A stretch of 64,000 nucleotides of DNA, taken from the NCBI GenBank assembly GCA_028284905.1, contig JANQQU010000022.1, forward strand, positions 1-64,000, in the 5' to 3' direction. The DNA is from Calditrichia bacterium (lineage in GTDB: Bacteria; Calditrichota; Calditrichia; RBG-13-44-9; J075). The notes beneath the pieces were generated by a model that made no database searches, was not told the DNA's origin, and saw nothing but the letters and a program-made list of their open reading frames with translations. Positions 1 to 64,000 of this stretch are shown here, one piece after another (within the stretch, counting starts at the first letter, position 1; each line of letters starts with the position of its first letter). The translations under genes and the position numbers were made by a program.

Positions 1-669
1 TGAGACGCTTTTTGCCCCTTAGAGTAATGGCAATTCTACCAGACTTAGTAGTGGTAAAAGGGGTCGCATGCTTCCTCGCTATTAATAGAGGATTGAGACT
101 ACACTGTACTTCCCAGTCTGAAGTGGCTTGGAATTGTTGCGTCGCATGCTTCCTCGCTATTAATAGAGGATTGAGACAGACAAGCCTAATATGGAGGTGT
201 TTTTTAATCCTATGTCTCTCATCTGTCGCATGCTTCCTCGCTATTAATAGAGGATTGAGACATATGGCCCACCTGGTTTCCCTCGTCGACAAAAATTGCA
301 GTCGCATGCTTCCTCGCTATTAATAGAGGATTGAGACACCTGGAAACAGGTGGAATACCTTCCAACATTTAGTAATAAAGTCGAATGCTTCCTCGCTATT
401 AATAGAGGATTGAGACTATTTTTATTTATTTGACAAAACCAATAAGAGTAAGCAAATTACGTCGCATGCTTCCTCGCTATTAATAGAGGATTGAGACAGT
501 AATGGAATAGTTATTGCCATGATCACCGTGGGCTGCAATCATGGTCGAATGCTTCCTCGCTATTAATAGAGGATTGAGACATATAAGGAATAGTCCTGCT
601 ATTGTTAATACTACTGCTATTAAAGCATAGATGTCGGATGCTTCCTCGCTACTAATAGAGGATTGATCC
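1..669 (+). CRISPR. CRISPR array, distal (trailer) end, 37-nt repeats
   Basis: Eight repeats of 37 nt start at 63, 141, 225, 301, 380, 461, 544 and 633, and positions 1-6 are the last bases of another. Each begins gtcg(c/a)atgct and ends attgagac. Inside is the palindrome ctattaatag flanked by tcct/agga. Spacers are 56, 41, 47, 39, 42, 44, 46 and 52 nt, an unusually wide range. The last repeat (633-669) differs at its 5' part, in the palindrome and at its 3' end (ttgatcc). Such decay marks the leader-distal end, so the leader and new spacers should lie to the left. The 3' octamer attgagac resembles the 8-nt crRNA 5' handle left by Cas6 in type I/III systems, which fits transcription on the plus strand. 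No cas gene is in the window, so subtype cannot be assigned. Confidence 0.97.
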
Positions 670-812
670 CGATAAATCGCCCATCCAGGGCTATTCGGGA
701 CTACCCGCCTCCGGCGTGCAGGACAAAGATTTTAGGTCGGCTAAGGGTTACGAATTCGAATTTTTACAGTCTCATAATTAATCAAAATCATTCATTCAAT
801 GCACTAAATCTA

Positions 813-1472
813 ATGTCGACATTCTCTCAACAAATCGAGCAGTTGCGCCAAATGGATCGCAAGTTGTCTGTTGCTGGTGCAAAAGATCATCGCTATGAAT
901 TCCATATAATTTCACCTGTTGAACTCAAAGTGTTTGAAGAATGGCGTGGCTGCCGCCTTCCCGAAGACTACCGTGAGTTCATCACGGAGATTGGTGTTGG
1001 TGCGGGTCCAAGTTATGGTCTTTTATCATTTGGGAAGATCCGTGGTATGCTTGCGGATATCTACGATGATTACAATGAGAGATATGGGCTGACGGCCCGG
1101 CCGGGGGACCCGTTTGGGCTGGATAAAGAGATTGAATTACTACGCAACAATAATTCTGAATCGAACGAGGCAATGAGAGCCCCGCGGTCTCCGGGCGGAT
1201 TTATACCCATTTGTGATCTGGGATGTGAGTTTGCAACTGTGTTAGTAACAAGTGGTAAATTCGCCGGTTTGGTATTTAACACATCCGATTTCATTGACAC
1301 AAACGCCGGATGGTGGCCGGCAGGACGTCCGGGCGGTATTGTTGAGTATCCATATTTTCCGCGATCTTTACCCGGATATCCGGAATGGCCGACATTCTCG
1401 GATTGGATCGCAGGCTGGCTGGAGCAATGCTTTGATGATTTGAGGAGAAAATTCCCTTATCCGGGTAAGTAG
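813..1472 (+). CDS. SMI1/KNR4 (SUKH) family protein
   Basis: A 219-residue soluble protein. The centre has the SUKH pattern: 'FEEWRGCRLPEDYREFITEIGVG' region with the typical LPxDYxxFI, then a Gly/Pro-rich 'GAGPSYGLLSF' segment and a later 'GFIPICDLGCEF' strand (the usual 'ipi.d.G.g' of the fold), ending in 'FSDWIAGWLEQC'. I chose the ATG at 813 because the longer frame runs back into the last CRISPR repeat and is not protein-like there. No clear ribosome site is visible. SUKH proteins often serve as immunity proteins against contact-dependent or polymorphic toxins, but many have no known partner and no toxin gene is next to this one. Function here is therefore unassigned. It sits alone between a CRISPR array and a tRNA region, a typical accessory setting. 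Confidence 0.8.
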   Translation: MSTFSQQIEQLRQMDRKLSVAGAKDHRYEFHIISPVELKVFEEWRGCRLPEDYREFITEIGVGAGPSYGLLSFGKIRGMLADIYDDYNERYGLTARPGDPFGLDKEIELLRNNNSESNEAMRAPRSPGGFIPICDLGCEFATVLVTSGKFAGLVFNTSDFIDTNAGWWPAGRPGGIVEYPYFPRSLPGYPEWPTFSDWIAGWLEQCFDDLRRKFPYPGK

Positions 1473-1965
1473 GTTATGAAATGCACAGTTTTTGACCGTA
1501 AAAAATGGGGAGAAATAATTGTTTTTAATGGAAAAATATAATAGTCATTGATCACTGCCGAGATGTGACAGTCGGGGTAAAGTTTGGGAACCGGTATACC
1601 GGAATTATGCCTATGCCAGATCTGATTTGGTAAAATACCCGCGCTGTAGTGGGGATAAGGAAATTCCATGCAAAACTTGTAGTGGGAGCGGGGTGTCTCC
1701 CTGGCAGTGAAATTTAGATTGAAGCATGACGGTACAGTATTGCTAATTCCCTCCTACATTTACCCTTGCACCAAATCCACAAGAACTAAGTTCATCAGCC
1801 TCGGCTGACCACTCCAATCCTTCTCTTATAAACAAATAAAACCTATTTTTTGATGATATACATATAATAATCTATTACAAGGTTTGAAAATCTGTGCTTT
1901 GCCTATCCATGCAATAGTAGTTTTACATCTTGTCATACCCCTTTAGAATCAATCCAAGGAAAAGT
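1473..1965. other. intergenic stretch, no gene recognised
   Basis: About 490 bases between the SUKH gene and the tRNA-Leu region. The reading frames are short and not protein-like. I see no RNA gene, CRISPR remnant or insertion-sequence end. The left side carries GC-rich words (about 1570-1700) and the right side is AT-rich. Confidence 0.6.
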
Positions 1966-1984
1966 ACGGTACCGATATGGTACC
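1966..1984. repeat. 19-bp repeat beside tRNA-Leu fragment, copy 1
   Basis: acggtaccgatatggtacc. It differs by one base from copy 2 at 2222. It contains ggtacc-gatat-ggtacc, i.e. inverted arms around a 5-bp centre. Each copy lies just beyond the terminator that follows a tRNA-Leu sequence, so the unit [repeat, terminator, tRNA-Leu] occurs twice, about 256 bp apart. Confidence 0.75.
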
Positions 1985-2000
1985 ACTAACCCATTCTCAG

Positions 2001-2039
2001 TAAAAAAGAAGGCTGACAGAAATAAATTCCATCAGCCTT
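2001..2039 (-). terminator. intrinsic terminator after tRNA-Leu fragment
   Basis: On the minus strand, arms aaggctga (2032-2039) and tcagcctt (2009-2016) form an 8-bp stem followed by a T-rich run (complement of aaaaaa at 2002-2007). It follows the tRNA-Leu 3' fragment at 2060. Confidence 0.75.
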
Positions 2040-2059
2040 AAATTGTTGATTCTATTGAG

Positions 2060-2115
2060 TACCCGGGGCCGGACTCGAACCGGCACGGTGATAATCACCG
2101 AGGGATTTTAAGTCC
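2060..2115 (-). pseudogene. 3' fragment of tRNA-Leu (TAA anticodon)
   Basis: Read on the minus strand, the sequence starts inside the anticodon arm (ggacttaaaatccc, anticodon TAA in loop cttaaaa). It continues with a long class-II variable arm (tcggtgattatcaccg), a full T arm (gccggttcgagtccggc) and the 3' acceptor strand cccgggta. The 5' half is absent: the bases to the right have no D arm (no aattggcaga) and the 5' anticodon stem strand breaks after ggac. A 3' tRNA half cut in the anticodon arm is what a tyrosine-recombinase integration leaves as an outer attachment site. An intact tRNA-Leu(TAA) would be expected elsewhere in the genome. A group I intron can be excluded, since both sides of the anticodon are contiguous. 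Confidence 0.8.
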
Positions 2116-2221
2116 TAAAAAAATCTGAACGTCCGACATCGTTCGTTGATAATTGAAAAATCTCTGATCAAATGATCAAAAAGCTTTTTGATGGGAGCAT
2201 CTATCTACGAATTCACAAATC

Positions 2222-2240
2222 ACGGTACCGATATAGTACC
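2222..2240. repeat. 19-bp repeat beside tRNA-Leu, copy 2
   Basis: acggtaccgatatagtacc, 18 of 19 bases identical to the copy at 1966. It lies immediately beyond the terminator of the intact tRNA-Leu(CAA). Confidence 0.75.
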
Positions 2241-2244
2241 TCCT

Positions 2245-2285
2245 ACAAAAAATAAGGCTGATTGAAGAAATTCTCAATCAGCCTT
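2245..2285 (-). terminator. intrinsic terminator of tRNA-Leu(CAA)
   Basis: On the minus strand the arms aaggctgatt (2276-2285) and aatcagcctt (2254-2263) form a perfect 10-bp stem, followed by a T-rich run (complement of aaaaaat at 2246-2252). It is located 20 bp after the tRNA 3' end. Confidence 0.85.
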
Positions 2286-2304
2286 AAGTCCTTGTTTTTA
2301 CAAG

Positions 2305-2390
2305 TACCAGAGGTGGGACTCGAACCCACACTCGGTATCACCCGAACCGGATTTTGAGTCCGGCGTGTCTGCCAATTCCACCACTCTGGC
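2305..2390 (-). tRNA. tRNA-Leu (CAA)
   Basis: An 86-nt class-II tRNA on the minus strand. The acceptor strands gccagag and ctctggt pair (G-U at the end) with discriminator A. The D arm contains aattggcagac. The anticodon stem ccgga/tccgg holds loop ctcaaaa, giving anticodon CAA. The long variable arm is followed by T arm gtgggttcgagtcccac. CCA is not encoded. An intrinsic terminator follows at 2245-2285. Confidence 0.96.
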
Positions 2391-2481
2391 AAATGATGCG
2401 TCAAGCGGGAAGAATATAATGCCGGAAGTTTCGCAAGTCAAGTAGGAGGTAAGAATTGCGAGAATATTTTTCCTGCTCGGT

Positions 2482-4260
2482 TTAGCGCAGCAAAATCATC
2501 TTCCGCGATTGACTAAAACCGCCACTTTCCAGGCGATAGACATAGACGCCGGAAGCAACCGCCTGTCCCCGAAAATCAGTGCCATCCCAGGTGGCGACCG
2601 ATTGACCCTGCACGCGTTCTCCATTCACCAAAGTGCGAATAAACTGACCGCTGCTGTCATACACTTTTAAGGTTACCGAGCTGTTTAGCGGCACAAAATA
2701 TTCTATGCGAGTTTCCGGATTGAATGGGTTGGGATAATTTTCAAACAGGAAGAATTCATTCGGTGGCGCAATACTGTCGTAAATGGTGGTCGGCACCGAT
2801 TCGAAGATGAAAAGAAGATCATCGAGCTCATCGATGCAGGTGACATCCAGATCGCCATCGTTGTCGCGATCGTGGAAGATGGAGCAGGAGGCTGCTGCTG
2901 CAGCGTCATAGTCCTGGGGATTGACGAAATTGCCTGTGCCATCATTCTCCCAGAGCCGCCAGCGGCCATCGTCCGAACCAAAACGACCAAAATTGCTGAC
3001 CATCATATCGAGGTCACCGTCGCCATCCAAATCACCGAGATCGACTGCCAGGGGAAAACGAGTACCGGTAAAATAATGATCGACACCAATGAAGTTACCC
3101 TGGCCATCAGTGAAGGCAACTGAGGCGGTCGTATCAGATGAATTTGCGGTAACAACATCTATCCCCCCATTTTTATCGACGTCGCCGATAGCAATCATCC
3201 AGGGAGAACCGCTGATGGTAATCTGATCGGAAAGCTGGAAACTGCCGGCACCATCGCCAAGCAGAATACGCATTTCCTTGCCAGTAAATGCTGCGACAAA
3301 CAGGTCACCAATGCCATCGTTGTTAATATCCGCGGCCATCACCGCCCTTTCGCCATTTCCGCCACCGCTAATCGGCGTGGGACTGGCAAATGTGCCATCG
3401 CCATTATTAAGAAGCAGGTTGAGATTGTTGGAATTGTAGCCAACGGCGACAATGTCCATGTCGCAATCGCTGTCCGCATCAATTACGGTGATGCCCCTGA
3501 CGCCGGTACCACCAGTAGAATAATTAGTAATAGAAGAAAATCCGCCGGTACCATCGCCCATAAAAACGGTCATCATTGAATTCGCATTGCTACCGACAAC
3601 GAAATCGATATGCCCGTCATTGTTAAAATCCGCGCCTTCGTTCGTGCTCGGTATGGAAGCGCCGGGCATGGCATAAACTGTAAAGTTATCATAGCCACCA
3701 CTCCCGTCATTGAGAAATACCCGGACATCATTGGTGATTTCGTTCGGGACGCTGTAGTCGGTATAACCGTCTTCGTTGAGGTCACCGGCGTATGCACCAT
3801 AGGTCTGGATATGGTTCTCTCCAGGGCGACGCACTTCAATCCGATCCACTTCCTGCAGTTGCATACTACCCGGACTGGGTTTGGTCCAGAAGCTCCAGGT
3901 ATATCCGGTCGTCAACGGCGTGCCGCTGGCATCAGTGATGTCTTTTGCCAGGGTAATCGTTACATATTCCCCCGCAGAAAACGCTTTGACCGGCGTAAAC
4001 CTAACACGCTGATTATTGTTTTCAAATGTGAAGTTGCCATCCATAATGCCGGACCAACGACCGAAAATCATCACTGTATTGTTGTTGATGGTTTGTGGAT
4101 CGATCGCTGTGTCAAAATCGACAATTAAATCGCTATTACGTGGCGCATCAACTCTATGCGCGGTTGGAGAAACCGCAGTTACAGCAGTCGCAAAAACCGC
4201 CGGAGAGAAGGCGATGAATAGTATAGCAATGGTAAGAAATATGTAGCGAAAATTTGGCAT
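2482..4260 (-). CDS. secreted FG-GAP/VCBS repeat protein with T9SS sorting domain
   Basis: A 592-residue exported protein. After the signal peptide ('YIFLTIAILFIAFSPAVFA') comes an SbsA-type Ig-like domain ('VSPTAHRVDAPRNSDLIVDF ... YTWSFWTKP', about residues 25-130). About seven FG-GAP/VCBS propeller blades follow, with Ca-binding-type loops such as 'DLNEDGYTD', 'DFNNDGHIDF', 'DINNDGIGDL', 'DLDGDGDLDM'. The last ~80 residues form the type IX sorting domain: 'NYPNPFNPETRIEYFVP', a Gly-rich 'SSGQFIRTLV', 'ASGVYVYRL' and terminal 'RKMILLR'. I chose the ATG at 4260 because gggag lies 8 bases upstream and the signal peptide starts there; an ATG ten codons upstream is possible. It is expected on the cell surface or secreted. 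The ligand is unknown. Confidence 0.9.
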   Translation of the reverse strand: MPNFRYIFLTIAILFIAFSPAVFATAVTAVSPTAHRVDAPRNSDLIVDFDTAIDPQTINNNTVMIFGRWSGIMDGNFTFENNNQRVRFTPVKAFSAGEYVTITLAKDITDASGTPLTTGYTWSFWTKPSPGSMQLQEVDRIEVRRPGENHIQTYGAYAGDLNEDGYTDYSVPNEITNDVRVFLNDGSGGYDNFTVYAMPGASIPSTNEGADFNNDGHIDFVVGSNANSMMTVFMGDGTGGFSSITNYSTGGTGVRGITVIDADSDCDMDIVAVGYNSNNLNLLLNNGDGTFASPTPISGGGNGERAVMAADINNDGIGDLFVAAFTGKEMRILLGDGAGSFQLSDQITISGSPWMIAIGDVDKNGGIDVVTANSSDTTASVAFTDGQGNFIGVDHYFTGTRFPLAVDLGDLDGDGDLDMMVSNFGRFGSDDGRWRLWENDGTGNFVNPQDYDAAAAASCSIFHDRDNDGDLDVTCIDELDDLLFIFESVPTTIYDSIAPPNEFFLFENYPNPFNPETRIEYFVPLNSSVTLKVYDSSGQFIRTLVNGERVQGQSVATWDGTDFRGQAVASGVYVYRLESGGFSQSRKMILLR

Positions 4261-4453
4261 AAGAGACTCCCGGTTATTAGGTGGATTCATTCCCCTGATT
4301 TCTACTAATACCGAAATGTGTGGGGCATCCCTAATTTTCAGAAAACGATGCCAGCAAGATTTATTAAAGAATGAGATATGGCATCGTATTTATTATATTG
4401 AGAAGTCTCGCCCGTGTAAATAACATATTTGGGCTATTTTTGAGTCAAATATG

Positions 4454-4542
4454 CAAATGGGCATATGGGCAACGTAACGAACAACGATGTAGGAAAACGA
4501 GCATTTAGTAATTCCGAAATCCGAATTCCGAATTCTAATTAC
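4454..4542. repeat. dispersed intergenic word repeat
   Basis: Begins caaatgggcatatgggca and continues aacgaacaacga, then gtaattccgaaatccgaatt with a closing aattac. The same words in the same order (caaatgggca repeats, gaacgaacaacga, then ccgcattc/ccgaattc words) recur at 9031-9187. Arms gtaatt (4508-4513) and aattac (4537-4542) can pair. It lies just after the stop of the cytochrome peroxidase fusion gene. Confidence 0.6.
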
Positions 4543-6836
4543 CCCGTAATCATCCCTAATAATTTCCAGAAACGCACTGTGAGTTGTTCGCGGAATCCCG
4601 ACCAGTTTTTAGACGGGAGGGTAGGGGGCAGTTTTGTCGCTGTTGGTTCGTCCCAGAAATTATTGCTCCCACTAAGGTCCCAGAGTAGATCGCGACCGTC
4701 ATAACCGGCATCCTTAATAATGCCATCAGGAGCGTTGCCATTATTCGCAAAGTGATTGCCATGAATCCAATTATTCTCCGGGACAGGATCGACGTCGTAG
4801 TTGGTGCCGTCTCCGTAGACCATGTTCAGATGGATAAGGGCGATGCCAAAAGAGTTGTTCTCCTCGATCTGATTGCCAGTGACTTCTACTTCATCGGCGC
4901 CGAGGAGCATGATGCCGCTGCCGGAAGGCACCCGGCTAACAATTGCCGCCGGATCACCGAAGTTCACATGATTATTGGCAATCACTTTATTGTTGCGAAC
5001 GATGCAGTTCCGGGAAATTTTCGAGGGATTATTTGGCAGCAGAAAAACCAGGATTCCGCCGGCATTGTCGGTTACTTCGTTGTCTTTTACAATTGCATTG
5101 AGGGAGTTTTCTATCTCGATACCAGTAACATTCGCAAAAGCTTTACTGTTCTTGACAATGATATCTTTCGATTGCCCGACATAAATGCCCGCGTCGCGAG
5201 CGCCGGTGACGCTACAGGCATCTACGGTAACACCGACACAGCCTACCGGATAAATGCCGTATAATCCGGGATTCTCACAAATCACTTCGCGGAAGGTGAC
5301 ATTGCGAGCGCCATCGAGCATTATTCCATTGGCAGTAAAATTACGCACGACAAAGTTGCGAATTTCAAAATCGCTGCCGGCGCCCACCAGTCCGTCCGGC
5401 AATACATTTTGCCCATCAAGCACTGGAATATTGTCGCCAACTCTTTTGCCAAGCAGGGTAATATTGGACATGTCGACAGTGAGGGTCTCATGGTATTCCC
5501 CGGGCATCACTACGACAGTATCACCCGCTGATGCCAGATCGAGGCCATCCTGAATGCGCTGCCCGGCTTTAACGATTATCTGTCGGCCATTTCTCTCGAT
5601 ATTACGATTAGGGGGCGATAGGGGAGGGGGATTGAAAGCCGCCAGTTCCGGAGACTGATTTGCCAGCGATGGCACCACCGGCAATCCGGATGGCACGGTT
5701 GCGGGAATATCCGGTTTGGCGCTCTCATCCGTCAGGGCATGGAGAAATGCGATCAGGCTGGATTTCTCTTCCGCTGTCAGGGAGAAAGGGCGAATCTTGT
5801 CATCAATATTTTCCAGATTCATGCCCAGCCCATTACCGCCGCCTTTGGCATAAAAATCGATGACTTCTTCCAGCGTTTCAAAAACACCGTTGTGCATGTA
5901 GGGGGCGGTAAGCGCGATATTACGAAGTGTCGGGACTTTAAAGGCACGATTGTAAATCTCCCCAACAATTTCCCCGCGACCCAAATCCGGATCATTAACA
6001 TCGAGATCTGGTACACCAACAATCTTGAAATCCGGGTTGGCAAACGTGGGAAAGTTATGACACTCAAAGCAGCGGGTTTCTAGGGAACGAAAAACATTGA
6101 GACCGGCGCGTTCCCGGGCATCAAGAGCATCAACTTCTCCGGAGGTATAGCGATCGAAGCGGGAGTTTTGCGAGATGATTGTACGCTCAAAGGCTGCAAT
6201 TGCATAAGTTACATTCTCAAAGGTTAATGCTTCTCCATCGGAAGAATGAAACGCTTTTTTGAATAATTCAACATAAGCGGGGATCGCTTTCAGCTCTTCG
6301 AGCAGTTCTGCCGGATCCTGATCCATCTCTTTCTTGTCTTCGATCGGTTTTCCAGCCTGCTCTTCCAGATCTGCTGCCCGGCCATCCCAAAACTGCAGGT
6401 GATTGAAGGCGCTGTTCCAAACAGTCGGAGAGCCACGGCGCAGCACCGCACCGCCCTCACGGTCGCGGCCTAATCCGCTACCGTCTTTCCCCATGGAGAT
6501 GGCGCGATTATCGGAAAATCCAAGATCGGGATGATGGCAATGGGCGCAGGAAATATCGTTTTTGCCGGATAGCAACGGATCAAAGTAAAGCAATTTCCCC
6601 AATTCGATTTTTTCCGGGGTATCCGGATTGTCTGCGCGAATTTTCATTTCCGGAAAAGGTCGTTGCAAGCCATTGCTACTAGCGATCAGGGAAAAGAACT
6701 GATCGGCCCGTTCTTCAAAAATATTGTTTTCGGAATCGCTGGCTGCCAGACCGGGAATCGGTAAATAAGTGAAGGCAAGAAGGCATACGAATAAAATTGC
6801 AATTGCCAGAATTGAAAGTCTAAAGATCTTTTTCAT
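4539..6836 (-). CDS. di-haem cytochrome c peroxidase (MauG-like) fused to parallel beta-helix
   Basis: A 765-residue exported fusion. A signal peptide (1-32) is followed by a bacterial cytochrome c peroxidase/MauG region (about 45-390). This has two haem sites, CAHCH (97-101) and CFECH (256-260), the family words '[14 protein letters not shown]', '[11 protein letters not shown]', 'FWDGRA', '[19 protein letters not shown]' and '[20 protein letters not shown]'. A Pro-rich linker (about 395-420) leads to a right-handed beta-helix (about 425-740), starting with '[23 protein letters not shown]' and continuing with NosD/PbH1-type repeats ('NVTFREVIC', '[15 protein letters not shown]', '[15 protein letters not shown]'). 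Periplasmic or surface location is expected. The peroxidase half would use H2O2 with an electron donor. The beta-helix half may bind or process a polysaccharide. A ggaga ribosome site precedes the ATG. Confidence 0.92.
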
Positions 6837-6978
6837 AACGTCTCCCGCATTTTTTTAATGTAACAATCCTGCAGGAATTGGGAAAGGGGGAGCAGAGGAA
6901 AATAGCGGATAAATTTCCGGGATGAATCCGGCAGATGATTCACCCCGGTGGTTTGGCAGGAGATGCCTATGCAAATAT

Positions 6979-8502
6979 TTAGATGTCTTCCATCATCCGG
7001 CTGGAGACGATGTCGATAATGCGGCGCCGGCTGCTGTCGCTGTTAATGTGAGTATTGGCAAAGCGCATGATTGCTTTTAAAGAAGCATCGTCTAGTTTTG
7101 GTGTTTGCAAGAGCGCATTTAAAACGCTTTCCATTTCGCCGGTAGAGCTGATTGTTTCCGTGGCATCGAGGAATAGATCTACCTCGGTAGAATTTTTGAT
7201 GGTTTCCCGATTCGCAACCATACGCATCACCGAGCCTTTTTCGCTGCTGGATGAGATGGATTTAACCGCAGAGAACAGCGGATGGTAAGTGCCTTCTTCC
7301 AAATCGCGGGCAGCAACGAATGCGCGTAATACCGATGCTTTTTCGCTGGAAGATTCAATGCTTGCAGCAGATACTAGCAGTGCGCGTGATGCTTCCGTAG
7401 CTTCAGAACCCTGTGCAGCGACATGGCGTAAGACCCGCCCTTTTTCGCTGTTGGATGAGATGTATGCAGCAGTCTCAGACAGGTGTGCCCAGCCTTCGTC
7501 ATCCAGTTCAGAATTGCTCGCCAAAGTAATCAATGTCGTAGCAAATTCTGATGATGATGAAATTGTTGCCGCGCATTCCAGATAGGCTTTGGCCGCCGCC
7601 GGATGTTTCGATACCAGTGCGGTCATTTGCCGCAGAGCGTAGCCCTTTTCGCTGCTGGAGGAAATGGATTCGGTCAAATCGAATAAATCCGCCAGCGTGC
7701 TTGCCGTGTGGTCCCGATTTTCGGCGAACTGGGATATTGCATAGCGTTTTTCACTGCTGGAAGATATGTTCTCGGCAGCGCGAATCAGTCGGGAAGTCGT
7801 TTCTTCATCTCCCGGAAGCATTTTCGCGAGTTCTGTCAGCGCATAGCGTAATTCACTGCTGCTATGGATTTCTTCACCAGCATCTCTCACGATTTGCTGA
7901 TAGAATTCCTGATCCATTCCTTCCAAATCGGCCAGGCGAAGATAGAAATCTCTTTTGCGGGAGCTGCTGCCCAAACGGGCGACTTCCCGAAAAGCACTTC
8001 TCATTTTGCCATCAGCAAGATAGTTGTTGATGCGTATTGTCGTATTGATGCCGGTTTCGTCGAGCACTTCCGGTAAAGTTTCCCGCAACCAGGCCTGAGC
8101 CGCCTCATCAAAGGGAAAGGTTGAGCTGCGAACACGGTATTTAAAGATTGGCTTCCCATCGTCGCCAGGGATCACTTCCAATTTGCGAGTAGTAAACCAG
8201 CGCCGTTCGGTAAGCAGAAAATAGCCGTCCGGTGAAATACTGACGATTTCCTGTTCATTTTCACTAAACTGGATGTTGCCTTCGAGGGTAACCTTGACAT
8301 GGCGAATCGGAGAAGAAAAGTATTCGTAGCGACCAGTGCCCTGATTCAGTTTTAATATTGGCTTTGGCTTATCATTGCTATGTTCCAGGCTCTCATTAAC
8401 GGTGCTGTCTGTTGTTACCACCGAGCTGTCCTGCCCATTTATACTGCCGGCAAAAAGAATCGCCAGCAGTATAATGATGTATTGATAATATGTCTTTTCC
8501 AT
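6979..8502 (-). CDS. exported protein with tandem 'SSSSEK' helical repeats
   Basis: A 507-residue protein with an N-terminal signal peptide ('YIIILLAILFAGSINGQ'). A beta-rich N-terminal part (about 45-130, 'SPIRHVKVTLEGNIQFSENE') resembles the head found beside such repeats. From about residue 180 to the end it carries about nine units of roughly 33 residues around the core 'ISSSSEKGYALRQM': IHSSSELRYAL, ISSSSEKRYAI, ISSSSEFATTL, ISSNSEKGRVL, IESSSEKASVL, ISSSSEKGSVM, ISSTGEMESVL. The same kind of repeat occurs in the sensor part of some M56/BlaR1-like proteins, but no protease motif is present here. It lies 19 bp after the DUF6249 gene and shares its ECF-type promoter (8936-8965). I infer a periplasmic role in the same envelope regulon. 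A caggag ribosome site supports the start. Confidence 0.8.
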   Translation of the reverse strand: MEKTYYQYIIILLAILFAGSINGQDSSVVTTDSTVNESLEHSNDKPKPILKLNQGTGRYEYFSSPIRHVKVTLEGNIQFSENEQEIVSISPDGYFLLTERRWFTTRKLEVIPGDDGKPIFKYRVRSSTFPFDEAAQAWLRETLPEVLDETGINTTIRINNYLADGKMRSAFREVARLGSSSRKRDFYLRLADLEGMDQEFYQQIVRDAGEEIHSSSELRYALTELAKMLPGDEETTSRLIRAAENISSSSEKRYAISQFAENRDHTASTLADLFDLTESISSSSEKGYALRQMTALVSKHPAAAKAYLECAATISSSSEFATTLITLASNSELDDEGWAHLSETAAYISSNSEKGRVLRHVAAQGSEATEASRALLVSAASIESSSEKASVLRAFVAARDLEEGTYHPLFSAVKSISSSSEKGSVMRMVANRETIKNSTEVDLFLDATETISSTGEMESVLNALLQTPKLDDASLKAIMRFANTHINSDSSRRRIIDIVSSRMMEDI

Positions 8503-8521
8503 GATCGGCTCCTGTTAAGCG

Positions 8522-8866
8522 TTATTCGCCGTCTTTCTGGGATAGTTCTTTCTTCGCCAAATTATAATAAACCAGGAAGCCAACACCGGCAAAAAGGCTC
8601 ATTAATCCCAGTAAACCGCCATCGGAAATTTCCCGCGGGAACAATTCTGCAATAAAAAAAGCGGCGCCGATGCCGATCAGAATCAATCCCCACTTAACAG
8701 AATTCAATCCGTTCAGTGGCTGAGACATGTTGAGGTGTTTTAAACTCTCACCGGTTTCGCCTTTCTCAATTAGAATTCTTTTAATACGATTATCGGAAAG
8801 GGTTTTGATAACCATATAGATGGTCAGAAAAATAATCGGAACAACAATAACTTCTGGATGGTTCAT
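8522..8866 (-). CDS. DUF6249-type membrane protein
   Basis: A 114-residue protein with an N-terminal transmembrane helix ('EVIVVPIIFLTIYMVIKTL'), a short cytoplasmic stretch containing 'DNRIKRILIEKGE', and two further helices ('WGLILIGIGAAFFIAEL' and 'GLLGLMSLFAGVGFLVYYNLA'). This matches the small DUF6249 family, often found beside ECF sigma factors; the family has no known biochemical function. aagaggag lies 8 bases before the ATG. It is the first gene of a minus-strand pair with the SSSSEK repeat protein and diverges from the sigma factor at 9293. Both directions carry the same promoter element, so it is very probably under control of that sigma factor. Confidence 0.8.
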   Translation of the reverse strand: MNHPEVIVVPIIFLTIYMVIKTLSDNRIKRILIEKGETGESLKHLNMSQPLNGLNSVKWGLILIGIGAAFFIAELFPREISDGGLLGLMSLFAGVGFLVYYNLAKKELSQKDGE

Positions 8867-8935
8867 GTCAATCTCCTCTTAAAAGTAGGTGTTAATTTGT
8901 AATGCTGTTAAATTCTTTTTCATCGTTTACATTGC

Positions 8936-8965
8936 AGCAGACAGGGGAAAAATGGGAATGTTGCA
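8936..8965 (-). promoter_or_regulatory. ECF-type promoter for the DUF6249 operon
   Basis: On the minus strand: -35 tgcaacatt (8957-8965), then 17 bases between aac and gtct (8939-8942). The promoter of the sigma gene at 9232-9258 has the identical -35 word, the same spacing and the same gtctg. The AAC...GTC form is typical of RpoE/SigW-class ECF promoters. Confidence 0.75.
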
Positions 8966-9030
8966 AAGGTTGTGAAAATTTTTTAGAAAAGTTGATGAAG
9001 GTAGTAAGATTGAGGGCCTAAGGCGTATGA

Positions 9031-9187
9031 CAAATGGGCAAATGGGCAAATGGGCAAATTGAACGAACAACGAATAACAATTATATCATATAACGTGAAC
9101 GCCGAAGATTAAAATCCGCATTCCGCATTCGAACTTCCGCATTCGAACTTCCGCATTCCGAATTCGAACTTCCGCATTCGAACTTCC
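9031..9187. repeat. intergenic tandem word repeats
   Basis: Three copies of the octamer caaatggg (9031-9054), then gaacgaacaacg, and from about 9115 a run of alternating words ccgcattcgaactt and ccgcattccgaattc up to 9187. It matches the element at 4454-4542 in word order. The rest of the 426-bp gap between 8866 and 9293 holds the two divergent promoters and no gene. Confidence 0.7.
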
Positions 9188-9231
9188 CAATCCGTGTATT
9201 TTAACAAAAATATGTTTATTTTAGAAAAGCC

Positions 9232-9258
9232 TGCAACATTCGGGAAATCAGCTTGTCT
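9232..9258 (+). promoter_or_regulatory. ECF-type promoter of the sigma/anti-sigma operon
   Basis: tgcaacatt (9232-9240) with aac at 9235-9237, 17 bases, then gtct (9255-9258), 35 bp before the ATG of the ECF sigma gene. It is the same element as the divergent promoter at 8936-8965, which suggests autoregulation. Confidence 0.75.
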
Positions 9259-9292
9259 GGTTGAATAGATCGTAAAAAATGGAAAGCGGCAG

Positions 9293-9898
9293 ATGCAAGC
9301 GGAAAAACAACTGATTGAAAAGATTCTCTCGGGAGATATGAATGCCTTCCAAACGATGGTGGAAAACTATCAGCGGCTGGTATGTCATATCGTCTTCCGG
9401 ATGGTCAGTAATGAAGAAGACCGCGAAGAAATCTGCCAGGATGTATTTTTTAAAGTCTATAAAAACCTGGATAAATTCGAATATAAGTCAAAATTATCAA
9501 CCTGGATTTCCCGTATTGCTTACAATACCAGTATCAACTATCTGAAGAAGAAAAAGCTGCCGCTGTATGATGATCTGAAAATGACGGAACAAAAAGCCGC
9601 GGCCAGCCGTGCACAAAAGGAGACTGCGTTTATTGAGCAGGTTTCGGGAAAAGGAAAAACACCGGATGAATGGATGATGAACAAAGAGGCCTTTAAATAT
9701 TTGCAGGCAGAGATTGATGATCTGCCCCCCAAATTCCGGACAATTTTAACCTTATATCATATTGACGAGCTCAGTTATCAGGAAATTTGCGAAATAATGA
9801 GCTTGCCTGAGGGCACGGTTAAGAGTTATCTTTTCCGTGCAAGGAAACTACTAAAAGAACGAATGCTGGAGAAATTTCCGGCTGAGGAGCTTTGGTAA
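9293..9898 (+). CDS. ECF RNA polymerase sigma factor (RpoE-like)
   Basis: A 201-residue sigma-70 family protein. Region 2 (about 10-85) has 'MVENYQRLVCHIVFRMVSNEEDREEICQDVFFKVYKNL', followed by 'KSKLSTWISRIAYNTSINYLKKKK'. A ~35-residue charged linker precedes region 4 (about 135-195), 'LPPKFRTILTLYHIDELSYQEICEIMSLPEGTVKSYLFRARKLLKERM', with the DNA-binding helix-turn-helix. There is no region 1 or 3, as expected for ECF factors. The stop overlaps the start of the anti-sigma gene by one base. The gene is preceded by a promoter with the ECF AAC-N17-GTC pattern, repeated upstream of the divergent DUF6249 operon, so autoregulation is likely. The triggering stress is unknown. Confidence 0.95.
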   Translation: MQAEKQLIEKILSGDMNAFQTMVENYQRLVCHIVFRMVSNEEDREEICQDVFFKVYKNLDKFEYKSKLSTWISRIAYNTSINYLKKKKLPLYDDLKMTEQKAAASRAQKETAFIEQVSGKGKTPDEWMMNKEAFKYLQAEIDDLPPKFRTILTLYHIDELSYQEICEIMSLPEGTVKSYLFRARKLLKERMLEKFPAEELW

Positions 9899-10383
9899 TG
9901 AAAGTAAATGAGAGACATTTGGACGATGCCCAATTACAGGGGTATCTGGACAACGATCCTGGGATAGACCGTTCCGCGATTGATTGGCATTTGGAGGAAT
10001 GCCCGTCCTGTCGTAAGGAACTTCAGGTTTATCGCAGCCTTTATGATGGCCTGAAAGACGACACCGGATTGATGCTGTCCGCAGATTTTGCCAGTCGGGT
10101 AGTTACCCGGGTGCAGTCCGCCGAGAATGAAAAATTTGATTTCTGGGAAAATGGATTGATGTCCCTGCTATTCCTTGTTGGGGGGGCATCGGTGCTTTAT
10201 TTTACGAATCTGGGCAGTACATTGCTGGGATATTTGCAAATTCCCGACATTGCCCTTCCGGGATTTATGGAAAATCTGCCGTTGTTTTCTTCCGGAAATG
10301 GCCATTTAATCCTTTTTGCATTGGTCATTCTCACCGCTTTTGGTATGCTGGATAAGATTTTCCTGCAGACCAAACATCACTAG
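9898..10383 (+). CDS. anti-sigma factor with zinc-finger (ZAS) domain
   Basis: A 161-residue protein translated from an ATG that overlaps the sigma-factor stop (TAATG). The N-terminus holds the ZAS signature 'HLEECPSCRKEL' (His-x3-Cys-x2-Cys) that clamps ECF sigma factors. Two hydrophobic segments follow: 'GLMSLLFLVGGASVLYFT' (about residue 86) and 'GHLILFALVILTAFGMLDKIF' near the C-terminus. The protein would hold the sigma factor at the inner membrane and release it on an envelope signal. Stop-start overlap with the sigma gene argues for coupled translation. Confidence 0.9.
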   Translation: MKVNERHLDDAQLQGYLDNDPGIDRSAIDWHLEECPSCRKELQVYRSLYDGLKDDTGLMLSADFASRVVTRVQSAENEKFDFWENGLMSLLFLVGGASVLYFTNLGSTLLGYLQIPDIALPGFMENLPLFSSGNGHLILFALVILTAFGMLDKIFLQTKHH

Positions 10384-10544
10384 CCAATTTTTAAATCGCC
10401 GGGATATGCATATATGCCGGCGAAAGCTTCCCTTTGAGATTCCTCAATTTTATCTTATATTTACCCTGCCTTGTGAAACGTTAATTGCTACGGTTGATAG
10501 CATCATCGACCACTGCTGCTGAAGTGTAGAAGAGGAGATTCAGG

Positions 10545-11408
10545 ATGTCATATCATCACCCTAAGGTTAGTATGCAACATCAGGAATGCTTATCCGGATC
10601 ATCGGGAAAGCACATCATGTGGGGCATCTTACTGACCTTGTTTTTTCTGCCCACCTTTTTATCTGCCCAGAAATATGCCGGTGTCTGGCACTACAATACG
10701 GAAAAGGAACGCATTCTTACTGGCGTAAGCTGGGAAAAGTTTGTTGAAACAGACGCAAAGCTTCGGAAGAAAAAATTCCGCCTGGCTGATCTGGAAATTA
10801 CAGCATCTTCCGGAGGGAGCCGGCGGTACCATGGATTATGGCATTCCGGCACTGACAGCTGTATAATAGTTACTAAATCCTGGAAAGAGTTTAAATCGCG
10901 CTGGGATCAGCTAAATGGCACCGAATTCGTTTTGCAGGATTTGGAGACATATAAGCAGGGGAGAGAGCGACGTTTTATCGGTGTGTGGCGAGAGGCGAAT
11001 ATTCAGCAGCAAATTGAGGTAGATTTAACCTGGCTGGAATTCAAAGATCGCTGGGAGAAGCTGGCGGCCGACGGTTTTCGCCTGGTGGACATCGAAACAT
11101 ATGTTGATGGCCGCGATCGGCATTATGCCGGGGTTTTTCATGAATCAACCCTGGACTATCGTTTATGGGTGGATGTTGATTGGAATACTTTTAAAACTAT
11201 CCAAAAAGGACTGATAGACCAGGATTTTCGTTTGATTGACCTGGAAGTTTACCGGAACAGTAATGGCAAACGATTTATGGGGGTCTGGTTATCCGGTAAA
11301 TATGATACCAAATACTTTGTCGATATGGCCTGGTCGAAGTTTAAAGGCAAATGGGATGAGCTGGATCGGGATAATATCCGTTTGGTAGATTTTGAAGTGT
11401 ATAAATAA
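10545..11408 (+). CDS. exported protein of five BTRD1-like repeats
   Basis: A 287-residue protein with an N-terminal hydrophobic export segment ('IMWGILLTLFFLPTFLSAQ', about 24-42). It is followed by five ~48-residue repeats: 'KYAGVWHYNTEKERILTGVSW', 'RYHGLWHSGTDSCIIVTKSW', 'RFIGVWREANIQQQIEVDLTW', 'HYAGVFHESTLDYRLWVDVDW', 'RFMGVWLSGKYDTKYFVDMAW'. Each ends with 'F(R/V)L.D(L/I)E.Y'. This matches the bacterial tandem repeat domain 1 pattern known from polyglycine hydrolases and secreted proteins, where the repeats build a propeller-like module without a catalytic residue of their own. No enzyme domain is attached here, so a binding or scaffolding role is plausible. gaggag lies 8 bases before the ATG. 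Confidence 0.8.
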   Translation: MSYHHPKVSMQHQECLSGSSGKHIMWGILLTLFFLPTFLSAQKYAGVWHYNTEKERILTGVSWEKFVETDAKLRKKKFRLADLEITASSGGSRRYHGLWHSGTDSCIIVTKSWKEFKSRWDQLNGTEFVLQDLETYKQGRERRFIGVWREANIQQQIEVDLTWLEFKDRWEKLAADGFRLVDIETYVDGRDRHYAGVFHESTLDYRLWVDVDWNTFKTIQKGLIDQDFRLIDLEVYRNSNGKRFMGVWLSGKYDTKYFVDMAWSKFKGKWDELDRDNIRLVDFEVYK

Positions 11409-11435
11409 TGATTTCAATTTCGAATAATCAATAAT

Positions 11436-11497
11436 CAATGTAAAATGTAAAAGTTGAAAGACTTTTGATTTTTCATTCACTTTTACATTCTACATTG
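11436..11497. terminator. bidirectional hairpin terminator
   Basis: Arms 11436-11454 and 11479-11497 (caatgtaaaatgtaaaagt and acttttacattctacattg) pair over 19 bp with one mismatch. They sit between the convergent repeat-protein and metallophosphoesterase genes. The wording resembles the hairpin at 29667-29732. Confidence 0.7.
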
Positions 11498-11530
11498 GAT
11501 ATTGATCATTTTACATTCCAGCCGTTTTAT

Positions 11531-12703
11531 TTATTTCAGCCACATTGCAAATAGAATTTCCGGGTCGTTGGGCTCAACGATTCGGAGTAAAACCTTCCCA
11601 TTTCGAAAGAAATCCAATACTTGAATGCCGGGGTGCTGATGCGCAAATAGGGTGTTGTCGTTATGCCCGACCCGGGTAATCTTTTTCTTGGCGCCGGCAC
11701 CGCTTACCAGCATGTAATCTGTCGCATCGCCATCTTCAAAGACCTGCAGGCTGTGGTCATGCCCCGAGGCATAGATCAACGGTTTGTGTTTACGCATTAC
11801 GCTACGAAATTGATTGATCATATCCGCATATTCTTTACCCCAAATGTCCTGCAAGCCGTTGTGTACATAGCGTCTGCCGAATGGATACAGCGAACCAATG
11901 ACCGGCAAGGGAATCCACAAAGCCTTGTTGAGCTTCCGCAATGGAAAGATATGCTCTTTCCAGGAAAAGAAACCGCCATGCGGACCTTCCGTGCGGATCG
12001 GGTGATGGGTAACGATCATAACTTCCCGCTCACCAGCCTCGGCGATGTAGCGGTCCAGTGCTTCAATGGCTGCTGCTTCGGATTGGTATTTGCAATTTGC
12101 CGCATCACCGACCCTGTCGATCCACCACTGGGTATCGAGTGCGATTATCCGCACATTTCCAACATCTTTAACGGAAGGTCCCGGGCAGCCGTTTTGCGGT
12201 AGAAAATGCCCGGTTTTTCCGAATGCAGAGTCTACAAAAGCTTCCTGCCGTTTTAGGATTGCAACCCCATCGGGATGGCCGCGTGCCCAATCGTGATTCC
12301 CGGGAATAAACAGCACATCCGCACCGGTGTTCTTGACCGCATCAATTTGTCGGGACAGACGAAGTCGTGCATCGGCAAGATCGCCGACAATGCCATCCGG
12401 GTAAATATTATCGCCCAGGAAAACAATGGTGGATTTCTCCGGATTATCTGACGCCCAGGTATTCAGGGTTTGCAATACCGGCTCGTTGGGCAATGGTTCT
12501 CCGGCATCACCAATGAGGATAACCCGGGAATGAATTTCGTTAGGATGAAATTTAATATCTCGGGGATAGTCAGCAACATCTGTCCGGTAGTACGGACTGG
12601 TATGGCTACATCCGGATAGTAACAAGTAGATCATTGCCAGAAAGGATAACTGAAAAAATTTCCGGAGAACATCCGATTGCGAGAGGTTCATAAAGTGGTT
12701 CAT
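11531..12703 (-). CDS. metallophosphoesterase lipoprotein
   Basis: A 390-residue calcineurin-like phosphoesterase. The N-terminus has a lipoprotein signal ending in LLLSGC (Cys32). Metal-binding motifs occur in order: 'VILIGDAGEP' (D-x-G), 'VFLGDNIYPDG' (GDN), 'FIPGNHDWARGHP' (GNHD), 'MIVTHHPIRTEGPHGG' and 'IYASGHDHSLQVF' (GHxH). All are present, so it should be active. It resembles purple-acid-type phosphoesterases acting on phosphomonoesters or diesters outside the cytoplasm; the substrate is unknown. I chose the ATG at 12703 because agga stands 6 bases upstream. A TTG eight codons earlier abuts the stop of the upstream HupE-like gene, which lies in the same operon. Confidence 0.88.
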   Translation of the reverse strand: MNHFMNLSQSDVLRKFFQLSFLAMIYLLLSGCSHTSPYYRTDVADYPRDIKFHPNEIHSRVILIGDAGEPLPNEPVLQTLNTWASDNPEKSTIVFLGDNIYPDGIVGDLADARLRLSRQIDAVKNTGADVLFIPGNHDWARGHPDGVAILKRQEAFVDSAFGKTGHFLPQNGCPGPSVKDVGNVRIIALDTQWWIDRVGDAANCKYQSEAAAIEALDRYIAEAGEREVMIVTHHPIRTEGPHGGFFSWKEHIFPLRKLNKALWIPLPVIGSLYPFGRRYVHNGLQDIWGKEYADMINQFRSVMRKHKPLIYASGHDHSLQVFEDGDATDYMLVSGAGAKKKITRVGHNDNTLFAHQHPGIQVLDFFRNGKVLLRIVEPNDPEILFAMWLK

Positions 12704-12727
12704 TTTAATTCCTTTATCAAAATTCAA

Positions 12728-13312
12728 TTACCAAAACTTTGTTTCACTCATAAGGATAAGCGCAATACCGGCTGCAGCGCCAGAGATAAACAGCGTCCAT
12801 TCTCTTAAACGAACTTTAAAAATATTAACTGCCAGAAATGCTGCCCCCATAATTACCGCAACAATCAAAAGCTGTCCGATTTCCAGGCCGATATTAAAGG
12901 CAAACAGGGGTAGCAAAATGCTTTCTTCCGCGCCCAATAGCGCCCGCAGGTAATTGGAGAATCCCATACCGTGAATCATACCAAATCCCAAAGCGAGAAG
13001 GTAATTGCGATTGAGTCGTTTTTCCTGCAAATGATCGTTGCTCGTGGTAACATTGAAGAGGGCTGTTAGAAAAATAGTCACCGGGATCAGAAACTCTACG
13101 ATATCTGAGGGAATCAAAATAATACCGAGGGTAGATAGCGCTAAAGTAACTGAGTGGCCAATGGTAAATGCTGTGACCAGAATCAGAATGTTTTTCCAGT
13201 GCTTAAGTTCATACACGGCACAAAGCGCCACGATGAAGAGAATATGATCATATCCCTTGATATCGGATATATGTTCAAAACCAAGCTGTAGATATAAGGA
13301 AAATTCAGACAT
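12728..13312 (-). CDS. HupE/UreJ-like membrane protein
   Basis: A 194-residue integral membrane protein with about six to seven helices. It begins 'LQLGFEHISDIKGYDHILFI', the characteristic 'G..HI..G.DH.LF' of HupE/UreJ_2 proteins, and includes 'FTIGHSVTLALS', 'FGMIHGMGFS' and 'FNIGLEIGQL', with the conserved histidines and acidic residues thought to coordinate a metal. Members of this group are suggested nickel/cobalt or other metal permeases, but this subgroup occurs without hydrogenase or urease genes, as here. It is the first gene of an operon with the metallophosphoesterase. A good gaggt site precedes the ATG. Confidence 0.85.
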   Translation of the reverse strand: MSEFSLYLQLGFEHISDIKGYDHILFIVALCAVYELKHWKNILILVTAFTIGHSVTLALSTLGIILIPSDIVEFLIPVTIFLTALFNVTTSNDHLQEKRLNRNYLLALGFGMIHGMGFSNYLRALLGAEESILLPLFAFNIGLEIGQLLIVAVIMGAAFLAVNIFKVRLREWTLFISGAAAGIALILMSETKFW

Positions 13313-13508
13313 AAAACCTCATCCTTTTCAGAATTCACAAGTAAAAAATGTCATTCAAACATCGAAATTATACGGCTGGATAAATTGGGAGACAAGGGGA
13401 AACTTAAGATGTTGCTGTGAAATACGATTGGTCGGAAAATGTTGAGGATTAAAGCGCCGATGCCGGAGAATTTTACATTCAGCCAGCACCGGTGCGCTAA
13501 AGATCTGC

Positions 13509-16172
13509 TTATCTTAAAAGGGTTAATTTGACCGTTTTTGCAATACCGCCGGAAACCATTCGCAGGAAGTAAACACCGGAAGCCACCGGTTGCTCGTAGG
13601 TATTGGTACCATCCCATTGCAGTGTGTGTTTGCCGGCGGTTTGATAGCCGGAATAAATCTCCTTAACCGCCTGCCCCAGTTCATTATAAATCGTTGCAGA
13701 AATGAAACTGTTTTTCCCCAAGCGATAGGGGATAGTTGTGGATGGGTTAAAAGGATTGGGATAGTTGCTTTCCAGACCGAAATCCGCGATGAGTTCCGGA
13801 TTGGTATCAGTGATGCCGGTGGCAATGCCCGCCAGCTTCGTTTTCCAGACACCCCGGCCTGATGTCGCAATGCGCGCGGTTGAATCACCCGGTTGAATAT
13901 GGATATCAAAAGCATAGACCAGCGGCAGGTTATCGTTAAACTCCTGCCAGCTGTTGCCGGCATTCGTTGATAAATAAACACCAAGATCTGTGGCAAGATA
14001 CAGGTGGTCGCCGTTGAATGGGCTTACTGCAATGGCATTGGTAGGGATGTCCGGCAGATTATTGGTGATATCCACCCAGGTTTGCCCGAAGTCGGTCGAT
14101 TTTTTCACGTGATCATTGTTGGGAAACACACTGTTGCGAGTGGCATATAAAACACCACTTTGATTGGGATCTACCTCCAGATCCGTGACCCTCCATGTGG
14201 GTATGTTGGTTGTCGAATTGTCCGGAATCTGTTCCCAGTTACTGCCGGCGTCGGAGGAGCGCCACAGGGCCCAGGTGCCCTGCGGTGTATAGGCATGTGC
14301 GTACACATAGTTATTGTTTACTGCATCGATGGCGATGGTATTAACCGCGGGAATGTTGGCAATGGTTCCCCAGAATGCCCCACCGTTTGATGTTTTATAA
14401 ATATTGTTATTTCCGGCGGTGTAGAGAACATTGGTATTTTGTGGATCCATTACCAGTGGAGGGATCCAGGGACCGCCTTCATTGATCCCATTCATGATCT
14501 GAAAAACCGATGCGCCTTTATTCACCGATTTCCAGATGGTGCCGGCATTCCAGTTCATGTAGAGGATATTTGAATTTGTGGGATCGATGATGCAAACGGC
14601 GCCGTCAAACGTCGTCATGCGTTTCCAGAGAAGGCTTTCATCGGTGTTTAGCACACGCTGCAGACCATGATCCTGAAACCCGCCGACCATAAAAGTCGGT
14701 TCGGTGCGAGCGCTGGCAGAGCGATACAATTGGGCAGTAACAAGATTGTTGTTCTTTCGTTCCCACCAAATTCCGCCGTTGGTCGATTTTTGCACCCCGC
14801 CATCGTTGAAGATATAAATAGTGCTTTCATCCTCTGGGTGAAAGCCAATATCCCATTGATCAACGTAAACCAGTCCGGCATTTCCCCCGCCGGTGCCATT
14901 GGAGAGATAGTCGTGCCAGGTCCAGCTGTTGCCACCATCCGCAGAGCGCCAGAATTGCACCCCACCAAAAAATACCAGATCGGGATCGGTGGGGGAAACA
15001 GCACATATGTTCACAAACCATCCCTGGCAGTTCGTGGTAGAACCGGGCTGGCAGACCACCCATGGGGTGTTGTTCAGACGGGTCCAGCTATTGCCGCTAT
15101 CAATTGTTTTGTAGAAGCCTTGCAGGCCCCAGGAGGTAGGTGTAGAAATACCGCAATATAAGACATCCGGAAAGCTGTCGCAGATGGCCAGGCTGGTCAG
15201 ATGGATATTCGTGCCGGCTGGTAATCCATTGCTCAGCAGAGACCAGCTATTGCCGCTATTCGTCGATTTGAAAATGCCGACGCCCCGCTGGGCAGCATAC
15301 AGTATGTTGCCATCTTGTTTGTTGATAACGATGTCGGTAACCTGGCTTTGCAGAGCTGTCGGTATCCAACTGGCGCCGTTATTGTCGGAGAACCAAAGGC
15401 CATTGGTGGCAGCAAGGAATACCCTGCCCGGGAGGGCCGCATCCCACAGTAATTCATAGGTTGAGACCCCCTGCGCCTGCTGGAAAGCAAAATTAGTCGC
15501 TTGCCAGGTCAGCCCGCCGTCGCTTGATTTCAAAACGCCGACGCCCGGCCGCAAATTCAGTGTAGTATTCACGCCAATGCCGGTACCGATAATAATCTCG
15601 TTACGATCATTGGGATTTACCGCAACGGAAGATACGCGTAAATCCGGGATGCCATCGCTGGCCGGTGCCCAGGAATCGCCACCGTTCGTCGTTTTCCAGA
15701 GTCCGCCGGAGCCGCTGCCTGCCCAGATGATTTCCGGATCTTCCGGGTCGAATGCGTGGGAGATCATTCTGCCCCCGAGGGTGTCGATCGTATTGGGACC
15801 AAGGTTTTCCCAGTTCGCCGTCAGGGCGGTACCTTTTTCCAGCAGTTGGTGTTTACTGTCCAGATATGCCTGCCAACGTTGCAATGGTGGAATCGCACCA
15901 GTATGGTCTTTCCGCATTTCATAAAACCACCTGGCTCGCATATATGGGGCATACCCAGTGCCTTTCATCTTCTCCGGCGTATATCCTTTATCAAAGTAAT
16001 TTTCCTGGAAATATTGATCCCAGTATTCGATTAGTGCTTCGTTTATTTCTCCATCTGTCTTTCCCAGGGAGAAATCCGGTTGAAATATATCCGTGCTTTG
16101 TGCGGAAATTTCCAGCGATTGTGCAAAGAACAAAACTATCAACAGTCGAAAAATTAGTTGAAAGCGCATCAT
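13509..16172 (-). CDS. secreted BNR/sortilin-type propeller protein with T9SS sorting domain
   Basis: An 887-residue exported protein with a signal peptide ('LIFRLLIVLFFAQSLEISAQ'). The body is a chain of BNR/Asp-box blades like those of GH74 xyloglucanases and sortilin: 'IWAGSGSGGLWKTTNGGDSWAPASDG', 'GVLKSSDGGLTW', 'LWFSDNNGASW', 'IFKSTNSGNSWSLL', 'FYKTIDSGNSWTRL', 'LWRSSDAGSNWEQI', 'HVKKSTDFGQTW', 'VYLSTNAGNSWQEF'. About two seven-blade propellers are predicted. The C-terminal ~85 residues form the type IX sorting domain ('NYPNPFNPSTTIPYRLG', 'ASGVYFLRMVSGG', terminal 'KLTLLR'). I cannot identify catalytic residues of GH74, so the role may be binding of glycans or another surface function. 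The 196-bp gap to the HupE-like gene holds no gene. Confidence 0.9.
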   Translation of the reverse strand: MMRFQLIFRLLIVLFFAQSLEISAQSTDIFQPDFSLGKTDGEINEALIEYWDQYFQENYFDKGYTPEKMKGTGYAPYMRARWFYEMRKDHTGAIPPLQRWQAYLDSKHQLLEKGTALTANWENLGPNTIDTLGGRMISHAFDPEDPEIIWAGSGSGGLWKTTNGGDSWAPASDGIPDLRVSSVAVNPNDRNEIIIGTGIGVNTTLNLRPGVGVLKSSDGGLTWQATNFAFQQAQGVSTYELLWDAALPGRVFLAATNGLWFSDNNGASWIPTALQSQVTDIVINKQDGNILYAAQRGVGIFKSTNSGNSWSLLSNGLPAGTNIHLTSLAICDSFPDVLYCGISTPTSWGLQGFYKTIDSGNSWTRLNNTPWVVCQPGSTTNCQGWFVNICAVSPTDPDLVFFGGVQFWRSADGGNSWTWHDYLSNGTGGGNAGLVYVDQWDIGFHPEDESTIYIFNDGGVQKSTNGGIWWERKNNNLVTAQLYRSASARTEPTFMVGGFQDHGLQRVLNTDESLLWKRMTTFDGAVCIIDPTNSNILYMNWNAGTIWKSVNKGASVFQIMNGINEGGPWIPPLVMDPQNTNVLYTAGNNNIYKTSNGGAFWGTIANIPAVNTIAIDAVNNNYVYAHAYTPQGTWALWRSSDAGSNWEQIPDNSTTNIPTWRVTDLEVDPNQSGVLYATRNSVFPNNDHVKKSTDFGQTWVDITNNLPDIPTNAIAVSPFNGDHLYLATDLGVYLSTNAGNSWQEFNDNLPLVYAFDIHIQPGDSTARIATSGRGVWKTKLAGIATGITDTNPELIADFGLESNYPNPFNPSTTIPYRLGKNSFISATIYNELGQAVKEIYSGYQTAGKHTLQWDGTNTYEQPVASGVYFLRMVSGGIAKTVKLTLLR

Positions 16173-16374
16173 CTCTTATCCCCTCTAAAATTATCTGATT
16201 GTCATTAATTTTGATTGGAATTTATCCCGGGAAAATCTTCTTCAAATACCCTAATGATGTGGTTTTGATTGCATGAGAAAGGAGAGGTGCCCTCTAATTA
16301 ATGAATCAGATTGCTTTTACTTATGTGCTTGCCTAAGATAAATAAATCCTGTTTCGACCGCCAAATGATGGAGA

Positions 16375-16773
16375 ATGGATATGAGGAAAAGGGTACTAAA
16401 TGTCTTGATAATTTTGTTCCTGTTGTTTCTCGCTTGCCAAAACAACAATCTCACTGGTAATCAGGAAATAGATGAAATCGGCGAAAACGGAGATGGCGGT
16501 GGCCCCCGCCCCTTTCGCCTGGAGCAGATATCGCCCAATCCCTTTAGCGGTTCCGCTTTAATAAAGTTTTCCGTCGACAAAGATTTGTTTATCAATCTGC
16601 GAATCAGTGGAGATAATACCTTGATTCCGGTCTTGAATGAAGTGCGGGAAACAGGCGTGCATTATGTCGTATTCGACCCTCCGGCAGCAATGGCCAACGG
16701 AGATTATCGTTGCATTCTTGAACAGGTAGGGGAGGGGACGGTTGATATTATGATAATGAAGCTTCGCCGTTGA
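16375..16773 (+). CDS. lipoprotein carrying only a T9SS-CTD-like Ig domain
   Basis: A 132-residue protein. The N-terminus has a lipoprotein signal 'NVLIILFLLFLACQ' with the acylated Cys at about residue 21, then an acidic/Gly linker. The rest is a single FlgD-like/sorting-domain fold: 'LEQISPNPFSGSALIKFSV' in place of 'NYPNPFNPxTxIxF', then 'INLRISGD', 'GVHYVVFDPP', 'NGDYRCIL' and a final 'DIMIMKLRR'. Such a domain normally serves as the cleavable C-terminal signal of a large T9SS cargo. Here it is the whole mature protein and is lipid-anchored. The true function is unknown. Confidence 0.7.
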   Translation: MDMRKRVLNVLIILFLLFLACQNNNLTGNQEIDEIGENGDGGGPRPFRLEQISPNPFSGSALIKFSVDKDLFINLRISGDNTLIPVLNEVRETGVHYVVFDPPAAMANGDYRCILEQVGEGTVDIMIMKLRR

Positions 16774-16781
16774 AAAATATA

Positions 16782-17741
16782 TTAAATGCGTTCCTCCATT
16801 AAGGCCGCTTCCGTTTTCGGTATTAATGAAGTCGAAATAGTGCCTTCCAGAAAATCTCGCACCAGACGATTGAATTTTGCCGGGTATTCAATTGGCGTTA
16901 GATGCCCGCAGTTGGAAAAGCATTGAAAGATGCCGTTCGGAATATTTTTCGCTGCTGATTGCACCGTTTTTGCGTCAAACAGTTTATCAAACTCGCCATG
17001 AATAACCAGCGTTGGGTTATATAGCCTGCTCAATTTTGCTGCGTAGTTACTTTGCAAGCCATTCCAGTCGATTTCCCGTTGCGTGTATACTTTCCAGGCA
17101 GGATGCATATTCATCTTCTTCATACTTTCCCAGATATCATCGACCAGTTCCGGGGTAATATGCACCGGGAAGTGGACCATCCGCCGTAATCCCAGCTTCA
17201 CTAAAAAACGATTGCGCAGCATAATCAATCGGCTGATTTCGTAAAACAGCGGCGTTTTTGCCGCTAATACAGCGGCAAATCCACCGGGGACCCGGGAAGT
17301 AAATCCGGCACTATCCACTAATACCAATCGTTTTACCCGGGCAGGATTTTTAAGCGCATAACCGATTGCGATACCGCCTCCCATGGAAAATCCCATCAGG
17401 TGTGTTTTTGGAATGCCCATTTCATCCAGAAATTTACTGATGAAATTTTCAGCATACTTGACCGGACTTTCCTGCGTTTCCGTTCGCCAGTCCGGTCCTT
17501 CACTATTGCCATAACCGGGGAGGTCCAGCGCAATGACGGTGTAATGTTGCGCCAGTGCGGGAATTGTATAGCGCCAGGTAAAGCCGGAATGATCGCTGCC
17601 GCCGCCATGTAGCAATAGTAGCGTTTCCGCTCCGTTACCTGCGATGCGAAAGAATACCTGACGATTGTCAATCGTCATCCGTTGTTCACGAATTTCGTTG
17701 ACATCAAATGATGTTTCCTTGTTGAGGGAGTTTTGTTTCAT
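16782..17741 (-). CDS. alpha/beta-fold hydrolase
   Basis: A 319-residue cytoplasmic protein with no signal peptide. It has the oxyanion segment 'LLLLHGGGSDHSGFTW' (41-56), nucleophile elbow 'GFSMGG' with Ser119, acid in 'VIHGEFDKLFDAK' and His in 'SNCGHLTPIEYPAKF', so the catalytic triad is complete. The overall form matches 2-hydroxymuconic-semialdehyde-hydrolase/lipase-like members of the family, but the substrate cannot be read from sequence. It starts 18 bp after the stop of the HD-domain gene and is probably co-transcribed with it. Confidence 0.88.
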   Translation of the reverse strand: MKQNSLNKETSFDVNEIREQRMTIDNRQVFFRIAGNGAETLLLLHGGGSDHSGFTWRYTIPALAQHYTVIALDLPGYGNSEGPDWRTETQESPVKYAENFISKFLDEMGIPKTHLMGFSMGGGIAIGYALKNPARVKRLVLVDSAGFTSRVPGGFAAVLAAKTPLFYEISRLIMLRNRFLVKLGLRRMVHFPVHITPELVDDIWESMKKMNMHPAWKVYTQREIDWNGLQSNYAAKLSRLYNPTLVIHGEFDKLFDAKTVQSAAKNIPNGIFQCFSNCGHLTPIEYPAKFNRLVRDFLEGTISTSLIPKTEAALMEERI

Positions 17742-17758
17742 TGGTAGCTCGTGAGAAG

Positions 17759-18190
17759 CTATTTGTCCAGCAAAGGTTTGAGTTTGAAGTAGGTGCTATG
17801 ATACCGTTGATATCGTTTAAACGCCTTCTCGTCGAGATGATTCAGGCGCAGCAAATTCATATTGTCTGTCAGGTCGCCCATTTTTACCTGCAATGCCAGG
17901 GAGTTGGTTTTCAGGCGCTCAATATAAGTCGCATAGCTCTCATCATCACGGCGGGTCATACAATCGACACCAGCGATAACCGCTTCGCTGAACCCTTCTT
18001 CACGAAGGTTCTCCAGTGTCCAGTCAGAGTCTTCCACAACATCATGCAGGATCGCGACCATTTTGCTCTCTGTTGTCGGCATCTTCATCATAATGCGCAG
18101 CGGATGTAAAATGTAGGGGGCACCACCTTTGTCCAGCTGATCGGTATGTGCGGTAGCGGCAATTGCCAGTGCACGTTCAATTGTTGCCAA
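17759..18190 (-). CDS. small HD-domain phosphohydrolase (SpoT/MESH1-like)
   Basis: A 143-residue single-domain protein. It shows the hydrolase half of RelA/SpoT proteins: 'AHTDQLDKGGAPYILHPLRI' (His29), the HD pair in 'MVAILHDVVEDSDW' (His49, Asp50) and 'VKMGDLTDNMNLLRL' with the late metal-binding Asp. There is no synthetase domain, so it fits small alarmone hydrolases that remove pyrophosphate from (p)ppGpp, although related stand-alone HD proteins may act on other nucleotides. The start is a TTG (18190) with ggag 8 bases upstream; no ATG fits. It leads a two-gene operon with an alpha/beta hydrolase. Confidence 0.85.
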   Translation of the reverse strand: MATIERALAIAATAHTDQLDKGGAPYILHPLRIMMKMPTTESKMVAILHDVVEDSDWTLENLREEGFSEAVIAGVDCMTRRDDESYATYIERLKTNSLALQVKMGDLTDNMNLLRLNHLDEKAFKRYQRYHSTYFKLKPLLDK

Positions 18191-18429
18191 TACGATTTCT
18201 CCGTTTGCAATATAAAATTAAATTTTTTGGTGATTCTTTTTTGGAAAGATTGAATATAGTCATTCTGGAATTTGATTGCAAAACACGGATATAATTGGCG
18301 ATAAGTAATTGAATTAACGGGGATTATATTCTTGCCTTGATTTAATTTCCCGGAATGATTAGCTTTTTGCCAGCGACGACAGTTCTTGTGAATGTATCAT
18401 TTTGTCATTATAGATTGAGGAGGCCGACC

Positions 18430-19578
18430 ATGTTTCGCGCTAATTTTATTCGCTGTATGCTTCTTTTCCTTTCTATCGCGCTTGTCAGCGATCTGGAGGC
18501 ATCGGAAACTCGCCTGGCGTCTATGGGGAAAACCGGACGTTTTACCTACGACAATGCTAATCTTCGCCTCTTCCCGGGCGGCTTGTATCGATATCAAAAC
18601 CTGCTGATCACTGAAATGCGTGTCAAGAATGATGAGAATTCTTTTTCTGCCGGCATCCATTTGCCCCTGGGCACTCGTGCATTGGGCGGGCTTTATCTGA
18701 ACCGTAATTTAAATTTGCCGGTGCCGGCCAGCCTGGGCAGCACAGTGCGATTAAATTCCGCAACCGATTTTTTGCTCGCTTTAAAGGTTGGAGAAAATAA
18801 CCTGGGGCTCCGTTTAACCACCGCTGTTGAAAGTAATGATGTTGTCACTGATTCCAGCCTGACAGGCACCACCGAGGAAGCAACTTATTTCGAATTTGCC
18901 GGAGGAGTATCCAGCGAACGATATGACTTTGGTGCATACTTCGGTATTCCGAACATTGAGAGTAGCTTCGGAGATGTTGTGCAAAACTGGAAGGGGCTTG
19001 GGTTTGGCGTTAGCGGTCGTTTTTTTCTTGGTGCGGAAAATTCCCCGATGCAATACGTGCCGGTGGTTATAATCAACCAGTTTACCGCGGATCTGGAGCA
19101 GGGAACGACCGATGCAACGACCGATTTTCTCGAATTTAGAATGGCTGTTGGCGTGCACTACAATCTCGATGATAATAACCTGGTGGTCCTGGGCGTAGAA
19201 ATGTTTGGCATTCGCCGGAATAAGATCGATACTCCGAATGTTGGGCAGCGCACGGAGAGTGTGACCCACTTACCGGCATTTTATGTTGGTGGAGAAACCC
19301 AGGCAAAGCGCTGGCTGACGTTGCGCCTTGGTGCCAGCCAGGAATTGACGGAGACCGAAACCTCGTTTCTTGATGCCAATGGCGATAAAGTTGAGAATGC
19401 TCGCCGGGACTCGAATTTTAATGTTTCCTTTGGTGTAGGCATTGCCGCCGGTCGTTTTTTGCTGGATTTTGACATCAATGACAACTTCCTCTTCGAGGGG
19501 CCGGACTTTATTAGCGGACAGGGAAGCGATTCTGTGAGCGATTTCGTAAACAGGCTGTCAATTTCTTACCATTTTTAG
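18430..19578 (+). CDS. predicted outer-membrane beta-barrel protein
   Basis: A 382-residue protein with a signal peptide ('CMLLFLSIALVSDLEA'). After 'TRLASMGKTGRFTYDNANLRLFPGGLYRY' it is a series of alternating amphipathic beta strands (for example 'NNLGLRLTTAVES', 'YDFGAYFGIP', 'GFGVSGRFFLG', 'LEFRMAVGVHYNL', 'NVSFGVGIAAGRFLLDFDI') and ends in 'FVNRLSISYHF'. The C-terminal Phe is typical for recognition by the BAM complex. The ATG at 18430 is chosen because gaggagg lies 7 bases upstream and the signal peptide begins there. I do not recognise a specific family. Confidence 0.75.
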   Translation: MFRANFIRCMLLFLSIALVSDLEASETRLASMGKTGRFTYDNANLRLFPGGLYRYQNLLITEMRVKNDENSFSAGIHLPLGTRALGGLYLNRNLNLPVPASLGSTVRLNSATDFLLALKVGENNLGLRLTTAVESNDVVTDSSLTGTTEEATYFEFAGGVSSERYDFGAYFGIPNIESSFGDVVQNWKGLGFGVSGRFFLGAENSPMQYVPVVIINQFTADLEQGTTDATTDFLEFRMAVGVHYNLDDNNLVVLGVEMFGIRRNKIDTPNVGQRTESVTHLPAFYVGGETQAKRWLTLRLGASQELTETETSFLDANGDKVENARRDSNFNVSFGVGIAAGRFLLDFDINDNFLFEGPDFISGQGSDSVSDFVNRLSISYHF

Positions 19579-19647
19579 ATAGAGAATACCAGGGACGGGT
19601 GGATACGGTTTTTTTTCAAACAGTAAACAGAAGCGGAAGCGAATCGA

Positions 19648-20289
19648 ATGCGGCAAACAAAGCAGATCAAATTAATCGGTGTTACTGGCGGGATGGGCTC
19701 CGGTCAGTCGACGGTGGCAGATTTTTTTCGAAAGTGGGGAGCAAAAATAATCAGTGCAGATAAAATTGCCCATCAAGTTGTTAACAAGAATGCCGAAGTT
19801 AGAAATGATATCAAGCGGTTGTTTGGTAAGAAAGTATATCATCGCAACGGGCGGCTGAATCGTAAATTGCTTGGTAGTATTGTATTTGCAGATGAATCGA
19901 AAGTCGAAAAACTGAATCAAATTGTTCACCCGCGAATGGTCGAACAAATTGTGAACGAAATCGAATCTGCCCGCGATACCCGGAAATTTCCATTTGTGGT
20001 AATCGATGCAGCCCTGATTTTTGAAATTCAGCTGGAAAATATTTTTGATGAAATCGTGGTAGTTTCATCGAAAATTAGCAATCGGGTAAACCGGGTAAAA
20101 GAGCGCGATGGCCTGGAAGAACATGAGATTCAGAATCGAATCCGCAAGCAAATTCCCCTGGAAGAAAAAGTAAAATGGGCCGACCATGTCATTCACAATA
20201 ATGGCACCCTGGAGCAGCTGGAGACCCGCACCCGCAAGATTTACGATAAGATTCTTGGCCAGAAAAAGCCGCCTAAAAAACGGCGATAA
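19648..20289 (+). CDS. coaE: dephospho-CoA kinase with K-to-Q Walker A
   Basis: A 213-residue protein of the usual CoaE length and order: 'KLIGVTGGMGSGQSTVADFFRKWGAKIISADKIAHQVV' at the N-terminus, 'LNRKLLGSIVFADESKVEKLNQIVHPRMV' (the CoA-binding region with the HP motif), 'FVVIDAALIFEI' and 'RVKERDGLEEHEIQNRI...Q' (LID). It catalyses the last step of coenzyme A synthesis. The Walker A lysine is replaced by glutamine (Q20, codon CAG) in GGMGSGQST. The rest of the protein looks intact, so either this lineage uses an altered P-loop or activity is reduced. CoaA, the first enzyme of the pathway, is at 29749-30678. Confidence 0.9.
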   Translation: MRQTKQIKLIGVTGGMGSGQSTVADFFRKWGAKIISADKIAHQVVNKNAEVRNDIKRLFGKKVYHRNGRLNRKLLGSIVFADESKVEKLNQIVHPRMVEQIVNEIESARDTRKFPFVVIDAALIFEIQLENIFDEIVVVSSKISNRVNRVKERDGLEEHEIQNRIRKQIPLEEKVKWADHVIHNNGTLEQLETRTRKIYDKILGQKKPPKKRR

Positions 20290-20411
20290 CCGGCAACATT
20301 GCTGCGATTGGCTATAATTATGTGGAAGTAAGAGATTTTTTGAATCTTTTCCCGGCATTTCCCAGTTGAAAATGATAGTGGCTTTACCTGTGGATGAAAA
20401 GGGGCAACATT

Positions 20412-22181
20412 ATGACGCTGACAGCAGCACAGATTTCCGACAATTACGAAAAGACATATCAGCTTACCGCAGATATACTTACCCAAAAATTCAAAGCACG
20501 CGGATATGACAGCGATCCGGCAAGTCAGGATTTTATCGACCTTTGCCAGTCTGTCATCGGGCACGAAACCTCGGTGTTACTTTTACAGCAGAAAAGTTTC
20601 GAGAGAACGCTTTATCAACCAATTTTGGAAACGGTCATTGATGAAGTAAAACGGACCTTTTTCCCCGATACCAGCAAGAAACGCTTTCTCTCTATCGATG
20701 CATTGGATCGGGATATTCTTCCCGCGGACACTGAGGAGGCAGCACCGGAGAATGAAGTTTTGCCGGATACGCTGCCAATTGCCTTTTTCGAGGAGATCCT
20801 CACTCCCGAGGCTTTTCAATATTTGAGCGAAAAGCTGTTGCCGAAATATGAAGATTGGCAAACCGGTTTGCGCTTGTTTGCCCGGGCCGCCGAAAATGAC
20901 ACCGATAGCAATCGCTACGATTTACTGGAAGACAAAATAAGTCTCCTGCGGGATTTTTATCCCGATGGCGATATCGCTTTTACCCATGATGTTGATGGAT
21001 TAAGTAAACTGGACAAGGACCAGGTTATCCAGACATTCATCAATGTTTACATTGGGATGGAACGATCTTTTCCGGTGAATTTTTTGCAGAAAGATGGCGA
21101 AAATCGCTGCCGTTTGATGATCCGTTTTCTGATTGAAGAGATCCTGAAAACTGAACCGGAAACGGTATTGAATGCCAAAGACGAGACATTCTTTATCCGG
21201 CATAGGCTGCAGAATGTTTATCGCTACTTTAATTATTCTACCAACCGGGCGCTGCGAAACGCCTATCCGGAAATGATTCCGCCCTGGCTGCACAGTCGCT
21301 GTTCCGCGAATTACTGGGAAGACGCCGGGAATCGTATTGAGGCGATTCGCTGGTTGTTCGAGGAAAGACTTGAGATGACGCCAGACAGTTTTTATCGTCA
21401 GTCGATTTCGAAAAGTGTTTTTGCCAAGCATGGACTTTCCTACATGTTTAACCAGTATTATAACTCGGTTTCGAAAGCGCTGGGAGAAGCGTATCCGCAT
21501 TTACGTCCCTGGGAAATCGGGAAAGTGCCTTTCGACTTTTGGAGCACGGAAACCACTGCGGAAGCGATCCGCTGGATGGTTGCGAAAAAAGGCTGGGATG
21601 TCGCCGAACTACCGGGAAAAGTACGTAGTAAGGAACTAAACCGAAAAACTTTCAGCGAATTTGGATTGGCAACGCTTTTTGAAAAGAAGTTCTCGAAAAG
21701 TATTTATCGGGCGATCTCAGCCGCCTGGCCGGGACGATTCGAGCCCTGGGAACTGGGGAAAGTTGCCTCCGAGTATTGGGAAAGCAACGAGAATATCTAC
21801 CAGGCATCTGTGTGGATAGCCGAGAAGGAAGGCCTGCAAAAGCACGAAATTCCTCCGGCGATTCGGGAAAAACGCCTGACCGCAAAGTCTTTCTCAAAAT
21901 ATTCCATCGGCGCTGCGCTGAAAAAGCTGGCAAAGGGACGTCTGGAGCATCTTTTCTCTCCATTGTTCTGGCAAGAGCATAAGACCTTTTTGGAAGAGCA
22001 TAAATTGATGCGAAAAATTGCCAACTTGAAAAAGTCGGAAAAGAAAACAAATCTTTTCGAGTTTTTCCTGTACGGATTATTTATGCCGGAAGTGCAGCGT
22101 TCATCGCATGACCGGGTCCGTCGTTATCGCCGAATGGAAAGGCGCATTCAACAACGTTCGATTATCTATAAAGATCAGTAA
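20412..22181 (+). CDS. unclassified protein with ~65-residue Trp-rich repeats
   Basis: A 589-residue cytoplasmic protein. I do not recognise the family with confidence. The N-terminal ~260 residues are helical. From about residue 265 three to four repeats follow the pattern 'S.ALR.AYPE..PW..g...YW....N..EAIRW..EE': 'NRALRNAYPEMIPPWLHSRCSANYWEDAGNRIEAIRWLFEE', 'SKALGEAYPHLRPWEIGKVPFDFWSTETTAEAIRWMVAK', 'YRAISAAWPGRFEPWELGKVASEYWESNENIYQASVWIAEK'. Similar repeats occur in DUF4046-like and some DNA-associated proteins. The very basic C-terminus ('RVRRYRRMERRIQQRS') could bind nucleic acid. The second ATG (20412) has aagggg 8 bases upstream; the first in-frame ATG is 20394. An intrinsic terminator follows. 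Confidence 0.7.
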   Translation: MTLTAAQISDNYEKTYQLTADILTQKFKARGYDSDPASQDFIDLCQSVIGHETSVLLLQQKSFERTLYQPILETVIDEVKRTFFPDTSKKRFLSIDALDRDILPADTEEAAPENEVLPDTLPIAFFEEILTPEAFQYLSEKLLPKYEDWQTGLRLFARAAENDTDSNRYDLLEDKISLLRDFYPDGDIAFTHDVDGLSKLDKDQVIQTFINVYIGMERSFPVNFLQKDGENRCRLMIRFLIEEILKTEPETVLNAKDETFFIRHRLQNVYRYFNYSTNRALRNAYPEMIPPWLHSRCSANYWEDAGNRIEAIRWLFEERLEMTPDSFYRQSISKSVFAKHGLSYMFNQYYNSVSKALGEAYPHLRPWEIGKVPFDFWSTETTAEAIRWMVAKKGWDVAELPGKVRSKELNRKTFSEFGLATLFEKKFSKSIYRAISAAWPGRFEPWELGKVASEYWESNENIYQASVWIAEKEGLQKHEIPPAIREKRLTAKSFSKYSIGAALKKLAKGRLEHLFSPLFWQEHKTFLEEHKLMRKIANLKKSEKKTNLFEFFLYGLFMPEVQRSSHDRVRRYRRMERRIQQRSIIYKDQ

Positions 22182-22211
22182 ATACTTAACATAAGCATTT
22201 TTCAGAACTTC

Positions 22212-22250
22212 AACCCCGGCGGAATACTGAGTTATTCTTCCGGGGTTTTT
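22212..22250 (+). terminator. intrinsic terminator
   Basis: Arms aaccccgg (22212-22219) and ccggggtt (22240-22247) followed by a T run, 31 bp after the stop of the repeat protein gene. Confidence 0.85.
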
Positions 22251-22305
22251 ATTGTTTTATTACCACTATAATTTCGATAGTTTTAAAGAAGCAATTATAT
22301 TAGCT

Positions 22306-22347
22306 GCTGTCATCGCGATCCCGGCCATCCGGGATCGCAATGACAGC
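22306..22347. repeat. REP-like palindromic element
   Basis: Two 19-base arms (gctgtcatcgcgatcccgg and ccgggatcgcaatgacagc) with one mismatch and a 4-base loop. It is a stable, GC-rich hairpin in an AT-rich gap, of the type of dispersed REP elements. No second copy is seen in the window. Confidence 0.65.
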
Positions 22348-22478
22348 TTAATGCTACCTGATTTTTTCAAAATCAGCTGACGTAACTTTAAATTCTACCT
22401 TCATTTTAAGTTAATTCCTCCCGTCTCTTGTCTATTTGCGGAAAAAGTGTACTTTAGCGGGTATAAAGTGAGGTGACT

Positions 22479-23021
22479 ATGGATAAATCCCTGCAGCAAT
22501 TATTTGATGAACTGACGGAAAAACGTGCGCAGCTATTTAATGAACTGGATAAATACCAACCGGAACAACTGGCATACAAATCATCCCCGGAAATGTGGTC
22601 GATGCTACAAGTGGTGAATCATTTATTAATTTCCGAGCAGCATATTTACCAATACCTCTGCAAAAAAAATCAGGCGAAAACCCTCGATCCAGCAGGCGTT
22701 GCATCCGCTGCACGTTCTCTGTTCTTAAATGCTTTTCTGAAATCTCCATTACGCGTGTCTGCGCCCCGGCAACTACCTTTGCCGGAAAGCCCACGTGCAT
22801 TGTTGGAGATGAGAAAAGACTGGGATGTGACCCGTCGGGACATAGAAACTTTTCTTACGGAATTGCCCACCGAAAGACTTCAGAAAATAATCTTCCGGCA
22901 CCCCTTTGCCGGCAGGTTTAATATTGCGCAGACACTCAAATTTATGATAAATCATATCGTTCATCATATTCGGCAGGTTCGGCGCATTGCCCGGTCCTCC
23001 GGTTTTCCGGCCACTGCCTGA
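22479..23021 (+). CDS. DinB-like (YfiT) family protein
   Basis: A 180-residue four-helix-bundle protein. It begins 'LQQLFDELTEKRAQLFNELDKYQPEQLAYKSSPEMWSMLQVVNHLLISEQHIYQYL' and ends 'FNIAQTLKFMINHIVHHIRQVRRI'. The spaced histidines (NHL, EQH and HIVHH) are the metal ligands of the DinB/YfiT superfamily, which includes thiol-dependent transferases and stress-induced proteins of unknown reaction. I chose the ATG at 22479, which has gaggtg 5 bases upstream, over a GTG two codons earlier. The neighbours do not indicate a pathway. Confidence 0.8.
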   Translation: MDKSLQQLFDELTEKRAQLFNELDKYQPEQLAYKSSPEMWSMLQVVNHLLISEQHIYQYLCKKNQAKTLDPAGVASAARSLFLNAFLKSPLRVSAPRQLPLPESPRALLEMRKDWDVTRRDIETFLTELPTERLQKIIFRHPFAGRFNIAQTLKFMINHIVHHIRQVRRIARSSGFPATA

Positions 23022-23100
23022 GCGACATTGGGACGATGATTTGATTATAAATTGAAACTGTTTATATTCCACTCTTTGAAATTAGCACTTGAGGAAAGTA

Positions 23101-24291
23101 ATGCCTTTACCTACCCCGTTTCACACCCGCACTGCCCAGCACTGTACCAGCGCCCAATGGCGGAACTGGTCTGGGTATATGGCTGCAATTAACTATCAAT
23201 ACACCCATGATTTTGAATACTACGCGATCCGCAATGCTGCTGGTTTAATCGATGTTACTCCACTGTATAAATATGAAATTAGTGGTCCGGATGCCGCCAA
23301 TTTAGTAGACCGGATTATCACCCGGAATGCCCATCGCTGTAAAATCGGGCAGGTGCTTTATACGCCCTGGTGCGATGATGATGGCAAAATGGTCGACGAT
23401 GGCACAGTGCAGCGATTTTCGGAGCAGCGTTTTCGTATTACTTCCGCAACCCCGAATCTTTGGTGGTTCCAGGATTGTGCCTATGGCATGAACGTGGATA
23501 TTCAGGACATTTCCGCAGACCTGGGAGCGCTGGCGCTGCAAGGGCCGAAATCCCGGGATATTTTGCGGGAGGTCGTCAAAGGCATCGATTTCAATAAACT
23601 GAAATTTTTTTATCTCGCCGAAGGAAAAGCAGGCCGCATTCCCCTGGTTGTTAGCCGAACCGGATATACGGGCGATCTTGGCTACGAACTGTGGGTGGAG
23701 CGTAAGCATGCCGAAAAATTATGGGATATGCTGCTCGATAAAGGGCAAAAATATGGCATTACACCGGCGGGATTAAATGCCCTGGATATTTCCCGCATCG
23801 AAGCCGGTTTGCTGCTGCTCGATGTCGATTACATTTCCAGTAAGCATGCCTTGATTGATGCCCGCCTCTCTTCCCCCTATGAAGCCGGATTAGGCTGGGC
23901 CGTAAATCTGAAAAAGAAACGTTTTATCGGTAGAAGTGCACTGGCCCGGGAAAAAGCAGCAGGATCAGTATGGCAATTCTGTGGCCTCGATGTTAGCTGG
24001 CCGGAAATTGAAGCCTTGTATGGCAAAGTCGATCTTCCGCCGCTGGTAGCCGGCGTGGCCTCCCGGCTGGCGGTACCGGTTTATAGTGGCTCCCGGCAAG
24101 TAGGGCAGGCAACCAGTATCACTTTTTCCCCTATACTGAAAAAATACATCGCCCTGGCAACGGTGGAAACCGGCGATATAATGCCTGGTAGCAAACTTAG
24201 TATGGAGATTACCGTGGAGTTTGCCCGGGAGCAGGCGGAAGCGACGGTGGTGAAATTACCTTTTTATGATCCGCCGCATAAGCGAAGCTAA
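23101..24291 (+). CDS. GcvT-like aminomethyltransferase family protein
   Basis: A 396-residue protein of the folate-binding GcvT/YgfZ fold: 'YAIRNAAGLIDVTPLYKYEISGPDAANLVDRIITRN' near the N-terminus, 'GALALQGPKSRDILREV' in the middle, and the folate-site word 'SRTGYTGDLGYELWV' followed by 'GLNALDISRIEAGL' and 'GLGWAVNLKKKRFIG'. In the glycine cleavage system GcvT moves a methylene group from the lipoyl carrier to tetrahydrofolate. Relatives demethylate other amines. This gene is not next to gcvH or gcvP but to two FAD oxidoreductases (24401, 25986), so a coupled oxidative demethylation of a methylated amine is plausible. gaggaaag precedes the ATG at 23101; the longer frame is less likely. Confidence 0.85.
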   Translation: MPLPTPFHTRTAQHCTSAQWRNWSGYMAAINYQYTHDFEYYAIRNAAGLIDVTPLYKYEISGPDAANLVDRIITRNAHRCKIGQVLYTPWCDDDGKMVDDGTVQRFSEQRFRITSATPNLWWFQDCAYGMNVDIQDISADLGALALQGPKSRDILREVVKGIDFNKLKFFYLAEGKAGRIPLVVSRTGYTGDLGYELWVERKHAEKLWDMLLDKGQKYGITPAGLNALDISRIEAGLLLLDVDYISSKHALIDARLSSPYEAGLGWAVNLKKKRFIGRSALAREKAAGSVWQFCGLDVSWPEIEALYGKVDLPPLVAGVASRLAVPVYSGSRQVGQATSITFSPILKKYIALATVETGDIMPGSKLSMEITVEFAREQAEATVVKLPFYDPPHKRS

Positions 24292-24400
24292 ATTCCTTAA
24301 TTCGCCCAAAATCAAACCCAGTGGTAACATAAACAAGCCTGCATTCGGAAATGCGGGCATCCCAAAATCAGATTTATAATTTTGTAATTCAGGAAGTATT

Positions 24401-25984
24401 ATGGCAGAAAGATATGATGCAATTGTCATCGGCGGCGGGCATAATGGACTGGTCAACGCCGCATACCTTGCCCGGGCCGGGAAAAAAGTGCTGGTGCTGG
24501 AGCAACGCCATTTGGTTGGTGGCGCGACAGTTACGGAGGAGCTTTATCCTGGCTTCAAGTATAGTGTGTTCTCCTACGTGATAAGTTTAATGCGCCCGGA
24601 AATTATTCGGGAATTAAACCTGCCCGGACATGGACTAACGATTTTACCACTGGAAAGTACGCTGACACCCTTACAAAATGGGGAATATCTTTATCGCGGT
24701 TCGGATCCCCATGAAACCCGCCGGAATATCGCCAGATTTTCCCCCCGCGATGCCGATGCCTATCAGGATTACGGACATACCCTCTTTTTTATGGCGAAAG
24801 CGGTCAAATATATGCTGGGCATAGTACCTCCGGATCCGACCTCACTACATCCGAAAGATATGCTCGGTTTGGCAGCGTTGGGAAAATACCTGACCGGATT
24901 ACGGGAAGATGATATTTACAATCTCACTAAACTGATGACGATGAGTGCTGTCGATTTTCTGGAACAATGGTTCGAAACCGATGTGCTAAAAGCGACGCTC
25001 TCTGCCAGCGGAATTATCGGCACTTTCCTCGGACCACGCTCGCCGGGCACTGCCTATGTATTGCTGCATCACTACATGGGCGAACTGGATGGAAACTTCC
25101 GGGCCTGGGGATTTGCAAAAGGCGGCACTGGTGCAATTGCCGAAGCGATTGCCAGCTCTGCCCGCGCTTTCGGCGCAAAGATTCGTACAGAAGCAAAAGT
25201 GAGTGAACTTTTAGTGAAAAATAACTCCGTGCGCGGAATAGTTCTCGATAATGGTGATGAAATATTTGCCGATACGATCGTTTCCAGCCTCGATCCCTGG
25301 CAAACATTCCTTAATTTACCCCCTAACGGCAGCATGCCGGAAGAATTATTAACTGATATTCGTAAGTTCAAATTCAAAGGCTCTTCCGCAAAAGTGAATC
25401 TGGCCCTGGATGCACTGCCCCAATTCAACTGTAAGCCGGAAAACAGCAATTTCCTTCGCGGGGCAATCTCGATCAGTCCCAGTCTGGATTACCTGGAGCA
25501 AGCCTACGATGATGCCAAATACGGCGACTTTTCCCGCCGGCCCTATATGGATATTATTATTCCCTCGATGATCGATCCGGACATGGCCCCTCCCGGCAAG
25601 CACGTGATGTCCTGCTTCGTGCAATATGCCCCCTATCATTTGCGGGAAGGCAATTGGGAGGATAAGCGGGAGGCGCTGGGGGATGCCGTCGTAAATACGC
25701 TGGCGGAGTATATGCCTAATATTAAGGACATCATCCTGCATCGTCAGGTCGTTACTCCCCTGGATATTGAAGAACGAATTGGATTGAGCCAGGGAAATAT
25801 TTTTCAGGGTGAGTTAAGCCTTTCCCAATTATTTTTTCTGCGCCCGGCAGCCGGCTGGGCGAAATACCGGACCCCATTAAAAAATTACTATCAGTGTGGC
25901 TCCGGCACACATCCCGGTGGTGGCATAATGGGCGCACCGGGCCGACTGGCAGCAATGGAAATTCTTAAGGATGGGGGACATTGA
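24401..25984 (+). CDS. FAD-dependent oxidoreductase, PYROXD2/CrtI-like (copy 1)
   Basis: A 527-residue flavoprotein. It opens with the dinucleotide-binding fold 'DAIVIGGGHNGLVNAAYLARAGKKVLVLEQRHLVGGATVTEEL'. It shares the PYROXD2-type words 'GTFLGPRSPGTAYVLLHHYMG', 'AKGGTGAIAEAIASSAR', 'YLEQAYDDAKYGDFSRRPYMDIIIPSMIDPDMAPPG' and the C-terminal FAD site 'CGSGTHPGGGIMGAPGRLAAMEIL'. The fold resembles phytoene desaturase, but no carotenoid gene is nearby. It is followed one base later by a paralogue and preceded by a GcvT-like gene. I infer that the pair oxidises a small amine or related substrate, with the GcvT-like protein taking the one-carbon unit. aggaag lies 4 bases before the ATG. Confidence 0.88.
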   Translation: MAERYDAIVIGGGHNGLVNAAYLARAGKKVLVLEQRHLVGGATVTEELYPGFKYSVFSYVISLMRPEIIRELNLPGHGLTILPLESTLTPLQNGEYLYRGSDPHETRRNIARFSPRDADAYQDYGHTLFFMAKAVKYMLGIVPPDPTSLHPKDMLGLAALGKYLTGLREDDIYNLTKLMTMSAVDFLEQWFETDVLKATLSASGIIGTFLGPRSPGTAYVLLHHYMGELDGNFRAWGFAKGGTGAIAEAIASSARAFGAKIRTEAKVSELLVKNNSVRGIVLDNGDEIFADTIVSSLDPWQTFLNLPPNGSMPEELLTDIRKFKFKGSSAKVNLALDALPQFNCKPENSNFLRGAISISPSLDYLEQAYDDAKYGDFSRRPYMDIIIPSMIDPDMAPPGKHVMSCFVQYAPYHLREGNWEDKREALGDAVVNTLAEYMPNIKDIILHRQVVTPLDIEERIGLSQGNIFQGELSLSQLFFLRPAAGWAKYRTPLKNYYQCGSGTHPGGGIMGAPGRLAAMEILKDGGH

Positions 25985-25985
25985 G

Positions 25986-27566
25986 ATGAGCTATGACGTG
26001 ATCATTGTTGGCGGGGGGCATAATGGATTGACTGCAGCGGGTGTGCTGGCAAAAGCCGGTAAAAAGGTGCTGCTGCTGGAAAAAAGAGCCCGGGCCGGTG
26101 GGGTTGCTGGCGCTAGTGATGCATTTTCCGGAATGACGGTTAATGCCGGTGCAAATGACGCCGGATTGCTGCTTCCTGATGTCCAGGAAAAATTAAACCT
26201 GGAGAGTCATGGCCTCCAGTGGCTGGAAAACAGCGTAGCTGCCTTTGCACCACAGAGTGATGGGGAAGGGTTAACGCTCTGGAAAGATATTGCCAAAAGT
26301 CAGGAAGAGATTGCCCGCTTCTCAGCTGCCGATGCGGAAAAATTTCCGGCCTTTGTAGAACAGATGAACCGCTTCGGCGCTATTTGGCGCCATTTGTTAA
26401 CCCTGACGCCGCCATTGCCGAAGAGCATTAACTGGCACGATATCCCTGGCTTGCTCGGTGCAGGCATAAAACTGAAAAAGCTCGGCAAAAAAGATATGAT
26501 GGCCTTTTTACGGGTGTTGCCGATGCCAGTGCAGGATTTTCTTGATGAATGGTTTGAAAGCGATATTCTGAAGGGCTTGTTGGGCAGTGCAGGCGTTGCC
26601 GGCAGTATGCTCGGCCCGGTGAGCGCCGGTAGTTTTCTAATAATGCTTCATCACTACAGTGGCGCGGAAAACGGTGGTTTTCGTTCGGTGCGTTTTGTTA
26701 AAAAGGGAATGGGGAGACTCATTGCTTCTCTGAAAGATGCCGCTCGCAGCAATGGCGCAGAAATTCTCTGCGACGCCCCGGTCTCCCGTATTGTTCTCGA
26801 TGATGAAGACAAAGCAATCGGTGTAGAATTAGCTAGTGGTGAAGTATACCAGGGGAAAATTATTCTTTCCAACACCAATCCGCGGCATACCCTGCTGGAA
26901 ATGGTTGGGCCGGAAGCCCTGCCGCTGAAAACGGTACAGCGACTGAACAATGTCCGCTATCAGGGAGTTACCGCCCGCCTGGATATTCACTTAAAAAATC
27001 TGCCGGTTTTTCCCTCAGCTAGTGGCGATAATGAGCGCATCAGCGGATATATCGTTATTTGCCCCTCACTGGAATATCTCGAACGAGCTTATGATGATGC
27101 AAAGTATGGCAGAGTATCCCACCAGCCATATTTGAGTATCGTTATACCAACACTGCTCGATAATGCTCTGGCACCAAATGGTCAGCATTTAATGAGTGTG
27201 ACAATGCAGTATGCGCCCTATGCACTTCGTAAGGGAGATTGGCAGAAAGAGGGCAAAAAACTGGAAAAGTTGATACTTGATACCCTGGAAATATATGCAC
27301 CCGGTTTGGGAAAAGAGATTGAAGAAACCCACTTGCGAACACCAGCTGATTGGGAAGAAGAATATGGGTTACCGGAAGGGAATATATTTCATGGCCAAAT
27401 GGGGCTGGATCAACTCGCTTTTATGCGTCCGATTCCCGGTTATCCGCAGTATCATACTGCGATTGAAAATTTGCTGCTTTGTGGGGCCGGAACCCATCCC
27501 GGAGGTGGGGTGACCGGCGCACCGGGATATAACGCTGCCCGGGAAGCGCTTCGCTTGTTGAAGTAA
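25986..27566 (+). CDS. FAD-dependent oxidoreductase, PYROXD2/CrtI-like (copy 2)
   Basis: A 526-residue paralogue of the upstream gene, aligning over the full length: 'DVIIVGGGHNGLTAAGVLAKAGKKVLLLEKRARAGGVAGASDAF', 'GSMLGPVSAGSFLIMLHHYSG', 'VKKGMGRLIASLKDAARSNGAEIL', 'YLERAYDDAKYGRVSHQPYLSIVIPTLLDN' and 'LLCGAGTHPGGGVTGAPGYNAAREAL'. The start ATG at 25986 follows the stop of copy 1 by one base and has ggggga 8 bases upstream. Tandem copies in one operon suggest two subunits or two successive oxidation steps. It is part of the operon that also holds the GcvT-like gene at 23101. Confidence 0.88.
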   Translation: MSYDVIIVGGGHNGLTAAGVLAKAGKKVLLLEKRARAGGVAGASDAFSGMTVNAGANDAGLLLPDVQEKLNLESHGLQWLENSVAAFAPQSDGEGLTLWKDIAKSQEEIARFSAADAEKFPAFVEQMNRFGAIWRHLLTLTPPLPKSINWHDIPGLLGAGIKLKKLGKKDMMAFLRVLPMPVQDFLDEWFESDILKGLLGSAGVAGSMLGPVSAGSFLIMLHHYSGAENGGFRSVRFVKKGMGRLIASLKDAARSNGAEILCDAPVSRIVLDDEDKAIGVELASGEVYQGKIILSNTNPRHTLLEMVGPEALPLKTVQRLNNVRYQGVTARLDIHLKNLPVFPSASGDNERISGYIVICPSLEYLERAYDDAKYGRVSHQPYLSIVIPTLLDNALAPNGQHLMSVTMQYAPYALRKGDWQKEGKKLEKLILDTLEIYAPGLGKEIEETHLRTPADWEEEYGLPEGNIFHGQMGLDQLAFMRPIPGYPQYHTAIENLLLCGAGTHPGGGVTGAPGYNAAREALRLLK

Positions 27567-27597
27567 TATTATCCTCGATTTTAGAAGAATACAGCAA

Positions 27598-28764
27598 ATG
27601 AAGAAAATCCTGCGAATTACCCGCAATGTTTTAGTCGGGCTGATAATAGTAGTCGCCATTGTTCTTGTTGCCAAATGGACTTACATCAGCCGGCTGGCGA
27701 CATATCCCCTGAAAACGGAAATTACCGAAGTAGACTGGTATCTGCCCAAGGAAACAGTCAAGGGCAACTACATTGCACCACTACCGCTGGCGGATCCGGA
27801 TAGCACTCGCATTGATCCGGCTGCACTACAAACAGCGGTAGAATATGCCGGGGCAAACGAAACTGTTTCGTTGCTGGCTTTGCATCGGGGAGAAATTGTG
27901 CTGGAGGAATATTGGCAGGATCATCACTCCGAAGCGCAGACGAATTCCATGTCCATGGCGAAAACACTGGTGTCGCTGGCGCTAGGGATTGCCATTGAAG
28001 AAGGCTTCATTCCTTCGGAAGAAGTACCGGCTGCGAACTATCTTAGCGAGTGGGAGGATGATGAGCGGGCAAAAATTACCATCAAGCATCTGCTTCACAT
28101 GTCTTCCGGCTTACGCCTGTACGATGACAGCAGCGATCCCTTTTCCGATTTGTTGCGTATGTATGCGGATACAGATGCTGCCGGAGTTGCGCTCTCAATC
28201 CCGGCTGTTCGTGCCCCGGGGCAGGATTACGAATATAATAATGCCAATAGCGTACTGCTCGCGCTAATACTGCAACGGGCAACCGGCAGACGCCTGGCCG
28301 AATATATCTCGGAGAAAATCTGGCAGCCGATCGGCGCAAAAGATGCCGCATACTGGCTTGATGCTGATGGAGGAGATGTAAAACCTTTTTGCTGTTTTTT
28401 TACCCGCGGCAGGGATTGGTTGCGGTTGGGAGAAATGTTAATGGATGGGGGGAAAGTAGGGGAGCGGACGGTTATTCCGGAACACTGGTTGAAGAAAATG
28501 CTGGTTGCCAATCCCTACGAGCCGGATTACGGTTATCAGATTTGGCTGGGCTTTAGCGACAATGGCCGCCGGAAAATCCATCGCAGCGAGCCGCTGGTCG
28601 CCAAGGATATGTTTTACCTGGATGGGCGGGCGATTCAACGGGTGTACATTATTCCATCGCATGATCTGGTAATCGTTCGAACCGGACGGTTTAAAGGGGA
28701 TTTTTGGGATGATTCGTTTATTCCCAATGCGCTGGTAAGAGGATTGCAAAAAAACAATCAATAA
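27598..28764 (+). CDS. serine hydrolase, class C beta-lactamase family
   Basis: A 388-residue protein with an N-terminal membrane anchor or signal (about 5-30). The active-site motifs are S119-M-A-K122 in 'SMSMAKTLVSLALGIAIEEG' and Y213-N-N in 'DYEYNNANSVLLALILQ', with 'MSSGLRLYDDSSD' between. The third (HxG/KTG-like) motif is not clear in the C-terminal third. Members include esterases, D-amino-peptidases and 6-aminohexanoate-dimer-hydrolase-like enzymes; true beta-lactamase activity should not be assumed. It lies 31 bp after the FAD oxidoreductase and 10 bp before phzF, so it may be co-transcribed with both. Confidence 0.85.
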   Translation: MKKILRITRNVLVGLIIVVAIVLVAKWTYISRLATYPLKTEITEVDWYLPKETVKGNYIAPLPLADPDSTRIDPAALQTAVEYAGANETVSLLALHRGEIVLEEYWQDHHSEAQTNSMSMAKTLVSLALGIAIEEGFIPSEEVPAANYLSEWEDDERAKITIKHLLHMSSGLRLYDDSSDPFSDLLRMYADTDAAGVALSIPAVRAPGQDYEYNNANSVLLALILQRATGRRLAEYISEKIWQPIGAKDAAYWLDADGGDVKPFCCFFTRGRDWLRLGEMLMDGGKVGERTVIPEHWLKKMLVANPYEPDYGYQIWLGFSDNGRRKIHRSEPLVAKDMFYLDGRAIQRVYIIPSHDLVIVRTGRFKGDFWDDSFIPNALVRGLQKNNQ

Positions 28765-28774
28765 AGGAGCGAAA

Positions 28775-29665
28775 ATGCCCCGGCTGGATATTATACAGGT
28801 AGATGCATTTACGACCACCCGGTATGGTGGAAATCCCTGCGCAGTGGTTTTTGATGCGGATGATCTCTCATCTGAGGATATGCAAAAAATCGCCCAGGAG
28901 ATGAACTTATCCGAAACAGCTTTTGTCTTAAAGTCTGAACAAGCAGATGTCCGCGCCCGCTATTTTACCCCTTCGGAAGAAATTCCCCTCGCCGGTCATC
29001 CGACAATTTCGACAATATACGCTTTGATTCGCAGCGGACGTATGGGGATGAGTGGCGCGGAGGCAACCATTCGTCTACAGTTGGAAGCTGGCATTATAAA
29101 TGTTGATGTGAAGCGGGATGATGAAGGACTGTTGATAATTATGTCCCAGCTCCCTCCGAAATTTATGACGAAACATTCTCCGGAAGATGTCGCCCCGGCG
29201 TTTAGCCTTTCACCAAACGACATCCTGCCGGATGCCCCGCCGCAAACCGTCAGTACCGGCACGCCGCAGTTGATGATCCCGCTGAAATCGCTGGAAAGCT
29301 TGAAAAAAGCTCAATTAGATATCGCTGCTTATGCGGATTTACGGGAAAGATGCGATTTCTTTAGTCCGCACCTGTTTGTCGTTCAGGGATTGACTGAGCG
29401 CGGTGCGACCTTTGCCCGGCATTTTGGTTTACCACCGGATACCATTGAAGATCCCTTTACCGGCTCCGCCACCGGCGGAATGTCCGCTTATCTGTGGCAC
29501 CATGGGTTGATTAAGAAAAAATCTTTTATCGCTGAACAGGGGCATTGGATGGGGCGCCCCGGAGAAGCCCAGGTTGAAGTTGTCACGGATGAGGAAGAGA
29601 TTACGACGGTAAAAGTCGCCGGCAGAGCGGTGGAGATTTTCCAGGGGAAAATTAACACCCCTTAG
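28775..29665 (+). CDS. PhzF family isomerase/epimerase
   Basis: A 296-residue protein with the two-domain PhzF fold. It starts 'LDIIQVDAFTTTRYGGNPCAVVFDADDL' and has the catalytic Glu47 in 'NLSETAFVL', followed by 'ARYFTPSEEIPLAGHPT', the family's strictly conserved stretch. The second half has 'ATGGMSAYLWHHGL' and 'EQGHWMGRPGEAQVEV'. In phenazine synthesis PhzF isomerises dihydro-hydroxyanthranilate, but most members are not in phenazine clusters and no other phz gene is present, so the substrate is unknown. aaaggagcg precedes the ATG. Confidence 0.92.
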   Translation: MPRLDIIQVDAFTTTRYGGNPCAVVFDADDLSSEDMQKIAQEMNLSETAFVLKSEQADVRARYFTPSEEIPLAGHPTISTIYALIRSGRMGMSGAEATIRLQLEAGIINVDVKRDDEGLLIIMSQLPPKFMTKHSPEDVAPAFSLSPNDILPDAPPQTVSTGTPQLMIPLKSLESLKKAQLDIAAYADLRERCDFFSPHLFVVQGLTERGATFARHFGLPPDTIEDPFTGSATGGMSAYLWHHGLIKKKSFIAEQGHWMGRPGEAQVEVVTDEEEITTVKVAGRAVEIFQGKINTP

Positions 29666-29666
29666 G

Positions 29667-29732
29667 AATATCCAATGTCCAATTCTCAATTTTCAATGTC
29701 CAAGGATACTTGGACATTTTACATTGGATATT
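29667..29732. terminator. bidirectional hairpin between phzF-like and coaA genes
   Basis: An inner stem atgtccaag/cttggacat (29696-29704 and 29709-29717, loop gata) and an outer stem aatatccaatgt/acattggatatt (29667-29678 and 29721-29732). It lies between two convergent genes. Confidence 0.7.
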
Positions 29733-29748
29733 GGACATTTTACATTCC

Positions 29749-30678
29749 TTAGTTTTTTATCCAGATTCCTTCAATTTGATGATCTGCGCCTTTCCGAACG
29801 ATGATATCCGCACGTTCTCTCGTCGGCGCGATATGTTTCACCAGATTCGCTTCGTTGATCTGTCGCCAGACCATCAGGGCAAAATCTTCTGCTTCCTGCG
29901 CGCTCATCTTCAGGAATTGATAGTAAAAGGAACTGCTGTCGTTTCGGGCAGCATCGAGAAATACCATAAAGCGTTCCAGAAACCAGTGGCGTACATCTTC
30001 AATCGCGGCATCGATGTATATCGCAGCATCAACGTAGTCTGCGACCATTAACTGCGACGAGACGGTATCCGGATGGCCTTGCTGCAAAACATTGATCCCT
30101 TCCAGAATCAGAATCTCCGGTTGCGCTATTTCCTGGAATTGATCGGGAATAACATCATATATTTCATGCGAATATACCGGTGCATTTACAACCGCTTTCC
30201 CGGATTTTAGAGTTTGAACAAATTGCAACAGCGCAGCAGTGTCATAACTTTCCGGAAATCCTTTTTTCTCTAAAATTCCCTTCTTCGTCAGCAATTCATT
30301 GGGATACAGGAAGCCGTCTGTTACCAGCAAATCTACTTTTGGTGATGAAGGCATCTTGCTTAACAGGACTTTCATTGCCTTCGCAAAAGTACTTTTTCCC
30401 ACAGCAACGCTGCCGCTCACCGCAATAATGTAAGGGGCCGCTGATAATGCCTCTGGGTTGATTAAGGCCAGTTTTTCCCGCTGTTCGCGATAAAAGAGAT
30501 ATTGCTGGTATAAAAAACCGGCAATTGGCTGCAATACTTCATTTCGCTCATTCTCCGGGATATAATCGGGGATGCTAAGCGCTGTCTCTTTATCTTTAAA
30601 TGGTGTGGAATGTAGCTGCTTAATTGCTTTTCGGGGAAGGAATGAGAATCCGGGAATTTCTTCGATGGGTCGCTTCAT
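29749..30678 (-). CDS. coaA: type I pantothenate kinase
   Basis: A 309-residue protein of the CoaA length. The P-loop is 'AVSGSVAVGKSTFAKAM' (GSVAVGKST at 89-97), followed by 'VDLLVTDGFLYPNELL' and 'GFPESYDTAALLQFVQTLKSGK'. 'PEILILEGINVLQQG', 'VADYVDAAIYIDAAIEDVRHWFLERF' and 'FALMVWRQINEANLVKHIAPTRERADIIVRKGADH' complete the family. It phosphorylates pantothenate at the first step of CoA synthesis in the cytoplasm. It is convergent with the PhzF-like gene and divergent from the hybrid kinase gene; the 223-bp gap to 30902 probably holds both promoters. Confidence 0.96.
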   Translation of the reverse strand: MKRPIEEIPGFSFLPRKAIKQLHSTPFKDKETALSIPDYIPENERNEVLQPIAGFLYQQYLFYREQREKLALINPEALSAAPYIIAVSGSVAVGKSTFAKAMKVLLSKMPSSPKVDLLVTDGFLYPNELLTKKGILEKKGFPESYDTAALLQFVQTLKSGKAVVNAPVYSHEIYDVIPDQFQEIAQPEILILEGINVLQQGHPDTVSSQLMVADYVDAAIYIDAAIEDVRHWFLERFMVFLDAARNDSSSFYYQFLKMSAQEAEDFALMVWRQINEANLVKHIAPTRERADIIVRKGADHQIEGIWIKN

Positions 30679-30901
30679 GATATATCCGCCAAATTATTAT
30701 CCCACAGTCAATGCAACTGTTCTAAATGCGGGAGCAATATGATCACTAAAGCAGTCGTTTTCAAGCGGGAAAGGTTTTTGTTGCGGGGTAAAAAAGAATT
30801 CAGTGAATAATTGAATCAGTTTGGTTTTTTTCGTGGAATTTGATAAACTTTCCCCGGAGGAATAAGCGGTCTTTGTCAATAAAAGTCGGATTTCATCGCA
30901 G

Positions 30902-33900
30902 ATGAATGATAGCGTGCCATCTTCGCTAAAAATTATTTGGAGAAACCTGACCCTGTGGGGGCTTTTGCTGTTGCTGCTGGGCAATACAGCTGTTATGGCA
31001 CAGGGAAGTAAACGTAATGCTTCGGCAGATTTCCGCAGTAAAATGCGCGTTTCTATTAAGGACCTCCCGCAATCAACCAAAACGCCGCTGCTATATGTCT
31101 CCCGTGTTAATGCCGTTCATCAACTAACGCCATACCTGGAAATACTGCCCGACCCTTCAGGCAGCTTTACTTTAGACAAAGTATTGTCGGATTCCCTTTC
31201 TGCGCTCTTCTCGCCGCAATTATCTGCAGAATCCACCAGCAATAAACTCTGGGTCCGCCTGACGCTGGTAAATGATGTTGGCTACGATACTGAATGGCTG
31301 TTACAGACAACCGCCTGGGACACCGTGCAGCTTTATCTTCGCGACGAAGCTAATAATGTCGTAACGAAGATAACCGGCAGGGGAGTGGCGTTTTCCGACT
31401 GGGATATTCCGAAGACATTTCAGCAAGGCTATTTACAGCGACTGCGAGTCTCCAACAACGAAGCTTCAACACTATACCTCCGTCTGGTAAATGATGGCTC
31501 TCCACCGGATAAGATTGGCCTGGCGTTGGTACAATCCGAGTATTATGCCGAATGGGACCGGAATATGCGTTACGTTCAGGGCATATTTCTCGGGATTCTC
31601 CTAATTATCATGCTGCATAATCTTTATGTGTATTTTACCGTTCGGGATACCAGCTATATCTACCTGGTGCTTTATCTTTTTCTCGGCAGCCTGTTCTGGA
31701 TGATTTCACAAAGTTATGCCTACGAGCTATTTTGGCAGGGGCTGCCTTACTGGAACGAAATATCCAGTATTCTTGCCTTTGCCCTTATGGTGGGTGTCTT
31801 CTACCTGTTTACCAAATCTTACTTCCATACATTTACATTGCCACTGCGTTGGGAACAGATTATCCTGGGAATTATGGGCGTCTTTCTCCTGACAACCATT
31901 GTGCGTGGCCTGATAGATTTTAATGTCTGGAGTGTTTTTATCCCGCTTACTATCGGTATTTACATCTTTGCATTTATGATTAGCATACCCAGTATGCAAA
32001 GCGGTTATCGCCCGGCCAATTTTTATATTGCCGCCAACATCGCCTTTATTGCTGGCGGGGCAATTTTCATTTTTTCTGAACTGCAAATTTTCCCCCGGGG
32101 ATTTATTACCGAATTTGGTTTACAATTGGGAACGATATTGCAGGCGATCCTCTTTGCCTTTGGTCTGGATGATCAAATCCATTTCCTGCGGGAAAGGCGC
32201 GCCCGGGAAGCGCTGGCAGCCGAGCGGGTAAAAGCGGAGCAGGAACGCAAGGTATCGCAGGAACTGCGCCGTATTGATAAACTAAAGGATGAATTCCTCG
32301 CCAACACTTCACACGAACTGCGCACGCCTCTGAACGGAATTATCGGTATCGCCGAATCTCTGCAGGAAGGGGCAGGGGGAAAAGTAACTCGGAAAATGGG
32401 GCAGAATCTCTCCATGATTGTTTCTTCCGGGAAGCGCCTTTCCAGTTTAGTGAATGACATTCTTGATTTTTCCCGCCTGAAAACACACGATCTGCGCCTG
32501 CAAAAGAAGCCGGTAGAAATTCGCGCATTAACCGACATCGTTATTCGCCTCAATCAGCCGCTCCTGGAAGAGAAGTCGTTGTCGATAAAGAATGAGATCG
32601 ATCGTAATCTCCCGATGGTTTTTGGCGACGAAAACCGCATTCAGCAAATTCTCCATAACCTGGTTGGCAACGCGATCAAATTTACCGAGAAGGGCAGTAT
32701 TACCGTTAGTGCGGTGGAAAACAGCGGGATGGTAGATGTCTCTATCAGCGACACCGGTATCGGCATTCCCAAGGATAAACTGCAGGATATCTTCAAATCT
32801 TTCGAGCAGTTGGATGCATCGGACCAACGCGAACAGGGAGGAACCGGTCTTGGTCTGGCAATTACCCGCCAGCTGCTGGAAATACATGGCGGCACTATTC
32901 ACGTAACTTCCGAACCGGGCATTGGGTCGACATTTACTTTCACTCTGCCGATCGCTAATCCTGCCGAAGATACCGGACTGGATGGCGACAGCATCTCCCG
33001 CGCCGGAGAAATCGTTGGCACGGAAATGGGCGCAATTAATGGTGAGTTTAGCAGTAAGTGGGATGGCAATTTTCGCATCCTGGTTGTCGATGATGAGCCG
33101 ATAAACCAGCAAGTGCTGGCCAATCATCTCTCCATCGACAATTACAACGTCACCCAGGCGTTGAACGGGGAAGAAGCGCTGCGCATCATTCAGAACGGGC
33201 ATAACATTGATTTGGTGCTGCTGGATATCATGATGCCGCGGATGTCCGGCTATGAAGTGAGTCAGAAAATCCGCGAACGGTATTTGCCCAACGAACTGCC
33301 GATTATTATGCTGACGGCGAAAAACCAGGTCTCCGATTTACTGGAGGGCTTGGCCTGTGGCGCGAATGATTACCTGACCAAGCCAATATCGAAAAATGAA
33401 TTGCTGGCAAGGATTCGCACTCACCTCAATCTGAAGATGATCAATACCGCTTATGCCCGCTTTGTCCCCCATGAGTTTCTGCATACCTTAGGGCGGGATT
33501 CCATCGTCGATGTGAAATTGGGCGATCAGGTTCAAGGCAATATGACCGTGCTTTTCTCCGATATTCGCTCTTTTACCAATATCTCGGAGAAACTGAACCC
33601 GAAGGAAAATTTTGATTTCCTCAATGAATATTTACGTTATGTTATTCCGGCCATTCGAAAAAATAATGGTTTCATCGACAAATACATTGGTGATGCGGTA
33701 ATGGCAATGTTCCCCGGTTCCGCCGAAGATGCCGTTAAAGCTGCGATAGATAAATTCCGACAATTAAAATTGTATAACGATGAACGCCGTCGTCGTGGAG
33801 AAGTGCCGGTCCAGATTAGTATTGGTTTACACACCGGTAATCTTATGCTGGGAACAATCGGGGACGAATCCCGCATGGATGGCACGGTGATATCCGATGC

Positions 33901-34309
33901 GGTTAATCTTGCTTCCCGTCTGGAAGGATTGACGAAGAAATTTGGTGCATCGGTCATTGTCAGTGAAGATACGCTTGCCGGTATTGCCAAACCGGAAGAT
34001 TATCATTCCCGTTTTCTTGGCAAGGTGCAGGTAAAAGGGAAAAATCATTCGGTGCGCATCTATGAGATTTACGATGGCGAAAGCGAACGAATTATTGATA
34101 TGAAAACCTCCAGCCAGGAGGATTTCGAGCAGGGGCTAAAACATTATTTTGATCGAAAATTCGCCGATGCAGTTGTTTACTTTAAACGGGTATTAGACGT
34201 TAATCCCGGCGATAAAACTGCCGAACTCTATCTGGAAAACTCTGCCCACTTTGTTGTCCAGGGCGTTCCCGCCGGTTGGGAAGGCGTGGAAATGATGGAA
34301 ACAAAGTGA
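30902..34309 (+). CDS. hybrid 7TM sensor kinase - receiver - adenylate/guanylate cyclase
   Basis: A 1135-residue inner-membrane signalling protein. The order is signal/anchor (about 15-35), periplasmic sensor of the 7TMR-DISMED2 type (about 65-215), seven transmembrane helices (about 222-425), and a coiled-coil-like linker. The histidine kinase has H-box 'FLANTSHELRTPLNGIIG' (His471), N-box 'IQQILHNLVGNAIKF' and G-boxes 'SDTGIGIP' and 'GGTGLGLAI'. The receiver has 'LVLLDIMMPRMSGYE' (phospho-acceptor D775) and 'LTAKN...KP'. The class III nucleotide cyclase (about 875-1065) has metal-binding D887 in 'FSDIRSFT' and D931 in 'GDAVMAMF'. A short TPR-like C-terminal tail follows ('DRKFADAVVYFKRVLDVNPGDKTAELYLENS'). 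Phosphorylation likely controls cAMP or cGMP synthesis. No partner regulator lies beside it. Confidence 0.93.
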   Translation: MNDSVPSSLKIIWRNLTLWGLLLLLLGNTAVMAQGSKRNASADFRSKMRVSIKDLPQSTKTPLLYVSRVNAVHQLTPYLEILPDPSGSFTLDKVLSDSLSALFSPQLSAESTSNKLWVRLTLVNDVGYDTEWLLQTTAWDTVQLYLRDEANNVVTKITGRGVAFSDWDIPKTFQQGYLQRLRVSNNEASTLYLRLVNDGSPPDKIGLALVQSEYYAEWDRNMRYVQGIFLGILLIIMLHNLYVYFTVRDTSYIYLVLYLFLGSLFWMISQSYAYELFWQGLPYWNEISSILAFALMVGVFYLFTKSYFHTFTLPLRWEQIILGIMGVFLLTTIVRGLIDFNVWSVFIPLTIGIYIFAFMISIPSMQSGYRPANFYIAANIAFIAGGAIFIFSELQIFPRGFITEFGLQLGTILQAILFAFGLDDQIHFLRERRAREALAAERVKAEQERKVSQELRRIDKLKDEFLANTSHELRTPLNGIIGIAESLQEGAGGKVTRKMGQNLSMIVSSGKRLSSLVNDILDFSRLKTHDLRLQKKPVEIRALTDIVIRLNQPLLEEKSLSIKNEIDRNLPMVFGDENRIQQILHNLVGNAIKFTEKGSITVSAVENSGMVDVSISDTGIGIPKDKLQDIFKSFEQLDASDQREQGGTGLGLAITRQLLEIHGGTIHVTSEPGIGSTFTFTLPIANPAEDTGLDGDSISRAGEIVGTEMGAINGEFSSKWDGNFRILVVDDEPINQQVLANHLSIDNYNVTQALNGEEALRIIQNGHNIDLVLLDIMMPRMSGYEVSQKIRERYLPNELPIIMLTAKNQVSDLLEGLACGANDYLTKPISKNELLARIRTHLNLKMINTAYARFVPHEFLHTLGRDSIVDVKLGDQVQGNMTVLFSDIRSFTNISEKLNPKENFDFLNEYLRYVIPAIRKNNGFIDKYIGDAVMAMFPGSAEDAVKAAIDKFRQLKLYNDERRRRGEVPVQISIGLHTGNLMLGTIGDESRMDGTVISDAVNLASRLEGLTKKFGASVIVSEDTLAGIAKPEDYHSRFLGKVQVKGKNHSVRIYEIYDGESERIIDMKTSSQEDFEQGLKHYFDRKFADAVVYFKRVLDVNPGDKTAELYLENSAHFVVQGVPAGWEGVEMMETK

Positions 34310-34482
34310 CGACTGATATGGCATCTTAATAAAAATAGTGTATCATTCTATTTATCAGTTATTTGGCAGTGATGTTTCTCCTTCGTATATTCTTCACGAC
34401 ATCTCTGTTTTGATAAGATCTTTCTGATAAAGAGCAACTGTTTCAACAATGTTTTTTGGTAAACCCAGTGAAGGGAGTTTTT

Positions 34483-37400
34483 ATGAAAAAGCATGCGATA
34501 CTGGCAATACTTTTTCTAATGTTATTTTTTGGTAATAATAGCTATGGTCAAAGACTTCAGGCCGTTCATAACATTTCCGATCCCGGCCTTGATGTGGTAG
34601 ACCTTTACATAACGGTTCAGATTTTCACAATTTTTCTCGATGACATTATCTATCGAAATGGCCTTCCGATGACCGACGCGCCTTTCCCGGATACACCTAT
34701 CAATGTTGGGATCGCACCTGGTAATAGCGCAACAGCCAATGATACAATTCGAAATTTTACCGGTACCTTGCAGGCAAATGTGCTTTATGCCGGTCTTGCC
34801 TATGGCGTTCAGAATCCTGCGCAATTTGCCCCGAACCCCGATGGCCGGGATATCGGCCTGGATTTTACCCTGATGCCTAACGCGCGAACAGCCTCGACAT
34901 CAGCCGGGCAAACACAATTCGTCTTCTCACATGGTGTAACCGACGCGCCAACGGTTGATTTGGAAATTAGAAATGGTGCAAGCCTGGTGAATGATGCTGC
35001 TTATACCGATATTTCTCCCTATTTAACCGTAGGTGCATCGCAGCATATTTTTGATTTGAAAGATCAAAGCGGGGGCATTCTTCGCTCGTTTGAAGTCGAT
35101 TTTAGCACCTGGGCAGATAGTGCCATGGTTCTATTTCTTTCCGGCTTTCTGGATCCATCGCAAAATCAAAATGGGGCGGAATTAGGATTGTTCGGATTAA
35201 CGCCGGGGGGAGACATTCTCGAATTCCCTATCGTTGTCTTTAGCTTCCCGCCGGTCGTTACCAATCCGATCCCGAACCAAAATCAAAATGAAGATTTTGC
35301 CAGCTACACAGTAGCAAATTTAAACAATGTTTTTAGCGATGATGATACTCCCACATTGAACTACAGCGTAAGCACCGATGGCAATACGAATGCAGCAATT
35401 AATGGCTCAAATCTCACTTTGTCTTCTGTTGCCAATTTTAATGGCAGCAGTCAGGTGATTGTAAGCGCTACGGATGGTGAAGCGTCTGCATCGGATACTT
35501 TCCTGGTGAACATTGCTTCGGTAAATGATCCACCCACACTCAGCGGCATACCCGATCAGTCCTTTGCTGAAGACGGGCAGGCGACTACTGATCTCGATCA
35601 GTTTGTTAGCGATGCTGATCATAGCGACGCACAAATCGGTTTTTCCGCAACAGTGATTGCTGCCCAGGCGAATGGCAGTCCGCTGGAAATTACTACTGAT
35701 GATCTTTCCGTATCGATCGATCCGACGACGCACATTGCCACCTTTACGCCATCTGCGGATTCATCCGGCATCTTTACCGTCGTATTTACAGCGATCGACC
35801 CGGAAGAAGCGTCGGACACTGACACCGTAACCGTGACGGTTTCCGCGGAAAATGACCCCCCTGCTGTGTTGAATCCCATCGCAGATCAGGATCGCCAGGA
35901 GGATTTCGGTACATTTATCGCCGCGAATCTGGAAACTGTTTTCGGGGATATTGACTCGCCTTCTCTTACATACGATGTTACCACCGACGGCAATACAACC
36001 GCCCAACTATTTGGCTTAAACCTGTTGATTCATTCCGTAGATAATGTCTTTGGCAGTAGTGAGGTGACCGTCACCGCCAGCGATGGCGAGTTGGAAACCT
36101 CCGACGTATTTACCGTAAACCTGGCGGCGGTGAATGATGCGCCTGTCGTTATCGGTGCTGTTCCCGATCAAAACCTTGATGAAGATTTTGCAACCTATAT
36201 ACTTGCCGACTTCAATGAAGTGTTTAATGACGTCGATAACCCCAATTTGAATTTTGACTTCACATCTGACACCAATGTCGTCGCAGTGTTAATTGGTAGT
36301 GAATTGCAACTCTCATCAGTGTTGAACTTTAGTGGTGATGGGCAGATAATCCTGACGGCAAGTGATGGACAGTTTACCGCGCAGGATATCATTCAGGTGA
36401 ATGTTGCCGCGGTGAATGATGCACCTGTCCTCAGTAGCTTAGCCGATGTGCAATTCCTTGAAGATGGTGAGGCGACCCTTGAGTTGGGGCCGTCCCTCTC
36501 GGATGTCGACAACGATACCGCAGATGTTGTTCTGGGCGCGGAAGTGATTGCCGCAAGCAGCGGTGGTGTCCCGATTGAAGTGGATGTCGATGACCTCGAT
36601 ATTACCATCAATAATTCCACCGATATTGCCATGTTTAGCAGCAGTATGGATTCTTCCGGCATCTTTACAGTGGTATTCTCGGCAACAGACCCTGAAGGGG
36701 ATAGTGGATATGATACCATCAGTGTAACAGTTGAAGCTGTGAATGATCCTCCGGTCTTGATTAGTACAATTCCGGAACAGGAGCTCAATGAGGATTTTGA
36801 TGATTATGTAGTGGTCGATTTAAGCACGGTTTTCAGAGATGTTGATAATCCAAATCTCAACCTGACGGCAACCACGGATAGTAACACCATTGCGACAATT
36901 GACGGCACTAATTTGGTTCTCTCTTCGGTGCCAAACTTTTTTGGACAAAGCCAAATTACTGTAACGGCAAGTGATGGTGAATTTACGATTGAAGATGCAT
37001 TCGGCGCAGCACTGAATCCGATAAATGATCCGCCGGTGCTGGCGATTGAGGATTTCGAATTTCAGGAAGACGAGCAGGATAGCCTTGCCCTCGATCCGTT
37101 TCTCTCCGATGTTGATAACGCAGATGCAGAGATAGACTTAAGTGCAGAAGTCATCGCAGCGGCACCTTTGGGCATTCCCTTTGAAATCGATGTCACAGAC
37201 CTGACAGTCGTGATCGATCCGTTAACCCATTTCGCCCATTTTAGCAGTAGTATGGATTCTTCCGGGGTTTTCACCGTGGCATTTACTGCCACAGATCCGG
37301 AAGCCGCTGTTGGTTACGATACCATAAGCGTTACCCTTTCCGCTGTTAATGATCCTCCGGTCGTGGCAAATCCCGTCGCGGATCAAATTCTGGATGAAGA

Positions 37401-38841
37401 TTTTGCCACATTCATGGTGGTGGATCTTTACGATGTTTTCAGTGATGTTGACAATGCTGAGTTAAACTTTAGCGTCAGTACAGATTCTAATACAACAGCA
37501 ATGATTGATAGTGCAAAGTTGTATCTGTCATCTGTTCAGGATGTATTTGGCAGCAGCGAGGTTGTCGTAAGCGGAGATGATAGTGAGTTTTCCTTAGCAG
37601 ATACTTTTCAGGTAACCATTAATCCGGTGAACGATCCCCCGACATTAGCAATAGACGATTTTGAGCTGCTGGAGGATCAGGCAGATAGCCTCGCGCTGGA
37701 TCCTTTTCTGGAAGATGTGGACAATGCAGACAGCGAGATTACATTTACTGCGGAAGTTATTGACGCTGCCCCGGTGGGAGTGCCGTTTGAAATTGACGTA
37801 ACCGATTTGACAGTAGAGATAAATCCGCTAACTCATTATGCTCATTTTAGCAGCACAATGGACTCTTCTGGTGTTTTTACTGTCGTTTTTACCGCGACGG
37901 ATCCCGATCTGGCAGAAGCAACCGATACAATATCTGTCACTGTCGGGCCGGTCAATGATGCGCCATTTGTCAGCAGTCCTATCAGCGATATGTCCATCGA
38001 TGAAGACAGCGGTGTCAATCTGGTGATTAATAATCTCAATGATGTCTTTGACGATATTGATTCCGACCTGAGTTTTTTTGCCAGTAGTGATGGCAGCGGA
38101 ATTATTGTCAGCATTGTTAATGATGGGCTGGCAATAACACCGGATCCGGACTATTTTGGCGCAAACATGGTAATTGTAGTAGCGGATGATGGCGAGGAGA
38201 CAGCTTCTGACACCTTTCTGGTCGTCACTGAAAATGTCAATGATGCGCCGGAAACATTTGGCTTATTATCTCCGCCGGACGACTACCTGATTCCGGATAT
38301 TAACCTGCCGATCAATTTTTCCTGGGAAGCAGCGAACGATATTGATAATGATCCCCTCAGCTATACATTGCGGGTATTTAATGCCGGTCAGGATACCACT
38401 GTCTCCAATATTACCACAACATCGACCAGCTTTGATGGCAGTCAGTTTATTCAGCCAAATGCAGCTTACCGCTGGACGGTCAGTGTCGCCGATAGTTTTA
38501 CATCCACAGCCAGTAGCGACACGTTTGATATGGAATTCCTGGTTTCGGCAATTGACAATCCCTTGTCTAACGTTCCGGTGGAATTCGAACTGCAGCAGAA
38601 TTTCCCCAATCCGTTTAACCCGGCGACGCGAATTCGTTTCGGTATCCCTAAAGCGGTTCAGGTGAAAATTGAAGTATTTAATCTCTTGGGACAGCCGATG
38701 GCAATCCTGTTGAACGAGCATAAATCCCCGGGCTATTACGAAATAGATTTCGACGGTAGCAATTTTTCCAGCGGCATTTATTTATATAAAATTCAGGCAG
38801 GTAGTTTTCAGCAAATTCGTAAGATGATATTGATGAAGTAG
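34483..38841 (+). CDS. giant secreted cadherin-like repeat protein with T9SS sorting domain
   Basis: A 1452-residue exported protein. Signal peptide 'AILAILFLMLFFGNNSYGQ' is followed by a DUF4397-type N-terminal domain ('LQAVHNISDPGLDVVDLYI' and 'FVFSHGVTDAPTVDLEI', about 20-255). About ten Ig-like repeats of roughly 100 residues follow. They are recognisable by 'VNDPPVLxxxxDQxLxEDFATYxVxDLxxVFxDVDN', 'LSSVxNFxGSSQVTVTASDGE' and 'FSSSMDSSGIFTVVFTATDPE', matching the 'tandem-95'/cadherin-like surface repeats of marine bacteria. After 'TFGLLSPPDDYLIPDINLPINFSW' comes a fibronectin-like domain, and the T9SS sorting domain ends the protein ('QNFPNPFNPATRIRFGIP', 'SSGIYLYKI', 'RKMILMK'). A surface adhesin role is likely. 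The ATG at 34483 has gaagggag upstream. Confidence 0.92.
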   Translation: MKKHAILAILFLMLFFGNNSYGQRLQAVHNISDPGLDVVDLYITVQIFTIFLDDIIYRNGLPMTDAPFPDTPINVGIAPGNSATANDTIRNFTGTLQANVLYAGLAYGVQNPAQFAPNPDGRDIGLDFTLMPNARTASTSAGQTQFVFSHGVTDAPTVDLEIRNGASLVNDAAYTDISPYLTVGASQHIFDLKDQSGGILRSFEVDFSTWADSAMVLFLSGFLDPSQNQNGAELGLFGLTPGGDILEFPIVVFSFPPVVTNPIPNQNQNEDFASYTVANLNNVFSDDDTPTLNYSVSTDGNTNAAINGSNLTLSSVANFNGSSQVIVSATDGEASASDTFLVNIASVNDPPTLSGIPDQSFAEDGQATTDLDQFVSDADHSDAQIGFSATVIAAQANGSPLEITTDDLSVSIDPTTHIATFTPSADSSGIFTVVFTAIDPEEASDTDTVTVTVSAENDPPAVLNPIADQDRQEDFGTFIAANLETVFGDIDSPSLTYDVTTDGNTTAQLFGLNLLIHSVDNVFGSSEVTVTASDGELETSDVFTVNLAAVNDAPVVIGAVPDQNLDEDFATYILADFNEVFNDVDNPNLNFDFTSDTNVVAVLIGSELQLSSVLNFSGDGQIILTASDGQFTAQDIIQVNVAAVNDAPVLSSLADVQFLEDGEATLELGPSLSDVDNDTADVVLGAEVIAASSGGVPIEVDVDDLDITINNSTDIAMFSSSMDSSGIFTVVFSATDPEGDSGYDTISVTVEAVNDPPVLISTIPEQELNEDFDDYVVVDLSTVFRDVDNPNLNLTATTDSNTIATIDGTNLVLSSVPNFFGQSQITVTASDGEFTIEDAFGAALNPINDPPVLAIEDFEFQEDEQDSLALDPFLSDVDNADAEIDLSAEVIAAAPLGIPFEIDVTDLTVVIDPLTHFAHFSSSMDSSGVFTVAFTATDPEAAVGYDTISVTLSAVNDPPVVANPVADQILDEDFATFMVVDLYDVFSDVDNAELNFSVSTDSNTTAMIDSAKLYLSSVQDVFGSSEVVVSGDDSEFSLADTFQVTINPVNDPPTLAIDDFELLEDQADSLALDPFLEDVDNADSEITFTAEVIDAAPVGVPFEIDVTDLTVEINPLTHYAHFSSTMDSSGVFTVVFTATDPDLAEATDTISVTVGPVNDAPFVSSPISDMSIDEDSGVNLVINNLNDVFDDIDSDLSFFASSDGSGIIVSIVNDGLAITPDPDYFGANMVIVVADDGEETASDTFLVVTENVNDAPETFGLLSPPDDYLIPDINLPINFSWEAANDIDNDPLSYTLRVFNAGQDTTVSNITTTSTSFDGSQFIQPNAAYRWTVSVADSFTSTASSDTFDMEFLVSAIDNPLSNVPVEFELQQNFPNPFNPATRIRFGIPKAVQVKIEVFNLLGQPMAILLNEHKSPGYYEIDFDGSNFSSGIYLYKIQAGSFQQIRKMILMK

Positions 38842-38898
38842 ATTGAATTTATTGCAGTATGTCCGGAACCGACTGGTTGCCGGATATACTGCAAATAC

Positions 38899-40020
38899 TT
38901 ATTCTTCGGTTTGTATTTCTGCCAACTTTTTACATTTGAACGATCTTTCCTGGTCTTTACAATGTAAGTAAAAATCTTTATTCTCTTCCTTACCGTTCCA
39001 CACCAAAACAGATTCCGGTTTTTCCAGAAAAATTTTCAACTTTTCCAGGGTTTGTCCCGGTAAATAATTCTGACTGATATAGTCGATGCTGTTGGAAGAT
39101 TCTCCTTTGATAATTTTCTTATCATGAAAGGCCCGGTCTTTGATGGCGAGAAACTTTTTGTAATTCACCGGAGAAAAGAACTGCAAAAATGACTGCAGAT
39201 GATCATAATACGAATCCAGGGATTCCCGGCTCCCAATAATATTGATCAGCTTATCGAAACCATTATCGTAAGCGATATCAAAAGGTTTTCGCCGATCCTT
39301 ACATTTGATGTCCTCTTCCGCGCCAGCTTTTAGAAGCCTGATTACAATATCGAAAAAACCTTTCTCGCAGGCGAGGTGGAGAGGGGTATGCCCCTGCTTA
39401 TTCTTTTTATTAATTTGGGCGTTATCCTGAATTAATGCTTCAACAATATGAATATGGCCGTTTGCACATGCTTCATGCAGGGGAGTGTTTTTCGGTTTAT
39501 CGGATTTATTCAACTTTTGCGGTAATTGCAGCAGGCGATTCACGACTTTTAAGTGCCCATTACGTGCAGCCAATAATATCGGTGTTTCCTTGTTCTTATT
39601 GCGGATATTGTGTTTGACACCGGCGATGATCAAATAATTAACAATATCTATTCGCCCTTTTTGGGAGGATACATGTAAGGGCGTATCTTTGTTTTTGCCA
39701 TCTTTAGCATTGATGAAATGCGCTCTTTCCATGAGCTGGCGCGCGATTTCTGTATGGCCTTTATCGCAGGCAACATGTAAGGGCAGCTGACCTTCTTTGT
39801 TAAAAATATCCGGAATTGCCTCTGCTTTTAGGAGCATTGCACAAATGCTCTCTTCACCATTGCGGGCAACTTTATGCAATGGAACCTCCCCAAAAATATC
39901 TCTTTGATTTATCCTGGCTTGATTACGATCCAACAAATACTGAATCTTGGCAGCTTCCTTATCTTCTGCCAGCTTTAATATAGAACGCTTTTTTCTCCAG
40001 AATTTGGGATACTTTTTCAT
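38899..40020 (-). CDS. ankyrin-repeat protein
   Basis: A 373-residue cytoplasmic protein with no signal peptide. Residues about 20-255 hold seven ankyrin repeats, each with the 'G.TPLH.A...G..eIv..Ll..GA' form: 'GEVPLHKVARNGEESICAML', 'GQLPLHVACDKGHTEIARQL', 'DTPLHVSSQKGRIDIVNYLI', 'ETPILLAARNGHLKVVNRLL', 'NTPLHEACANGHIHIVEALI', 'HTPLHLACEKGFFDIVIRLL', 'RKPFDIAYDNGFDKLINII'. The C-terminal ~120 residues are mixed helical/charged and unmatched. The start ATG at 40020 has ggagg 7 bases upstream; a start 13 codons earlier is less likely. The target protein cannot be inferred. Confidence 0.88.
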   Translation of the reverse strand: MKKYPKFWRKKRSILKLAEDKEAAKIQYLLDRNQARINQRDIFGEVPLHKVARNGEESICAMLLKAEAIPDIFNKEGQLPLHVACDKGHTEIARQLMERAHFINAKDGKNKDTPLHVSSQKGRIDIVNYLIIAGVKHNIRNKNKETPILLAARNGHLKVVNRLLQLPQKLNKSDKPKNTPLHEACANGHIHIVEALIQDNAQINKKNKQGHTPLHLACEKGFFDIVIRLLKAGAEEDIKCKDRRKPFDIAYDNGFDKLINIIGSRESLDSYYDHLQSFLQFFSPVNYKKFLAIKDRAFHDKKIIKGESSNSIDYISQNYLPGQTLEKLKIFLEKPESVLVWNGKEENKDFYLHCKDQERSFKCKKLAEIQTEE

Positions 40021-40285
40021 TGGAAACCTCCGTTGTCTGGAATCCGGAATAGATTTCAAAGACCGGTATATTTTACCCGGAAGCTGTTCGTAAAATTTAA
40101 GAACTACTTCTCTATACCTGTTTTACAGCTTAGCGTATAAGCCGCAGGGATAATTTTTTTATCTGTTTCTATATTTGAGTGGCTGGAAAAAAGTAAGGAT
40201 TTTAGTATAATTATGCAAATGGAAATAGTTTCGGAGAGGGATTCAAGGGACCCCGATTTTTTCCGAACCGGGATCCCCTGGAAGG

Positions 40286-41590
40286 TTAATCTGCGAAAAT
40301 GCGGATTGGATTAGTGTAGAAAAGCCAGTCCGGTTCACCATTCTGGATGCTACGTCCCCGCGCGCGAATAACAATACCTCCATCCGGTACAACAATTTTT
40401 TCGCTAAACTCAATGCGATGTACAGATGGTGATTTTTTGTATAAGGAACGCGCCCCGTCTTCACTAATGCCAATGAGTTCTATTTCGTCAATCTTGTTTG
40501 GATTCCCTTCCCAGTCTTCCGCAGGAAGTTCGTAATTCAATTCAACTTGTAACTCCATGCCTTCAGTGGCGGCAATCTGTTCCCCGGGAAATGCCGGCCG
40601 CTTCAACCCTTTTCCGGAAACAGTAAGGATAACTTCCCGGACAATCTGCCCGTGAGCGGCAAAGAAGGTGCCGGCTCGCAAAGCACGCATCACACCGGTG
40701 CTGGTTTTCTCCGGGACGTAAAGCCAGGTTTCAGAAAATTCTCCCGGCCAGAAATCATAAAAACTTTTTGGATTGTCACTATGAAAGTCTGAGGGTGCCC
40801 GAGCGCCCCAAACATCAATACCTTCCTGGAGGAGCATATCCCATGCGTCGCCAATTGTCGCTGCGGCCGGATCCCAACGGTCAACCGGCTTTACATCGTA
40901 TTGATAGGAGCAGAGCGGAAATTTTCCCTGGCGTTGATGGCCCGGCGCGCCGGAAAAACCGACAACTGCATAATTGATGCTGCGCCACCAGCGCATATCC
41001 GCTACGATATCTGTGCTTTTTTTTCTTTTCCGGGAAGGGTGATTTATAAGTACCAGCGGAGTGGCAAATCCGGGTTCTTTTTGTTTGGGCAGCCATTCGA
41101 GTGCTTCCCGAGTAAGGCTGGTATCATGTGTATCTCGTTTCAGGTCATCAAAACGCTCTTTAAATTCCATGAGAACCTGGGCGCTGTTCGGGGAATTGTC
41201 CAGCAGTAGCGTTGCATGTTCATCGCCGCCATAGGGGGGAATATTCCACTCGGCGCCGCTGAGAATCAGCAATTCCGGATACGCTGCTCGTGCCGCCTCC
41301 AGGTTCTCAAAGTATTCCGGCGTTGCGGCATCTTCATCCCGATCGGAATGATCAGTAATGGCAATAATGTCGCAACCATGTGCAATTGCTTCTTTCGCAA
41401 TTCTCTCAATGTAATATTTTCCATCGCTAAATTTGGTATGAACATGGGTATCTGCTTTCATCCAATATCCTTTACCCATGTATTCCACTTGTTTAATGAA
41501 TCGGGCGTTTTTTTCACCTTCACAGGAAAAAAACAGGCTGAAGAGCAATCCCATAACCACATTCAATTTCAGAAATCCATTTCGCTTCAC
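40286..41590 (-). CDS. PHP-domain metallohydrolase, lipoprotein
   Basis: A 434-residue protein. The start is a GTG at 41590, with aggagg 7 bases upstream; longer ATG starts have no ribosome site. It begins with a lipoprotein signal ('GLLFSLFFSCEGE'). The PHP/CehA-like domain follows: 'MKADTHVHTKFSDGKY' (HxH), 'CDIIAITDHSDRDED' (DH), 'LLILSGAEWNIPPYGGDEHATLLL' (E and H), 'LVLINHPSRK' (H) and 'WGARAPSDFHSDNPKSF' (D-x-H). The metal-binding set is complete. A C-terminal beta domain (about 325-434) ends the protein. Related enzymes cleave phosphoesters or carbamates outside the cytoplasm. The substrate is unknown. Confidence 0.88.
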   Translation of the reverse strand: MKRNGFLKLNVVMGLLFSLFFSCEGEKNARFIKQVEYMGKGYWMKADTHVHTKFSDGKYYIERIAKEAIAHGCDIIAITDHSDRDEDAATPEYFENLEAARAAYPELLILSGAEWNIPPYGGDEHATLLLDNSPNSAQVLMEFKERFDDLKRDTHDTSLTREALEWLPKQKEPGFATPLVLINHPSRKRKKSTDIVADMRWWRSINYAVVGFSGAPGHQRQGKFPLCSYQYDVKPVDRWDPAAATIGDAWDMLLQEGIDVWGARAPSDFHSDNPKSFYDFWPGEFSETWLYVPEKTSTGVMRALRAGTFFAAHGQIVREVILTVSGKGLKRPAFPGEQIAATEGMELQVELNYELPAEDWEGNPNKIDEIELIGISEDGARSLYKKSPSVHRIEFSEKIVVPDGGIVIRARGRSIQNGEPDWLFYTNPIRIFAD

Positions 41591-41817
41591 GTCACTTCCT
41601 CCTTGGTTAACCATCGACGTTTCCATGCAGTTTGAATAATTCATTAGTAACGGTTTTTTCGCGATTGTATGTGATAGTCCTAATAAAAAAGCGGCGGTGA
41701 ATTCAAATTTTGAAAAAAAATGTCAGCGGGAAAGAGAAGAGGAGTAAAAAGAATAAGTGGGAAATATATAAAAGTTATACTGAGAAAGTGTTCGCAAATT
41801 TTAAATCTGAATCTGCG

Positions 41818-42348
41818 CTAATAGTGCATTTTCCCATAAAATATTTTCCGGATAATACTCCTGCCCCGGAAAGCAACATAAAGGAGAATGCCCTCAATCA
41901 TGCCCAATAATCCGGAAAAGAAGATGTAGTTCATTCTTCGGAAAAAGAATATGTAGAAGGTGAGCGTAACGGATGAGAAGGCCAACAGCAGGATGATCAG
42001 CGCCAATGCCCGGTTAAATTCAATAACATTATCCGGGGTTTCGATGCGATAGAGTATTTCCAGGATGATACAACTGAGGGCAATGCCGACGGCTAGTGCC
42101 ATCCAGTCGAGACGAATAGAACTGCGGTAAATGCTCTTCCAGTCTATTTCATCGGAATATCCAAAGGTTGGCAAGCCCTGAAATTCTCCGGCGATTGATG
42201 CCAGCCAAATACAGGCCATAATAACGCCGGCCCACCAGGCAGAGCCATGCCGGCTGGTGGTAAAATGGGCGACATATGCAGTAGAGAGCAAGATTAAGCC
42301 AATAAACCCTACGAATACAAAGAACATGAAGGCTCTGGCAGTTTCCAT
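41818..42348 (-). CDS. hypothetical five-helix membrane protein
   Basis: A 176-residue integral membrane protein. Predicted helices are 'AFMFFVFVGFIGLILLSTAYVAHF', 'AWWAGVIMACIWLASIAG', 'LDWMALAVGIALSCIILEILY', 'ALALIILLLAFSSVTLTFYIFF' and 'YIFFSGLLGMIEGILLYVAF'. I do not recognise the family and there are no catalytic motifs. An agagga site lies upstream of the ATG. The neighbours (PHP hydrolase and hisS, same strand) do not suggest a role. Confidence 0.65.
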   Translation of the reverse strand: METARAFMFFVFVGFIGLILLSTAYVAHFTTSRHGSAWWAGVIMACIWLASIAGEFQGLPTFGYSDEIDWKSIYRSSIRLDWMALAVGIALSCIILEILYRIETPDNVIEFNRALALIILLLAFSSVTLTFYIFFFRRMNYIFFSGLLGMIEGILLYVAFRGRSIIRKIFYGKMHY

Positions 42349-42529
42349 CTCTGGGATCCTCTGGTTATCTTAGCTGGTGTTCAGGTCGCGCTTCAACAAT
42401 TGCCGTCTGCTGCTATCATCCGATTTCTGCAACAGGCTGCATCAAAATGAATGATGCAAAAGAAATAACGCGTAAATATAATATATTTTAGTATTTCGTC
42501 AAATAAATTTCTTCCGTACGGAATATCCT

Positions 42530-43789
42530 TTAGAGTGCGTCATAGGATACTGTCGATTCTGTTCCGGAGGCGAGATCTTTCACATAGACCTGTTTTTTCT
42601 CCCACTCATCCGGTGCAATCATCACAACCCGGCCGGCGCCAATCCGATTTGCGTTTTTAAAGACCCACTTGGCCTTTTTCGCTTCCAGCACTAAATCGAC
42701 AGAACGGCCTTTTTTGCGAAGCTTGGCAGCGGTGGCCATGGCGACGTCCCGCAGGGATTCCGTCATTGCAAAGACGACATCATCGATGTTCGCTGTTAAT
42801 TCCGGCAGTAAGTTTTTTTCCTTGAGCAACTCGACAATAACGACATCGCCGAAACCGAAGCCACAAGCCGGGATATCTTTACCACCAAAGGTAGAGAGCA
42901 AACGGTCGTAGCGCCCGCCGCCGCAGATCGCCCTTAGAGTGCCACCGGTATCGAACGCTTCGAACACTGTCCCGGTATAATACGCCAAGCCGCGCACAAT
43001 GGATGGATCAAAAGATAGCCAATCGCTATACCCATAAGCTTCGGCAAGATTAAAGAGGGTTTTCAGCTCTTCAATAACCGGGAAGTCGCCATCAAGCACT
43101 TTTTCCAGTTCATCCAGCGACCGAACGGAAAGCGTTTCGATAATGCGATCAACAACTGCCGGTTTGATCTCTAGCGCTGCCATATCGGCTTCAATCGCTT
43201 CCCGGGGGAGTTTTTCCAATTTGTCTACCAGAACGCACACCGGGGCGAACTTTTCATCGGGAATGTCCAGGGCAGCCAATACACTTTGCAGCAGCTTACG
43301 GTTGGACACTCGAATTTTCAGGTCGTTTTCGCTTAAACCAAGCTGCTTGAAAAATGTAACGATAACAGCAAGCAATTCAGCTTCTGCAGTAACGCCAGGC
43401 ACGCCAAAAATATCTACATTCCATTGGTAGTGCTCGCGGCGCCGCCCCCGGGTGGTTCGTTCATATCGCCAGCATTGGGGAATGCTAAACCATTTTGCCG
43501 GGAGTGTCAGGGAGCCGCCTTTTTGCAAAATCAGACGGGCAAGGGAAGGGGTCATCTCCGGTCTTAATGTTACCCGGCGGCCTCCCTTGTCTTCAAAGTT
43601 GTACAGCTGGGCAGTAATTTCTTCTCCGGCTTTACGAATGTATAATTCTTCAGATTCTAGTATTGGTGCATCATATTCTTCGAAGCCGAATTTACGAGCG
43701 GCATCCCGGAAATTTGCAAATAACCAATTTTGCAAACGCATATCTTCCGGAAAGAAATCACGCGTGCCGCGCAGTGGACTGGTTTTCAT
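42530..43789 (-). CDS. hisS: histidyl-tRNA synthetase
   Basis: A 419-residue class II synthetase. Motif 1 region 'SPLRGTRDFFPEDMRLQNWLF', motif 2 'TLRPEMTPSLARLIL' with 'CWRYERTTRGRRREHYQWNVDIFG', the histidine-specific loop 'RGLAYYTGTVFEAF', and motif 3 'GGGRYDRLLSTFGGKDIPACGFGFGDV' are all present. A C-terminal anticodon-binding domain (about 325-419) follows. It charges tRNA-His with histidine in the cytoplasm. The ATG at 43789, with aggaag upstream, is preferred over a start 12 codons further up. Confidence 0.97.
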   Translation of the reverse strand: MKTSPLRGTRDFFPEDMRLQNWLFANFRDAARKFGFEEYDAPILESEELYIRKAGEEITAQLYNFEDKGGRRVTLRPEMTPSLARLILQKGGSLTLPAKWFSIPQCWRYERTTRGRRREHYQWNVDIFGVPGVTAEAELLAVIVTFFKQLGLSENDLKIRVSNRKLLQSVLAALDIPDEKFAPVCVLVDKLEKLPREAIEADMAALEIKPAVVDRIIETLSVRSLDELEKVLDGDFPVIEELKTLFNLAEAYGYSDWLSFDPSIVRGLAYYTGTVFEAFDTGGTLRAICGGGRYDRLLSTFGGKDIPACGFGFGDVVIVELLKEKNLLPELTANIDDVVFAMTESLRDVAMATAAKLRKKGRSVDLVLEAKKAKWVFKNANRIGAGRVVMIAPDEWEKKQVYVKDLASGTESTVSYDAL

Positions 43790-44416
43790 AGTGCTTCCTG
43801 TAATAAATATTTTACTGCAAATCAAATATTAAAGATGTATAGAACGCAGTTAAAGCGTAGCGTTCGCGAGTCCGGCAAAGATACGCACGACCCTGCGCTT
43901 ATTACAAGCGGAAATCGATATAAGTAAGCAGTAAGACATTTGCAGTTTGATTAAACACAGCATTAAAAAGATGACCGCTACAGTTCACTGTCATTTGCCC
44001 ATTTGTAAATTTACAAATTTGCAAATGGCAATCATATAAACCCGCGATCAAATTATTTTCAAAACATTGTCTTTTTACTACTTAGCTAAGGTAGCAACCA
44101 ATATGTCCATTCCTGCTTGTGTAGTGCATGATGTAAATAACGATATAGCGATTATTTCTTTAAAACAGTGCATAAGTAACGGTTTTTGGAAAATACCTGA
44201 TTTTTTCGTGAACTTAATCACTTGAAAATATGTGGAGTACTATTCATTACATTCTGGAGAAAGTAGTAAGGTATATGGTTGGATTTGCATGCCTCTTTTA
44301 CCCTAAACATTGAAATCTGAGTTACTAGGAAAATAATATCGGCCGAGAGGTATTTGCTGAGATTAGTAGCATTTTTTAATTCACAGCTAGCCGGGCGACG
44401 CTTATCTCCTTTAATG
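43790..44416. other. intergenic region before the sulfated-glycan/pyrrolyl cluster
   Basis: About 630 AT-rich bases between divergent hisS and the GT4 gene. Apart from the palindrome at 43992 I see no gene; the only frame over 60 codons (44218-44424, minus) lacks a ribosome site and protein-like composition. It should hold the hisS promoter and the promoter of the 12-gene cluster, but I cannot fix a -35/-10 pair with confidence. Confidence 0.5.
43992..44027. repeat. AT-rich palindrome
   Basis: The 18-base perfect palindrome atttgtaaatttacaaat (44001-44018) flanked by catttgc and gcaaatg, giving a nested stem. The words recall the caaatggg elements at 4454 and 9031. Confidence 0.6.
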
Positions 44417-44436
44417 ACTATCAAACAGGTGATAGT
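44417..44436 (+). promoter_or_regulatory. inverted repeat over the ribosome site of the first cluster gene
   Basis: actatca (44417-44423), six bases aacagg, tgatagt (44430-44436), ending 6 bases before the ATG at 44443. The Shine-Dalgarno-like agg lies in the loop/second arm, so the hairpin could act on translation of the cluster's first gene or be a protein operator. Confidence 0.5.
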
Positions 44437-44442
44437 GTAAAA

Positions 44443-45642
44443 ATGGTCTCAGAAAGATCCGAAAATACTGCAAGTTTCGATTTGGTCATTGTGTGTCCGC
44501 ATTTAGGAGATGGGGGCTCTCAGCGGGTAATAACAACTCTGGCCAACAATTGGAACCGTTCCGGAAAACGAATATGTGTCATAACGCTCTTTCGGGATAA
44601 AGCGGTCTATACACTGGATAAAGGCGTCGCACTTACCAATGTGCAACAGGACTATTCCCATAAACTGAATCCGTCATCAGTCTCAATCTTTCAAAGAATA
44701 AAAGGCGTATTGTGGGGCGGACTGCGATTGATTCGGTTGGATGCGCGCTTCGGAAAATATTATCACTATTACAATCTGATAATTTATCTACGAAAAACGT
44801 TGAGCCGGTATAAATCAGACGTTGTGCTGTCTTTTATCGGATCGACAAATATAATAACGATTCTCGCCTGCCGGGGATTAGGACGCAAGGTAGTGATCTC
44901 CGAGAGGAACGATCCCGGACGCCAGCGTCTGGAGCAGCCCTGGGATCGGTTACGGCCAATTTTATATAAGCGTGCGGATATCGTTACTGCCAATACAATG
45001 CATGCCCTGGAAACAATGCAGCGGTATGTGCAATCGGAAAAACTGGTATTTGTCCCTAACCCATTACTGCCGAAAAGAAGCATGAATGATGTGCAGATGA
45101 TTTCGGAAATCAAGGGGCCTTTTATCCTGGCGGTAGGGCGACATCATCCGCAAAAAGCGCAGGATATTCTTTTACGGGCATTTCAGTTATTACCGAAAAC
45201 AATGGCTCACTGGCAGCTGGCATTGATTGGTCAAGGAGAATTGACAAGCCAGTTGCAGGAGCTCGCCCGGGAACTGGGTATTGCTGAAAGAGTGCTTTGG
45301 CCGGGGCAGGTAGAAAATCCATTTCCATACTATCGATCTGCATCAATATTTGCTTTGCCATCCCGGCATGAAGGTATGTCCAATGCTTTATTGGAAGCTA
45401 TGCACTGCGGTCTGCCAGCGATTGTGAGTGATGCATGCCCGGGCTCTCTCGAGCTGGTAAAAAATGATATAAACGGTTTAGTAACACCGGTTGATAATCC
45501 ACAGGCACTGGCAAAAGCCATTGTGCGTCTGGCTGAAGATGAAAATTTGCGAAACTCTCTGGGAGCGGCTGCGAAGGCATATACCGCTGATTACGAATTG
45601 ACGACAGTTCTCAAGAAATGGGAAACGGTGCTGGGGATATGA
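44443..45642 (+). CDS. GT4 family glycosyltransferase (first cluster gene)
   Basis: A 399-residue GT-B enzyme. N-terminal domain: 'FDLVIVCPHLGDGGSQRVITTLANNW'. The C-terminal donor-binding half starts 'GPFILAVGRHHPQKAQDILLRAFQLLP' and has 'LGIAERVLWPGQVENPFPYYRSASIFALPSRHEGMSNALLEAMHCGLPAIVSDACPGSLELV', the E-x7-E signature of GT4 enzymes. It should add a nucleotide-activated sugar to a lipid or glycan acceptor on the cytoplasmic face. It leads twelve plus-strand genes, and its stop overlaps the next start by 4 bases (ATGA). The N-terminus resembles capsule/slime enzymes that act early in chain building. Confidence 0.92.
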   Translation: MVSERSENTASFDLVIVCPHLGDGGSQRVITTLANNWNRSGKRICVITLFRDKAVYTLDKGVALTNVQQDYSHKLNPSSVSIFQRIKGVLWGGLRLIRLDARFGKYYHYYNLIIYLRKTLSRYKSDVVLSFIGSTNIITILACRGLGRKVVISERNDPGRQRLEQPWDRLRPILYKRADIVTANTMHALETMQRYVQSEKLVFVPNPLLPKRSMNDVQMISEIKGPFILAVGRHHPQKAQDILLRAFQLLPKTMAHWQLALIGQGELTSQLQELARELGIAERVLWPGQVENPFPYYRSASIFALPSRHEGMSNALLEAMHCGLPAIVSDACPGSLELVKNDINGLVTPVDNPQALAKAIVRLAEDENLRNSLGAAAKAYTADYELTTVLKKWETVLGI

Positions 45643-47486
45643 TATTGAAGCTTTTGAGGAAATTAAGTTTAACAAAAAGTCGTGAGGCGATAAAACGCTA
45701 TCAGGAAGTGGCCTTTTGGATTGCCAGGGACGGGCTGTGGCGATACCGGAATGCCGCGATAGTTACGGTAATATTTAGCTTTCTCGGGCTGGCTGGCGAA
45801 GTTGGCACCTATGCGGTTATTTATCAATATGCCAGTTTGCTGGAAAGCGATAGAACCCTAACCCTTCTCGGGTATGAACTCACTGCACGTACTTCCAGTG
45901 ACTTATTGGTTGCCGTCGCAATTGCAATGTTTATATGCTCTGTGATGTCTGCGTTGGGGTTCTATTTCTCGAAAAAATATGCCCTGGATATTTGGAAGTC
46001 CTATGAAATTTATTGTGCTCGCCGCATTACGATTTTGAGCAGCTATCTGCCGCATCCGTCCAGTCCACTGGCATCAGAGATGTTTTCGAAAGCAAATATC
46101 CGTATGGCGACAAAAAAGGAAGCACGGTATAGCGGGCGGGTATTGTTTCATATTCTGAAAATGGTATTACCGGTTTCCCGGGTGTTTGCAAGCGTTATCG
46201 TAATGTTCGCAACAAACTGGTTCTTTTCATCAATCATCTTTGCTTTACTGCTTGCAGCGCAAATTTTTCTTTATCGCCTGAACGTAAAAGTTTCAAAAAG
46301 CTCCCGTTCTTTTGAAAACTACAATAAAGATTCTAACCAGGAACGCAATCAATTAATGGCCCATATCTGGACCAGCCCGGTGCCACTGAATAAAAAGCAC
46401 CCATTGTTGACGGTGAATGATGAAGAGAGTTTAGTCCGGAAAAGTATGTCAGAATTTCTGAACCGTCTGTTAATAAAGGAAAAGACCTCTCTGGTCGTCA
46501 ATTTGTTGACGGCAGTTTCGTTGCTGCTAATTTTATTGGTTGCCGGGGTCGGGATAATATCCGGGCAGTGGCGCTGGAGCCTGTTCCTGATTTACGTGGC
46601 TTCACTGAGATTCTTCCTCGGAAGTTTGATGCAGGCCAGTACTTCACTAACTGTGATCAGCCGTTATTATCCATACATCAAGGGTTACTGTCGTTTTGTA
46701 AAAGATGCGCAGGCTGCCGTCGTGGCGAAAAATGCCAATTTATCCTCGACACCGGTTGTGTTAAATGTGCCATCTGTAACTGGGAATGCAAACTCTCTTC
46801 AGCTGCATTCCGGAAAGAATGTTTATCTGGTTCACCCCGGATTGGCTGATCGTGATTTGCTAAAACTGTTTCATGAGAAAACAGAAACGAAAACCAACTG
46901 CGGTATTTACGGGTTTGCCGGTAATGAAGTATTTCGGGAAAATAGCTTGCGTAAATGCCTGGGATTCCCGCAATCTTTCAGCAGTAAGGAAGTGAATGAA
47001 ATCCTGGAAGATATGATTGTTTGCGATCCAATTCTGGAAGCGATTTTCTCGGCAGGATATACGGCGAATCTATTGCCGGACACGGGCATAAGATCTGCCG
47101 GCATCGATTTGGATGCAATTATCAGCGAGCGAAAGATCGCAGAATTACCAGCAGAAATTAAATATGGCTTGAATATGTTGGCAGCGATATTAAGTGGGCG
47201 TCCGGTCATTTTTACTTACAATGATGGCAGTGGTTACTGGCAGGATCATTTTATTCAATACTTCCGCCTAAAATACGGCGATCGTTTGATTGTGGAAATT
47301 CGGGACAAAGTGCCGGAAGACCTTTCCGAGAATGCCACTGTTCTGTTCTCGAATGGAGAAGAACTCACTGGCTGGGCACGAGGACGATCCCTGGTGATCG
47401 ATCCGGAATTAGCCCGGGAAAATGCCGAATTGTCCCAAATACCGTTTCGTATACTTTACGGGGACGACGGGGAAAATGAAGACTAA
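45639..47486 (+). CDS. ABC-exporter-like membrane protein with degenerate ATPase domain
   Basis: A 615-residue protein starting at an ATGA overlap with the GT4 gene. Residues 1-340 resemble the six-helix transmembrane part of ABC exporters: helices around 'AAIVTVIFSFLGLAGEVGTYAVIYQYA', 'LLVAVAIAMFICSVMSALGFYF', 'VSRVFASVIVMFATNWFFSSIIFALLLAAQIF' and 'LVVNLLTAVSLLLILLVAGVGIISG'. Residues about 385-600 have the spacing of a nucleotide-binding domain, but the Walker A position reads 'LQLHSGKNVYLVHPGLADRDLLKLF' (no GxGKS/T). The signature/Walker B region reads 'PAEIKYGLNMLAAILSGRPVIFTYNDGSG' (no LSGGQ, no DE). ATP hydrolysis is therefore unlikely. It could act as a passive partner or scaffold in glycan synthesis or export. 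Confidence 0.75.
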   Translation: MILKLLRKLSLTKSREAIKRYQEVAFWIARDGLWRYRNAAIVTVIFSFLGLAGEVGTYAVIYQYASLLESDRTLTLLGYELTARTSSDLLVAVAIAMFICSVMSALGFYFSKKYALDIWKSYEIYCARRITILSSYLPHPSSPLASEMFSKANIRMATKKEARYSGRVLFHILKMVLPVSRVFASVIVMFATNWFFSSIIFALLLAAQIFLYRLNVKVSKSSRSFENYNKDSNQERNQLMAHIWTSPVPLNKKHPLLTVNDEESLVRKSMSEFLNRLLIKEKTSLVVNLLTAVSLLLILLVAGVGIISGQWRWSLFLIYVASLRFFLGSLMQASTSLTVISRYYPYIKGYCRFVKDAQAAVVAKNANLSSTPVVLNVPSVTGNANSLQLHSGKNVYLVHPGLADRDLLKLFHEKTETKTNCGIYGFAGNEVFRENSLRKCLGFPQSFSSKEVNEILEDMIVCDPILEAIFSAGYTANLLPDTGIRSAGIDLDAIISERKIAELPAEIKYGLNMLAAILSGRPVIFTYNDGSGYWQDHFIQYFRLKYGDRLIVEIRDKVPEDLSENATVLFSNGEELTGWARGRSLVIDPELARENAELSQIPFRILYGDDGENED

Positions 47487-47543
47487 AACTATAAACTAGA
47501 TAAATTTAAAGGGTTATAATTCCGAACAGGCAGGGAAGCCAGG

Positions 47544-48428
47544 ATGGAAAACGAACGGATTCAGTCAAAGAACAGACCTTATCGGATTGTCTATATCGCC
47601 GGTGCCGGTAGAAGTGGCTCAACACTGTTAGGACGGCTGCTGGGTGGACATCCACAGACATTTTTTCCCGGAGAACTGAAAGTTTTCTCGCCAACGAAGA
47701 AATTGCGGGGAAAACCGGCACGGGGAAACCGTCGATGCGGCTGCGGTGTGAATGCCAGCAATGAGTGCCATTTCTGGGAAAGCGTCGCAGCTTACCTGCA
47801 AGAGCATCATCAGCTCGGATTGTGGACGAACCTTGAAGTTCACAATGGGGATGCTCTCACATTCCGCAATCATAACCTTGCTTTGTATGATGCAATACAT
47901 GCCATTAGCAAAGCGCCCTTCATCATCGATTCCTCAAAATCTCATAGTCGCCTGGAAAAGTTGATAGCCAGTCAACTCTTTGATATTCGCGTGATTTACC
48001 TGCAGCGAAATCCTTATGGGGTTGTGTATTCCAATGTCAAACTTGGTCGGGATCTTCGTTACTATTCCCGGCATTATGCCCAAAATTACCATTACACCCG
48101 CAAGCTGCTAAAAGGGCATGATCATTATTATGTGCGTTACGAAAAGCTGGTTGAAAATCCTGAGAAAACGCTAAAAGATATCATGTGCTGGCTCGGCGTA
48201 CCATATGATTCCGCACAGCTGAACTGGAGAGAATCGACTTTTCATATTATTGCCGGAAATAAACCCCGGATGATAAATGACCGGCTAATTGCGCCGGACA
48301 ACAGCTGGCGGAAACAACTGACGATCCGAGAGAAAATACATATTAGCCGCCGCTCTTTGCCCGGTTACATGGCGAACATTTGGCGCTATGAAAAAAAGCC
48401 TGCCATCTTGCAACGGAGGGCTTTATGA
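47544..48428 (+). CDS. sulfotransferase family protein (copy 1)
   Basis: A 294-residue cytoplasmic protein. It has the PAPS-binding P-loop-like segment 'IAGAGRSGSTLLGRLLGGHP' (19-38). The 3'-phosphate motif is 'VIYLQRNPYGVVYSNVKLGRDLRYYSRHYA', and 'HYYVRYEKLVENPEKTLKDIMCWLGVPY' ends the core. A Cys-rich insertion 'RCGCGVNASNECHFW' occurs near residue 65. It would transfer sulfate from PAPS to a hydroxyl of a glycan or lipid. A second, clearly related copy lies at 50930, with the same insertion and order of motifs. The stop overlaps the next start (ATGA). Confidence 0.88.
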   Translation: MENERIQSKNRPYRIVYIAGAGRSGSTLLGRLLGGHPQTFFPGELKVFSPTKKLRGKPARGNRRCGCGVNASNECHFWESVAAYLQEHHQLGLWTNLEVHNGDALTFRNHNLALYDAIHAISKAPFIIDSSKSHSRLEKLIASQLFDIRVIYLQRNPYGVVYSNVKLGRDLRYYSRHYAQNYHYTRKLLKGHDHYYVRYEKLVENPEKTLKDIMCWLGVPYDSAQLNWRESTFHIIAGNKPRMINDRLIAPDNSWRKQLTIREKIHISRRSLPGYMANIWRYEKKPAILQRRAL

Positions 48429-48952
48429 GCTTGCTGAGCAAAACAATTCGCTTTGCTGGTAAGGGGGCGATTTACCTGGGATTACTCGTCCTGATCTATT
48501 TAATCCCGGCCCTGACGATACTCTGGTTGTTTACATTGCTTAACCTGTTGATCCGGGAGAGCTTTCCGTTTTCCCATTTTCCCATGTATTCGAAGTTTTC
48601 AGATTTTACATACTACGTTTTTATTGCGGATGAATTTGGCGAGCCGATTCCACTGAAGGAAAACTTTGGTATTCGCACAACCTTTTTAAAGAAAATTTAT
48701 ATCACTGAGGTTCGTGCACTAAATCCGAAAGGGATTGCCACCCGTAAACTACCACAGGCGCTACTGAATGAAGCAGGCATTCGTTTGTTGGAAAGAGTGC
48801 GGTCCTTTCCCGCCGCGCGTAGAGTTGCCAATCATAAATTTGAGCGAATTCGTCTTTATCAGGTGAACGTTACACTTGAAAAGGGACTGATTCGCCGGGA
48901 GAAATGCTTAATTGCGGAGGTGAGGCAGAATGAGTATCTGGCAGCCGGTTGA
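48425..48952 (+). CDS. small membrane protein with 'PFSHFPMYS' motif
   Basis: A 175-residue protein, ATGA-coupled to the sulfotransferase gene. Hydrophobic helix at about 12-43, then 'FPFSHFPMYSKFSDFTYYVF', a stretch typical of small proteins encoded beside HTTM/VKGC-like membrane proteins, which is the case here. The remainder is a soluble beta-rich domain ending 'RREKCLIAEVRQNEYLAAG'. Function is unknown. Its 3' end overlaps the start of the HTTM-like gene by 23 bases, an arrangement that suggests joint function. Confidence 0.7.
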   Translation: MSLLSKTIRFAGKGAIYLGLLVLIYLIPALTILWLFTLLNLLIRESFPFSHFPMYSKFSDFTYYVFIADEFGEPIPLKENFGIRTTFLKKIYITEVRALNPKGIATRKLPQALLNEAGIRLLERVRSFPAARRVANHKFERIRLYQVNVTLEKGLIRREKCLIAEVRQNEYLAAG

Positions 48953-49805
48953 TTACGCCACCTTCGAAATATTCTTTATGAAACTGGGATTCGCTTATGT
49001 GCTCTACGGCGTTTTTTCCAGTAACATTGCCTTTGCTTCCCAGCCCCATCCGGTCGGTATCGCCCGTGCGGTTAATCTGACTTATTTCTCGCAGCCGCAG
49101 GTTAATACCCTGATGGTTGCCACCGGATATTTGTGTTTACTGCTCTATCTCACCAACATTGGCACTTTGGCAGCACTACCGGTGTTGTTTGCTGTGCTCT
49201 GTGTTCTGGAAGTTTTGCGCAGTTCCCAGGGGGCAGCAACGCACAGCAAGCATGTGCTCGGACTGGCATTGCTTGCCCAGCTAATACTTTATTGGGCATT
49301 TTTTCTTTTTCCTGATGGCTGGTGGTCGGATATGGGAAATCCCGATCAGGTAGCGTTGTTCGTAACCCAGCAAGCGGTTGTTGCGCTCTATTTCACTTCG
49401 GCGATTACCAAGCTTCGCCGCTCCGGATTTAGCTGGATAAAAAATGCCCCTTTTATCAAGCTTGATATCATTAAATCCAGCGAACAAAAGTATTGTGATG
49501 CACTGGATAAATCCTGGCTGGAGAAGCAGAAGGCGCTCGATAAAGGAATCTTTCGCCATCGGAATATTATTCGACTGGTGCTCGCATCCGGACTGATGAT
49601 TGAATTGCTGTCGCCGTTATTCCTGATCAACCGAATCACGTTACTGCTGGGCGGCGGACTCCTGTTGCTTTTTCATAATATGGTCGGCAGTCAAATGGGC
49701 ATCCATTTCAAAAAGCTGCAATGGATGGTGTTAATCTTTTTTATCAACCCACCTTATTGGGGGATGGTTTTACTGGAAACAATCAGCGGAAATTTTAGAG
49801 GATAA
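48930..49805 (+). CDS. HTTM-like membrane protein (vitamin-K-carboxylase-like)
   Basis: A 291-residue integral membrane protein. The N-terminal amphipathic segment 'YATFEIFFMKLGFAYVLYGVF' leads into several helices ('VNTLMVATGYLCLLLYLTNIGTLAALPVLFAVLCVLEVL', 'VLGLALLAQLILYWAFFLF', 'QQAVVALYFTSAITKLRRSG' and 'IIRLVLASGLMIELLSPLFLI'). 'HNMVGSQMGIHFKKLQWMVLIFFINPP' near the end resembles the HTTM/VKGC helical-bundle family ('R.G..Ff.n', 'm.i.f......l.f'). True carboxylase residues are not evident. It overlaps the preceding gene by 23 bases and has gcggaggtgagg upstream. Location: inner membrane. A role in the modification chemistry of the cluster product is inferred only from context. Confidence 0.7.
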   Translation: MSIWQPVDYATFEIFFMKLGFAYVLYGVFSSNIAFASQPHPVGIARAVNLTYFSQPQVNTLMVATGYLCLLLYLTNIGTLAALPVLFAVLCVLEVLRSSQGAATHSKHVLGLALLAQLILYWAFFLFPDGWWSDMGNPDQVALFVTQQAVVALYFTSAITKLRRSGFSWIKNAPFIKLDIIKSSEQKYCDALDKSWLEKQKALDKGIFRHRNIIRLVLASGLMIELLSPLFLINRITLLLGGGLLLLFHNMVGSQMGIHFKKLQWMVLIFFINPPYWGMVLLETISGNFRG

Positions 49806-49806
49806 T

Positions 49807-50919
49807 ATGAGAATTGTATATCTTGCCAATACACGTATTCCTTCCCGAAGGGCAAATAGCAAGAACGTAATGAAGATGTGCCAGGCGTTGGCGCATAACG
49901 GTCATAAAGTCGTTTTGATGAATTATGATTACCCGGATGTTGAAAAAGATGTTGCAGACGTGTATGATTTTTACGGTGTAGATAAATGTTTTCCTATCAA
50001 GCTGCTGCCACGCAGAGGACAATCTTCCCGAATCGACTATCGCACCCGGATAAAATGGTTCGTGCGAATGCAGCGGCCGGATTTAATAATACTGAGAGAC
50101 CACAGTCTCCGTTACGATCCTGCACGTATGGGCATCCCGATTGTGCTCGATGCGCATAAGCTTATTTACAGCCCGAGAGATATCGCCCCATTCCGGAAAT
50201 TGCTGGCGAGCAATCATTTTACCCGGATGATAACGAATTGCAACGCATTGCGCAGCGCTTACTTAAGGAATTATCGGATTCCGGAAGAAAGGATTCAGGC
50301 GTTGCATAATGGCGCGGATCTGCCGAAAAATGTCCAGCCATTACGGCTAAAGGAGAATGGGCGTTTGCAGGTGGGTTATGTCGGCCATCTTTATCCCGGA
50401 AAGGGGATGGAAATTATCAGCGCGCTGGCGCCCCGCTGCCCCCATGTCGATTTCCATGTAGTCGGCGGCACTACTGCCGATGCGGCTTATTGGCAAGAAA
50501 AATTGAAAGATGCCGCAAATGTCCGCTTTCATGGTTTCCAGCCGCATCAGGAAGCGGTGCGTTGGCAATTAACGATGGATGTGCTTTTGGTGCCCTGCCA
50601 GCGGGAAGTTGCCTCAGCCGGCGGGGGCGGATTAAATATTGGCGATTGGATGTCTCCGATCAAAATCTTTGAATATATGGCAGCCGGAAAAGCGATCCTC
50701 GCTTCCGATTTGCCGGCAGTGCGGGAAATTCTCAGTCACAATAAAAATGCATTCCTTTGTGCACCGGACGATATCGAAGCCTGGATGAAGGCTCTGAAAT
50801 TTCTCGCTGACCACCCGGCGCGAAGAAGCTCACTGGGAGCAACCGCCCGGGAACACTTTCAACAAAATTATACCTGGCAGGGGCGTGCAAAGCAATTACT
50901 TGCCGGACTAGCAAACTAA
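49807..50919 (+). CDS. GT4 family glycosyltransferase (second)
   Basis: A 370-residue GT-B enzyme. N-terminus 'IVYLANTRIPSRRANSKNVMKMCQALAHNGHKVVLMN' and a donor domain with 'LQVGYVGHLYPGKGMEIISALAPRCPHVDFHVVGG', 'VRFHGFQPHQEAVRWQLTMDVLLVPCQ' and 'SPIKIFEYMAAGKAILASDLPAVREIL', where the glutamate of the GT4 signature is kept (E in IFEYM). It follows the HTTM-like gene by one base and is one of two glycosyltransferases in the cluster, so the product glycan probably holds at least two transferred sugars, or one enzyme starts and the other extends it. Confidence 0.92.
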   Translation: MRIVYLANTRIPSRRANSKNVMKMCQALAHNGHKVVLMNYDYPDVEKDVADVYDFYGVDKCFPIKLLPRRGQSSRIDYRTRIKWFVRMQRPDLIILRDHSLRYDPARMGIPIVLDAHKLIYSPRDIAPFRKLLASNHFTRMITNCNALRSAYLRNYRIPEERIQALHNGADLPKNVQPLRLKENGRLQVGYVGHLYPGKGMEIISALAPRCPHVDFHVVGGTTADAAYWQEKLKDAANVRFHGFQPHQEAVRWQLTMDVLLVPCQREVASAGGGGLNIGDWMSPIKIFEYMAAGKAILASDLPAVREILSHNKNAFLCAPDDIEAWMKALKFLADHPARRSSLGATAREHFQQNYTWQGRAKQLLAGLAN

Positions 50920-50929
50920 GATTTGAACT

Positions 50930-51841
50930 ATGAAAAAATTACCAACAATCATTTATATCGTCGGGCGGGGGCATAGCGGATCCACTTTGTTGGATTTGTT
51001 GATTAGCTCTCATTCAGCAACAATCAGCGTTGGAGAAATAAAATCCTTTTCGCAGAAGAAAAAGGACAAGGGACGTCATCTTCTGGAAGAACCCTGCACT
51101 TGCGGCGCGCCGAAAATTCGCGATTGCAAATTCTGGACAATGGTAAATGACATTTTACAGAAAAACGATGGACTTACCCTGGATGCACTCGATGTCTATC
51201 ATGATGATCCGGAAACATTCAAAAAACATAACCGGGCGCTGTACCGGGCAGTTCAGGAAGTTAGCGGTAAAAACTATATTGTCGATTCTTCCAAGGACAT
51301 TAAACGGCTTGCCTGGTTGGTGCGCTGCGGCTGCTTCGATATTCGGCCTGTTCACCTGATGCGCAATCCACTCGGGGTCATTAATTCTCAAATTCGACTG
51401 GGACACGACTGGGTCGACCATACCCGGAAATACACGGCTGTTACCATGCAAACCCGTCGTTTACTACGGGACGTCCAATACTGGAAAATCCGTTATGAAG
51501 ATCTGGCCGGCAACCCGGAAAATACTATTTCAGAAACTATGCGCTGGTTGGGGCTATCCTATGAAAAGAGCCAGCTAAATTGGCCAACACATCTGCATCA
51601 CAACGTTAATGGGAACCGGATGCGCTTTAAGCGGAACAAGGAAATTAAAGTGGACAACAGCTGGCAAAAGAGTTTGTCCCGCAGGCAGAAATTGCGGATT
51701 CGCTGGATGACCTTCCCAACGAAAATGACTGGCACCTGGTTGTATGAAAGCTGTCCGGCGTTGTGGAATCTGAACGCTGGCGAGAAAAGGCGCTTACACC
51801 TACGAACCACCGTCGCAAATTTTATGACGAATCGGTCGTAA
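50930..51841 (+). CDS. sulfotransferase family protein (copy 2)
   Basis: A 303-residue paralogue of the protein at 47544. 'IYIVGRGHSGSTLLDLLISSH' (PAPS loop, about 8-28), the same Cys insertion ('EPCTCGAPKIRDCKFW'), 'YIVDSSKDIKRLAWLV', 'DIRPVHLMRNPLGVINSQIRLGHD' and 'WKIRYEDLAGNPENTISETMRWLGLSYEKSQLNW' all align. Retention of both copies in one cluster suggests sulfation at two positions or on two acceptors. The gap after this gene (177 bp) is the largest within the cluster and may hold an internal promoter. Confidence 0.88.
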   Translation: MKKLPTIIYIVGRGHSGSTLLDLLISSHSATISVGEIKSFSQKKKDKGRHLLEEPCTCGAPKIRDCKFWTMVNDILQKNDGLTLDALDVYHDDPETFKKHNRALYRAVQEVSGKNYIVDSSKDIKRLAWLVRCGCFDIRPVHLMRNPLGVINSQIRLGHDWVDHTRKYTAVTMQTRRLLRDVQYWKIRYEDLAGNPENTISETMRWLGLSYEKSQLNWPTHLHHNVNGNRMRFKRNKEIKVDNSWQKSLSRRQKLRIRWMTFPTKMTGTWLYESCPALWNLNAGEKRRLHLRTTVANFMTNRS

Positions 51842-52018
51842 CTTTATTTTCATTTGTCATAATTATGCGCTCAAGCAAATTGCTCTCTTAAAGCTTTGGT
51901 AAATTTACACCTGGTAATAAATTTTGTCGAGCATCTTGAAGTTGAGGAGAGGAGCCGTAAACTTCACGACCCGACATCCCGGAGTGGAAGTTCTACAAAC
52001 ATCGAATAGGGAAGTTTT

Positions 52019-54568
52019 ATGTTTAACAGGGATCGTTCGAAATCTTCGAATGAAAACGATATCTGGCGTTTTCTTCTCATTGCGCTGCAACTGGGTCTGG
52101 TTTTATACGTCATCGATCTTTTCCATTTGGAAGAAGATCACGGGTTAAATTCACTTTTACCGATCATTTTTGGTGGGTTTATTATTCATAGCTGGCTGCC
52201 GAAGAACTGGCGGCCACCATTCTTTTTTCTGCTGACCCTAACCGCGATTCTATTTTTATTTGGTGCAAAATATGGCAGTATCCTTATTGGTATCGGTTTA
52301 GGCTTAATTGCTATCTGCCACCTCCCGTTAAATTATTGGCTGCGAATTGGACTGATTCTGGTTGCCGTTAGTGTTCTCGCTGCTTTCCGTAGTGGCTGGA
52401 TGCCTTCCGACTGGGCGCCTTTCATTATGCCAATTCTTGGCTCGATGTTTATGTTCCGCTTGATCATTTATCTATATGACCTCAAGAACGAATCTATTCG
52501 TCCGGCCTTTTGGCAGCGCCTAAACTATTTTTTTATGCTGCCCAATGTTTGCTTGCCGCTTTTCCCGATTATCGATTACGTCAAGTTTCATCGCAGTCAC
52601 TACAGTGCAGACGCTTATGAAATTTACCAAAAGGGTATCCGCTGGATGTTTCGCGGAGTTACCCATTTATTGATTTACCGGGTCATTTATTACTACATCA
52701 TACCTTCGCCAACCGAAGTTAATGACCTGAATGGCCTGGTCCTTTTGATGATGTGCAGCTTCATGCTTTATACCCGGGTGTCCGGACTTTTTCATCTGAT
52801 AACAGGGATTCTTTGTCTGTTTGGCTATAATATGCCCCCAACCCACAATTTGTATTTCCTCGCTTCCGGCTTTAACGATTTTTGGCGACGAGCCAATATT
52901 TACTGGAAAGACTTCATGATGAAAGTCTTCTATTACCCCTTATTCCTCAAGATGCAGCGCTTCGGCCAATATCGCGGGATTATTTTTACCATGCTGCCGT
53001 TATTTGTGATTAGCTGGCTCTTCCATTCTTATCAATGGTTTTGGATTCGCGGCAGCTTTCCTATTACACTTATCGACGGCATATTCTGGTGTTTCTTTGG
53101 ACTAATGGTTTTAACCAATTCGCTAATGCAGGCTAAATGGGGACGCCGCCGCAGCCTGGGGAAAAAACGCTGGTCATTTGGTCGGGCACTACGCCTTTCC
53201 CTGCAAACGGTTAGCATGTTTTCTCTGATGTGCTTCCTCTGGGTTTTTTATACCAGCAACTCTATTCCTGATTGGCTGGCCCTGCTTTCCAAAGCTGCCA
53301 ATTATGAAACCATTGACATCGTCCGTATTGTCTCTGTCTGGATTTCGGCAGTTGCTGTCGGCGTCGTTTTTCAGTATCTCAATAGCCAGGATGTTTCCTT
53401 ACCATCGCTGAAAAATGTGATTGTTTTTCGTCCGGCGGTATTAACCAGCGTTTCAGCATTTCTGTTGTTGCTGGTTGGCATTCCCCAGGCATCTGCTGTT
53501 TTTAATCCGCAGACCCACGATTTTATCGAGTCCATCCGGATGAATCGCCTGAACAGCCGGGATGTGGAGCTGTTTGAAAAGGGATATTACGAAAGCCTGA
53601 TGGGCACCAATAAATTTACCTCCCAGCTTTGGCGGGCGCAGCTCCAGGAACCGCAGGACTGGAAGCTGAATCTCCGGGAAAATGGACTCGCGGCGCCAGT
53701 GGAAGACATGCGTTTAACCACTTTGAATCCCAATATGGATCACCACTATAAGCGTGCCAAATTTCGCACCAATCAACATGGTATGCGGGACAAGGCATAT
53801 GATAAAGTTAAACCGGCATCTACCTACCGAATAGCCTTGTTGGGCGGATCCCACGTTATGGGCCCGGGCGTGCGTGATGAAGACACCTATCAATGGATGT
53901 TGGAAGACCAACTCAATCTGGACAGCGGGGAAAAAGAATTTGCCCAATACGAAATTTTAAATTTCGCCAAGTCTTCCTGGATTTCCTTCCAGCATCTTTT
54001 GCATTGCCAGAAGCAGGTCGTCCAGTTTGCACCTGATGCCGTTTTTTATGTCACCCATTTTCCGGAAGAAATTAAGACGGTTGAACGATTGACTGACTGC
54101 ATCATGAACAGCGGTCGCATCGACTTCCCATATTTGGCTGCCATTGCAGACAGCGCGGGTGTGCATAAAGACATGGCTGAATCCGAAATACAACGGCGCT
54201 TAAAACCTTATGCCGGTAAAATTGTGCAATGGACCTATCAGCAATTTGCAGATTTATGTAAGGCGAGCAATGCCATGCCGGTTTGGGTATATCAGCCATT
54301 ACCAAAAACCAATAAGCTGAAAGAACCTGAATCGAAAATTGTTGAACGGCTAAAAGGATATGCAGTAACGGCTGGTTTCGAAGTGCTGATTGACCTTTCC
54401 GGCGTATTTGACGGGCGGGAGTACAGTCGCCTGCAATTGGCCCCATGGGATAAACATCCGAATAAAATCGGCCATCAATTGATTGCGGAGCGATTTTATC
54501 AAGAATTAATCAATAACAGCGCTTCTTTAAAAATGGGCGTTCAACCGGTTAAGGCCGAAAGGAAGTAG
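52019..54568 (+). CDS. MBOAT O-acyltransferase fused to SGNH hydrolase-like domain
   Basis: An 849-residue protein. Residues about 10-500 are a multi-pass MBOAT-like membrane domain. It has 'GFNDFWRRANIYWKDFMMKVFYYPLFL' (about 281-307, the FW.R.....W segment of DltB/AlgI-type enzymes) and 'VISWLFHSYQWFW' (about 331-343), with the MBOAT histidine near residue 336. Residues about 540-840 are an SGNH/GDSL-like domain, with 'IALLGGSHVMGPGVRDEDTY' (Ser near 610) and 'PWDKHPNKIGHQLIAERFY' (Asp and His, about 810-820). In the Dlt system DltB (MBOAT) and DltD (SGNH-like) are separate. Here they are one chain, directly before a carrier and a ligase gene. It would transfer the acyl group from the carrier to a glycan outside the membrane. 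Confidence 0.87.
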   Translation: MFNRDRSKSSNENDIWRFLLIALQLGLVLYVIDLFHLEEDHGLNSLLPIIFGGFIIHSWLPKNWRPPFFFLLTLTAILFLFGAKYGSILIGIGLGLIAICHLPLNYWLRIGLILVAVSVLAAFRSGWMPSDWAPFIMPILGSMFMFRLIIYLYDLKNESIRPAFWQRLNYFFMLPNVCLPLFPIIDYVKFHRSHYSADAYEIYQKGIRWMFRGVTHLLIYRVIYYYIIPSPTEVNDLNGLVLLMMCSFMLYTRVSGLFHLITGILCLFGYNMPPTHNLYFLASGFNDFWRRANIYWKDFMMKVFYYPLFLKMQRFGQYRGIIFTMLPLFVISWLFHSYQWFWIRGSFPITLIDGIFWCFFGLMVLTNSLMQAKWGRRRSLGKKRWSFGRALRLSLQTVSMFSLMCFLWVFYTSNSIPDWLALLSKAANYETIDIVRIVSVWISAVAVGVVFQYLNSQDVSLPSLKNVIVFRPAVLTSVSAFLLLLVGIPQASAVFNPQTHDFIESIRMNRLNSRDVELFEKGYYESLMGTNKFTSQLWRAQLQEPQDWKLNLRENGLAAPVEDMRLTTLNPNMDHHYKRAKFRTNQHGMRDKAYDKVKPASTYRIALLGGSHVMGPGVRDEDTYQWMLEDQLNLDSGEKEFAQYEILNFAKSSWISFQHLLHCQKQVVQFAPDAVFYVTHFPEEIKTVERLTDCIMNSGRIDFPYLAAIADSAGVHKDMAESEIQRRLKPYAGKIVQWTYQQFADLCKASNAMPVWVYQPLPKTNKLKEPESKIVERLKGYAVTAGFEVLIDLSGVFDGREYSRLQLAPWDKHPNKIGHQLIAERFYQELINNSASLKMGVQPVKAERK

Positions 54569-54692
54569 GGGAGCGGCTTTGTCGCAAAGCGCTGGATACA
54601 AGGGCTACAATGTAAATTCAACAGATAAATTGCAGGGCGTTAGGCACTGCACGAAAATTTTTTTCAGTACTTTTATGAAAGGATGATGAATT

Positions 54693-54956
54693 ATGGCCAC
54701 TAACACTCAAACAATCAAAGACACAGTTAAGAATTACCTGATGACCGAATTCTTGCCGGGCGAAGATCCCAACGATTTAACCGATACCACACCACTGGTA
54801 ACCGGAGGGATTCTCGATTCAATTTCAACTTTTAAACTGGTCGGGTTTCTGCACAGTAAATTCGATGTAAAGCTGAATGCGAACGAAATTGCCAATCACC
54901 TCAACACGCTGAACGACATCACCGATATCGTCCAGGCTAAACAGGGGGTGGCATGA
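54693..54956 (+). CDS. acyl/peptidyl carrier protein (proline carrier, DltC/PltL-like)
   Basis: An 87-residue four-helix carrier protein. The phosphopantetheine attachment site is 'GGILDSISTFKLVGFL', with Ser43 in DSI. The preceding 'DTTPLVTGG' and following 'FDVKLNANEIANHLNTLNDITDIV' match standalone peptidyl carriers. ATGA overlap couples it to the adenylation gene. It should carry the L-prolyl, then pyrrole-2-carboxyl, thioester. A separate phosphopantetheinyl transferase must come from elsewhere in the genome. Confidence 0.93.
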   Translation: MATNTQTIKDTVKNYLMTEFLPGEDPNDLTDTTPLVTGGILDSISTFKLVGFLHSKFDVKLNANEIANHLNTLNDITDIVQAKQGVA

Positions 54957-56458
54957 CCCGCCGATTGGAAAATTTGCTCGGCGATGCGCACCAACTATAT
55001 CCTGATCGTGTTGCAATTGAAGGACCGGATGAACAGTCGGTTTCTTATGGGAAATTTGCCGGTGCTGTTGCAAAGATTGCAGCATTGCTGCAAGCACAAG
55101 GTATTGGCAACGGCGACCGGGTAGGTATTTATGCCCATAAGTCAATTAACACTGTTGCAGCAATGTTTGGTATTATGACAGCCGGTGCAGCATATGTGCC
55201 GGTTGATCCCGATGCGCCCATTCGTAGAAATGCCTACATCTTTAGTGATTGCCAAGTGAAAGCAGTCTGGGCAGAGGATCGCTTACTTTCCCGGTTGCAG
55301 GGCGCTTTTCCGGCGGAGCAGGTCGGACGGGTGTTGCGAATCGACGATGTCAGCGGCATTTGCTTGCAGGAAATTCAATTTCCCGATACTGTGCGTTCGG
55401 ATGATCATCTTGCTTACATTCTTTATACTTCCGGTTCTACCGGACAGCCAAAAGGTGTGATGATTTCCCATGAAAACGCTTTGAGTTTTGTCGATTGGTG
55501 TAGCGACACCTTCCAGCCGATGCCCGAAGATCGTTTTTCATCCCATGCGCCATTCCATTTTGATCTTTCAATTCTCGACCTGTATGTCAGTTTCAAGCAT
55601 GGGGCAACACTCGTGCTCATCGATGAAGTGACCGCAAAACAACCGGCTCCGCTGGCGGCATTCATTGCCGACAGACGGATTACGGTCTGGTATTCCGCGC
55701 CGTCGATTCTCAGCATGATGACGCAGTTTGGATGCATGGAAACCCACAACTATGATGCACTACGCCTGGTGCTTTTTGCCGGAGAAGTGTTTCCGGTAAA
55801 ATATCTCCGTTCCCTTAAGCAGATCTGGCAACAGGCGAGATATTTCAATTTATATGGCCCAACGGAAACCAATGTCTGCACTTATCATGAGATTCCTGCG
55901 GATATTCCTTTCGAGCGAAACGAACCATATCCGATTGGGAAAAGCTGTTCCCATGTCGATTGTCAAATGCTGACGGGCGAGGATGGCAGCGGGGAGTTGG
56001 TTGTACGTGGAGCTTCAGTGATGAACGGCTATTGGCGGCTGCCGGAGCGCAGTGCCAAATCCTATCATATTGACGATAAAGGTGCAGCCTGGTATAAAAC
56101 CGGCGACCTGGTACAGATTGATACTGCCGGAGATTTTATCTTCCTCGGACGGCTCGACCGAATGGTGAAACGGCGGGGCTATCGCATAGAATTGGGAGAG
56201 ATAGAAGCGGCACTCTATCGACATCCGGCAATCCTGGAAGTTGCCGTTGTTGCCGAGTCGGTTGATGAAGAGCTGACCATTACAGCCTTTATTAGCACTG
56301 CTGCCGAAGAAAAGTTATCACTGATTAAGCTGAAGCAGTTTTGTGCAGATCACCTTCCGCTGTATATGATGCCGGACCGCTTCAATTATCTGGACGGTTT
56401 GCCAAAAACTTCTACCGGTAAAGTAGATTATCAGCAGCTCAGCCTGCAGGAGGCGTAA
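54953..56458 (+). CDS. L-proline--carrier ligase (free-standing adenylation domain, PltF-like)
   Basis: A 501-residue adenylation enzyme. Core motifs: A3 'YTSGSTGQPKGV' (158-169), A4 'FHFDLSILDLY', A5 'YGPTETN' (301-307), A7 'WYKTGDL', A8 'RMVKRRGYRIELGEIE' and A10 'PKTSTGKVDY' with catalytic Lys490. Aligning the pocket to GrsA gives D204, L205, L208, Y247, L274, A276, L300, V308, C309, K490, i.e. D-L-L-Y-L-A-L-V-C-K. To my knowledge this is the code of free-standing L-proline activators in pyrrole pathways (PltF, RedM, CloN4 type). It would make prolyl-AMP and load the neighbouring carrier protein. The start overlaps the carrier stop (ATGA). D-alanine ligase (DltA) is the alternative, but the code argues against it. 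Confidence 0.9.
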   Translation: MTRRLENLLGDAHQLYPDRVAIEGPDEQSVSYGKFAGAVAKIAALLQAQGIGNGDRVGIYAHKSINTVAAMFGIMTAGAAYVPVDPDAPIRRNAYIFSDCQVKAVWAEDRLLSRLQGAFPAEQVGRVLRIDDVSGICLQEIQFPDTVRSDDHLAYILYTSGSTGQPKGVMISHENALSFVDWCSDTFQPMPEDRFSSHAPFHFDLSILDLYVSFKHGATLVLIDEVTAKQPAPLAAFIADRRITVWYSAPSILSMMTQFGCMETHNYDALRLVLFAGEVFPVKYLRSLKQIWQQARYFNLYGPTETNVCTYHEIPADIPFERNEPYPIGKSCSHVDCQMLTGEDGSGELVVRGASVMNGYWRLPERSAKSYHIDDKGAAWYKTGDLVQIDTAGDFIFLGRLDRMVKRRGYRIELGEIEAALYRHPAILEVAVVAESVDEELTITAFISTAAEEKLSLIKLKQFCADHLPLYMMPDRFNYLDGLPKTSTGKVDYQQLSLQEA

Positions 56459-56459
56459 A

Positions 56460-57608
56460 GTGGATTTTAACTTATCGGAAGAACAGCAATCTCTGCGCGA
56501 GGAGATAATCCGCTTTGCCCGGAAAGAACTTAATGAAGGCGTTATCGAACGGGATCGTGCACAATATTTCCCGCATGATCTCTGGATGAAATGTGGTGAA
56601 ATGGGTTTGCAGGGATTGCCCGTGCCTGTCGAATATGGCGGCTCAGGACTGGATCCACTGACCACGGCGATCGCTATGGAAGCATTGGGATATGGTTGCG
56701 AAGACGGCGGTTTAACGTTTGCAATCGCGGCCCATCTGCTTGCTTGTGTTGTGCCGGTTTGGAAGCACGGTAGCGAAGCGCAAAAGAAACGCTACTTGCC
56801 CGGCCTCTGCAATGGCGGGTTGATTGCCGTAAATGGTATTACAGAAGCAGCGTCCGGTTCCGATGTTTTTTCCATGGCAACAACAGCGATGGCTACAGAT
56901 ACCGGCTATATGTTGAATGGCAGTAAAACTTTCAGCTCCAATGGCCCGGTTGCCGATCTGGCCCTGATCTATGCCAGCACAGATGCGGAGAAGGGCTATC
57001 GTGGCGGAATTAGCGCCTTTTTGGTTGAAAAAAATACCCCGGGGTATCGTTCCGGGCAGCGCTTCGAAAAAATGGGATTGCGTACCTGCAGCATTGGTGA
57101 ATTGGTGCTGGAAGATGTTCAGGTCCCGGCAGACGCGATGCTCGGAGAAATCGGCACCGCTGCCGTAATCTTTGCCGAGTCGATGGCCTGGGAACGGATC
57201 TGCCTTGTCGCCTGCCATGTTGGAACGATGGAACGATTACTGGAGCAAGCGATCAATTATGCCCGCACCCGAAAAACCGGCGGGCAGCCGATTGGTAAAA
57301 TGCAGGCAATTTCGCATCGCATTGCCGATATGAAAATTCGACTGGAAGCAACCCGTCTGTTGGTGTACCGGGCTGCTTCTCGTCTGGGTGACAGTTGGGA
57401 GATAGATCTGGACGCCGCCATCGCTAAAATACATGCCAGCGAAGCACTGGTTAAAACCGCCATGGATACCATGCAGATTCTTGGTGGCTACGGATTTATG
57501 GTCGATTATGGCGTGGAAAGAGTGCTGCGCGATGCGATGGCGAGCACTATTTATTCCGGCACTTCGGAGGTGCAACGGAATATTATTGGCCGTTGGTTGG
57601 GGCTTTAG
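56460..57608 (+). CDS. prolyl-carrier protein dehydrogenase (acyl-CoA dehydrogenase family, PltE-like)
   Basis: A 382-residue flavoenzyme of the acyl-CoA dehydrogenase fold. FAD and fold motifs are 'NGITEAASGSDVFSMATTA', 'NGSKTFSSNGPVADL', 'AINYARTRKTGGQPIGKMQAISHRIADM' and 'QILGGYGFMVDYGVERVLRDA'. The usual catalytic Glu of MCAD-type enzymes is Ser366 in 'IYSGTSEVQ'. A glutamate occurs at the alternative helix-G position, E245 in 'SMAWERICLV', as in isovaleryl-CoA and prolyl-carrier dehydrogenases (CloN3/PltE/RedW). This fits oxidation of prolyl-S-carrier to pyrrole-2-carboxyl-S-carrier. The GTG start has ggagg 7 bases upstream, inside the end of the ligase gene. Together with 54693 and 54953 the three-step pyrrole module is complete. 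Confidence 0.88.
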   Translation: MDFNLSEEQQSLREEIIRFARKELNEGVIERDRAQYFPHDLWMKCGEMGLQGLPVPVEYGGSGLDPLTTAIAMEALGYGCEDGGLTFAIAAHLLACVVPVWKHGSEAQKKRYLPGLCNGGLIAVNGITEAASGSDVFSMATTAMATDTGYMLNGSKTFSSNGPVADLALIYASTDAEKGYRGGISAFLVEKNTPGYRSGQRFEKMGLRTCSIGELVLEDVQVPADAMLGEIGTAAVIFAESMAWERICLVACHVGTMERLLEQAINYARTRKTGGQPIGKMQAISHRIADMKIRLEATRLLVYRAASRLGDSWEIDLDAAIAKIHASEALVKTAMDTMQILGGYGFMVDYGVERVLRDAMASTIYSGTSEVQRNIIGRWLGL

Positions 57609-57655
57609 AAAACAACAGTGCGTCAACCGGCATATTTAACAAGGAGGTTTATCAA

Positions 57656-58990
57656 ATGAAATCCATTCCCTTAAAATCCGATGTTGTTGTTATTGGTGGT
57701 GGCCCTTCCGGCAGTACTGCCGCAAATGCACTTGCCCAGGCAGGATATGATGTCGTTTTGCTGGAAAAGGCGAAACATCCCCGGGAAGTGGTTGGAGAGA
57801 GCATACTGCCCTTCGTTTGGAAATACACTGACCTGCTTGGCGCAACGAAGGCACTACAAAAAATGCGCTTTATGGAGAAATCCGGCGGTACGACTTTCTG
57901 GAACAATCAACTAACGCAAATGACTTTCCGGGATTTTGACTTTCAAACCCCGGCATTGCATGTGGAAAGAAATATTTTCGATGACATTTTACTTCGAACA
58001 GCAGAGCAAAAAGGGGCCAGGATTTTTGAGGAAGTGATTGTAAAAGACCTCCAGCTGAACGGTTATGACAATCAGGATGTTTTCTATTTTGATACGCTCA
58101 ATGGAAAATCAGGAAAAATTAGCTGCCGTTATCTCGTTGATGCCAGTGGCCAGGCTGCCCTGGTTGCGAAAAAACTTGGCTTCCGGGAATATGATAAAGA
58201 CCTGCGCTTTATGAGCATTTGGGGATATTTCAAGGAAAGCGATTATGTTGCTTTGGGAGGTGATGTTCTCCCGTTCTCACAGCGATATGAAACACCACCG
58301 ACTACCGGCATCTATCAAATCGGGGAATGGGGATGGTGCTGGCAAATTGTACAGAATGACCAGGTGAGTGTCGGTCTGGTATTATCTCCGGAGCAATTTA
58401 GCGAGTTTAAATTGCAGGATGGCAATTTGGAAGAGCGCTTTCTCAGTGCTTGTAGAAAAGTGCCCTTGCTTTCGGATATGCTAAAATATGACACGCTTAT
58501 TCCCGGATCAGTGCGGGCTATTCGCGACTTTGCCTACTACCCGCGGGAACTGGCTGGCAAAGGGTGGTTTCTGACCGGAGATGCAGCAGCGTTTGTCGAT
58601 CCGATTAACTCCGCCGGAGTGCTGGGGGGCTTTTATACCGGTTATATGGCTGCAATGGCAATCGACGATTCGTTGAAGAACAACAAAAATCGGGATTATG
58701 CCGTGGAAAGATTCTCGGAATTATTAAGAGGGCGTATGGCGGTCTATCGTCTTTCCGCTTTGCCGGTTGGTGTTAATAGCTATCAGGAAATGTATCCTTA
58801 TGCGCTAAGCTGTCTGAAACAGATGAGCGATCTTGAAAAGGAATTAATTTATACCCAGATGATATTGATTAACCGGACAGAAAATCTCGATATCATTTAT
58901 CAGCTTGATCCTGATTTCCGCAGACTGACATCGAAGAAATACACTCTTCTGGATGAGTTGCATTTTCCCGCTTCCAGCCCGGTTGTCTAA
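57656..58990 (+). CDS. FAD-dependent halogenase-like oxidoreductase
   Basis: A 444-residue single-FAD protein. It has 'VVVIGGGPSGSTAANALAQAGYDVVLLEKAKHPREVVGES', the fold and 'VGES' of flavin-dependent halogenases, and 'RYLVDASGQAALVAKKLGF' and 'GDAAAFVDPINSAGVLGG'. Lys75 in 'EKSGGTTFW' may be the halogenase lysine. The halogenase WxWxIP signature reads W-C-W-Q-I-V (227-232): two Trp and Ile kept, Pro replaced by Val. This could be a pyrrole halogenase (PltA/Clo-hal role) or an oxygenase of the same class. An aaggagg site precedes the ATG at 57656. It is the last gene of the cluster; halogenation at this step is a hypothesis. Confidence 0.8.
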   Translation: MKSIPLKSDVVVIGGGPSGSTAANALAQAGYDVVLLEKAKHPREVVGESILPFVWKYTDLLGATKALQKMRFMEKSGGTTFWNNQLTQMTFRDFDFQTPALHVERNIFDDILLRTAEQKGARIFEEVIVKDLQLNGYDNQDVFYFDTLNGKSGKISCRYLVDASGQAALVAKKLGFREYDKDLRFMSIWGYFKESDYVALGGDVLPFSQRYETPPTTGIYQIGEWGWCWQIVQNDQVSVGLVLSPEQFSEFKLQDGNLEERFLSACRKVPLLSDMLKYDTLIPGSVRAIRDFAYYPRELAGKGWFLTGDAAAFVDPINSAGVLGGFYTGYMAAMAIDDSLKNNKNRDYAVERFSELLRGRMAVYRLSALPVGVNSYQEMYPYALSCLKQMSDLEKELIYTQMILINRTENLDIIYQLDPDFRRLTSKKYTLLDELHFPASSPVV

Positions 58991-59032
58991 CAAACGAATT
59001 GGCCATTGATATTAAAATGCATCCTTTTCATT

Positions 59033-59047
59033 GGTAGATCGTCTACC
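59033..59047. promoter_or_regulatory. operator-like inverted repeat ahead of the GNAT gene
   Basis: ggtaga-tcg-tctacc, a perfect 15-base inverted repeat 33 bp before the ATG at 59080. The form (TAGA..TCTA) recalls TetR-family operators. No TetR gene is in the window. Confidence 0.45.
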
Positions 59048-59079
59048 GAAATAAACCCTAATCCGCTGAAGGAGTTCTT

Positions 59080-59508
59080 ATGGAAATTAGACGATTGATT
59101 GCAAGTGACCTCGCAGATACGGAGCAATTACTGACTTCCGTTAAATTGCCATTGGAAGGTGTGCAAACACATTTCCAGCATTTTATTGGTGCCTTTGATG
59201 GTGCTTCATTAATTGGCACAGCCGGATTGGAAATTTATGGCGATAAAGGATTGTTGCGCTCTTTAGCGGTGCGGGCGGATAATCAGGGGCAGGGGAGAGG
59301 GCTTCAGCTTTATGAAGCGATAGTTGCAGAAGCCCGGCAAAAAAAACTGTCCGAGATATACCTGCTGACCGAAACTGCGGAGAATTTTTTTGCTCGCCAG
59401 GGATTTATCCGAATCCCCCGCGAGAGCGCCGATGCGGCCGTGCAACAATCAGTAGAATTTCAATCGGTTTGCCCGGCCAGTGCGGCATGTATGAAATTGG
59501 TGCTCTGA
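59080..59508 (+). CDS. GNAT acetyltransferase, ArsN2-like
   Basis: A 142-residue N-acetyltransferase. The acetyl-CoA site is 'LLRSLAVRADNQGQGRGLQLYEAIVAEAR' (the R/Q-x-x-G-x-G/A motif A), followed by 'EIYLLTETAENFFARQGF' (motif B) and a C-terminal 'SVEFQSVCPASAACMKLVL', whose Cys-containing CPASAxCM ending is typical of ArsN2-type proteins associated with arsenic resistance. No arsenic-resistance operon is adjacent, so the substrate is open. aaggag lies before the ATG and an operator-like inverted repeat at 59033-59047 suggests its own regulation, separate from the upstream cluster. Confidence 0.85.
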   Translation: MEIRRLIASDLADTEQLLTSVKLPLEGVQTHFQHFIGAFDGASLIGTAGLEIYGDKGLLRSLAVRADNQGQGRGLQLYEAIVAEARQKKLSEIYLLTETAENFFARQGFIRIPRESADAAVQQSVEFQSVCPASAACMKLVL

Positions 59509-59514
59509 TAAAAA

Positions 59515-59898
59515 TCAGGAACTGATGATGCCGGCAATAGCACCTGCCGGATCCTGAATGACGCAAAATGTAAATTTGCCCATTTTCCTCGGGCCATCGA
59601 GAATTTTACCGCCGAGCTCTTCGCACTTTGCTGCGCTGGCGGCAACATCGTCTACGGTTATATAAATCAACCACTGCGCCGGGATGTTCGCATTTTCTCC
59701 CCGGGCATGGCAAATACCAGCAACCACTTCGCCGCTGCCCGGCGCGATTACATCGTAATCGTTATAATCTCCCATTGAATGTGCTTCTGTCTGCCAGCCA
59801 GTTACTTTGCTGTAAAAATCCCTGATATCATCTGCGTTATTAACGGTCAGATCTTGCCAGGCAATTTTCCCGATTTGATTTTGCTTGTCACCCATCAT
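59515..59898 (-). CDS. VOC superfamily (glyoxalase-like) protein
   Basis: A 127-residue protein of paired beta-alpha-beta-beta-beta units: 'KIAWQDLTVNNADDIRDFYSKVTGWQTEAHSM' and 'WLIYITVDDVAASAAKCEELGGKILDGPRKMGKFTFCVIQDPAGAIAGII'. This is the VOC fold of metal-dependent isomerases, dioxygenases and antibiotic-binding proteins. Family members share fold rather than reaction, and no specific activity can be given. Convergent with the GNAT gene, 6 bp apart. Confidence 0.88.
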   Translation of the reverse strand: MMGDKQNQIGKIAWQDLTVNNADDIRDFYSKVTGWQTEAHSMGDYNDYDVIAPGSGEVVAGICHARGENANIPAQWLIYITVDDVAASAAKCEELGGKILDGPRKMGKFTFCVIQDPAGAIAGIISS

Positions 59899-59958
59899 AT
59901 ATCCTCAACATTATAATTGTTTGCCCTTATTCAAACAGTGAATATTTCCAAGGTAATA

Positions 59959-60450
59959 TTATCTCCGGTAGAGAACAACGTCGGAAATTTCCTCGTGGAG
60001 CGCTATTAAGTTTTCTTCTAGATCATAATCGGCATTAAACATAAAAGGTTTCCCGGATAGCAGATATTCGTAAATAAAACTATCGGTAGCCGGAATATCA
60101 GCTTGTGATAGCTGGTCGACTGCTATCCAGGTTAATTCGCCTTCGTTACAAGGCGGGGGAGAGATCGCTTCGATTTCTGCGATATAAACAAAGCAAGTCC
60201 AGTTATAACTGCTCGGAGAGTTTTCAACCAACAGGCCGCCATACCTGGGATTGGAAATTTGAATGCCGGTTTCTTCAAAAGTTTCCCGGATTGTCGCTGC
60301 TCGCGGAGATTCAAAAGGATCCAGTTTGCCGCCGACCGGCGTATATTTGCCTGGGTGCGGAGGATTTTTCCGCTTAAGCAATAACAGACGATTGCCATTC
60401 CTTAATACGGACAAAACAGCGGTTCTTTTCAGGCCGGTCGGTATTTTCAT
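59959..60450 (-). CDS. Nudix hydrolase (8-oxo-dGTP diphosphatase-like)
   Basis: A 163-residue protein with a complete Nudix box G41-x5-E47-x7-R55-E56-x2-E59-E60-x-G62 ('GKLDPFESPRAATIRETFEE' region). It hydrolyses a nucleoside diphosphate linked to another moiety. The 'LLLLKRKNPPHPGKYTPVGG' opening resembles MutT-type 8-oxo-dGTP enzymes, but the box alone does not fix the substrate. A stand-alone cytoplasmic enzyme. Confidence 0.92.
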   Translation of the reverse strand: MKIPTGLKRTAVLSVLRNGNRLLLLKRKNPPHPGKYTPVGGKLDPFESPRAATIRETFEETGIQISNPRYGGLLVENSPSSYNWTCFVYIAEIEAISPPPCNEGELTWIAVDQLSQADIPATDSFIYEYLLSGKPFMFNADYDLEENLIALHEEISDVVLYRR

Positions 60451-60620
60451 CGGTATATTTTAGTTTGAAAAATTCTGTTGATCCCTCTCTGAATTCTCTG
60501 CACTTTAATTGATCGCGCAGAAGCAGATCGCTAATATAGCTGCGCCGGATGTAATTACGAAATCTATTTTTAGGAAAATCAACCGACATTTCAACTTTTT
60601 AAAATTGATAAGGACTGTCT

Positions 60621-61910
60621 ATGGAAAATGCAACTATTCGCCAAAAAATTAATGTAGAAAATCTACGCGAACGCTTTTTAGCATATGTGCAGATCGATAC
60701 ACAGTCTTCGGAAAAATCCGATACTTACCCCAGTACACTTAAGCAGTTGGATCTCTGTAAAAAATTGCTCGGGGAATTGCAGGCAATGGGCGTAGAAAAT
60801 GCCCGGATGACGGAGCATGGTTATGTCTTTGCCAGCTTGCCCGGAAATCTACCGGCGGATCATCCCGTTGTTGTTCCGGCGATTGGATTGATTGCCCATG
60901 TTGATACCTCTCCGGATGTCAGCGGTAAAAATGTGCAACCGCAAATACATGCAAACTATGACGGTGGTAATATCGCTTTGCCGGGAGATCCGCGCGAAGT
61001 CATTTTGGCTGCAGAGAACCCCGAACTGGCGGACTGTTTGGGGCACGATATCATCACCAGCGATGGCACCACTTTACTTGGTGCGGATAACAAAGCGGGT
61101 GTGTCGGAGATTATGACTGCGATAGAATTCTTGCTCAATGAGCCGGGATTTTTATATGGCCCGGTGCAAATTGCATTTACTGTGGACGAAGAGGTTGGTG
61201 CCGGCGTGACGCATTTCGACGTCGAAGCATTCGGCGCCCGTTATGCCTATACAATTGACGGCGGCACTGCCGGAGAAGTTGAAGATGAAACCTTCTCTGC
61301 CAATACTGTCGACGTTACTATTCATGGGGTTAATGTGCATCCCGGCTATGCCTGCGATGTGATGGTAAACGCCTTGAAAATTGCGACTGAGTTTATTGCC
61401 GAATTGCCAGCCGGAGAATGTTCTCCGGAAACCACAAAAGGCCGGGAAGGATATGTCCACCCGAATACAATAAACGGTAATCCCGGTTTGGTGGAAATGC
61501 GCTTTATGGTTCGGGATTTTACCATGGAAGGATTGACTGAGAAAGTGCGGCTTTTAGAAAACATCCGGGATAAAGTGCAGGAGAATTGGCCAAAAGCCCG
61601 TATTGATCTGAAGGTGACGGAAAGTTACCGGAATATGAAATACATTCTACAGGATTACCCGCATGTGGTTGATTATGCGCTGGAGGCTGTCGAACGGGCC
61701 GGCATTCAGCCGCTGCGAAATTTAATTCGTGGTGGAACGGATGGTACGGTGCTATCCTATAAAGGGTTGCCGACACCGAACATTTTTACCGGTGGGCATA
61801 AATTCCACAGCAAACAGGAGTGGGTTTCCCTGCAGGATATGACCAGTGCTGTTGCGACAATTTTACATTTACTGGCTATCTGGAGCGAACGTGGTGAAGT
61901 CGCAGATTAA
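60621..61910 (+). CDS. pepT: peptidase T (tripeptide aminopeptidase)
   Basis: A 429-residue M20 metallopeptidase. Metal-site and catalytic words: 'IGLIAHVDTSPDVSGKNV' (first His and Asp), 'TLLGADNKAGVSEIM' (bridging Asp), 'IAFTVDEEVGAGVTHFD' (catalytic Glu and Glu ligand), 'YTIDGGTAGEVEDETFSA' (Asp) and the final 'NIFTGGHKFHSKQEWV' with the late His. The dimerisation lid starts 'TVDVTIHGVNVHPGYA'. It releases the N-terminal residue of tripeptides in the cytoplasm. The 3' end overlaps the convergent gamma-carbonic-anhydrase-like gene by 4 bases. Confidence 0.96.
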   Translation: MENATIRQKINVENLRERFLAYVQIDTQSSEKSDTYPSTLKQLDLCKKLLGELQAMGVENARMTEHGYVFASLPGNLPADHPVVVPAIGLIAHVDTSPDVSGKNVQPQIHANYDGGNIALPGDPREVILAAENPELADCLGHDIITSDGTTLLGADNKAGVSEIMTAIEFLLNEPGFLYGPVQIAFTVDEEVGAGVTHFDVEAFGARYAYTIDGGTAGEVEDETFSANTVDVTIHGVNVHPGYACDVMVNALKIATEFIAELPAGECSPETTKGREGYVHPNTINGNPGLVEMRFMVRDFTMEGLTEKVRLLENIRDKVQENWPKARIDLKVTESYRNMKYILQDYPHVVDYALEAVERAGIQPLRNLIRGGTDGTVLSYKGLPTPNIFTGGHKFHSKQEWVSLQDMTSAVATILHLLAIWSERGEVAD

Positions 61911-62449
61911 CGCTGCTCAGCAGCATGCCCCTTTTCCCGATGTAATTTAGCCAGCTTTGTGTATTTCTCTGCCCATTTCAAATTGGTTTCATAGCTGCTG
62001 TTATCGAGTGTGCGGAGCGCTTTTGCCGGCACGCCGGCCATTAGAGTAAATGGAGGCACTTCTGCGTTTTCCCTCACAACGGCACCGGCAGCAATAATGC
62101 TTCCTTTGCCAATGGTTGCCCCGGAAAGAATTGTGGCGCCCATGCCAATCAGGCATCCGTCTTCAAGAATACATCCGTGAAGAATGGCGCCATGCCCAAC
62201 GGTAACATCGTTGCCGACGATACATGGTTTTTCGTTTTCCAGATGCACGATGCAGCCATCCTGGATGTTGCTGCGCTCGCCGATAGATATGTAATTGATG
62301 TCTCCGCGCAATACGGCGTTATACCAAACGGACGAATGGGATTTCATTTCTACATCGCCAATTACTTTTGCACCATCGGCAATAAAAGCACTCTCGGCAA
62401 TTCGTGGTGTGCGCGTGAGGGTGTGGGGAGGGAGCTCGGTCTTTTTCAT
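61907..62449 (-). CDS. gamma-carbonic anhydrase-like hexapeptide protein
   Basis: A 180-residue left-handed beta-helix protein. It has hexapeptide repeats 'AKVIGDVEMKSHSSVWYNAVLRGDINYISIGERSNIQDGCIVHL' and metal-site histidines in 'DGCIVHLENE' and 'VTVGHGAILHGC', as in the YrdA/CaiE/gamma-CA family. A C-terminal helix ('ETNLKWAEKYTKLAKLHREKG') typical of YrdA-like members follows. Carbonic anhydrase activity is possible but is not shown by sequence alone. Confidence 0.92.
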   Translation of the reverse strand: MKKTELPPHTLTRTPRIAESAFIADGAKVIGDVEMKSHSSVWYNAVLRGDINYISIGERSNIQDGCIVHLENEKPCIVGNDVTVGHGAILHGCILEDGCLIGMGATILSGATIGKGSIIAAGAVVRENAEVPPFTLMAGVPAKALRTLDNSSYETNLKWAEKYTKLAKLHREKGHAAEQR

Positions 62450-62638
62450 GTCTGCCTTCGCTGGTTAAATGTCTGTTCAATAATAACCGCCTGGAAAAAC
62501 TTTCGCAAGTTACGAATGAATTGCCGGGAGAGGAAATGACAACATTTCCGGATATTTTAATATTTTGAAGCGTTTGCTCCAATTCGTATGCCCTTTGGCT
62601 AACCGGCTGATTGCTATCCTCCTCTCCCGGATATGATA

Positions 62639-62899
62639 TTATATCGGTAGTTTCTGACGGCAATCCTGGCAAAGCCCATCCGGCTGCAAGATAATCGTCG
62701 GGGAGAAATGAAAACCGCATCCCCAGCAATAGCCATGAACTTCGCAATGGATCGGGCAAAAATATTCGATGAATCGATTGAAATCGATTGTCGTTTTCTC
62801 TGCCGTTGGACTGGCAGCCGGTTTTATGAGAGAGAATAATTCCGGCTTGATACAGTCAATCACCAGCGTTCGCTGACAGTTTGGGTGTTGACACGTCAT
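62639..62899 (-). CDS. small Cys-rich (zinc-ribbon-like) protein
   Basis: An 86-residue protein starting at the ATG at 62899, where ggagg stands 8 bases upstream; the longer frame is not supported. Cysteines fall in pairs: 'MTCQHPNCQRTLVIDC' (C-x4-C), 'YFCPIHCEVHGYCWGCGFHF' and 'GLCQDCRQKLPI', a layout fit for two metal sites. I know no family name or function for it. Isolated minus-strand gene. Confidence 0.6.
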   Translation of the reverse strand: MTCQHPNCQRTLVIDCIKPELFSLIKPAASPTAEKTTIDFNRFIEYFCPIHCEVHGYCWGCGFHFSPTIILQPDGLCQDCRQKLPI

Positions 62900-63274
62900 T
62901 AGTGAGCCTCCTGAATTTTGGATATAGTTCCCCCGATCTTTTTGCAGTCGCAAAAAAATTGCGCTATCGCCTCATCCGTTATTGCGGATTGACGGGGCTC
63001 ATTGTAATTGACATGGCGGCAGGATAAGTTGTATCAGAAAAGCGAAACCAATCAGGAGTGACTCAGTGAGCTGTTTTGTTCAATAAACTATTGGTAAAAA
63101 TAGCAGTTGGAACTGGCGCTAATAATAGCTTTATTAAAACTTGTTCTCTGAACTTCCCGATTTTTTTATGATAAGATAATCGTTCAGTGTGTTGCGAAAT
63201 TTTATCTCCCAAAAATAATTTAATTCGCGATAGCGGATAAAACAAGTCGAAAATGCAAAAATTCGCAAAAGCGT
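62900..63274. other. intergenic stretch, no gene recognised
   Basis: 375 bases between the divergent Cys-rich protein gene and the XRE regulator. The frame at 63063-63245 (minus) has no ribosome site and unusual composition. Upstream of 63275 the sequence is AT-rich. No palindromic operator is obvious. Confidence 0.5.
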
Positions 63275-63655
63275 ATGGACCTAATTGCCGCTGGTAAACG
63301 GATAAAACAACTTAGTAGGGCACAGAACTTAACACAGAAGTCGCTGGCCAGGCGTTCCGGAATTCCGGAGTCTTCTCTGAGCGATGTAATAAAAGGGAAG
63401 AAGAGTGCCAGCATTGAAAAATTTGCAATTATCGCGGAAGTCCTGAAAGTCGATTTGCACTGGTTGATCTTCGGCCATTCGTTTCAGGCAGAAACCCATG
63501 AAGGGGCAGTTGCAGAGAAAGATGGCCGCGCAGACTATCTTCCGGAAAAACAACGGATGTTGAACGAAATTAGTGATATTCTATTGAAGCTGGATAAGGA
63601 AGAACTAACCTTGATCCGGCAAATGGCAGAACGATTTATCAGTAAAAGTGAGTAG
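63275..63655 (+). CDS. XRE-family transcriptional regulator
   Basis: A 126-residue protein. The N-terminal helix-turn-helix is 'GKRIKQLSRAQNLTQKSLARRSGIPESSLSDVIKGKKSASIEKFAIIAEVLKVDLHWLIFG', a Cro/CI-type domain with the recognition helix around 'IPESSLSDVIKG'. The C-terminal ~50 residues ('LPEKQRMLNEISDILLKLDKEELTLIRQMAERFI') form an amphipathic helix pair, probably for dimerisation. It precedes the leucine-rich-repeat gene by only three bases, so the two genes are likely co-transcribed. Confidence 0.9.
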   Translation: MDLIAAGKRIKQLSRAQNLTQKSLARRSGIPESSLSDVIKGKKSASIEKFAIIAEVLKVDLHWLIFGHSFQAETHEGAVAEKDGRADYLPEKQRMLNEISDILLKLDKEELTLIRQMAERFISKSE

Positions 63656-63658
63656 CCG

Positions 63659-64000
63659 ATGAAAACCAGTCCGGAAATATTAAAACTGATCAAATATGCA
63701 GAGAATAGCAATACCCTCAATCTCTCCGGAAAAGGACTGTATGAAATTCCTGAAGCAGTATTTTCTTTAACACACCTGACCCGCCTAAGTTTGCGAAACA
63801 ATCATATCGACCATATTCCCGAAACAATTTCAAACCTGACCGCCCTGAAGGAACTCCGCCTGGACGGTAATAAATTGTCTGCTCTGCCGGAAGCAATCGG
63901 GGCGCTCAAGCATTTGAAATGGTTGTCTCTAAACAACAATCAGCTTAGCGAGCTTCCGGAAGAAATCGCTGAATTGAAACACCTGGAAATTCTGGAACTA
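63659..64000 (+). CDS. leucine-rich-repeat protein, N-terminal part (cut by window end)
   Basis: An open frame from the ATG at 63659 to the window edge (114 codons, no stop). It begins 'MKTSPEILKLIKYAENSN' and enters LRRs: 'TLNLSGKGLYEIPEAVFSL', 'THLTRLSLRNNHIDHIPETI', 'TALKELRLDGNKLSALPEAI' and 'KHLKWLSLNNNQLSELPEEI'. The opening 'LNLSGKGLYEIPE' resembles LRR regions that precede Roc-COR GTPase or kinase domains in bacterial Roco-type proteins. The remainder of the gene lies outside the window, so the effector domain is not known. Confidence 0.88.
   Translation, partial: MKTSPEILKLIKYAENSNTLNLSGKGLYEIPEAVFSLTHLTRLSLRNNHIDHIPETISNLTALKELRLDGNKLSALPEAIGALKHLKWLSLNNNQLSELPEEIAELKHLEILEL

Follow-up and report, generated by a model that had tools for sequence, protein, structure and literature searches.

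A widespread gene cassette that probably joins proline-to-pyrrole chemistry to Dlt-like acylation of the cell envelope

The window, by which we mean the whole 64,000-nucleotide stretch analysed, contains five adjoining genes that we judge probable to form a carrier-fed, Dlt-like envelope-acylation cassette, most likely exporting pyrrole-2-carboxyl esters. In the proposed pathway the adenylation enzyme would activate L-proline and then load the carrier, and the ACAD-fold enzyme would convert the prolyl thioester to pyrrole-2-carboxyl-S-carrier; both steps are predicted from pocket and family comparisons of the sequences. Where the flavoprotein is present, as it is here and in some relatives, it may add a halogen or a hydroxyl group to the ring. 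On the cytoplasmic side, the MBOAT half of the MBOAT-SGNH fusion would receive the acyl group from the carrier, much as DltB receives its own from DltC. The group would then cross the membrane, probably esterified to a Tyr of the conserved GYYE linker, and reach the Ser of the SGNH half of the chain; this half would esterify a hydroxyl on an acceptor outside the cytoplasm, for which a surface glycan is the likeliest candidate. The transfer step is modeled on the fold, the invariant residues and the gene linkage, while the shuttle Tyr, the acceptor and the flavoprotein step are offered as what may occur.

In PMC12148441, Dlt (D-alanine) is the MBOAT/SGNH system with a carrier, the other pathways having none. 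If the proposal is correct, the cassette would be a second carrier-fed system, one that builds and exports an aromatic heterocycle, and would widen bacterial surface chemistry; a hallmark natural-product module would be tied to envelope biology. A large and recognizable gene set, easily taken for a cryptic NRPS-like cluster, would gain a testable function, and the fused transferase with its conserved linker Tyr would provide a compact model for acyl passage through membranes. We hold as evenly balanced the broader reading of a widespread, previously undescribed envelope modification, in which heteroaromatic esters (pyrrole-2-carboxyl, perhaps halogenated, hydroxylated or methylated in some lineages) are placed on extracytoplasmic polymers by a one-chain MBOAT-SGNH enzyme with a dedicated carrier and an internal GYYE Tyr shuttle, so that natural-product chemistry would decorate the cell surface. 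Searches of open-literature listings showed nothing resembling the cassette.

The initial annotation described five genes running in a single direction with ATGA overlaps. All five open frames lie on the forward strand where it placed them, between positions 52,019 and 58,990 (Table 1); the overlap is present at the carrier/ligase junction (54,953), but the remaining three junctions are gaps of 124, 1 and 47 bases. The HMM searches and structure prediction it proposed agree with the gene kinds, with Pfam identifying PP-binding, AMP-binding, acyl-CoA dehydrogenase and Trp_halogenase families in four genes and a fold model identifying the fusion.

Table 1. Features of the cassette and its upstream context in the window
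Feature	Position	Strand	Basis
GT4 glycosyltransferase (context)	44443..45642	+	best NCBIfam PglH 148.7 bits, cut-off 600
Sulfotransferase-family protein (context)	47544..48428	+	PF13469
GT4 glycosyltransferase (context)	49807..50919	+	Pfam
Sulfotransferase-family protein (context)	50930..51841	+	PF13469
MBOAT-SGNH fusion acyltransferase P0001, 849 aa	52019..54568	+	AlphaFold2 model, Foldseek, structure alignment
MBOAT half, residues about 34-456	52118..53386	+	range of DltB, PORCN, HHAT matches
His336, presumed MBOAT catalytic His	53024..53026	+	83/83 aligned rows
GYYE linker motif, residues 522-525	53582..53593	+	candidate acyl-Tyr shuttle, Tyr524
SGNH half, residues about 600-842	53816..54544	+	SGNH esterase matches
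Ser611, presumed SGNH nucleophile	53849..53851	+	83/83 rows
Asp811-x-His813, presumed SGNH block V	54449..54457	+	Asp811 82/83, His813 83/83
Free-standing carrier P0002, 87 aa	54693..54956	+	PF00550 22.4 bits, cut-off 20.8
Ser43, presumed phosphopantetheine site, GGILDSI	54819..54821	+	sequence
Free-standing proline-type adenylation enzyme P0003 (predicted), 501 aa, code DLLYLALVCK	54953..56458	+	pocket, 6o6e match
Prolyl-carrier dehydrogenase (predicted), ACAD fold, P0004, 382 aa, GTG start	56460..57608	+	NCBIfam, PDB, tree
Glu245, presumed catalytic base, in MAWER	57192..57194	+	aligns with Glu of 4irn, 6cxt, 5zw0; kept in relatives
Flavoprotein, CmlS/PltA halogenase family, halogenase or monooxygenase, 444 aa	57656..58990	+	PF04820 80.5 bits

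P0001 has no Pfam match at E ≤ 0.01, and its MBOAT and SGNH halves were assigned by structure. The AlphaFold2 model, built with 61 sequences, has a pLDDT of 90.8 and a pTM of 0.88. Its first half resembles DltB, the best Foldseek match (8jem; VIA alignment to residues 39-424, Z 19.8, rmsd 5.2, 368 aligned), and its second half resembles SGNH esterases, including TesA (5tif; VIA, residues 601-842, Z 16.2, rmsd 2.7, 178 aligned) and CgnD (8a2n; VIA, residues 542-831, Z 20.8, rmsd 3.5, 253 aligned). P0001 is predicted to combine the DltB fold and invariant His of the Dlt MBOAT with the paired MBOAT and SGNH folds, and presumed catalytic residues, of the PatAB type. A catalytic role for His336 is presumed by analogy with DltB and PatA, as these are treated in PMC12148441. 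According to the same paper, the MBOAT of PatA/PatB, AlgI/AlgJ/AlgX and other such pairs passes an acyl group over the membrane to an SGNH protein that esterifies an envelope polymer, and a like relay is proposed here from the genes and the model. The PatAB-type pairs described there are two proteins that acetylate from acyl-CoA without a carrier and use a C-terminal FXYXXF shuttle, whereas the cassette encodes a single chain with a GYYE linker and supplies it with its own carrier. OatA-type fusions, again in that paper, also join a membrane acyltransferase to an SGNH domain in one polypeptide, but with AT3 and acetyl-CoA in place of MBOAT and carrier.

Within the linker, Tyr524 is found in all 83 aligned fusions, Tyr523 in 82 and the complete GYYE in 78, and Tyr524 is our candidate for the acyl-Tyr shuttle; residues 521-530 of the model have a mean pLDDT of 51. 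GYY is also present in two of the three readable SGNH-only proteins of the same genome (four such proteins in all), which counts against our preferred explanation. The FXYXXF shuttle motif of DltX and PatA is absent from the linker in all 83 fusions. An FXYXXF pattern occurs outside the linker in 16 of the 83; in P0001 it falls within the MBOAT half, at residue 304.

A surface glycan is a plausible acceptor. Glycosyltransferases lie upstream of the window cassette, the Microvirga plasmid locus encodes an O-antigen-ligase family protein (Wzy_C) along with apparent glycosyltransferases recognized by eye, and the SGNH partners of characterized bacterial MBOATs act on envelope polymers (PMC12148441). 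These observations weigh against a rather unlikely but substantial alternative, in which the chemistry is as proposed and the acceptor is a lipid, a protein or a small, perhaps glycosylated, exported molecule rather than a polysaccharide. The variable surroundings of the cassette favor this alternative. A GT4 model built from four sequences matched near 9 of 30 full cassettes (6 of the 9 in Mesorhizobium) versus 1 of 20 control windows, and the absence of a match at the other 21 cassettes also speaks for it. Of the pyrrolyl (perhaps halopyrrolyl) ester on an exported glycan suggested in the initial annotation, the proline-to-pyrrole module with its Dlt-type transferase is supported, while the glycan acceptor, full oxidation to pyrrole and halogenation here are candidate features. 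LPCAT3, HHAT and PORCN, representing MBOAT folds that acylate lipids and proteins, are also among the structural matches of the P0001 model, and the best structural match of the SGNH half, CgnD, belongs to crocagin biosynthesis. Further, passages in PMC10143770 and PMC13122637 propose MBOATs that acylate the sugars of aeruginosin-family peptides; these resemble the cassette in being tied to nonribosomal-peptide-type chemistry but transfer a hexanoyl-type acyl group onto a glycopeptide, with no pyrrole acyl donor, and those passages mention no SGNH fusion.

P0004 groups with the prolyl-carrier dehydrogenases. A 100/100 branch splits 44 rows (32 cassette, 12 reference), among them P0004 and the solved prolyl-carrier dehydrogenases 4irn, 6cxt and 5zw0 (362, 312 and 308 bits to P0004, respectively), from 10 ordinary ACADs; the concern that the enzyme might be an ordinary acyl-CoA dehydrogenase was not borne out against the ACADs compared. 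In 40 of 43 rows, Glu occupies position 245 and Ser the place where ACADs usually have their Glu; of the remaining rows, two are fragments and one is a broken frame, and the 40 include a fragment with a doubtful Glu column. P0004 scores below the NCBIfam cut-offs for PigA (NF053553, 442.6 bits versus 500) and RedW (NF045652, 407 versus 650). Its clade and catalytic Glu predict a prolyl-carrier dehydrogenase, although the partner ligases of 2 of the 12 reference ACADs (L034, L008) are without the proline code, and the clade alone is thus no proof of proline. Type II pyrrole-2-carboxyl pathways (PltF/PltL/PltE, PigI/PigG/PigA, Bmp1/Bmp3/Bmp4, AnaC/AnaD/AnaB) have the same components: a proline ligase that stands free, a carrier, a prolyl-carrier dehydrogenase and, in some cases, a flavin halogenase. 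There the acyl group is taken up by a condensing enzyme or an assembly line, whereas the constant partner in the cassette is the membrane MBOAT-SGNH fusion.

The nearest solved structure to P0004, 4irn, is AnaB, which reportedly performs a single oxidation and stops at pyrroline. By this precedent the dehydrogenase could carry out a single two-electron oxidation, such that pyrroline-carboxyl (a cyclic imine) is exported and not pyrrole, and the tree places AnaB beside the three cassette enzymes from Microvirga as their sister (99/93). We consider this improbable: the main cassette clade (27 rows, including the window) is set apart from the AnaB branch (100/99), and cassette loci encode enzymes with the catalytic Lys and WxWxIP motifs of flavin-dependent halogenases, the known examples of which act on aromatic pyrroles. 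Pyrrole formation is also stated for both AnaB and Bmp3 in PMC10849742.

Both halogenase motifs are present in relatives at L056, L093, L096, L109 (two enzymes) and L110, and, by eye, in the L165 enzyme; one of the two L115 halogenases carries both and the other carries Arg, the L107 enzyme is without the Pro of WxWxIP, and the L084 sequence is cut off. The window flavoprotein keeps the catalytic Lys, has WCWQIV where WxWxIP is expected, and scores 167.8 bits with the CmlS model, far below the cut-off of 900. The tailoring genes found at some loci (halogenases, one Rieske oxygenase and one O-methyltransferase) are compatible with a ring held on the carrier.

A survey of genomes for co-occurrence, as the initial annotation had advised, found the transferase, carrier, ligase and dehydrogenase together at 38 of 78 fetched transferase loci and at 30 of the 36 that were well flanked (at least 4 kb either side of the transferase). 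The cassette spans seven named phyla in all, with a further copy on a Microvirga plasmid. Of 20 control windows, each 20 kb long, drawn from five genomes of one phylum and unmatched to the surveyed loci, one matched the ACAD model and none matched the models for ligase, carrier or MBOAT. Across 249 genomes of one phylum, the transferase (E ≤ 1e-60) and the ligase (E ≤ 1e-110) each occurred in 8 and both in 6 (p 2.5e-9, kinship ignored), leaving two genomes with each alone; each of the six has a transferase and a ligase no more than 3 kb apart.

This linkage, seen across phyla in varied surroundings, and the 249-genome profile argue against a diffusible pyrrole metabolite made by the carrier, ligase, dehydrogenase and flavoprotein, with the adjoining MBOAT-SGNH as a separate acetyl-CoA O-acyltransferase, a reading we find distinctly doubtful. 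In its favor, same-clade ACADs occur near NRPS/PKS-type genes with no MBOAT among the annotated neighbors (L035, L122, L123), and 34 of the 78 transferase loci, many on short contigs, have no ligase in the flank. Of 14 such loci tested, however, 9 are in genomes that carry a ligase elsewhere, in every case with a proline-type code. Apart from the halogenase family and the cassette's own four genes, neighbor clusters span just three or four loci, so that there is no common further enzyme to use the acyl-carrier.

P0003 is predicted from its pocket to be a proline-specific free-standing adenylation enzyme, and activation of another amino acid, the outcome that would have undone the original claim, was not what the sequence indicated. 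All nine pocket positions read are identical to those of the solved L-proline ligase 6o6e (PltF), which scores 352 bits against whole P0003 and 124 bits over the pocket stretch, compared with 73 for a second L-proline ligase, 7thn, and 60 for DltA. D-L-x-Y-x-A-L-V-C is kept in 46 of 49 ligase frames of at least 150 bits, window and Microvirga included, the exceptions being a fragment and two distant ligases that are not part of the cassette. The exosortase A-associated ligase model (TIGR03098) was considered for P0003 and rejected at 264.4 bits versus a cut-off of 592.35. P0002 is likewise predicted to be a discrete carrier of the type II pyrrole-2-carboxyl kind; its G..DS motif is kept in all 57 carrier frames of at least 55 bits from the surveyed loci and the window, and the model it fits best, far ahead of DltC, is that of the ornithine-lipid ACP family (NF052616) at 101 bits, against a cut-off of 130, a point that counts against our preferred explanation. 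That the cluster is instead Dlt proper, placing D-alanine or another small amino acid on a surface polymer with an incidental ACAD, is scarcely credible despite the shared carrier, ligase, MBOAT and SGNH gene kinds and DltA-model scores of 290-300 bits for P0003, given the wide misses of the DltA (TIGR01734, 289.8 versus 559.85) and DltC (TIGR01688, 17.2 versus 52.35) cut-offs, the proline-ligase pocket, and a dehydrogenase at all 30 well-flanked loci having a ligase.

Pocket, dehydrogenase tree, fold and recurrence together favor the earlier proposal, in which a Dlt-type transferase is linked with a carrier module for making pyrrole from proline. As in the Dlt system (DltA/DltB/DltC/DltD/DltX), a ligase and free carrier accompany a DltB-fold MBOAT and an SGNH-fold partner, and by analogy the donor would be carrier-bound acyl and not acyl-CoA. 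Unlike Dlt, the cassette has a proline-type rather than a D-Ala pocket, an acyl-remodeling dehydrogenase, and MBOAT and SGNH in a single chain with a linker free of FXYXXF, and its hosts belong mostly to Gram-negative phyla.

The five open reading frames described in the initial annotation are present, each on the plus strand, and the ATGA overlap ascribed to the gene series holds at the carrier/ligase junction, while the other junctions are gaps of 124, 1 and 47 bases. Upstream of the cassette the window encodes a pair of GT4 glycosyltransferases as well as a pair of sulfotransferase-family proteins. Promoter and terminator counts are about at shuffle level.

Coordinates of the cassette genes and of further features in the window, in other contigs of its genome (C26, C67) and in surveyed loci (L-numbers)
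Location	Feature	Remarks
Window 52019-54568	P0001, MBOAT-SGNH fusion	849 aa
Window 54693-54956	P0002, carrier	87 aa
Window 54953-56458	P0003, adenylation enzyme (ligase)	
Window 56460-57608	P0004, ACAD-fold dehydrogenase	
Window 57656-58990	P0005, flavoprotein	
Window 47544-48428 and 50930-51841	Two sulfotransferase-family genes	Close to glycosyltransferases, directly upstream of cassette
Window 24401-27566	Two neighbouring FAD-binding, phytoene-desaturase-like proteins	Follow a GcvT-like protein (by eye)
L125 (C26:137000-156500), frames 7478-9151, 9460-11184, 12023-13318, 16446-17897	Second proline-type ligase and two ACAD-like genes	Ligase code DLHYLALVIK, 47% identity to P0003; cluster resembles exopolysaccharide type (by eye)
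L126 (C67:80000-97000), frames 4841-8347	Carrier, ligase and prolyl-clade ACAD	Adjoining NRPS-like genes; ligase code DMFFIGMGCK, not proline-like; ACAD 44% identical to P0004
C67:66-81 kb	Multi-domain ligase frames	
L034:7564-11741 (Pseudohalocynthiibacter plasmid)	Carrier, prolyl-clade ACAD, methyltransferase and ligase	Ligase code DIFFIGSMCK; adjoins YjbH/YjbF polysaccharide genes
L053:12808-14520, L106:1552-3372, L054:3483-5954	AMP-ligases unlike the proline type	Adjoining MBOAT-SGNH
L096:4300-5601, L109:8068-9507	Na+/H+ exchanger family gene	Beside halogenase and cassette; two phyla

The adenylation enzyme P0003 matches the solved L-proline ligase 6o6e, which we take to be PltF, over its full length at 352 bits; LgrA, seemingly the nearest ligase at 404 bits, was set aside because that score is the sum of two domains (194 and 208 bits). 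A 138-residue pocket stretch of P0003 taken alone scores 124 bits against PltF, 73 bits against a second L-proline ligase and 60 bits against DltA. At nine specificity positions, presumably those of GrsA practice, an alignment read by eye gives D-L-L-Y-L-A-L-V-C for both P0003 and PltF, and DltA differs. The motif D-L-x-Y-x-A-L-V-C is kept in 46 of 49 ligase frames that score at least 150 bits in the surveyed loci, the window and Microvirga, the rest being two unrelated non-cassette ligases and one fragment, and 28 of the 46 carry the full code of the window, DLLYLALVCK. By its pocket P0003 reads as a proline ligase, in keeping with the proline-type activation first proposed for it. D-alanylation was ruled out, since the pocket is unlike that of DltA and curated-model scores stand against it. 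Membership of P0003 among the exosortase-A ligases was also rejected.

The top PDB matches of the dehydrogenase P0004 are 4irn (362 bits), 6cxt (312 bits) and 5zw0 (308 bits), which we take to be AnaB, Bmp3 and PigA, respectively. The names returned in the searches are prolyl-ACP dehydrogenase for 4irn, butyryl-CoA dehydrogenase for 6cxt, L-prolyl-carrier dehydrogenase for 5zw0 and L-proline ligase for 6o6e. Among NCBIfam models, PigA scores highest at 442.6 bits (cut-off 500), followed at 407 bits by the model for RedW-type prolyl-carrier dehydrogenases (cut-off 650). Glu245 of P0004 aligns with the catalytic Glu of AnaB, Bmp3 and PigA, a residue named for the first two in the available excerpt of PMC10849742, and 40 of 43 rows combine Glu at this position with Ser at the site where ACADs usually have their Glu. 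A 54-row maximum-likelihood tree, which omits five near-identical Mesorhizobium rows, has a 100/100 branch that splits 32 cassette and 12 reference enzymes from 10 ordinary ACADs, four of them annotated as isovaleryl-CoA dehydrogenases; among the 12 reference enzymes the solved proteins of known pathways are AnaB, Bmp3 and PigA. The window row falls inside a cassette-only clade of 27 rows (100/99) and is most similar, at 67% identity, to the row of a cassette from Gemmatimonadota. P0004 is predicted from these features to be a dehydrogenase of the prolyl-carrier kind, and the catalytic Glu site and the tree rule out an ordinary acyl-CoA dehydrogenase. The cassette rows require three label changes on the tree, so these genes may have come together on more than one occasion. 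As a caution, two of the other reference enzymes, in L034 and L008, have partner ligases that lack the proline code; the L034 module, which has no MBOAT among its annotated neighbours, may be a kindred system that handles a different acid.

The transferase P0001 gave no Pfam match at E ≤ 0.01, and phmmer against the PDB returned a single match, at E 0.3. Its AlphaFold2 model, built from 61 sequences, has a pLDDT of 90.8 and a pTM of 0.88, and Foldseek ranked DltB best, followed by HHAT and PORCN and then by SGNH esterases. A second look at these matches with VIA-align placed DltB on model residues 39-424 (Z 19.8, rmsd 5.2, 368 aligned), TesA on 601-842 (Z 16.2, rmsd 2.7, 178 aligned) and CgnD from crocagin biosynthesis (8a2n), to which the SGNH half is structurally closest among the matches, on 542-831 (Z 20.8, rmsd 3.5, 253 aligned). 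The model predicts that P0001 is one chain with two folds, MBOAT and SGNH. In an alignment of 83 long rows (82 fetched sequences and P0001), every row has His336, Tyr524, Ser611 and His813, and 82 have Asp811. The accessible part of PMC12148441 describes an acyl-Tyr of an FXYXXF motif that ferries the group from MBOAT to SGNH in Dlt and Pat systems. None of the 83 rows has this motif in its linker; 78 have GYYE there, and it opens a stretch with a mean pLDDT of 51 in the model. GYYE is put forward as the acyl shuttle of the fusion, but as a hypothesis, since GYY also occurs in two of the three readable SGNH-only proteins of the window's genome (four are present).

One genome-collection scan, with an alignment of P0001 and a Microvirga relative as query, found 213 transferase relatives, and 78 loci were kept. 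A carrier is found in the flanks of 54 of them; 44 have a proline-type ligase there, 40 have a prolyl-type dehydrogenase and 38 have all three; among loci with at least 4 kb on both sides, all three partners are present in 30 of 36. The 38 full-cassette loci belong to Pseudomonadota (25, seven of them Mesorhizobium), Rhodothermota (3), Gemmatimonadota (3), Acidobacteriota (2), Hydrogenedentota (2), Planctomycetota (2) and Verrucomicrobiota (1). The commonest order is MBOAT-carrier-ligase-dehydrogenase on one strand, seen in 23 loci as read and in a further three whose order is obscured by the starts of stop-to-stop frames; on the Microvirga sp. VF16 plasmid the partner genes are divergent from the transferase. 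Because the scan was seeded by the transferase, linkage was also tested independently of it, on an even sample of 249 genomes of a single phylum, the one to which the L091 genome belongs. The transferase is present in 8 (E ≤ 1e-60), the ligase in 8 (E ≤ 1e-110) and the dehydrogenase in 10 (E ≤ 1e-100); transferase and ligase occur together in 6 (hypergeometric p 2.5e-9, a statistic that ignores relatedness), with the ligase at most 3 kb from the transferase in all six. Co-occurrence of MBOAT-SGNH with proline-type genes is seen both in the well-flanked loci and among the genomes of this phylum. As unmatched controls, 20 windows of 20 kb were taken from five of its genomes; none had a match to the ligase, carrier or transferase model, and one matched the dehydrogenase model.

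Of 34 loci without a nearby ligase, 14 were checked, and nine have one elsewhere in the genome, each with a proline-type code; L053 and L106, among the five in which no proline-type ligase was found in the genome, have a different AMP-ligase beside the transferase. In L053, L106 and L054, transferases of this kind may serve to export acids of another type. Tandem MBOAT-SGNH genes or pieces, two or three in number, occur in L038, L040, L045, L048, L052, L063, L084 (with two carriers) and L112, where several transferases may draw on a single acyl donor. The transferase was found in none of 39 other genomes of the window's own phylum (E ≤ 1e-15), which together with the tree suggests its horizontal gain. 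When 42 loci were compared all against all (frames of at least 110 aa, six near-identical Mesorhizobium loci left out), no recurring fifth core gene emerged; beyond the four genes the comparison found the halogenase family in 7 loci, shadow or reverse-strand frames of core genes, and clusters of three or four loci. These small clusters are mostly from Accumulibacter kin, and one common to L032, L051 and L072 resembles an exopolysaccharide sugar transferase by eye.

The flavoprotein P0005 belongs to the CmlS/PltA family (PF04820, 80.5 bits). Halogenases of this family have catalytic Lys and WxWxIP motifs; P0005 keeps the Lys and has WCWQIV in place of WxWxIP, and it may be either a halogenase or a monooxygenase. 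Its nearest survey relative, in L107, also lacks that Pro and adjoins MBOAT-SGNH; a 1191-aa frame there was rejected as a fusion, its first part being spurious stop-to-stop sequence and the real protein about 440 aa by eye. Flavoproteins of the family lie in the flanks of 8 of the 78 loci, and Lys and WxWxIP are complete in L056, L093, L096, L109 (two genes), L110 and L115 (one of two). L165 has carrier, ligase, dehydrogenase and halogenase in the order of the window, with its transferase elsewhere in the genome (L094). A Rieske oxygenase gene lies between carrier and ligase in L056, and an O-methyltransferase gene takes this place in L062. These tailoring genes in relatives point to an aromatic ring probably completed on the carrier. 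Pyrrole is the probable oxidation state of the acyl group, pyrroline a less likely one.

The available portion of PMC12148441 divides polymer acylation into two kinds, one in which an MBOAT works with an SGNH partner on its own chain and one in which AT3 and SGNH are fused, and states that, Dlt apart, the MBOAT/SGNH pathways have no similar carrier; as far as that portion goes, the cassette fits neither kind. MBOATs are proposed to acylate sugars of aeruginosin-family peptides, where, in the accessible text of PMC10143770 and PMC13122637, they have no pyrrole donor, unlike the donor proposed for the cassette. Among the matches listed in searches of an open literature library, there was no report of an MBOAT moving a pyrrole acyl group. 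The cassette differs from Dlt in its ligase, its carrier and its want of a separate DltD, and from PatAB in lacking the shuttle motif and the two-protein layout, whereas it fits pyrrole carrier modules save for the PigA and RedW cut-offs; it would therefore work like Dlt without being Dlt.

In the proposed mechanism, proline would be loaded on the carrier and oxidised there, and the MBOAT half would accept the carrier-borne pyrrolyl group, in the way that DltB is supplied by DltC. The MBOAT half would then carry the group across the membrane and pass it, by an inferred Tyr shuttle, to the SGNH Ser, and the SGNH half would esterify an external hydroxyl. Computation supports the scheme through the substrate pocket, enzyme families, folds, invariant residues and linkage. 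As to the inferred acceptor, a narrow GT4 model (four sequences, two from the window and two from Microvirga) matched in 9 of 30 full-cassette loci, six of them Mesorhizobium, and in 1 of 20 controls, and the surroundings of the cassette vary across loci; the neighbouring genes do not reveal the acceptor, and a glycan is no more than plausible. Single-sequence GT2 and sulfotransferase models matched in none of the 30. Among 116 proteins encoded near the cassette in 12 loci, scanned with Pfam after crude gene calling, the commonest glycosyltransferase family had 12 members, and the Microvirga sp. VF16 plasmid locus has an O-antigen-ligase family protein and apparent glycosyltransferases nearby.

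Follow-up and report, generated by a model that had tools for sequence, protein, structure and literature searches.

The window, by which we mean the whole 64,000-nucleotide stretch of a Calditrichia bacterium contig that was analyzed, carries a unit of five genes on its plus strand, encoding in this order an MBOAT-SGNH fusion, a carrier protein, an adenylation ligase, a dehydrogenase and an FAD enzyme (Table 1). The carrier gene sits directly upstream of the ligase gene, with which it overlaps by four bases. Glycosyltransferase and sulfotransferase genes precede the unit; this set is not conserved beside the unit in other genomes, and it is possible, for the window genome only, that it supplies an acceptor. 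Promoter and terminator scans returned sites no more numerous than in shuffled sequences and were thus uninformative on the limits of the operon. Just past the unit, at 59080-59508, lies a gene for ArsN2, an N-acetyltransferase of the arsenic-resistance type (152 bits; cut-off, 125).

Table 1. Genes and protein features of the unit and of the region upstream of it
Feature	Position	Strand	Evidence or remark
Same-strand upstream genes, whole span	44443..51841	+	
Two GT4 glycosyltransferases	starts 44443, 49807	+	
Three membrane-protein-like ORFs	starts 45618, 48425, 48930	+	No Pfam match
Two sulfotransferases	starts 47544, 50930	+	
MBOAT-SGNH fusion, membrane protein, 849 aa	52019..54568	+	AlphaFold2 fold; located before the carrier gene
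Fusion, MBOAT domain (DltB-like membrane acyltransferase)			His336, Asn293
Fusion, inter-domain motif GYYE (GYYExL)			Tyr524
Fusion, C-terminal SGNH domain			Ser611, Asp811, His813
Stand-alone peptidyl carrier protein, 87 aa	54693..54956	+	Phosphopantetheine Ser43; Pfam PP-binding above cut-off
Adenylation enzyme, PltF-type L-proline code DLLYLALVCK	54953..56458	+	ORF, 501 aa
Prolyl-carrier dehydrogenase, acyl-CoA dehydrogenase fold	56460..57608	+	NCBIfam PigA, RedW; PDB 4irn, 5zw0
FAD-dependent halogenase-type enzyme	57656..58990	+	CndH 141, CmlS 137, RadH 136, PltA 119 bits

An earlier note, made from the sequence without database searches, had assigned ten pocket residues to the ligase (D204, L205, L208, Y247, L274, A276, L300, V308, C309 and K490), had read the resulting code D-L-L-Y-L-A-L-V-C-K as that of L-proline ligases of the PltF/RedM/CloN4 type, and had set the enzyme apart from DltA. 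The ten residues proved exact in position, and the code held, with no shift at any of the nine positions within the PltF alignment. In this phmmer alignment, crystallized PltF (6o6e_B) has the pocket D-L-L-Y-L-A-L-V-C, identical to that of the window ligase at 9/9 positions. The alignment ends ahead of K490, hence the comparison of nine rather than ten positions; K490 is invariant across 20 aligned relatives. The pockets read off the alignments of PigI (7thn_B; D-L-F-Y-I-A-W-V-C) and DltA (3e7w_A; D-L-M-T-M-C-T-V-A) have six and three of the nine residues, respectively, in common with the window ligase. The separation from DltA therefore held at the level of the pocket. It needs a qualification, however, in that other parts of the unit, namely the DltB-like MBOAT, the SGNH domain and the carrier, resemble the Dlt pathway.

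The earlier note had also proposed a structure model and its comparison with PltF as a check, which we ran. The AlphaFold2 model of the ligase (pLDDT, 86.7) retrieved PltF from the PDB at ranks 1 to 3 (TM score, 0.87; approximately 40% identity), PigI at rank 6 and DltA at rank 31. PltF is also the best single-domain sequence match among the solved adenylation enzymes. Against the DltA models the ligase scored 300 bits, far below their cut-offs of 476 and 560 bits. Furthermore, the same code was found in more than 30 relatives from several phyla, with variation mainly at positions 208 and 274, and is therefore no chance match. The PltF-type reading is thus supported by sequence alignment, structure search and neighboring genes, with RedM and CloN4 remaining outside the comparison. 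Given a pocket identical to that of PltF at 9/9 positions and PltF as the top fold, against 3/9 for DltA, we consider it very likely that the ligase activates L-proline, in the absence of any activity assay.

The same genome encodes a second proline-like ligase (L019, G000:C26:144501-146048), a stand-alone enzyme with the code DLHYLALVIK; its locus is exopolysaccharide-like and contains, besides two acyl-CoA dehydrogenase-like genes, glycosyltransferase- and sulfotransferase-like genes but no MBOAT fusion. A third ligase (L020, G000:C67:85579-87087) has the code DMFFIGMGCK and lies in an NRPS cluster, adjacent to a prolyl-dehydrogenase-like gene.

In the PDB, the carrier matches PltL best and PigG and DltC almost as well, and its phosphopantetheine serine is conserved in 36/36 relatives. 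The dehydrogenase reached 445 bits against the NCBIfam model PigA (cut-off, 500) and 407 bits against RedW (cut-off, 650), missing both equivalog cut-offs; from sequence alone, we nevertheless infer that it belongs to the same group as these two enzymes. Its best solved relatives, 4irn (363 bits) and 5zw0 (310 bits), are both prolyl-carrier dehydrogenases, and its Glu245, a glutamate of the catalytic type that aligns to the Glu of 4irn, is kept in 32 of 36 relatives. The 4irn enzyme, which is of the AnaB type, is known to stop at the pyrroline. The window FAD enzyme retains GxGxxG, the catalytic lysine, WxWxI and FxxPxxSxG. It lacks the proline of WxWxIP, and its activity is therefore uncertain, so that halogenation in the window genome is an inference, plausible but not certain. 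Homologs of this enzyme at 50-56% identity adjoin the ligase in three other loci (L060, L070 and L078), and the one in L078 has WCWHIP.

The fusion had no family over cut-off in Pfam or NCBIfam, Pfam giving only subthreshold matches even at an E value of 10, and its fold was therefore taken from structure prediction. The AlphaFold2 model (pLDDT, 86.5) matched DltB (8jem/6bug) first in the PDB fold search, followed by the MBOATs HHAT and PORCN and then by SGNH esterases, the latter on the C-terminal part of the model. The TM score for DltB was 0.63, normalized to 6bug. Together, these matches identify the protein as an MBOAT-SGNH fusion. In the final alignment, from which the likely frameshifted L038 row was left out, H336, Y524, S611 and H813 are conserved in 37/37 relatives, and D811 and N293 in 36/37.

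In PatA/PatB and Dlt, the acyl group passes from the MBOAT histidine to the tyrosine of an FXYXXF motif and on to the SGNH serine (PMC12148441). Tyr524, with Leu527 at +3, resembles this acyl-shuttle motif, and the segment holding Tyr524 (residues 521-539) was modeled with low confidence, as expected of a flexible linker. The DltB active site has been described with His336 and His289; in other MBOATs, the histidine is paired with Asn or Asp (PMC11035591). We infer that Asn293 and His336 of the fusion fit the latter pattern; the number 336 common to the histidines of both proteins is a coincidence. The residue set of an MBOAT/SGNH acyl-tyrosine relay (MBOAT His, Tyr motif and SGNH Ser/Asp/His) is thus present in the fusion. 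A covalent acyl-tyrosine intermediate and transfer outside the cytoplasm remain inferences.

Scanning bacterial and archaeal genomes for the fusion yielded 43 loci, to which a Microvirga plasmid was added (44 in total). Relatives span at least seven phyla, mostly Gram negative, the groups including Rhodothermota, Gemmatimonadota, Pseudomonadota, Acidobacteriota, Planctomycetota, Hydrogenedentota, Verrucomicrobiota and Bacteroidota; among named isolates are Paraglaciecola arctica BSs20135 and Methylomonas sp. SURF-2. Carrier, ligase and dehydrogenase are all encoded no more than 8 kb from the fusion in 20/44 loci, two of the three in 4/44 and one in 1/44. The remaining 19 loci have no member of this trio nearby, and more than half of them are near contig ends. 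Eleven of the 18 genomes harboring loci without a complete linked trio encode a ligase of at least 53% identity at some place in the genome; a close ligase is absent from the other seven (most are metagenome-assembled).

Fusion and ligase also co-occur at the level of whole genomes. Of the 114 genomes in the order of G040, nine carry the fusion, and the same nine carry a ligase scoring above 530 bits, with neither in the other 105 (Fisher P = 1.5e-13); in one of these nine, G075, a distance of about 2.9 Mb separates the two genes on a single contig. Similarly, among 295 genomes of the class of G044, 10 have the fusion, 11 the ligase and 8 both (P = 5.6e-12). Neither value is corrected for kinship. 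In three genomes of this class, the ligase is present and no fusion was detected. Two of these exceptions (L140 and L141, from G175 and G187) hold ligase and dehydrogenase genes between ABC-transporter-like genes, with identities to the window proteins of 50-52% and 66-68%, respectively, an arrangement that could point to a different use for the activated group. Among 39 other genomes from the window's own phylum, neither the fusion nor the ligase occurred at comparable strength, which suggests that the window genome gained them laterally.

In the ligase tree, the window ligase and 32 ligases of fusion-bearing genomes form one clade (support, 93/90), outside of which fall two ligases linked to KAS III genes, further ligases from plasmids and the remaining ligases of the window genome. 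The linked ligase of Neolewinella (L057), divergent and on a long branch, also falls outside. Ligase and fusion distances are correlated (Mantel r, 0.61; 0/2000 permutations). Several genomes have three to five fusion copies and a single activation trio, as if, possibly, one pool of acyl carrier fed several acceptors. Around linked and unlinked fusions alike, we found no common partner except scattered glycosyltransferases, and no conserved acceptor gene. Partial copies consisting of the SGNH domain only (L122:7777-8877, L124:3976-5064 and L125:13331-14386) start just ahead of the GYYE motif and adjoin the activation trio or a full fusion copy; because they run up to contig ends, or nearly so, they may be truncated full-length genes. 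In L142:6449-9341 (G336), a carrier gene lies directly upstream of the fusion, and a close ligase was not found in the genome.

The pocket, the enzyme families, the fused fold, the invariant residues and the co-occurrence are computed results, and on them we built a scheme whose reactions and transmembrane route are inferred, without biochemistry. The ligase would load L-proline onto the adjacent carrier, and the dehydrogenase would convert the prolyl-S-carrier into a pyrrolyl-2-carboxyl-S-carrier, which the FAD enzyme may halogenate in the window genome. At the cytoplasmic face, the MBOAT domain would then unload the carrier; the acyl group would go from His336 to the linker residue Tyr524, from which the SGNH domain (Ser611-Asp811-His813) would deliver it to a hydroxyl beyond the membrane. 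The presence of ligase, carrier and dehydrogenase together in nearly all linked loci points to an oxidized prolyl group. Pyrrole-2-carboxyl is favored over proline or pyrroline because a PltA-like halogenase (397 bits to PltA) adjoins the unit in L062, and the substrate of PltA is the pyrrolyl-S-carrier (reference 28 quoted in PMC10377541). In 6/44 loci, FAD halogenase-type genes are found at no more than 8 kb from the fusion. By inference, the cargo is probably halogenated in some cases, and the acceptor is perhaps a glycan.

We therefore lean, with some reserve, toward a second carrier-protein-dependent MBOAT/SGNH system, built on a Dlt-like plan, with pyrrole-2-carboxyl as cargo and an unknown acceptor. 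The acceptor is the weak point of this reading, since no conserved acceptor gene lies near the unit; an envelope glycan or glycolipid is inferred, and a sulfated one is no more than a guess for the window organism. A bolder reading, for which we see as much reason to doubt as to believe, is a widespread modification of the envelope in at least seven phyla, in which the fusion would esterify surface glycans or glycolipids with (halogenated) pyrrole-2-carboxylate, one trio serving several fusion copies.

The unit shares with the pyoluteorin dichloropyrrole pathway (PltF/PltL/PltE/PltA) the ligase pocket and top fold, a carrier closest to PltL, a dehydrogenase of the same activity class and an FAD enzyme from the broader halogenase family. 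However, the trio is accompanied by an MBOAT-SGNH fusion in place of a polyketide synthase, and the window FAD enzyme is only distantly PltA-like and without the WxWxIP proline, the close PltA relative being that of L062. The prodigiosin enzymes PigI/PigG/PigA (and RedM/RedO/RedW) likewise form a trio of proline ligase, carrier and dehydrogenase, and PigA is the best-scoring model of the window dehydrogenase, but the PigI pocket deviates at 3/9 positions and the pathway ends in a tripyrrole pigment. Teichoic acid D-alanylation (DltA, DltC, DltB, DltD and DltX) has in common with the unit a ligase, a stand-alone carrier, an MBOAT of the DltB-type fold with an invariant histidine, and an SGNH domain with a conserved tyrosine motif near it. 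Unlike Dlt, the unit occurs in mostly Gram-negative phyla and has a proline pocket, an extra dehydrogenase, and MBOAT and SGNH in one chain. No separate DltX was recognized, although no such small gene was sought, and the Tyr524 motif of the linker could conceivably stand in for it. PatA/PatB and related MBOAT/SGNH O-acetyltransferases share the proposed His-Tyr-Ser relay (PMC12148441) but use an acyl-CoA donor and separate proteins, whereas the window unit has a carrier protein and a fusion.

Among the other readings, the one we take most seriously is that the unit makes a secreted small molecule, the fusion esterifying a pyrrolyl group onto a sugar or metabolite, as in the aminocoumarin antibiotics, rather than onto an envelope polymer. 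This is possible, as the three activation genes also work in natural-product pathways, lying next to a KAS III gene in, for instance, Streptomyces and Mycetohabitans, the nearest ligases outside the clade are those KAS III-linked ones, and glycosyltransferase and sulfotransferase genes precede the window unit. Nevertheless, most linked loci have no recurring assembly genes, and three to five fusion copies per trio suit several envelope acceptors better. It is less likely that the cargo is L-proline or 1-pyrroline-carboxylate, the dehydrogenase stopping after one oxidation or working elsewhere. In its favor, the closest solved match of the dehydrogenase, 4irn, is of the AnaB type; against it, PigA and RedW rank first in NCBIfam, and one of the halogenase-type genes near the fusion in 6/44 loci is close to PltA.

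Still weaker is the view of the fusion as an ordinary acetyl-CoA O-acetyltransferase with incidental prolyl neighbors. The other known MBOAT/SGNH systems do use acyl-CoA without a carrier protein (PMC12148441), and the ligase is missing from some fusion genomes. However, fusion and ligase co-occur at the genome level in two lineages, unlinked copies such as those of G075 included, and the unit recurs in seven phyla or more, which makes this very unlikely. Finally, a true Dlt system with a D-alanine-activating ligase can be all but ruled out: the ligase does match the DltA models strongly in a general way (300 bits), as do many adenylation domains, but a prolyl dehydrogenase accompanies it. We rejected membership in Dlt on the basis of the pocket (3/9 with DltA versus 9/9 with PltF) and of scores far under the DltA cut-offs.

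Our preferred reading remains that the proline pocket belongs to a conserved unit, organized like Dlt and including parts missing from it, whose cargo we infer to be pyrrole. According to a 2025 paper, MBOAT/SGNH systems other than Dlt are without a DltC-like carrier protein (PMC12148441), and in the open-access literature that we searched (open-licence papers only) we found no description of an MBOAT linked to pyrrole-carrier genes. A four-gene unit conserved in many bacterial phyla apparently, by inference, makes a carrier-bound pyrrole and passes it out through the membrane, and an MBOAT-SGNH family lying under all Pfam and NCBIfam cut-offs gains a testable function. If this is true, a classic antibiotic building block would be tied to the cell surface, and a second system of the Dlt plan, with an aromatic cargo, would make that plan a more general one for exporting carrier-bound acyl groups.
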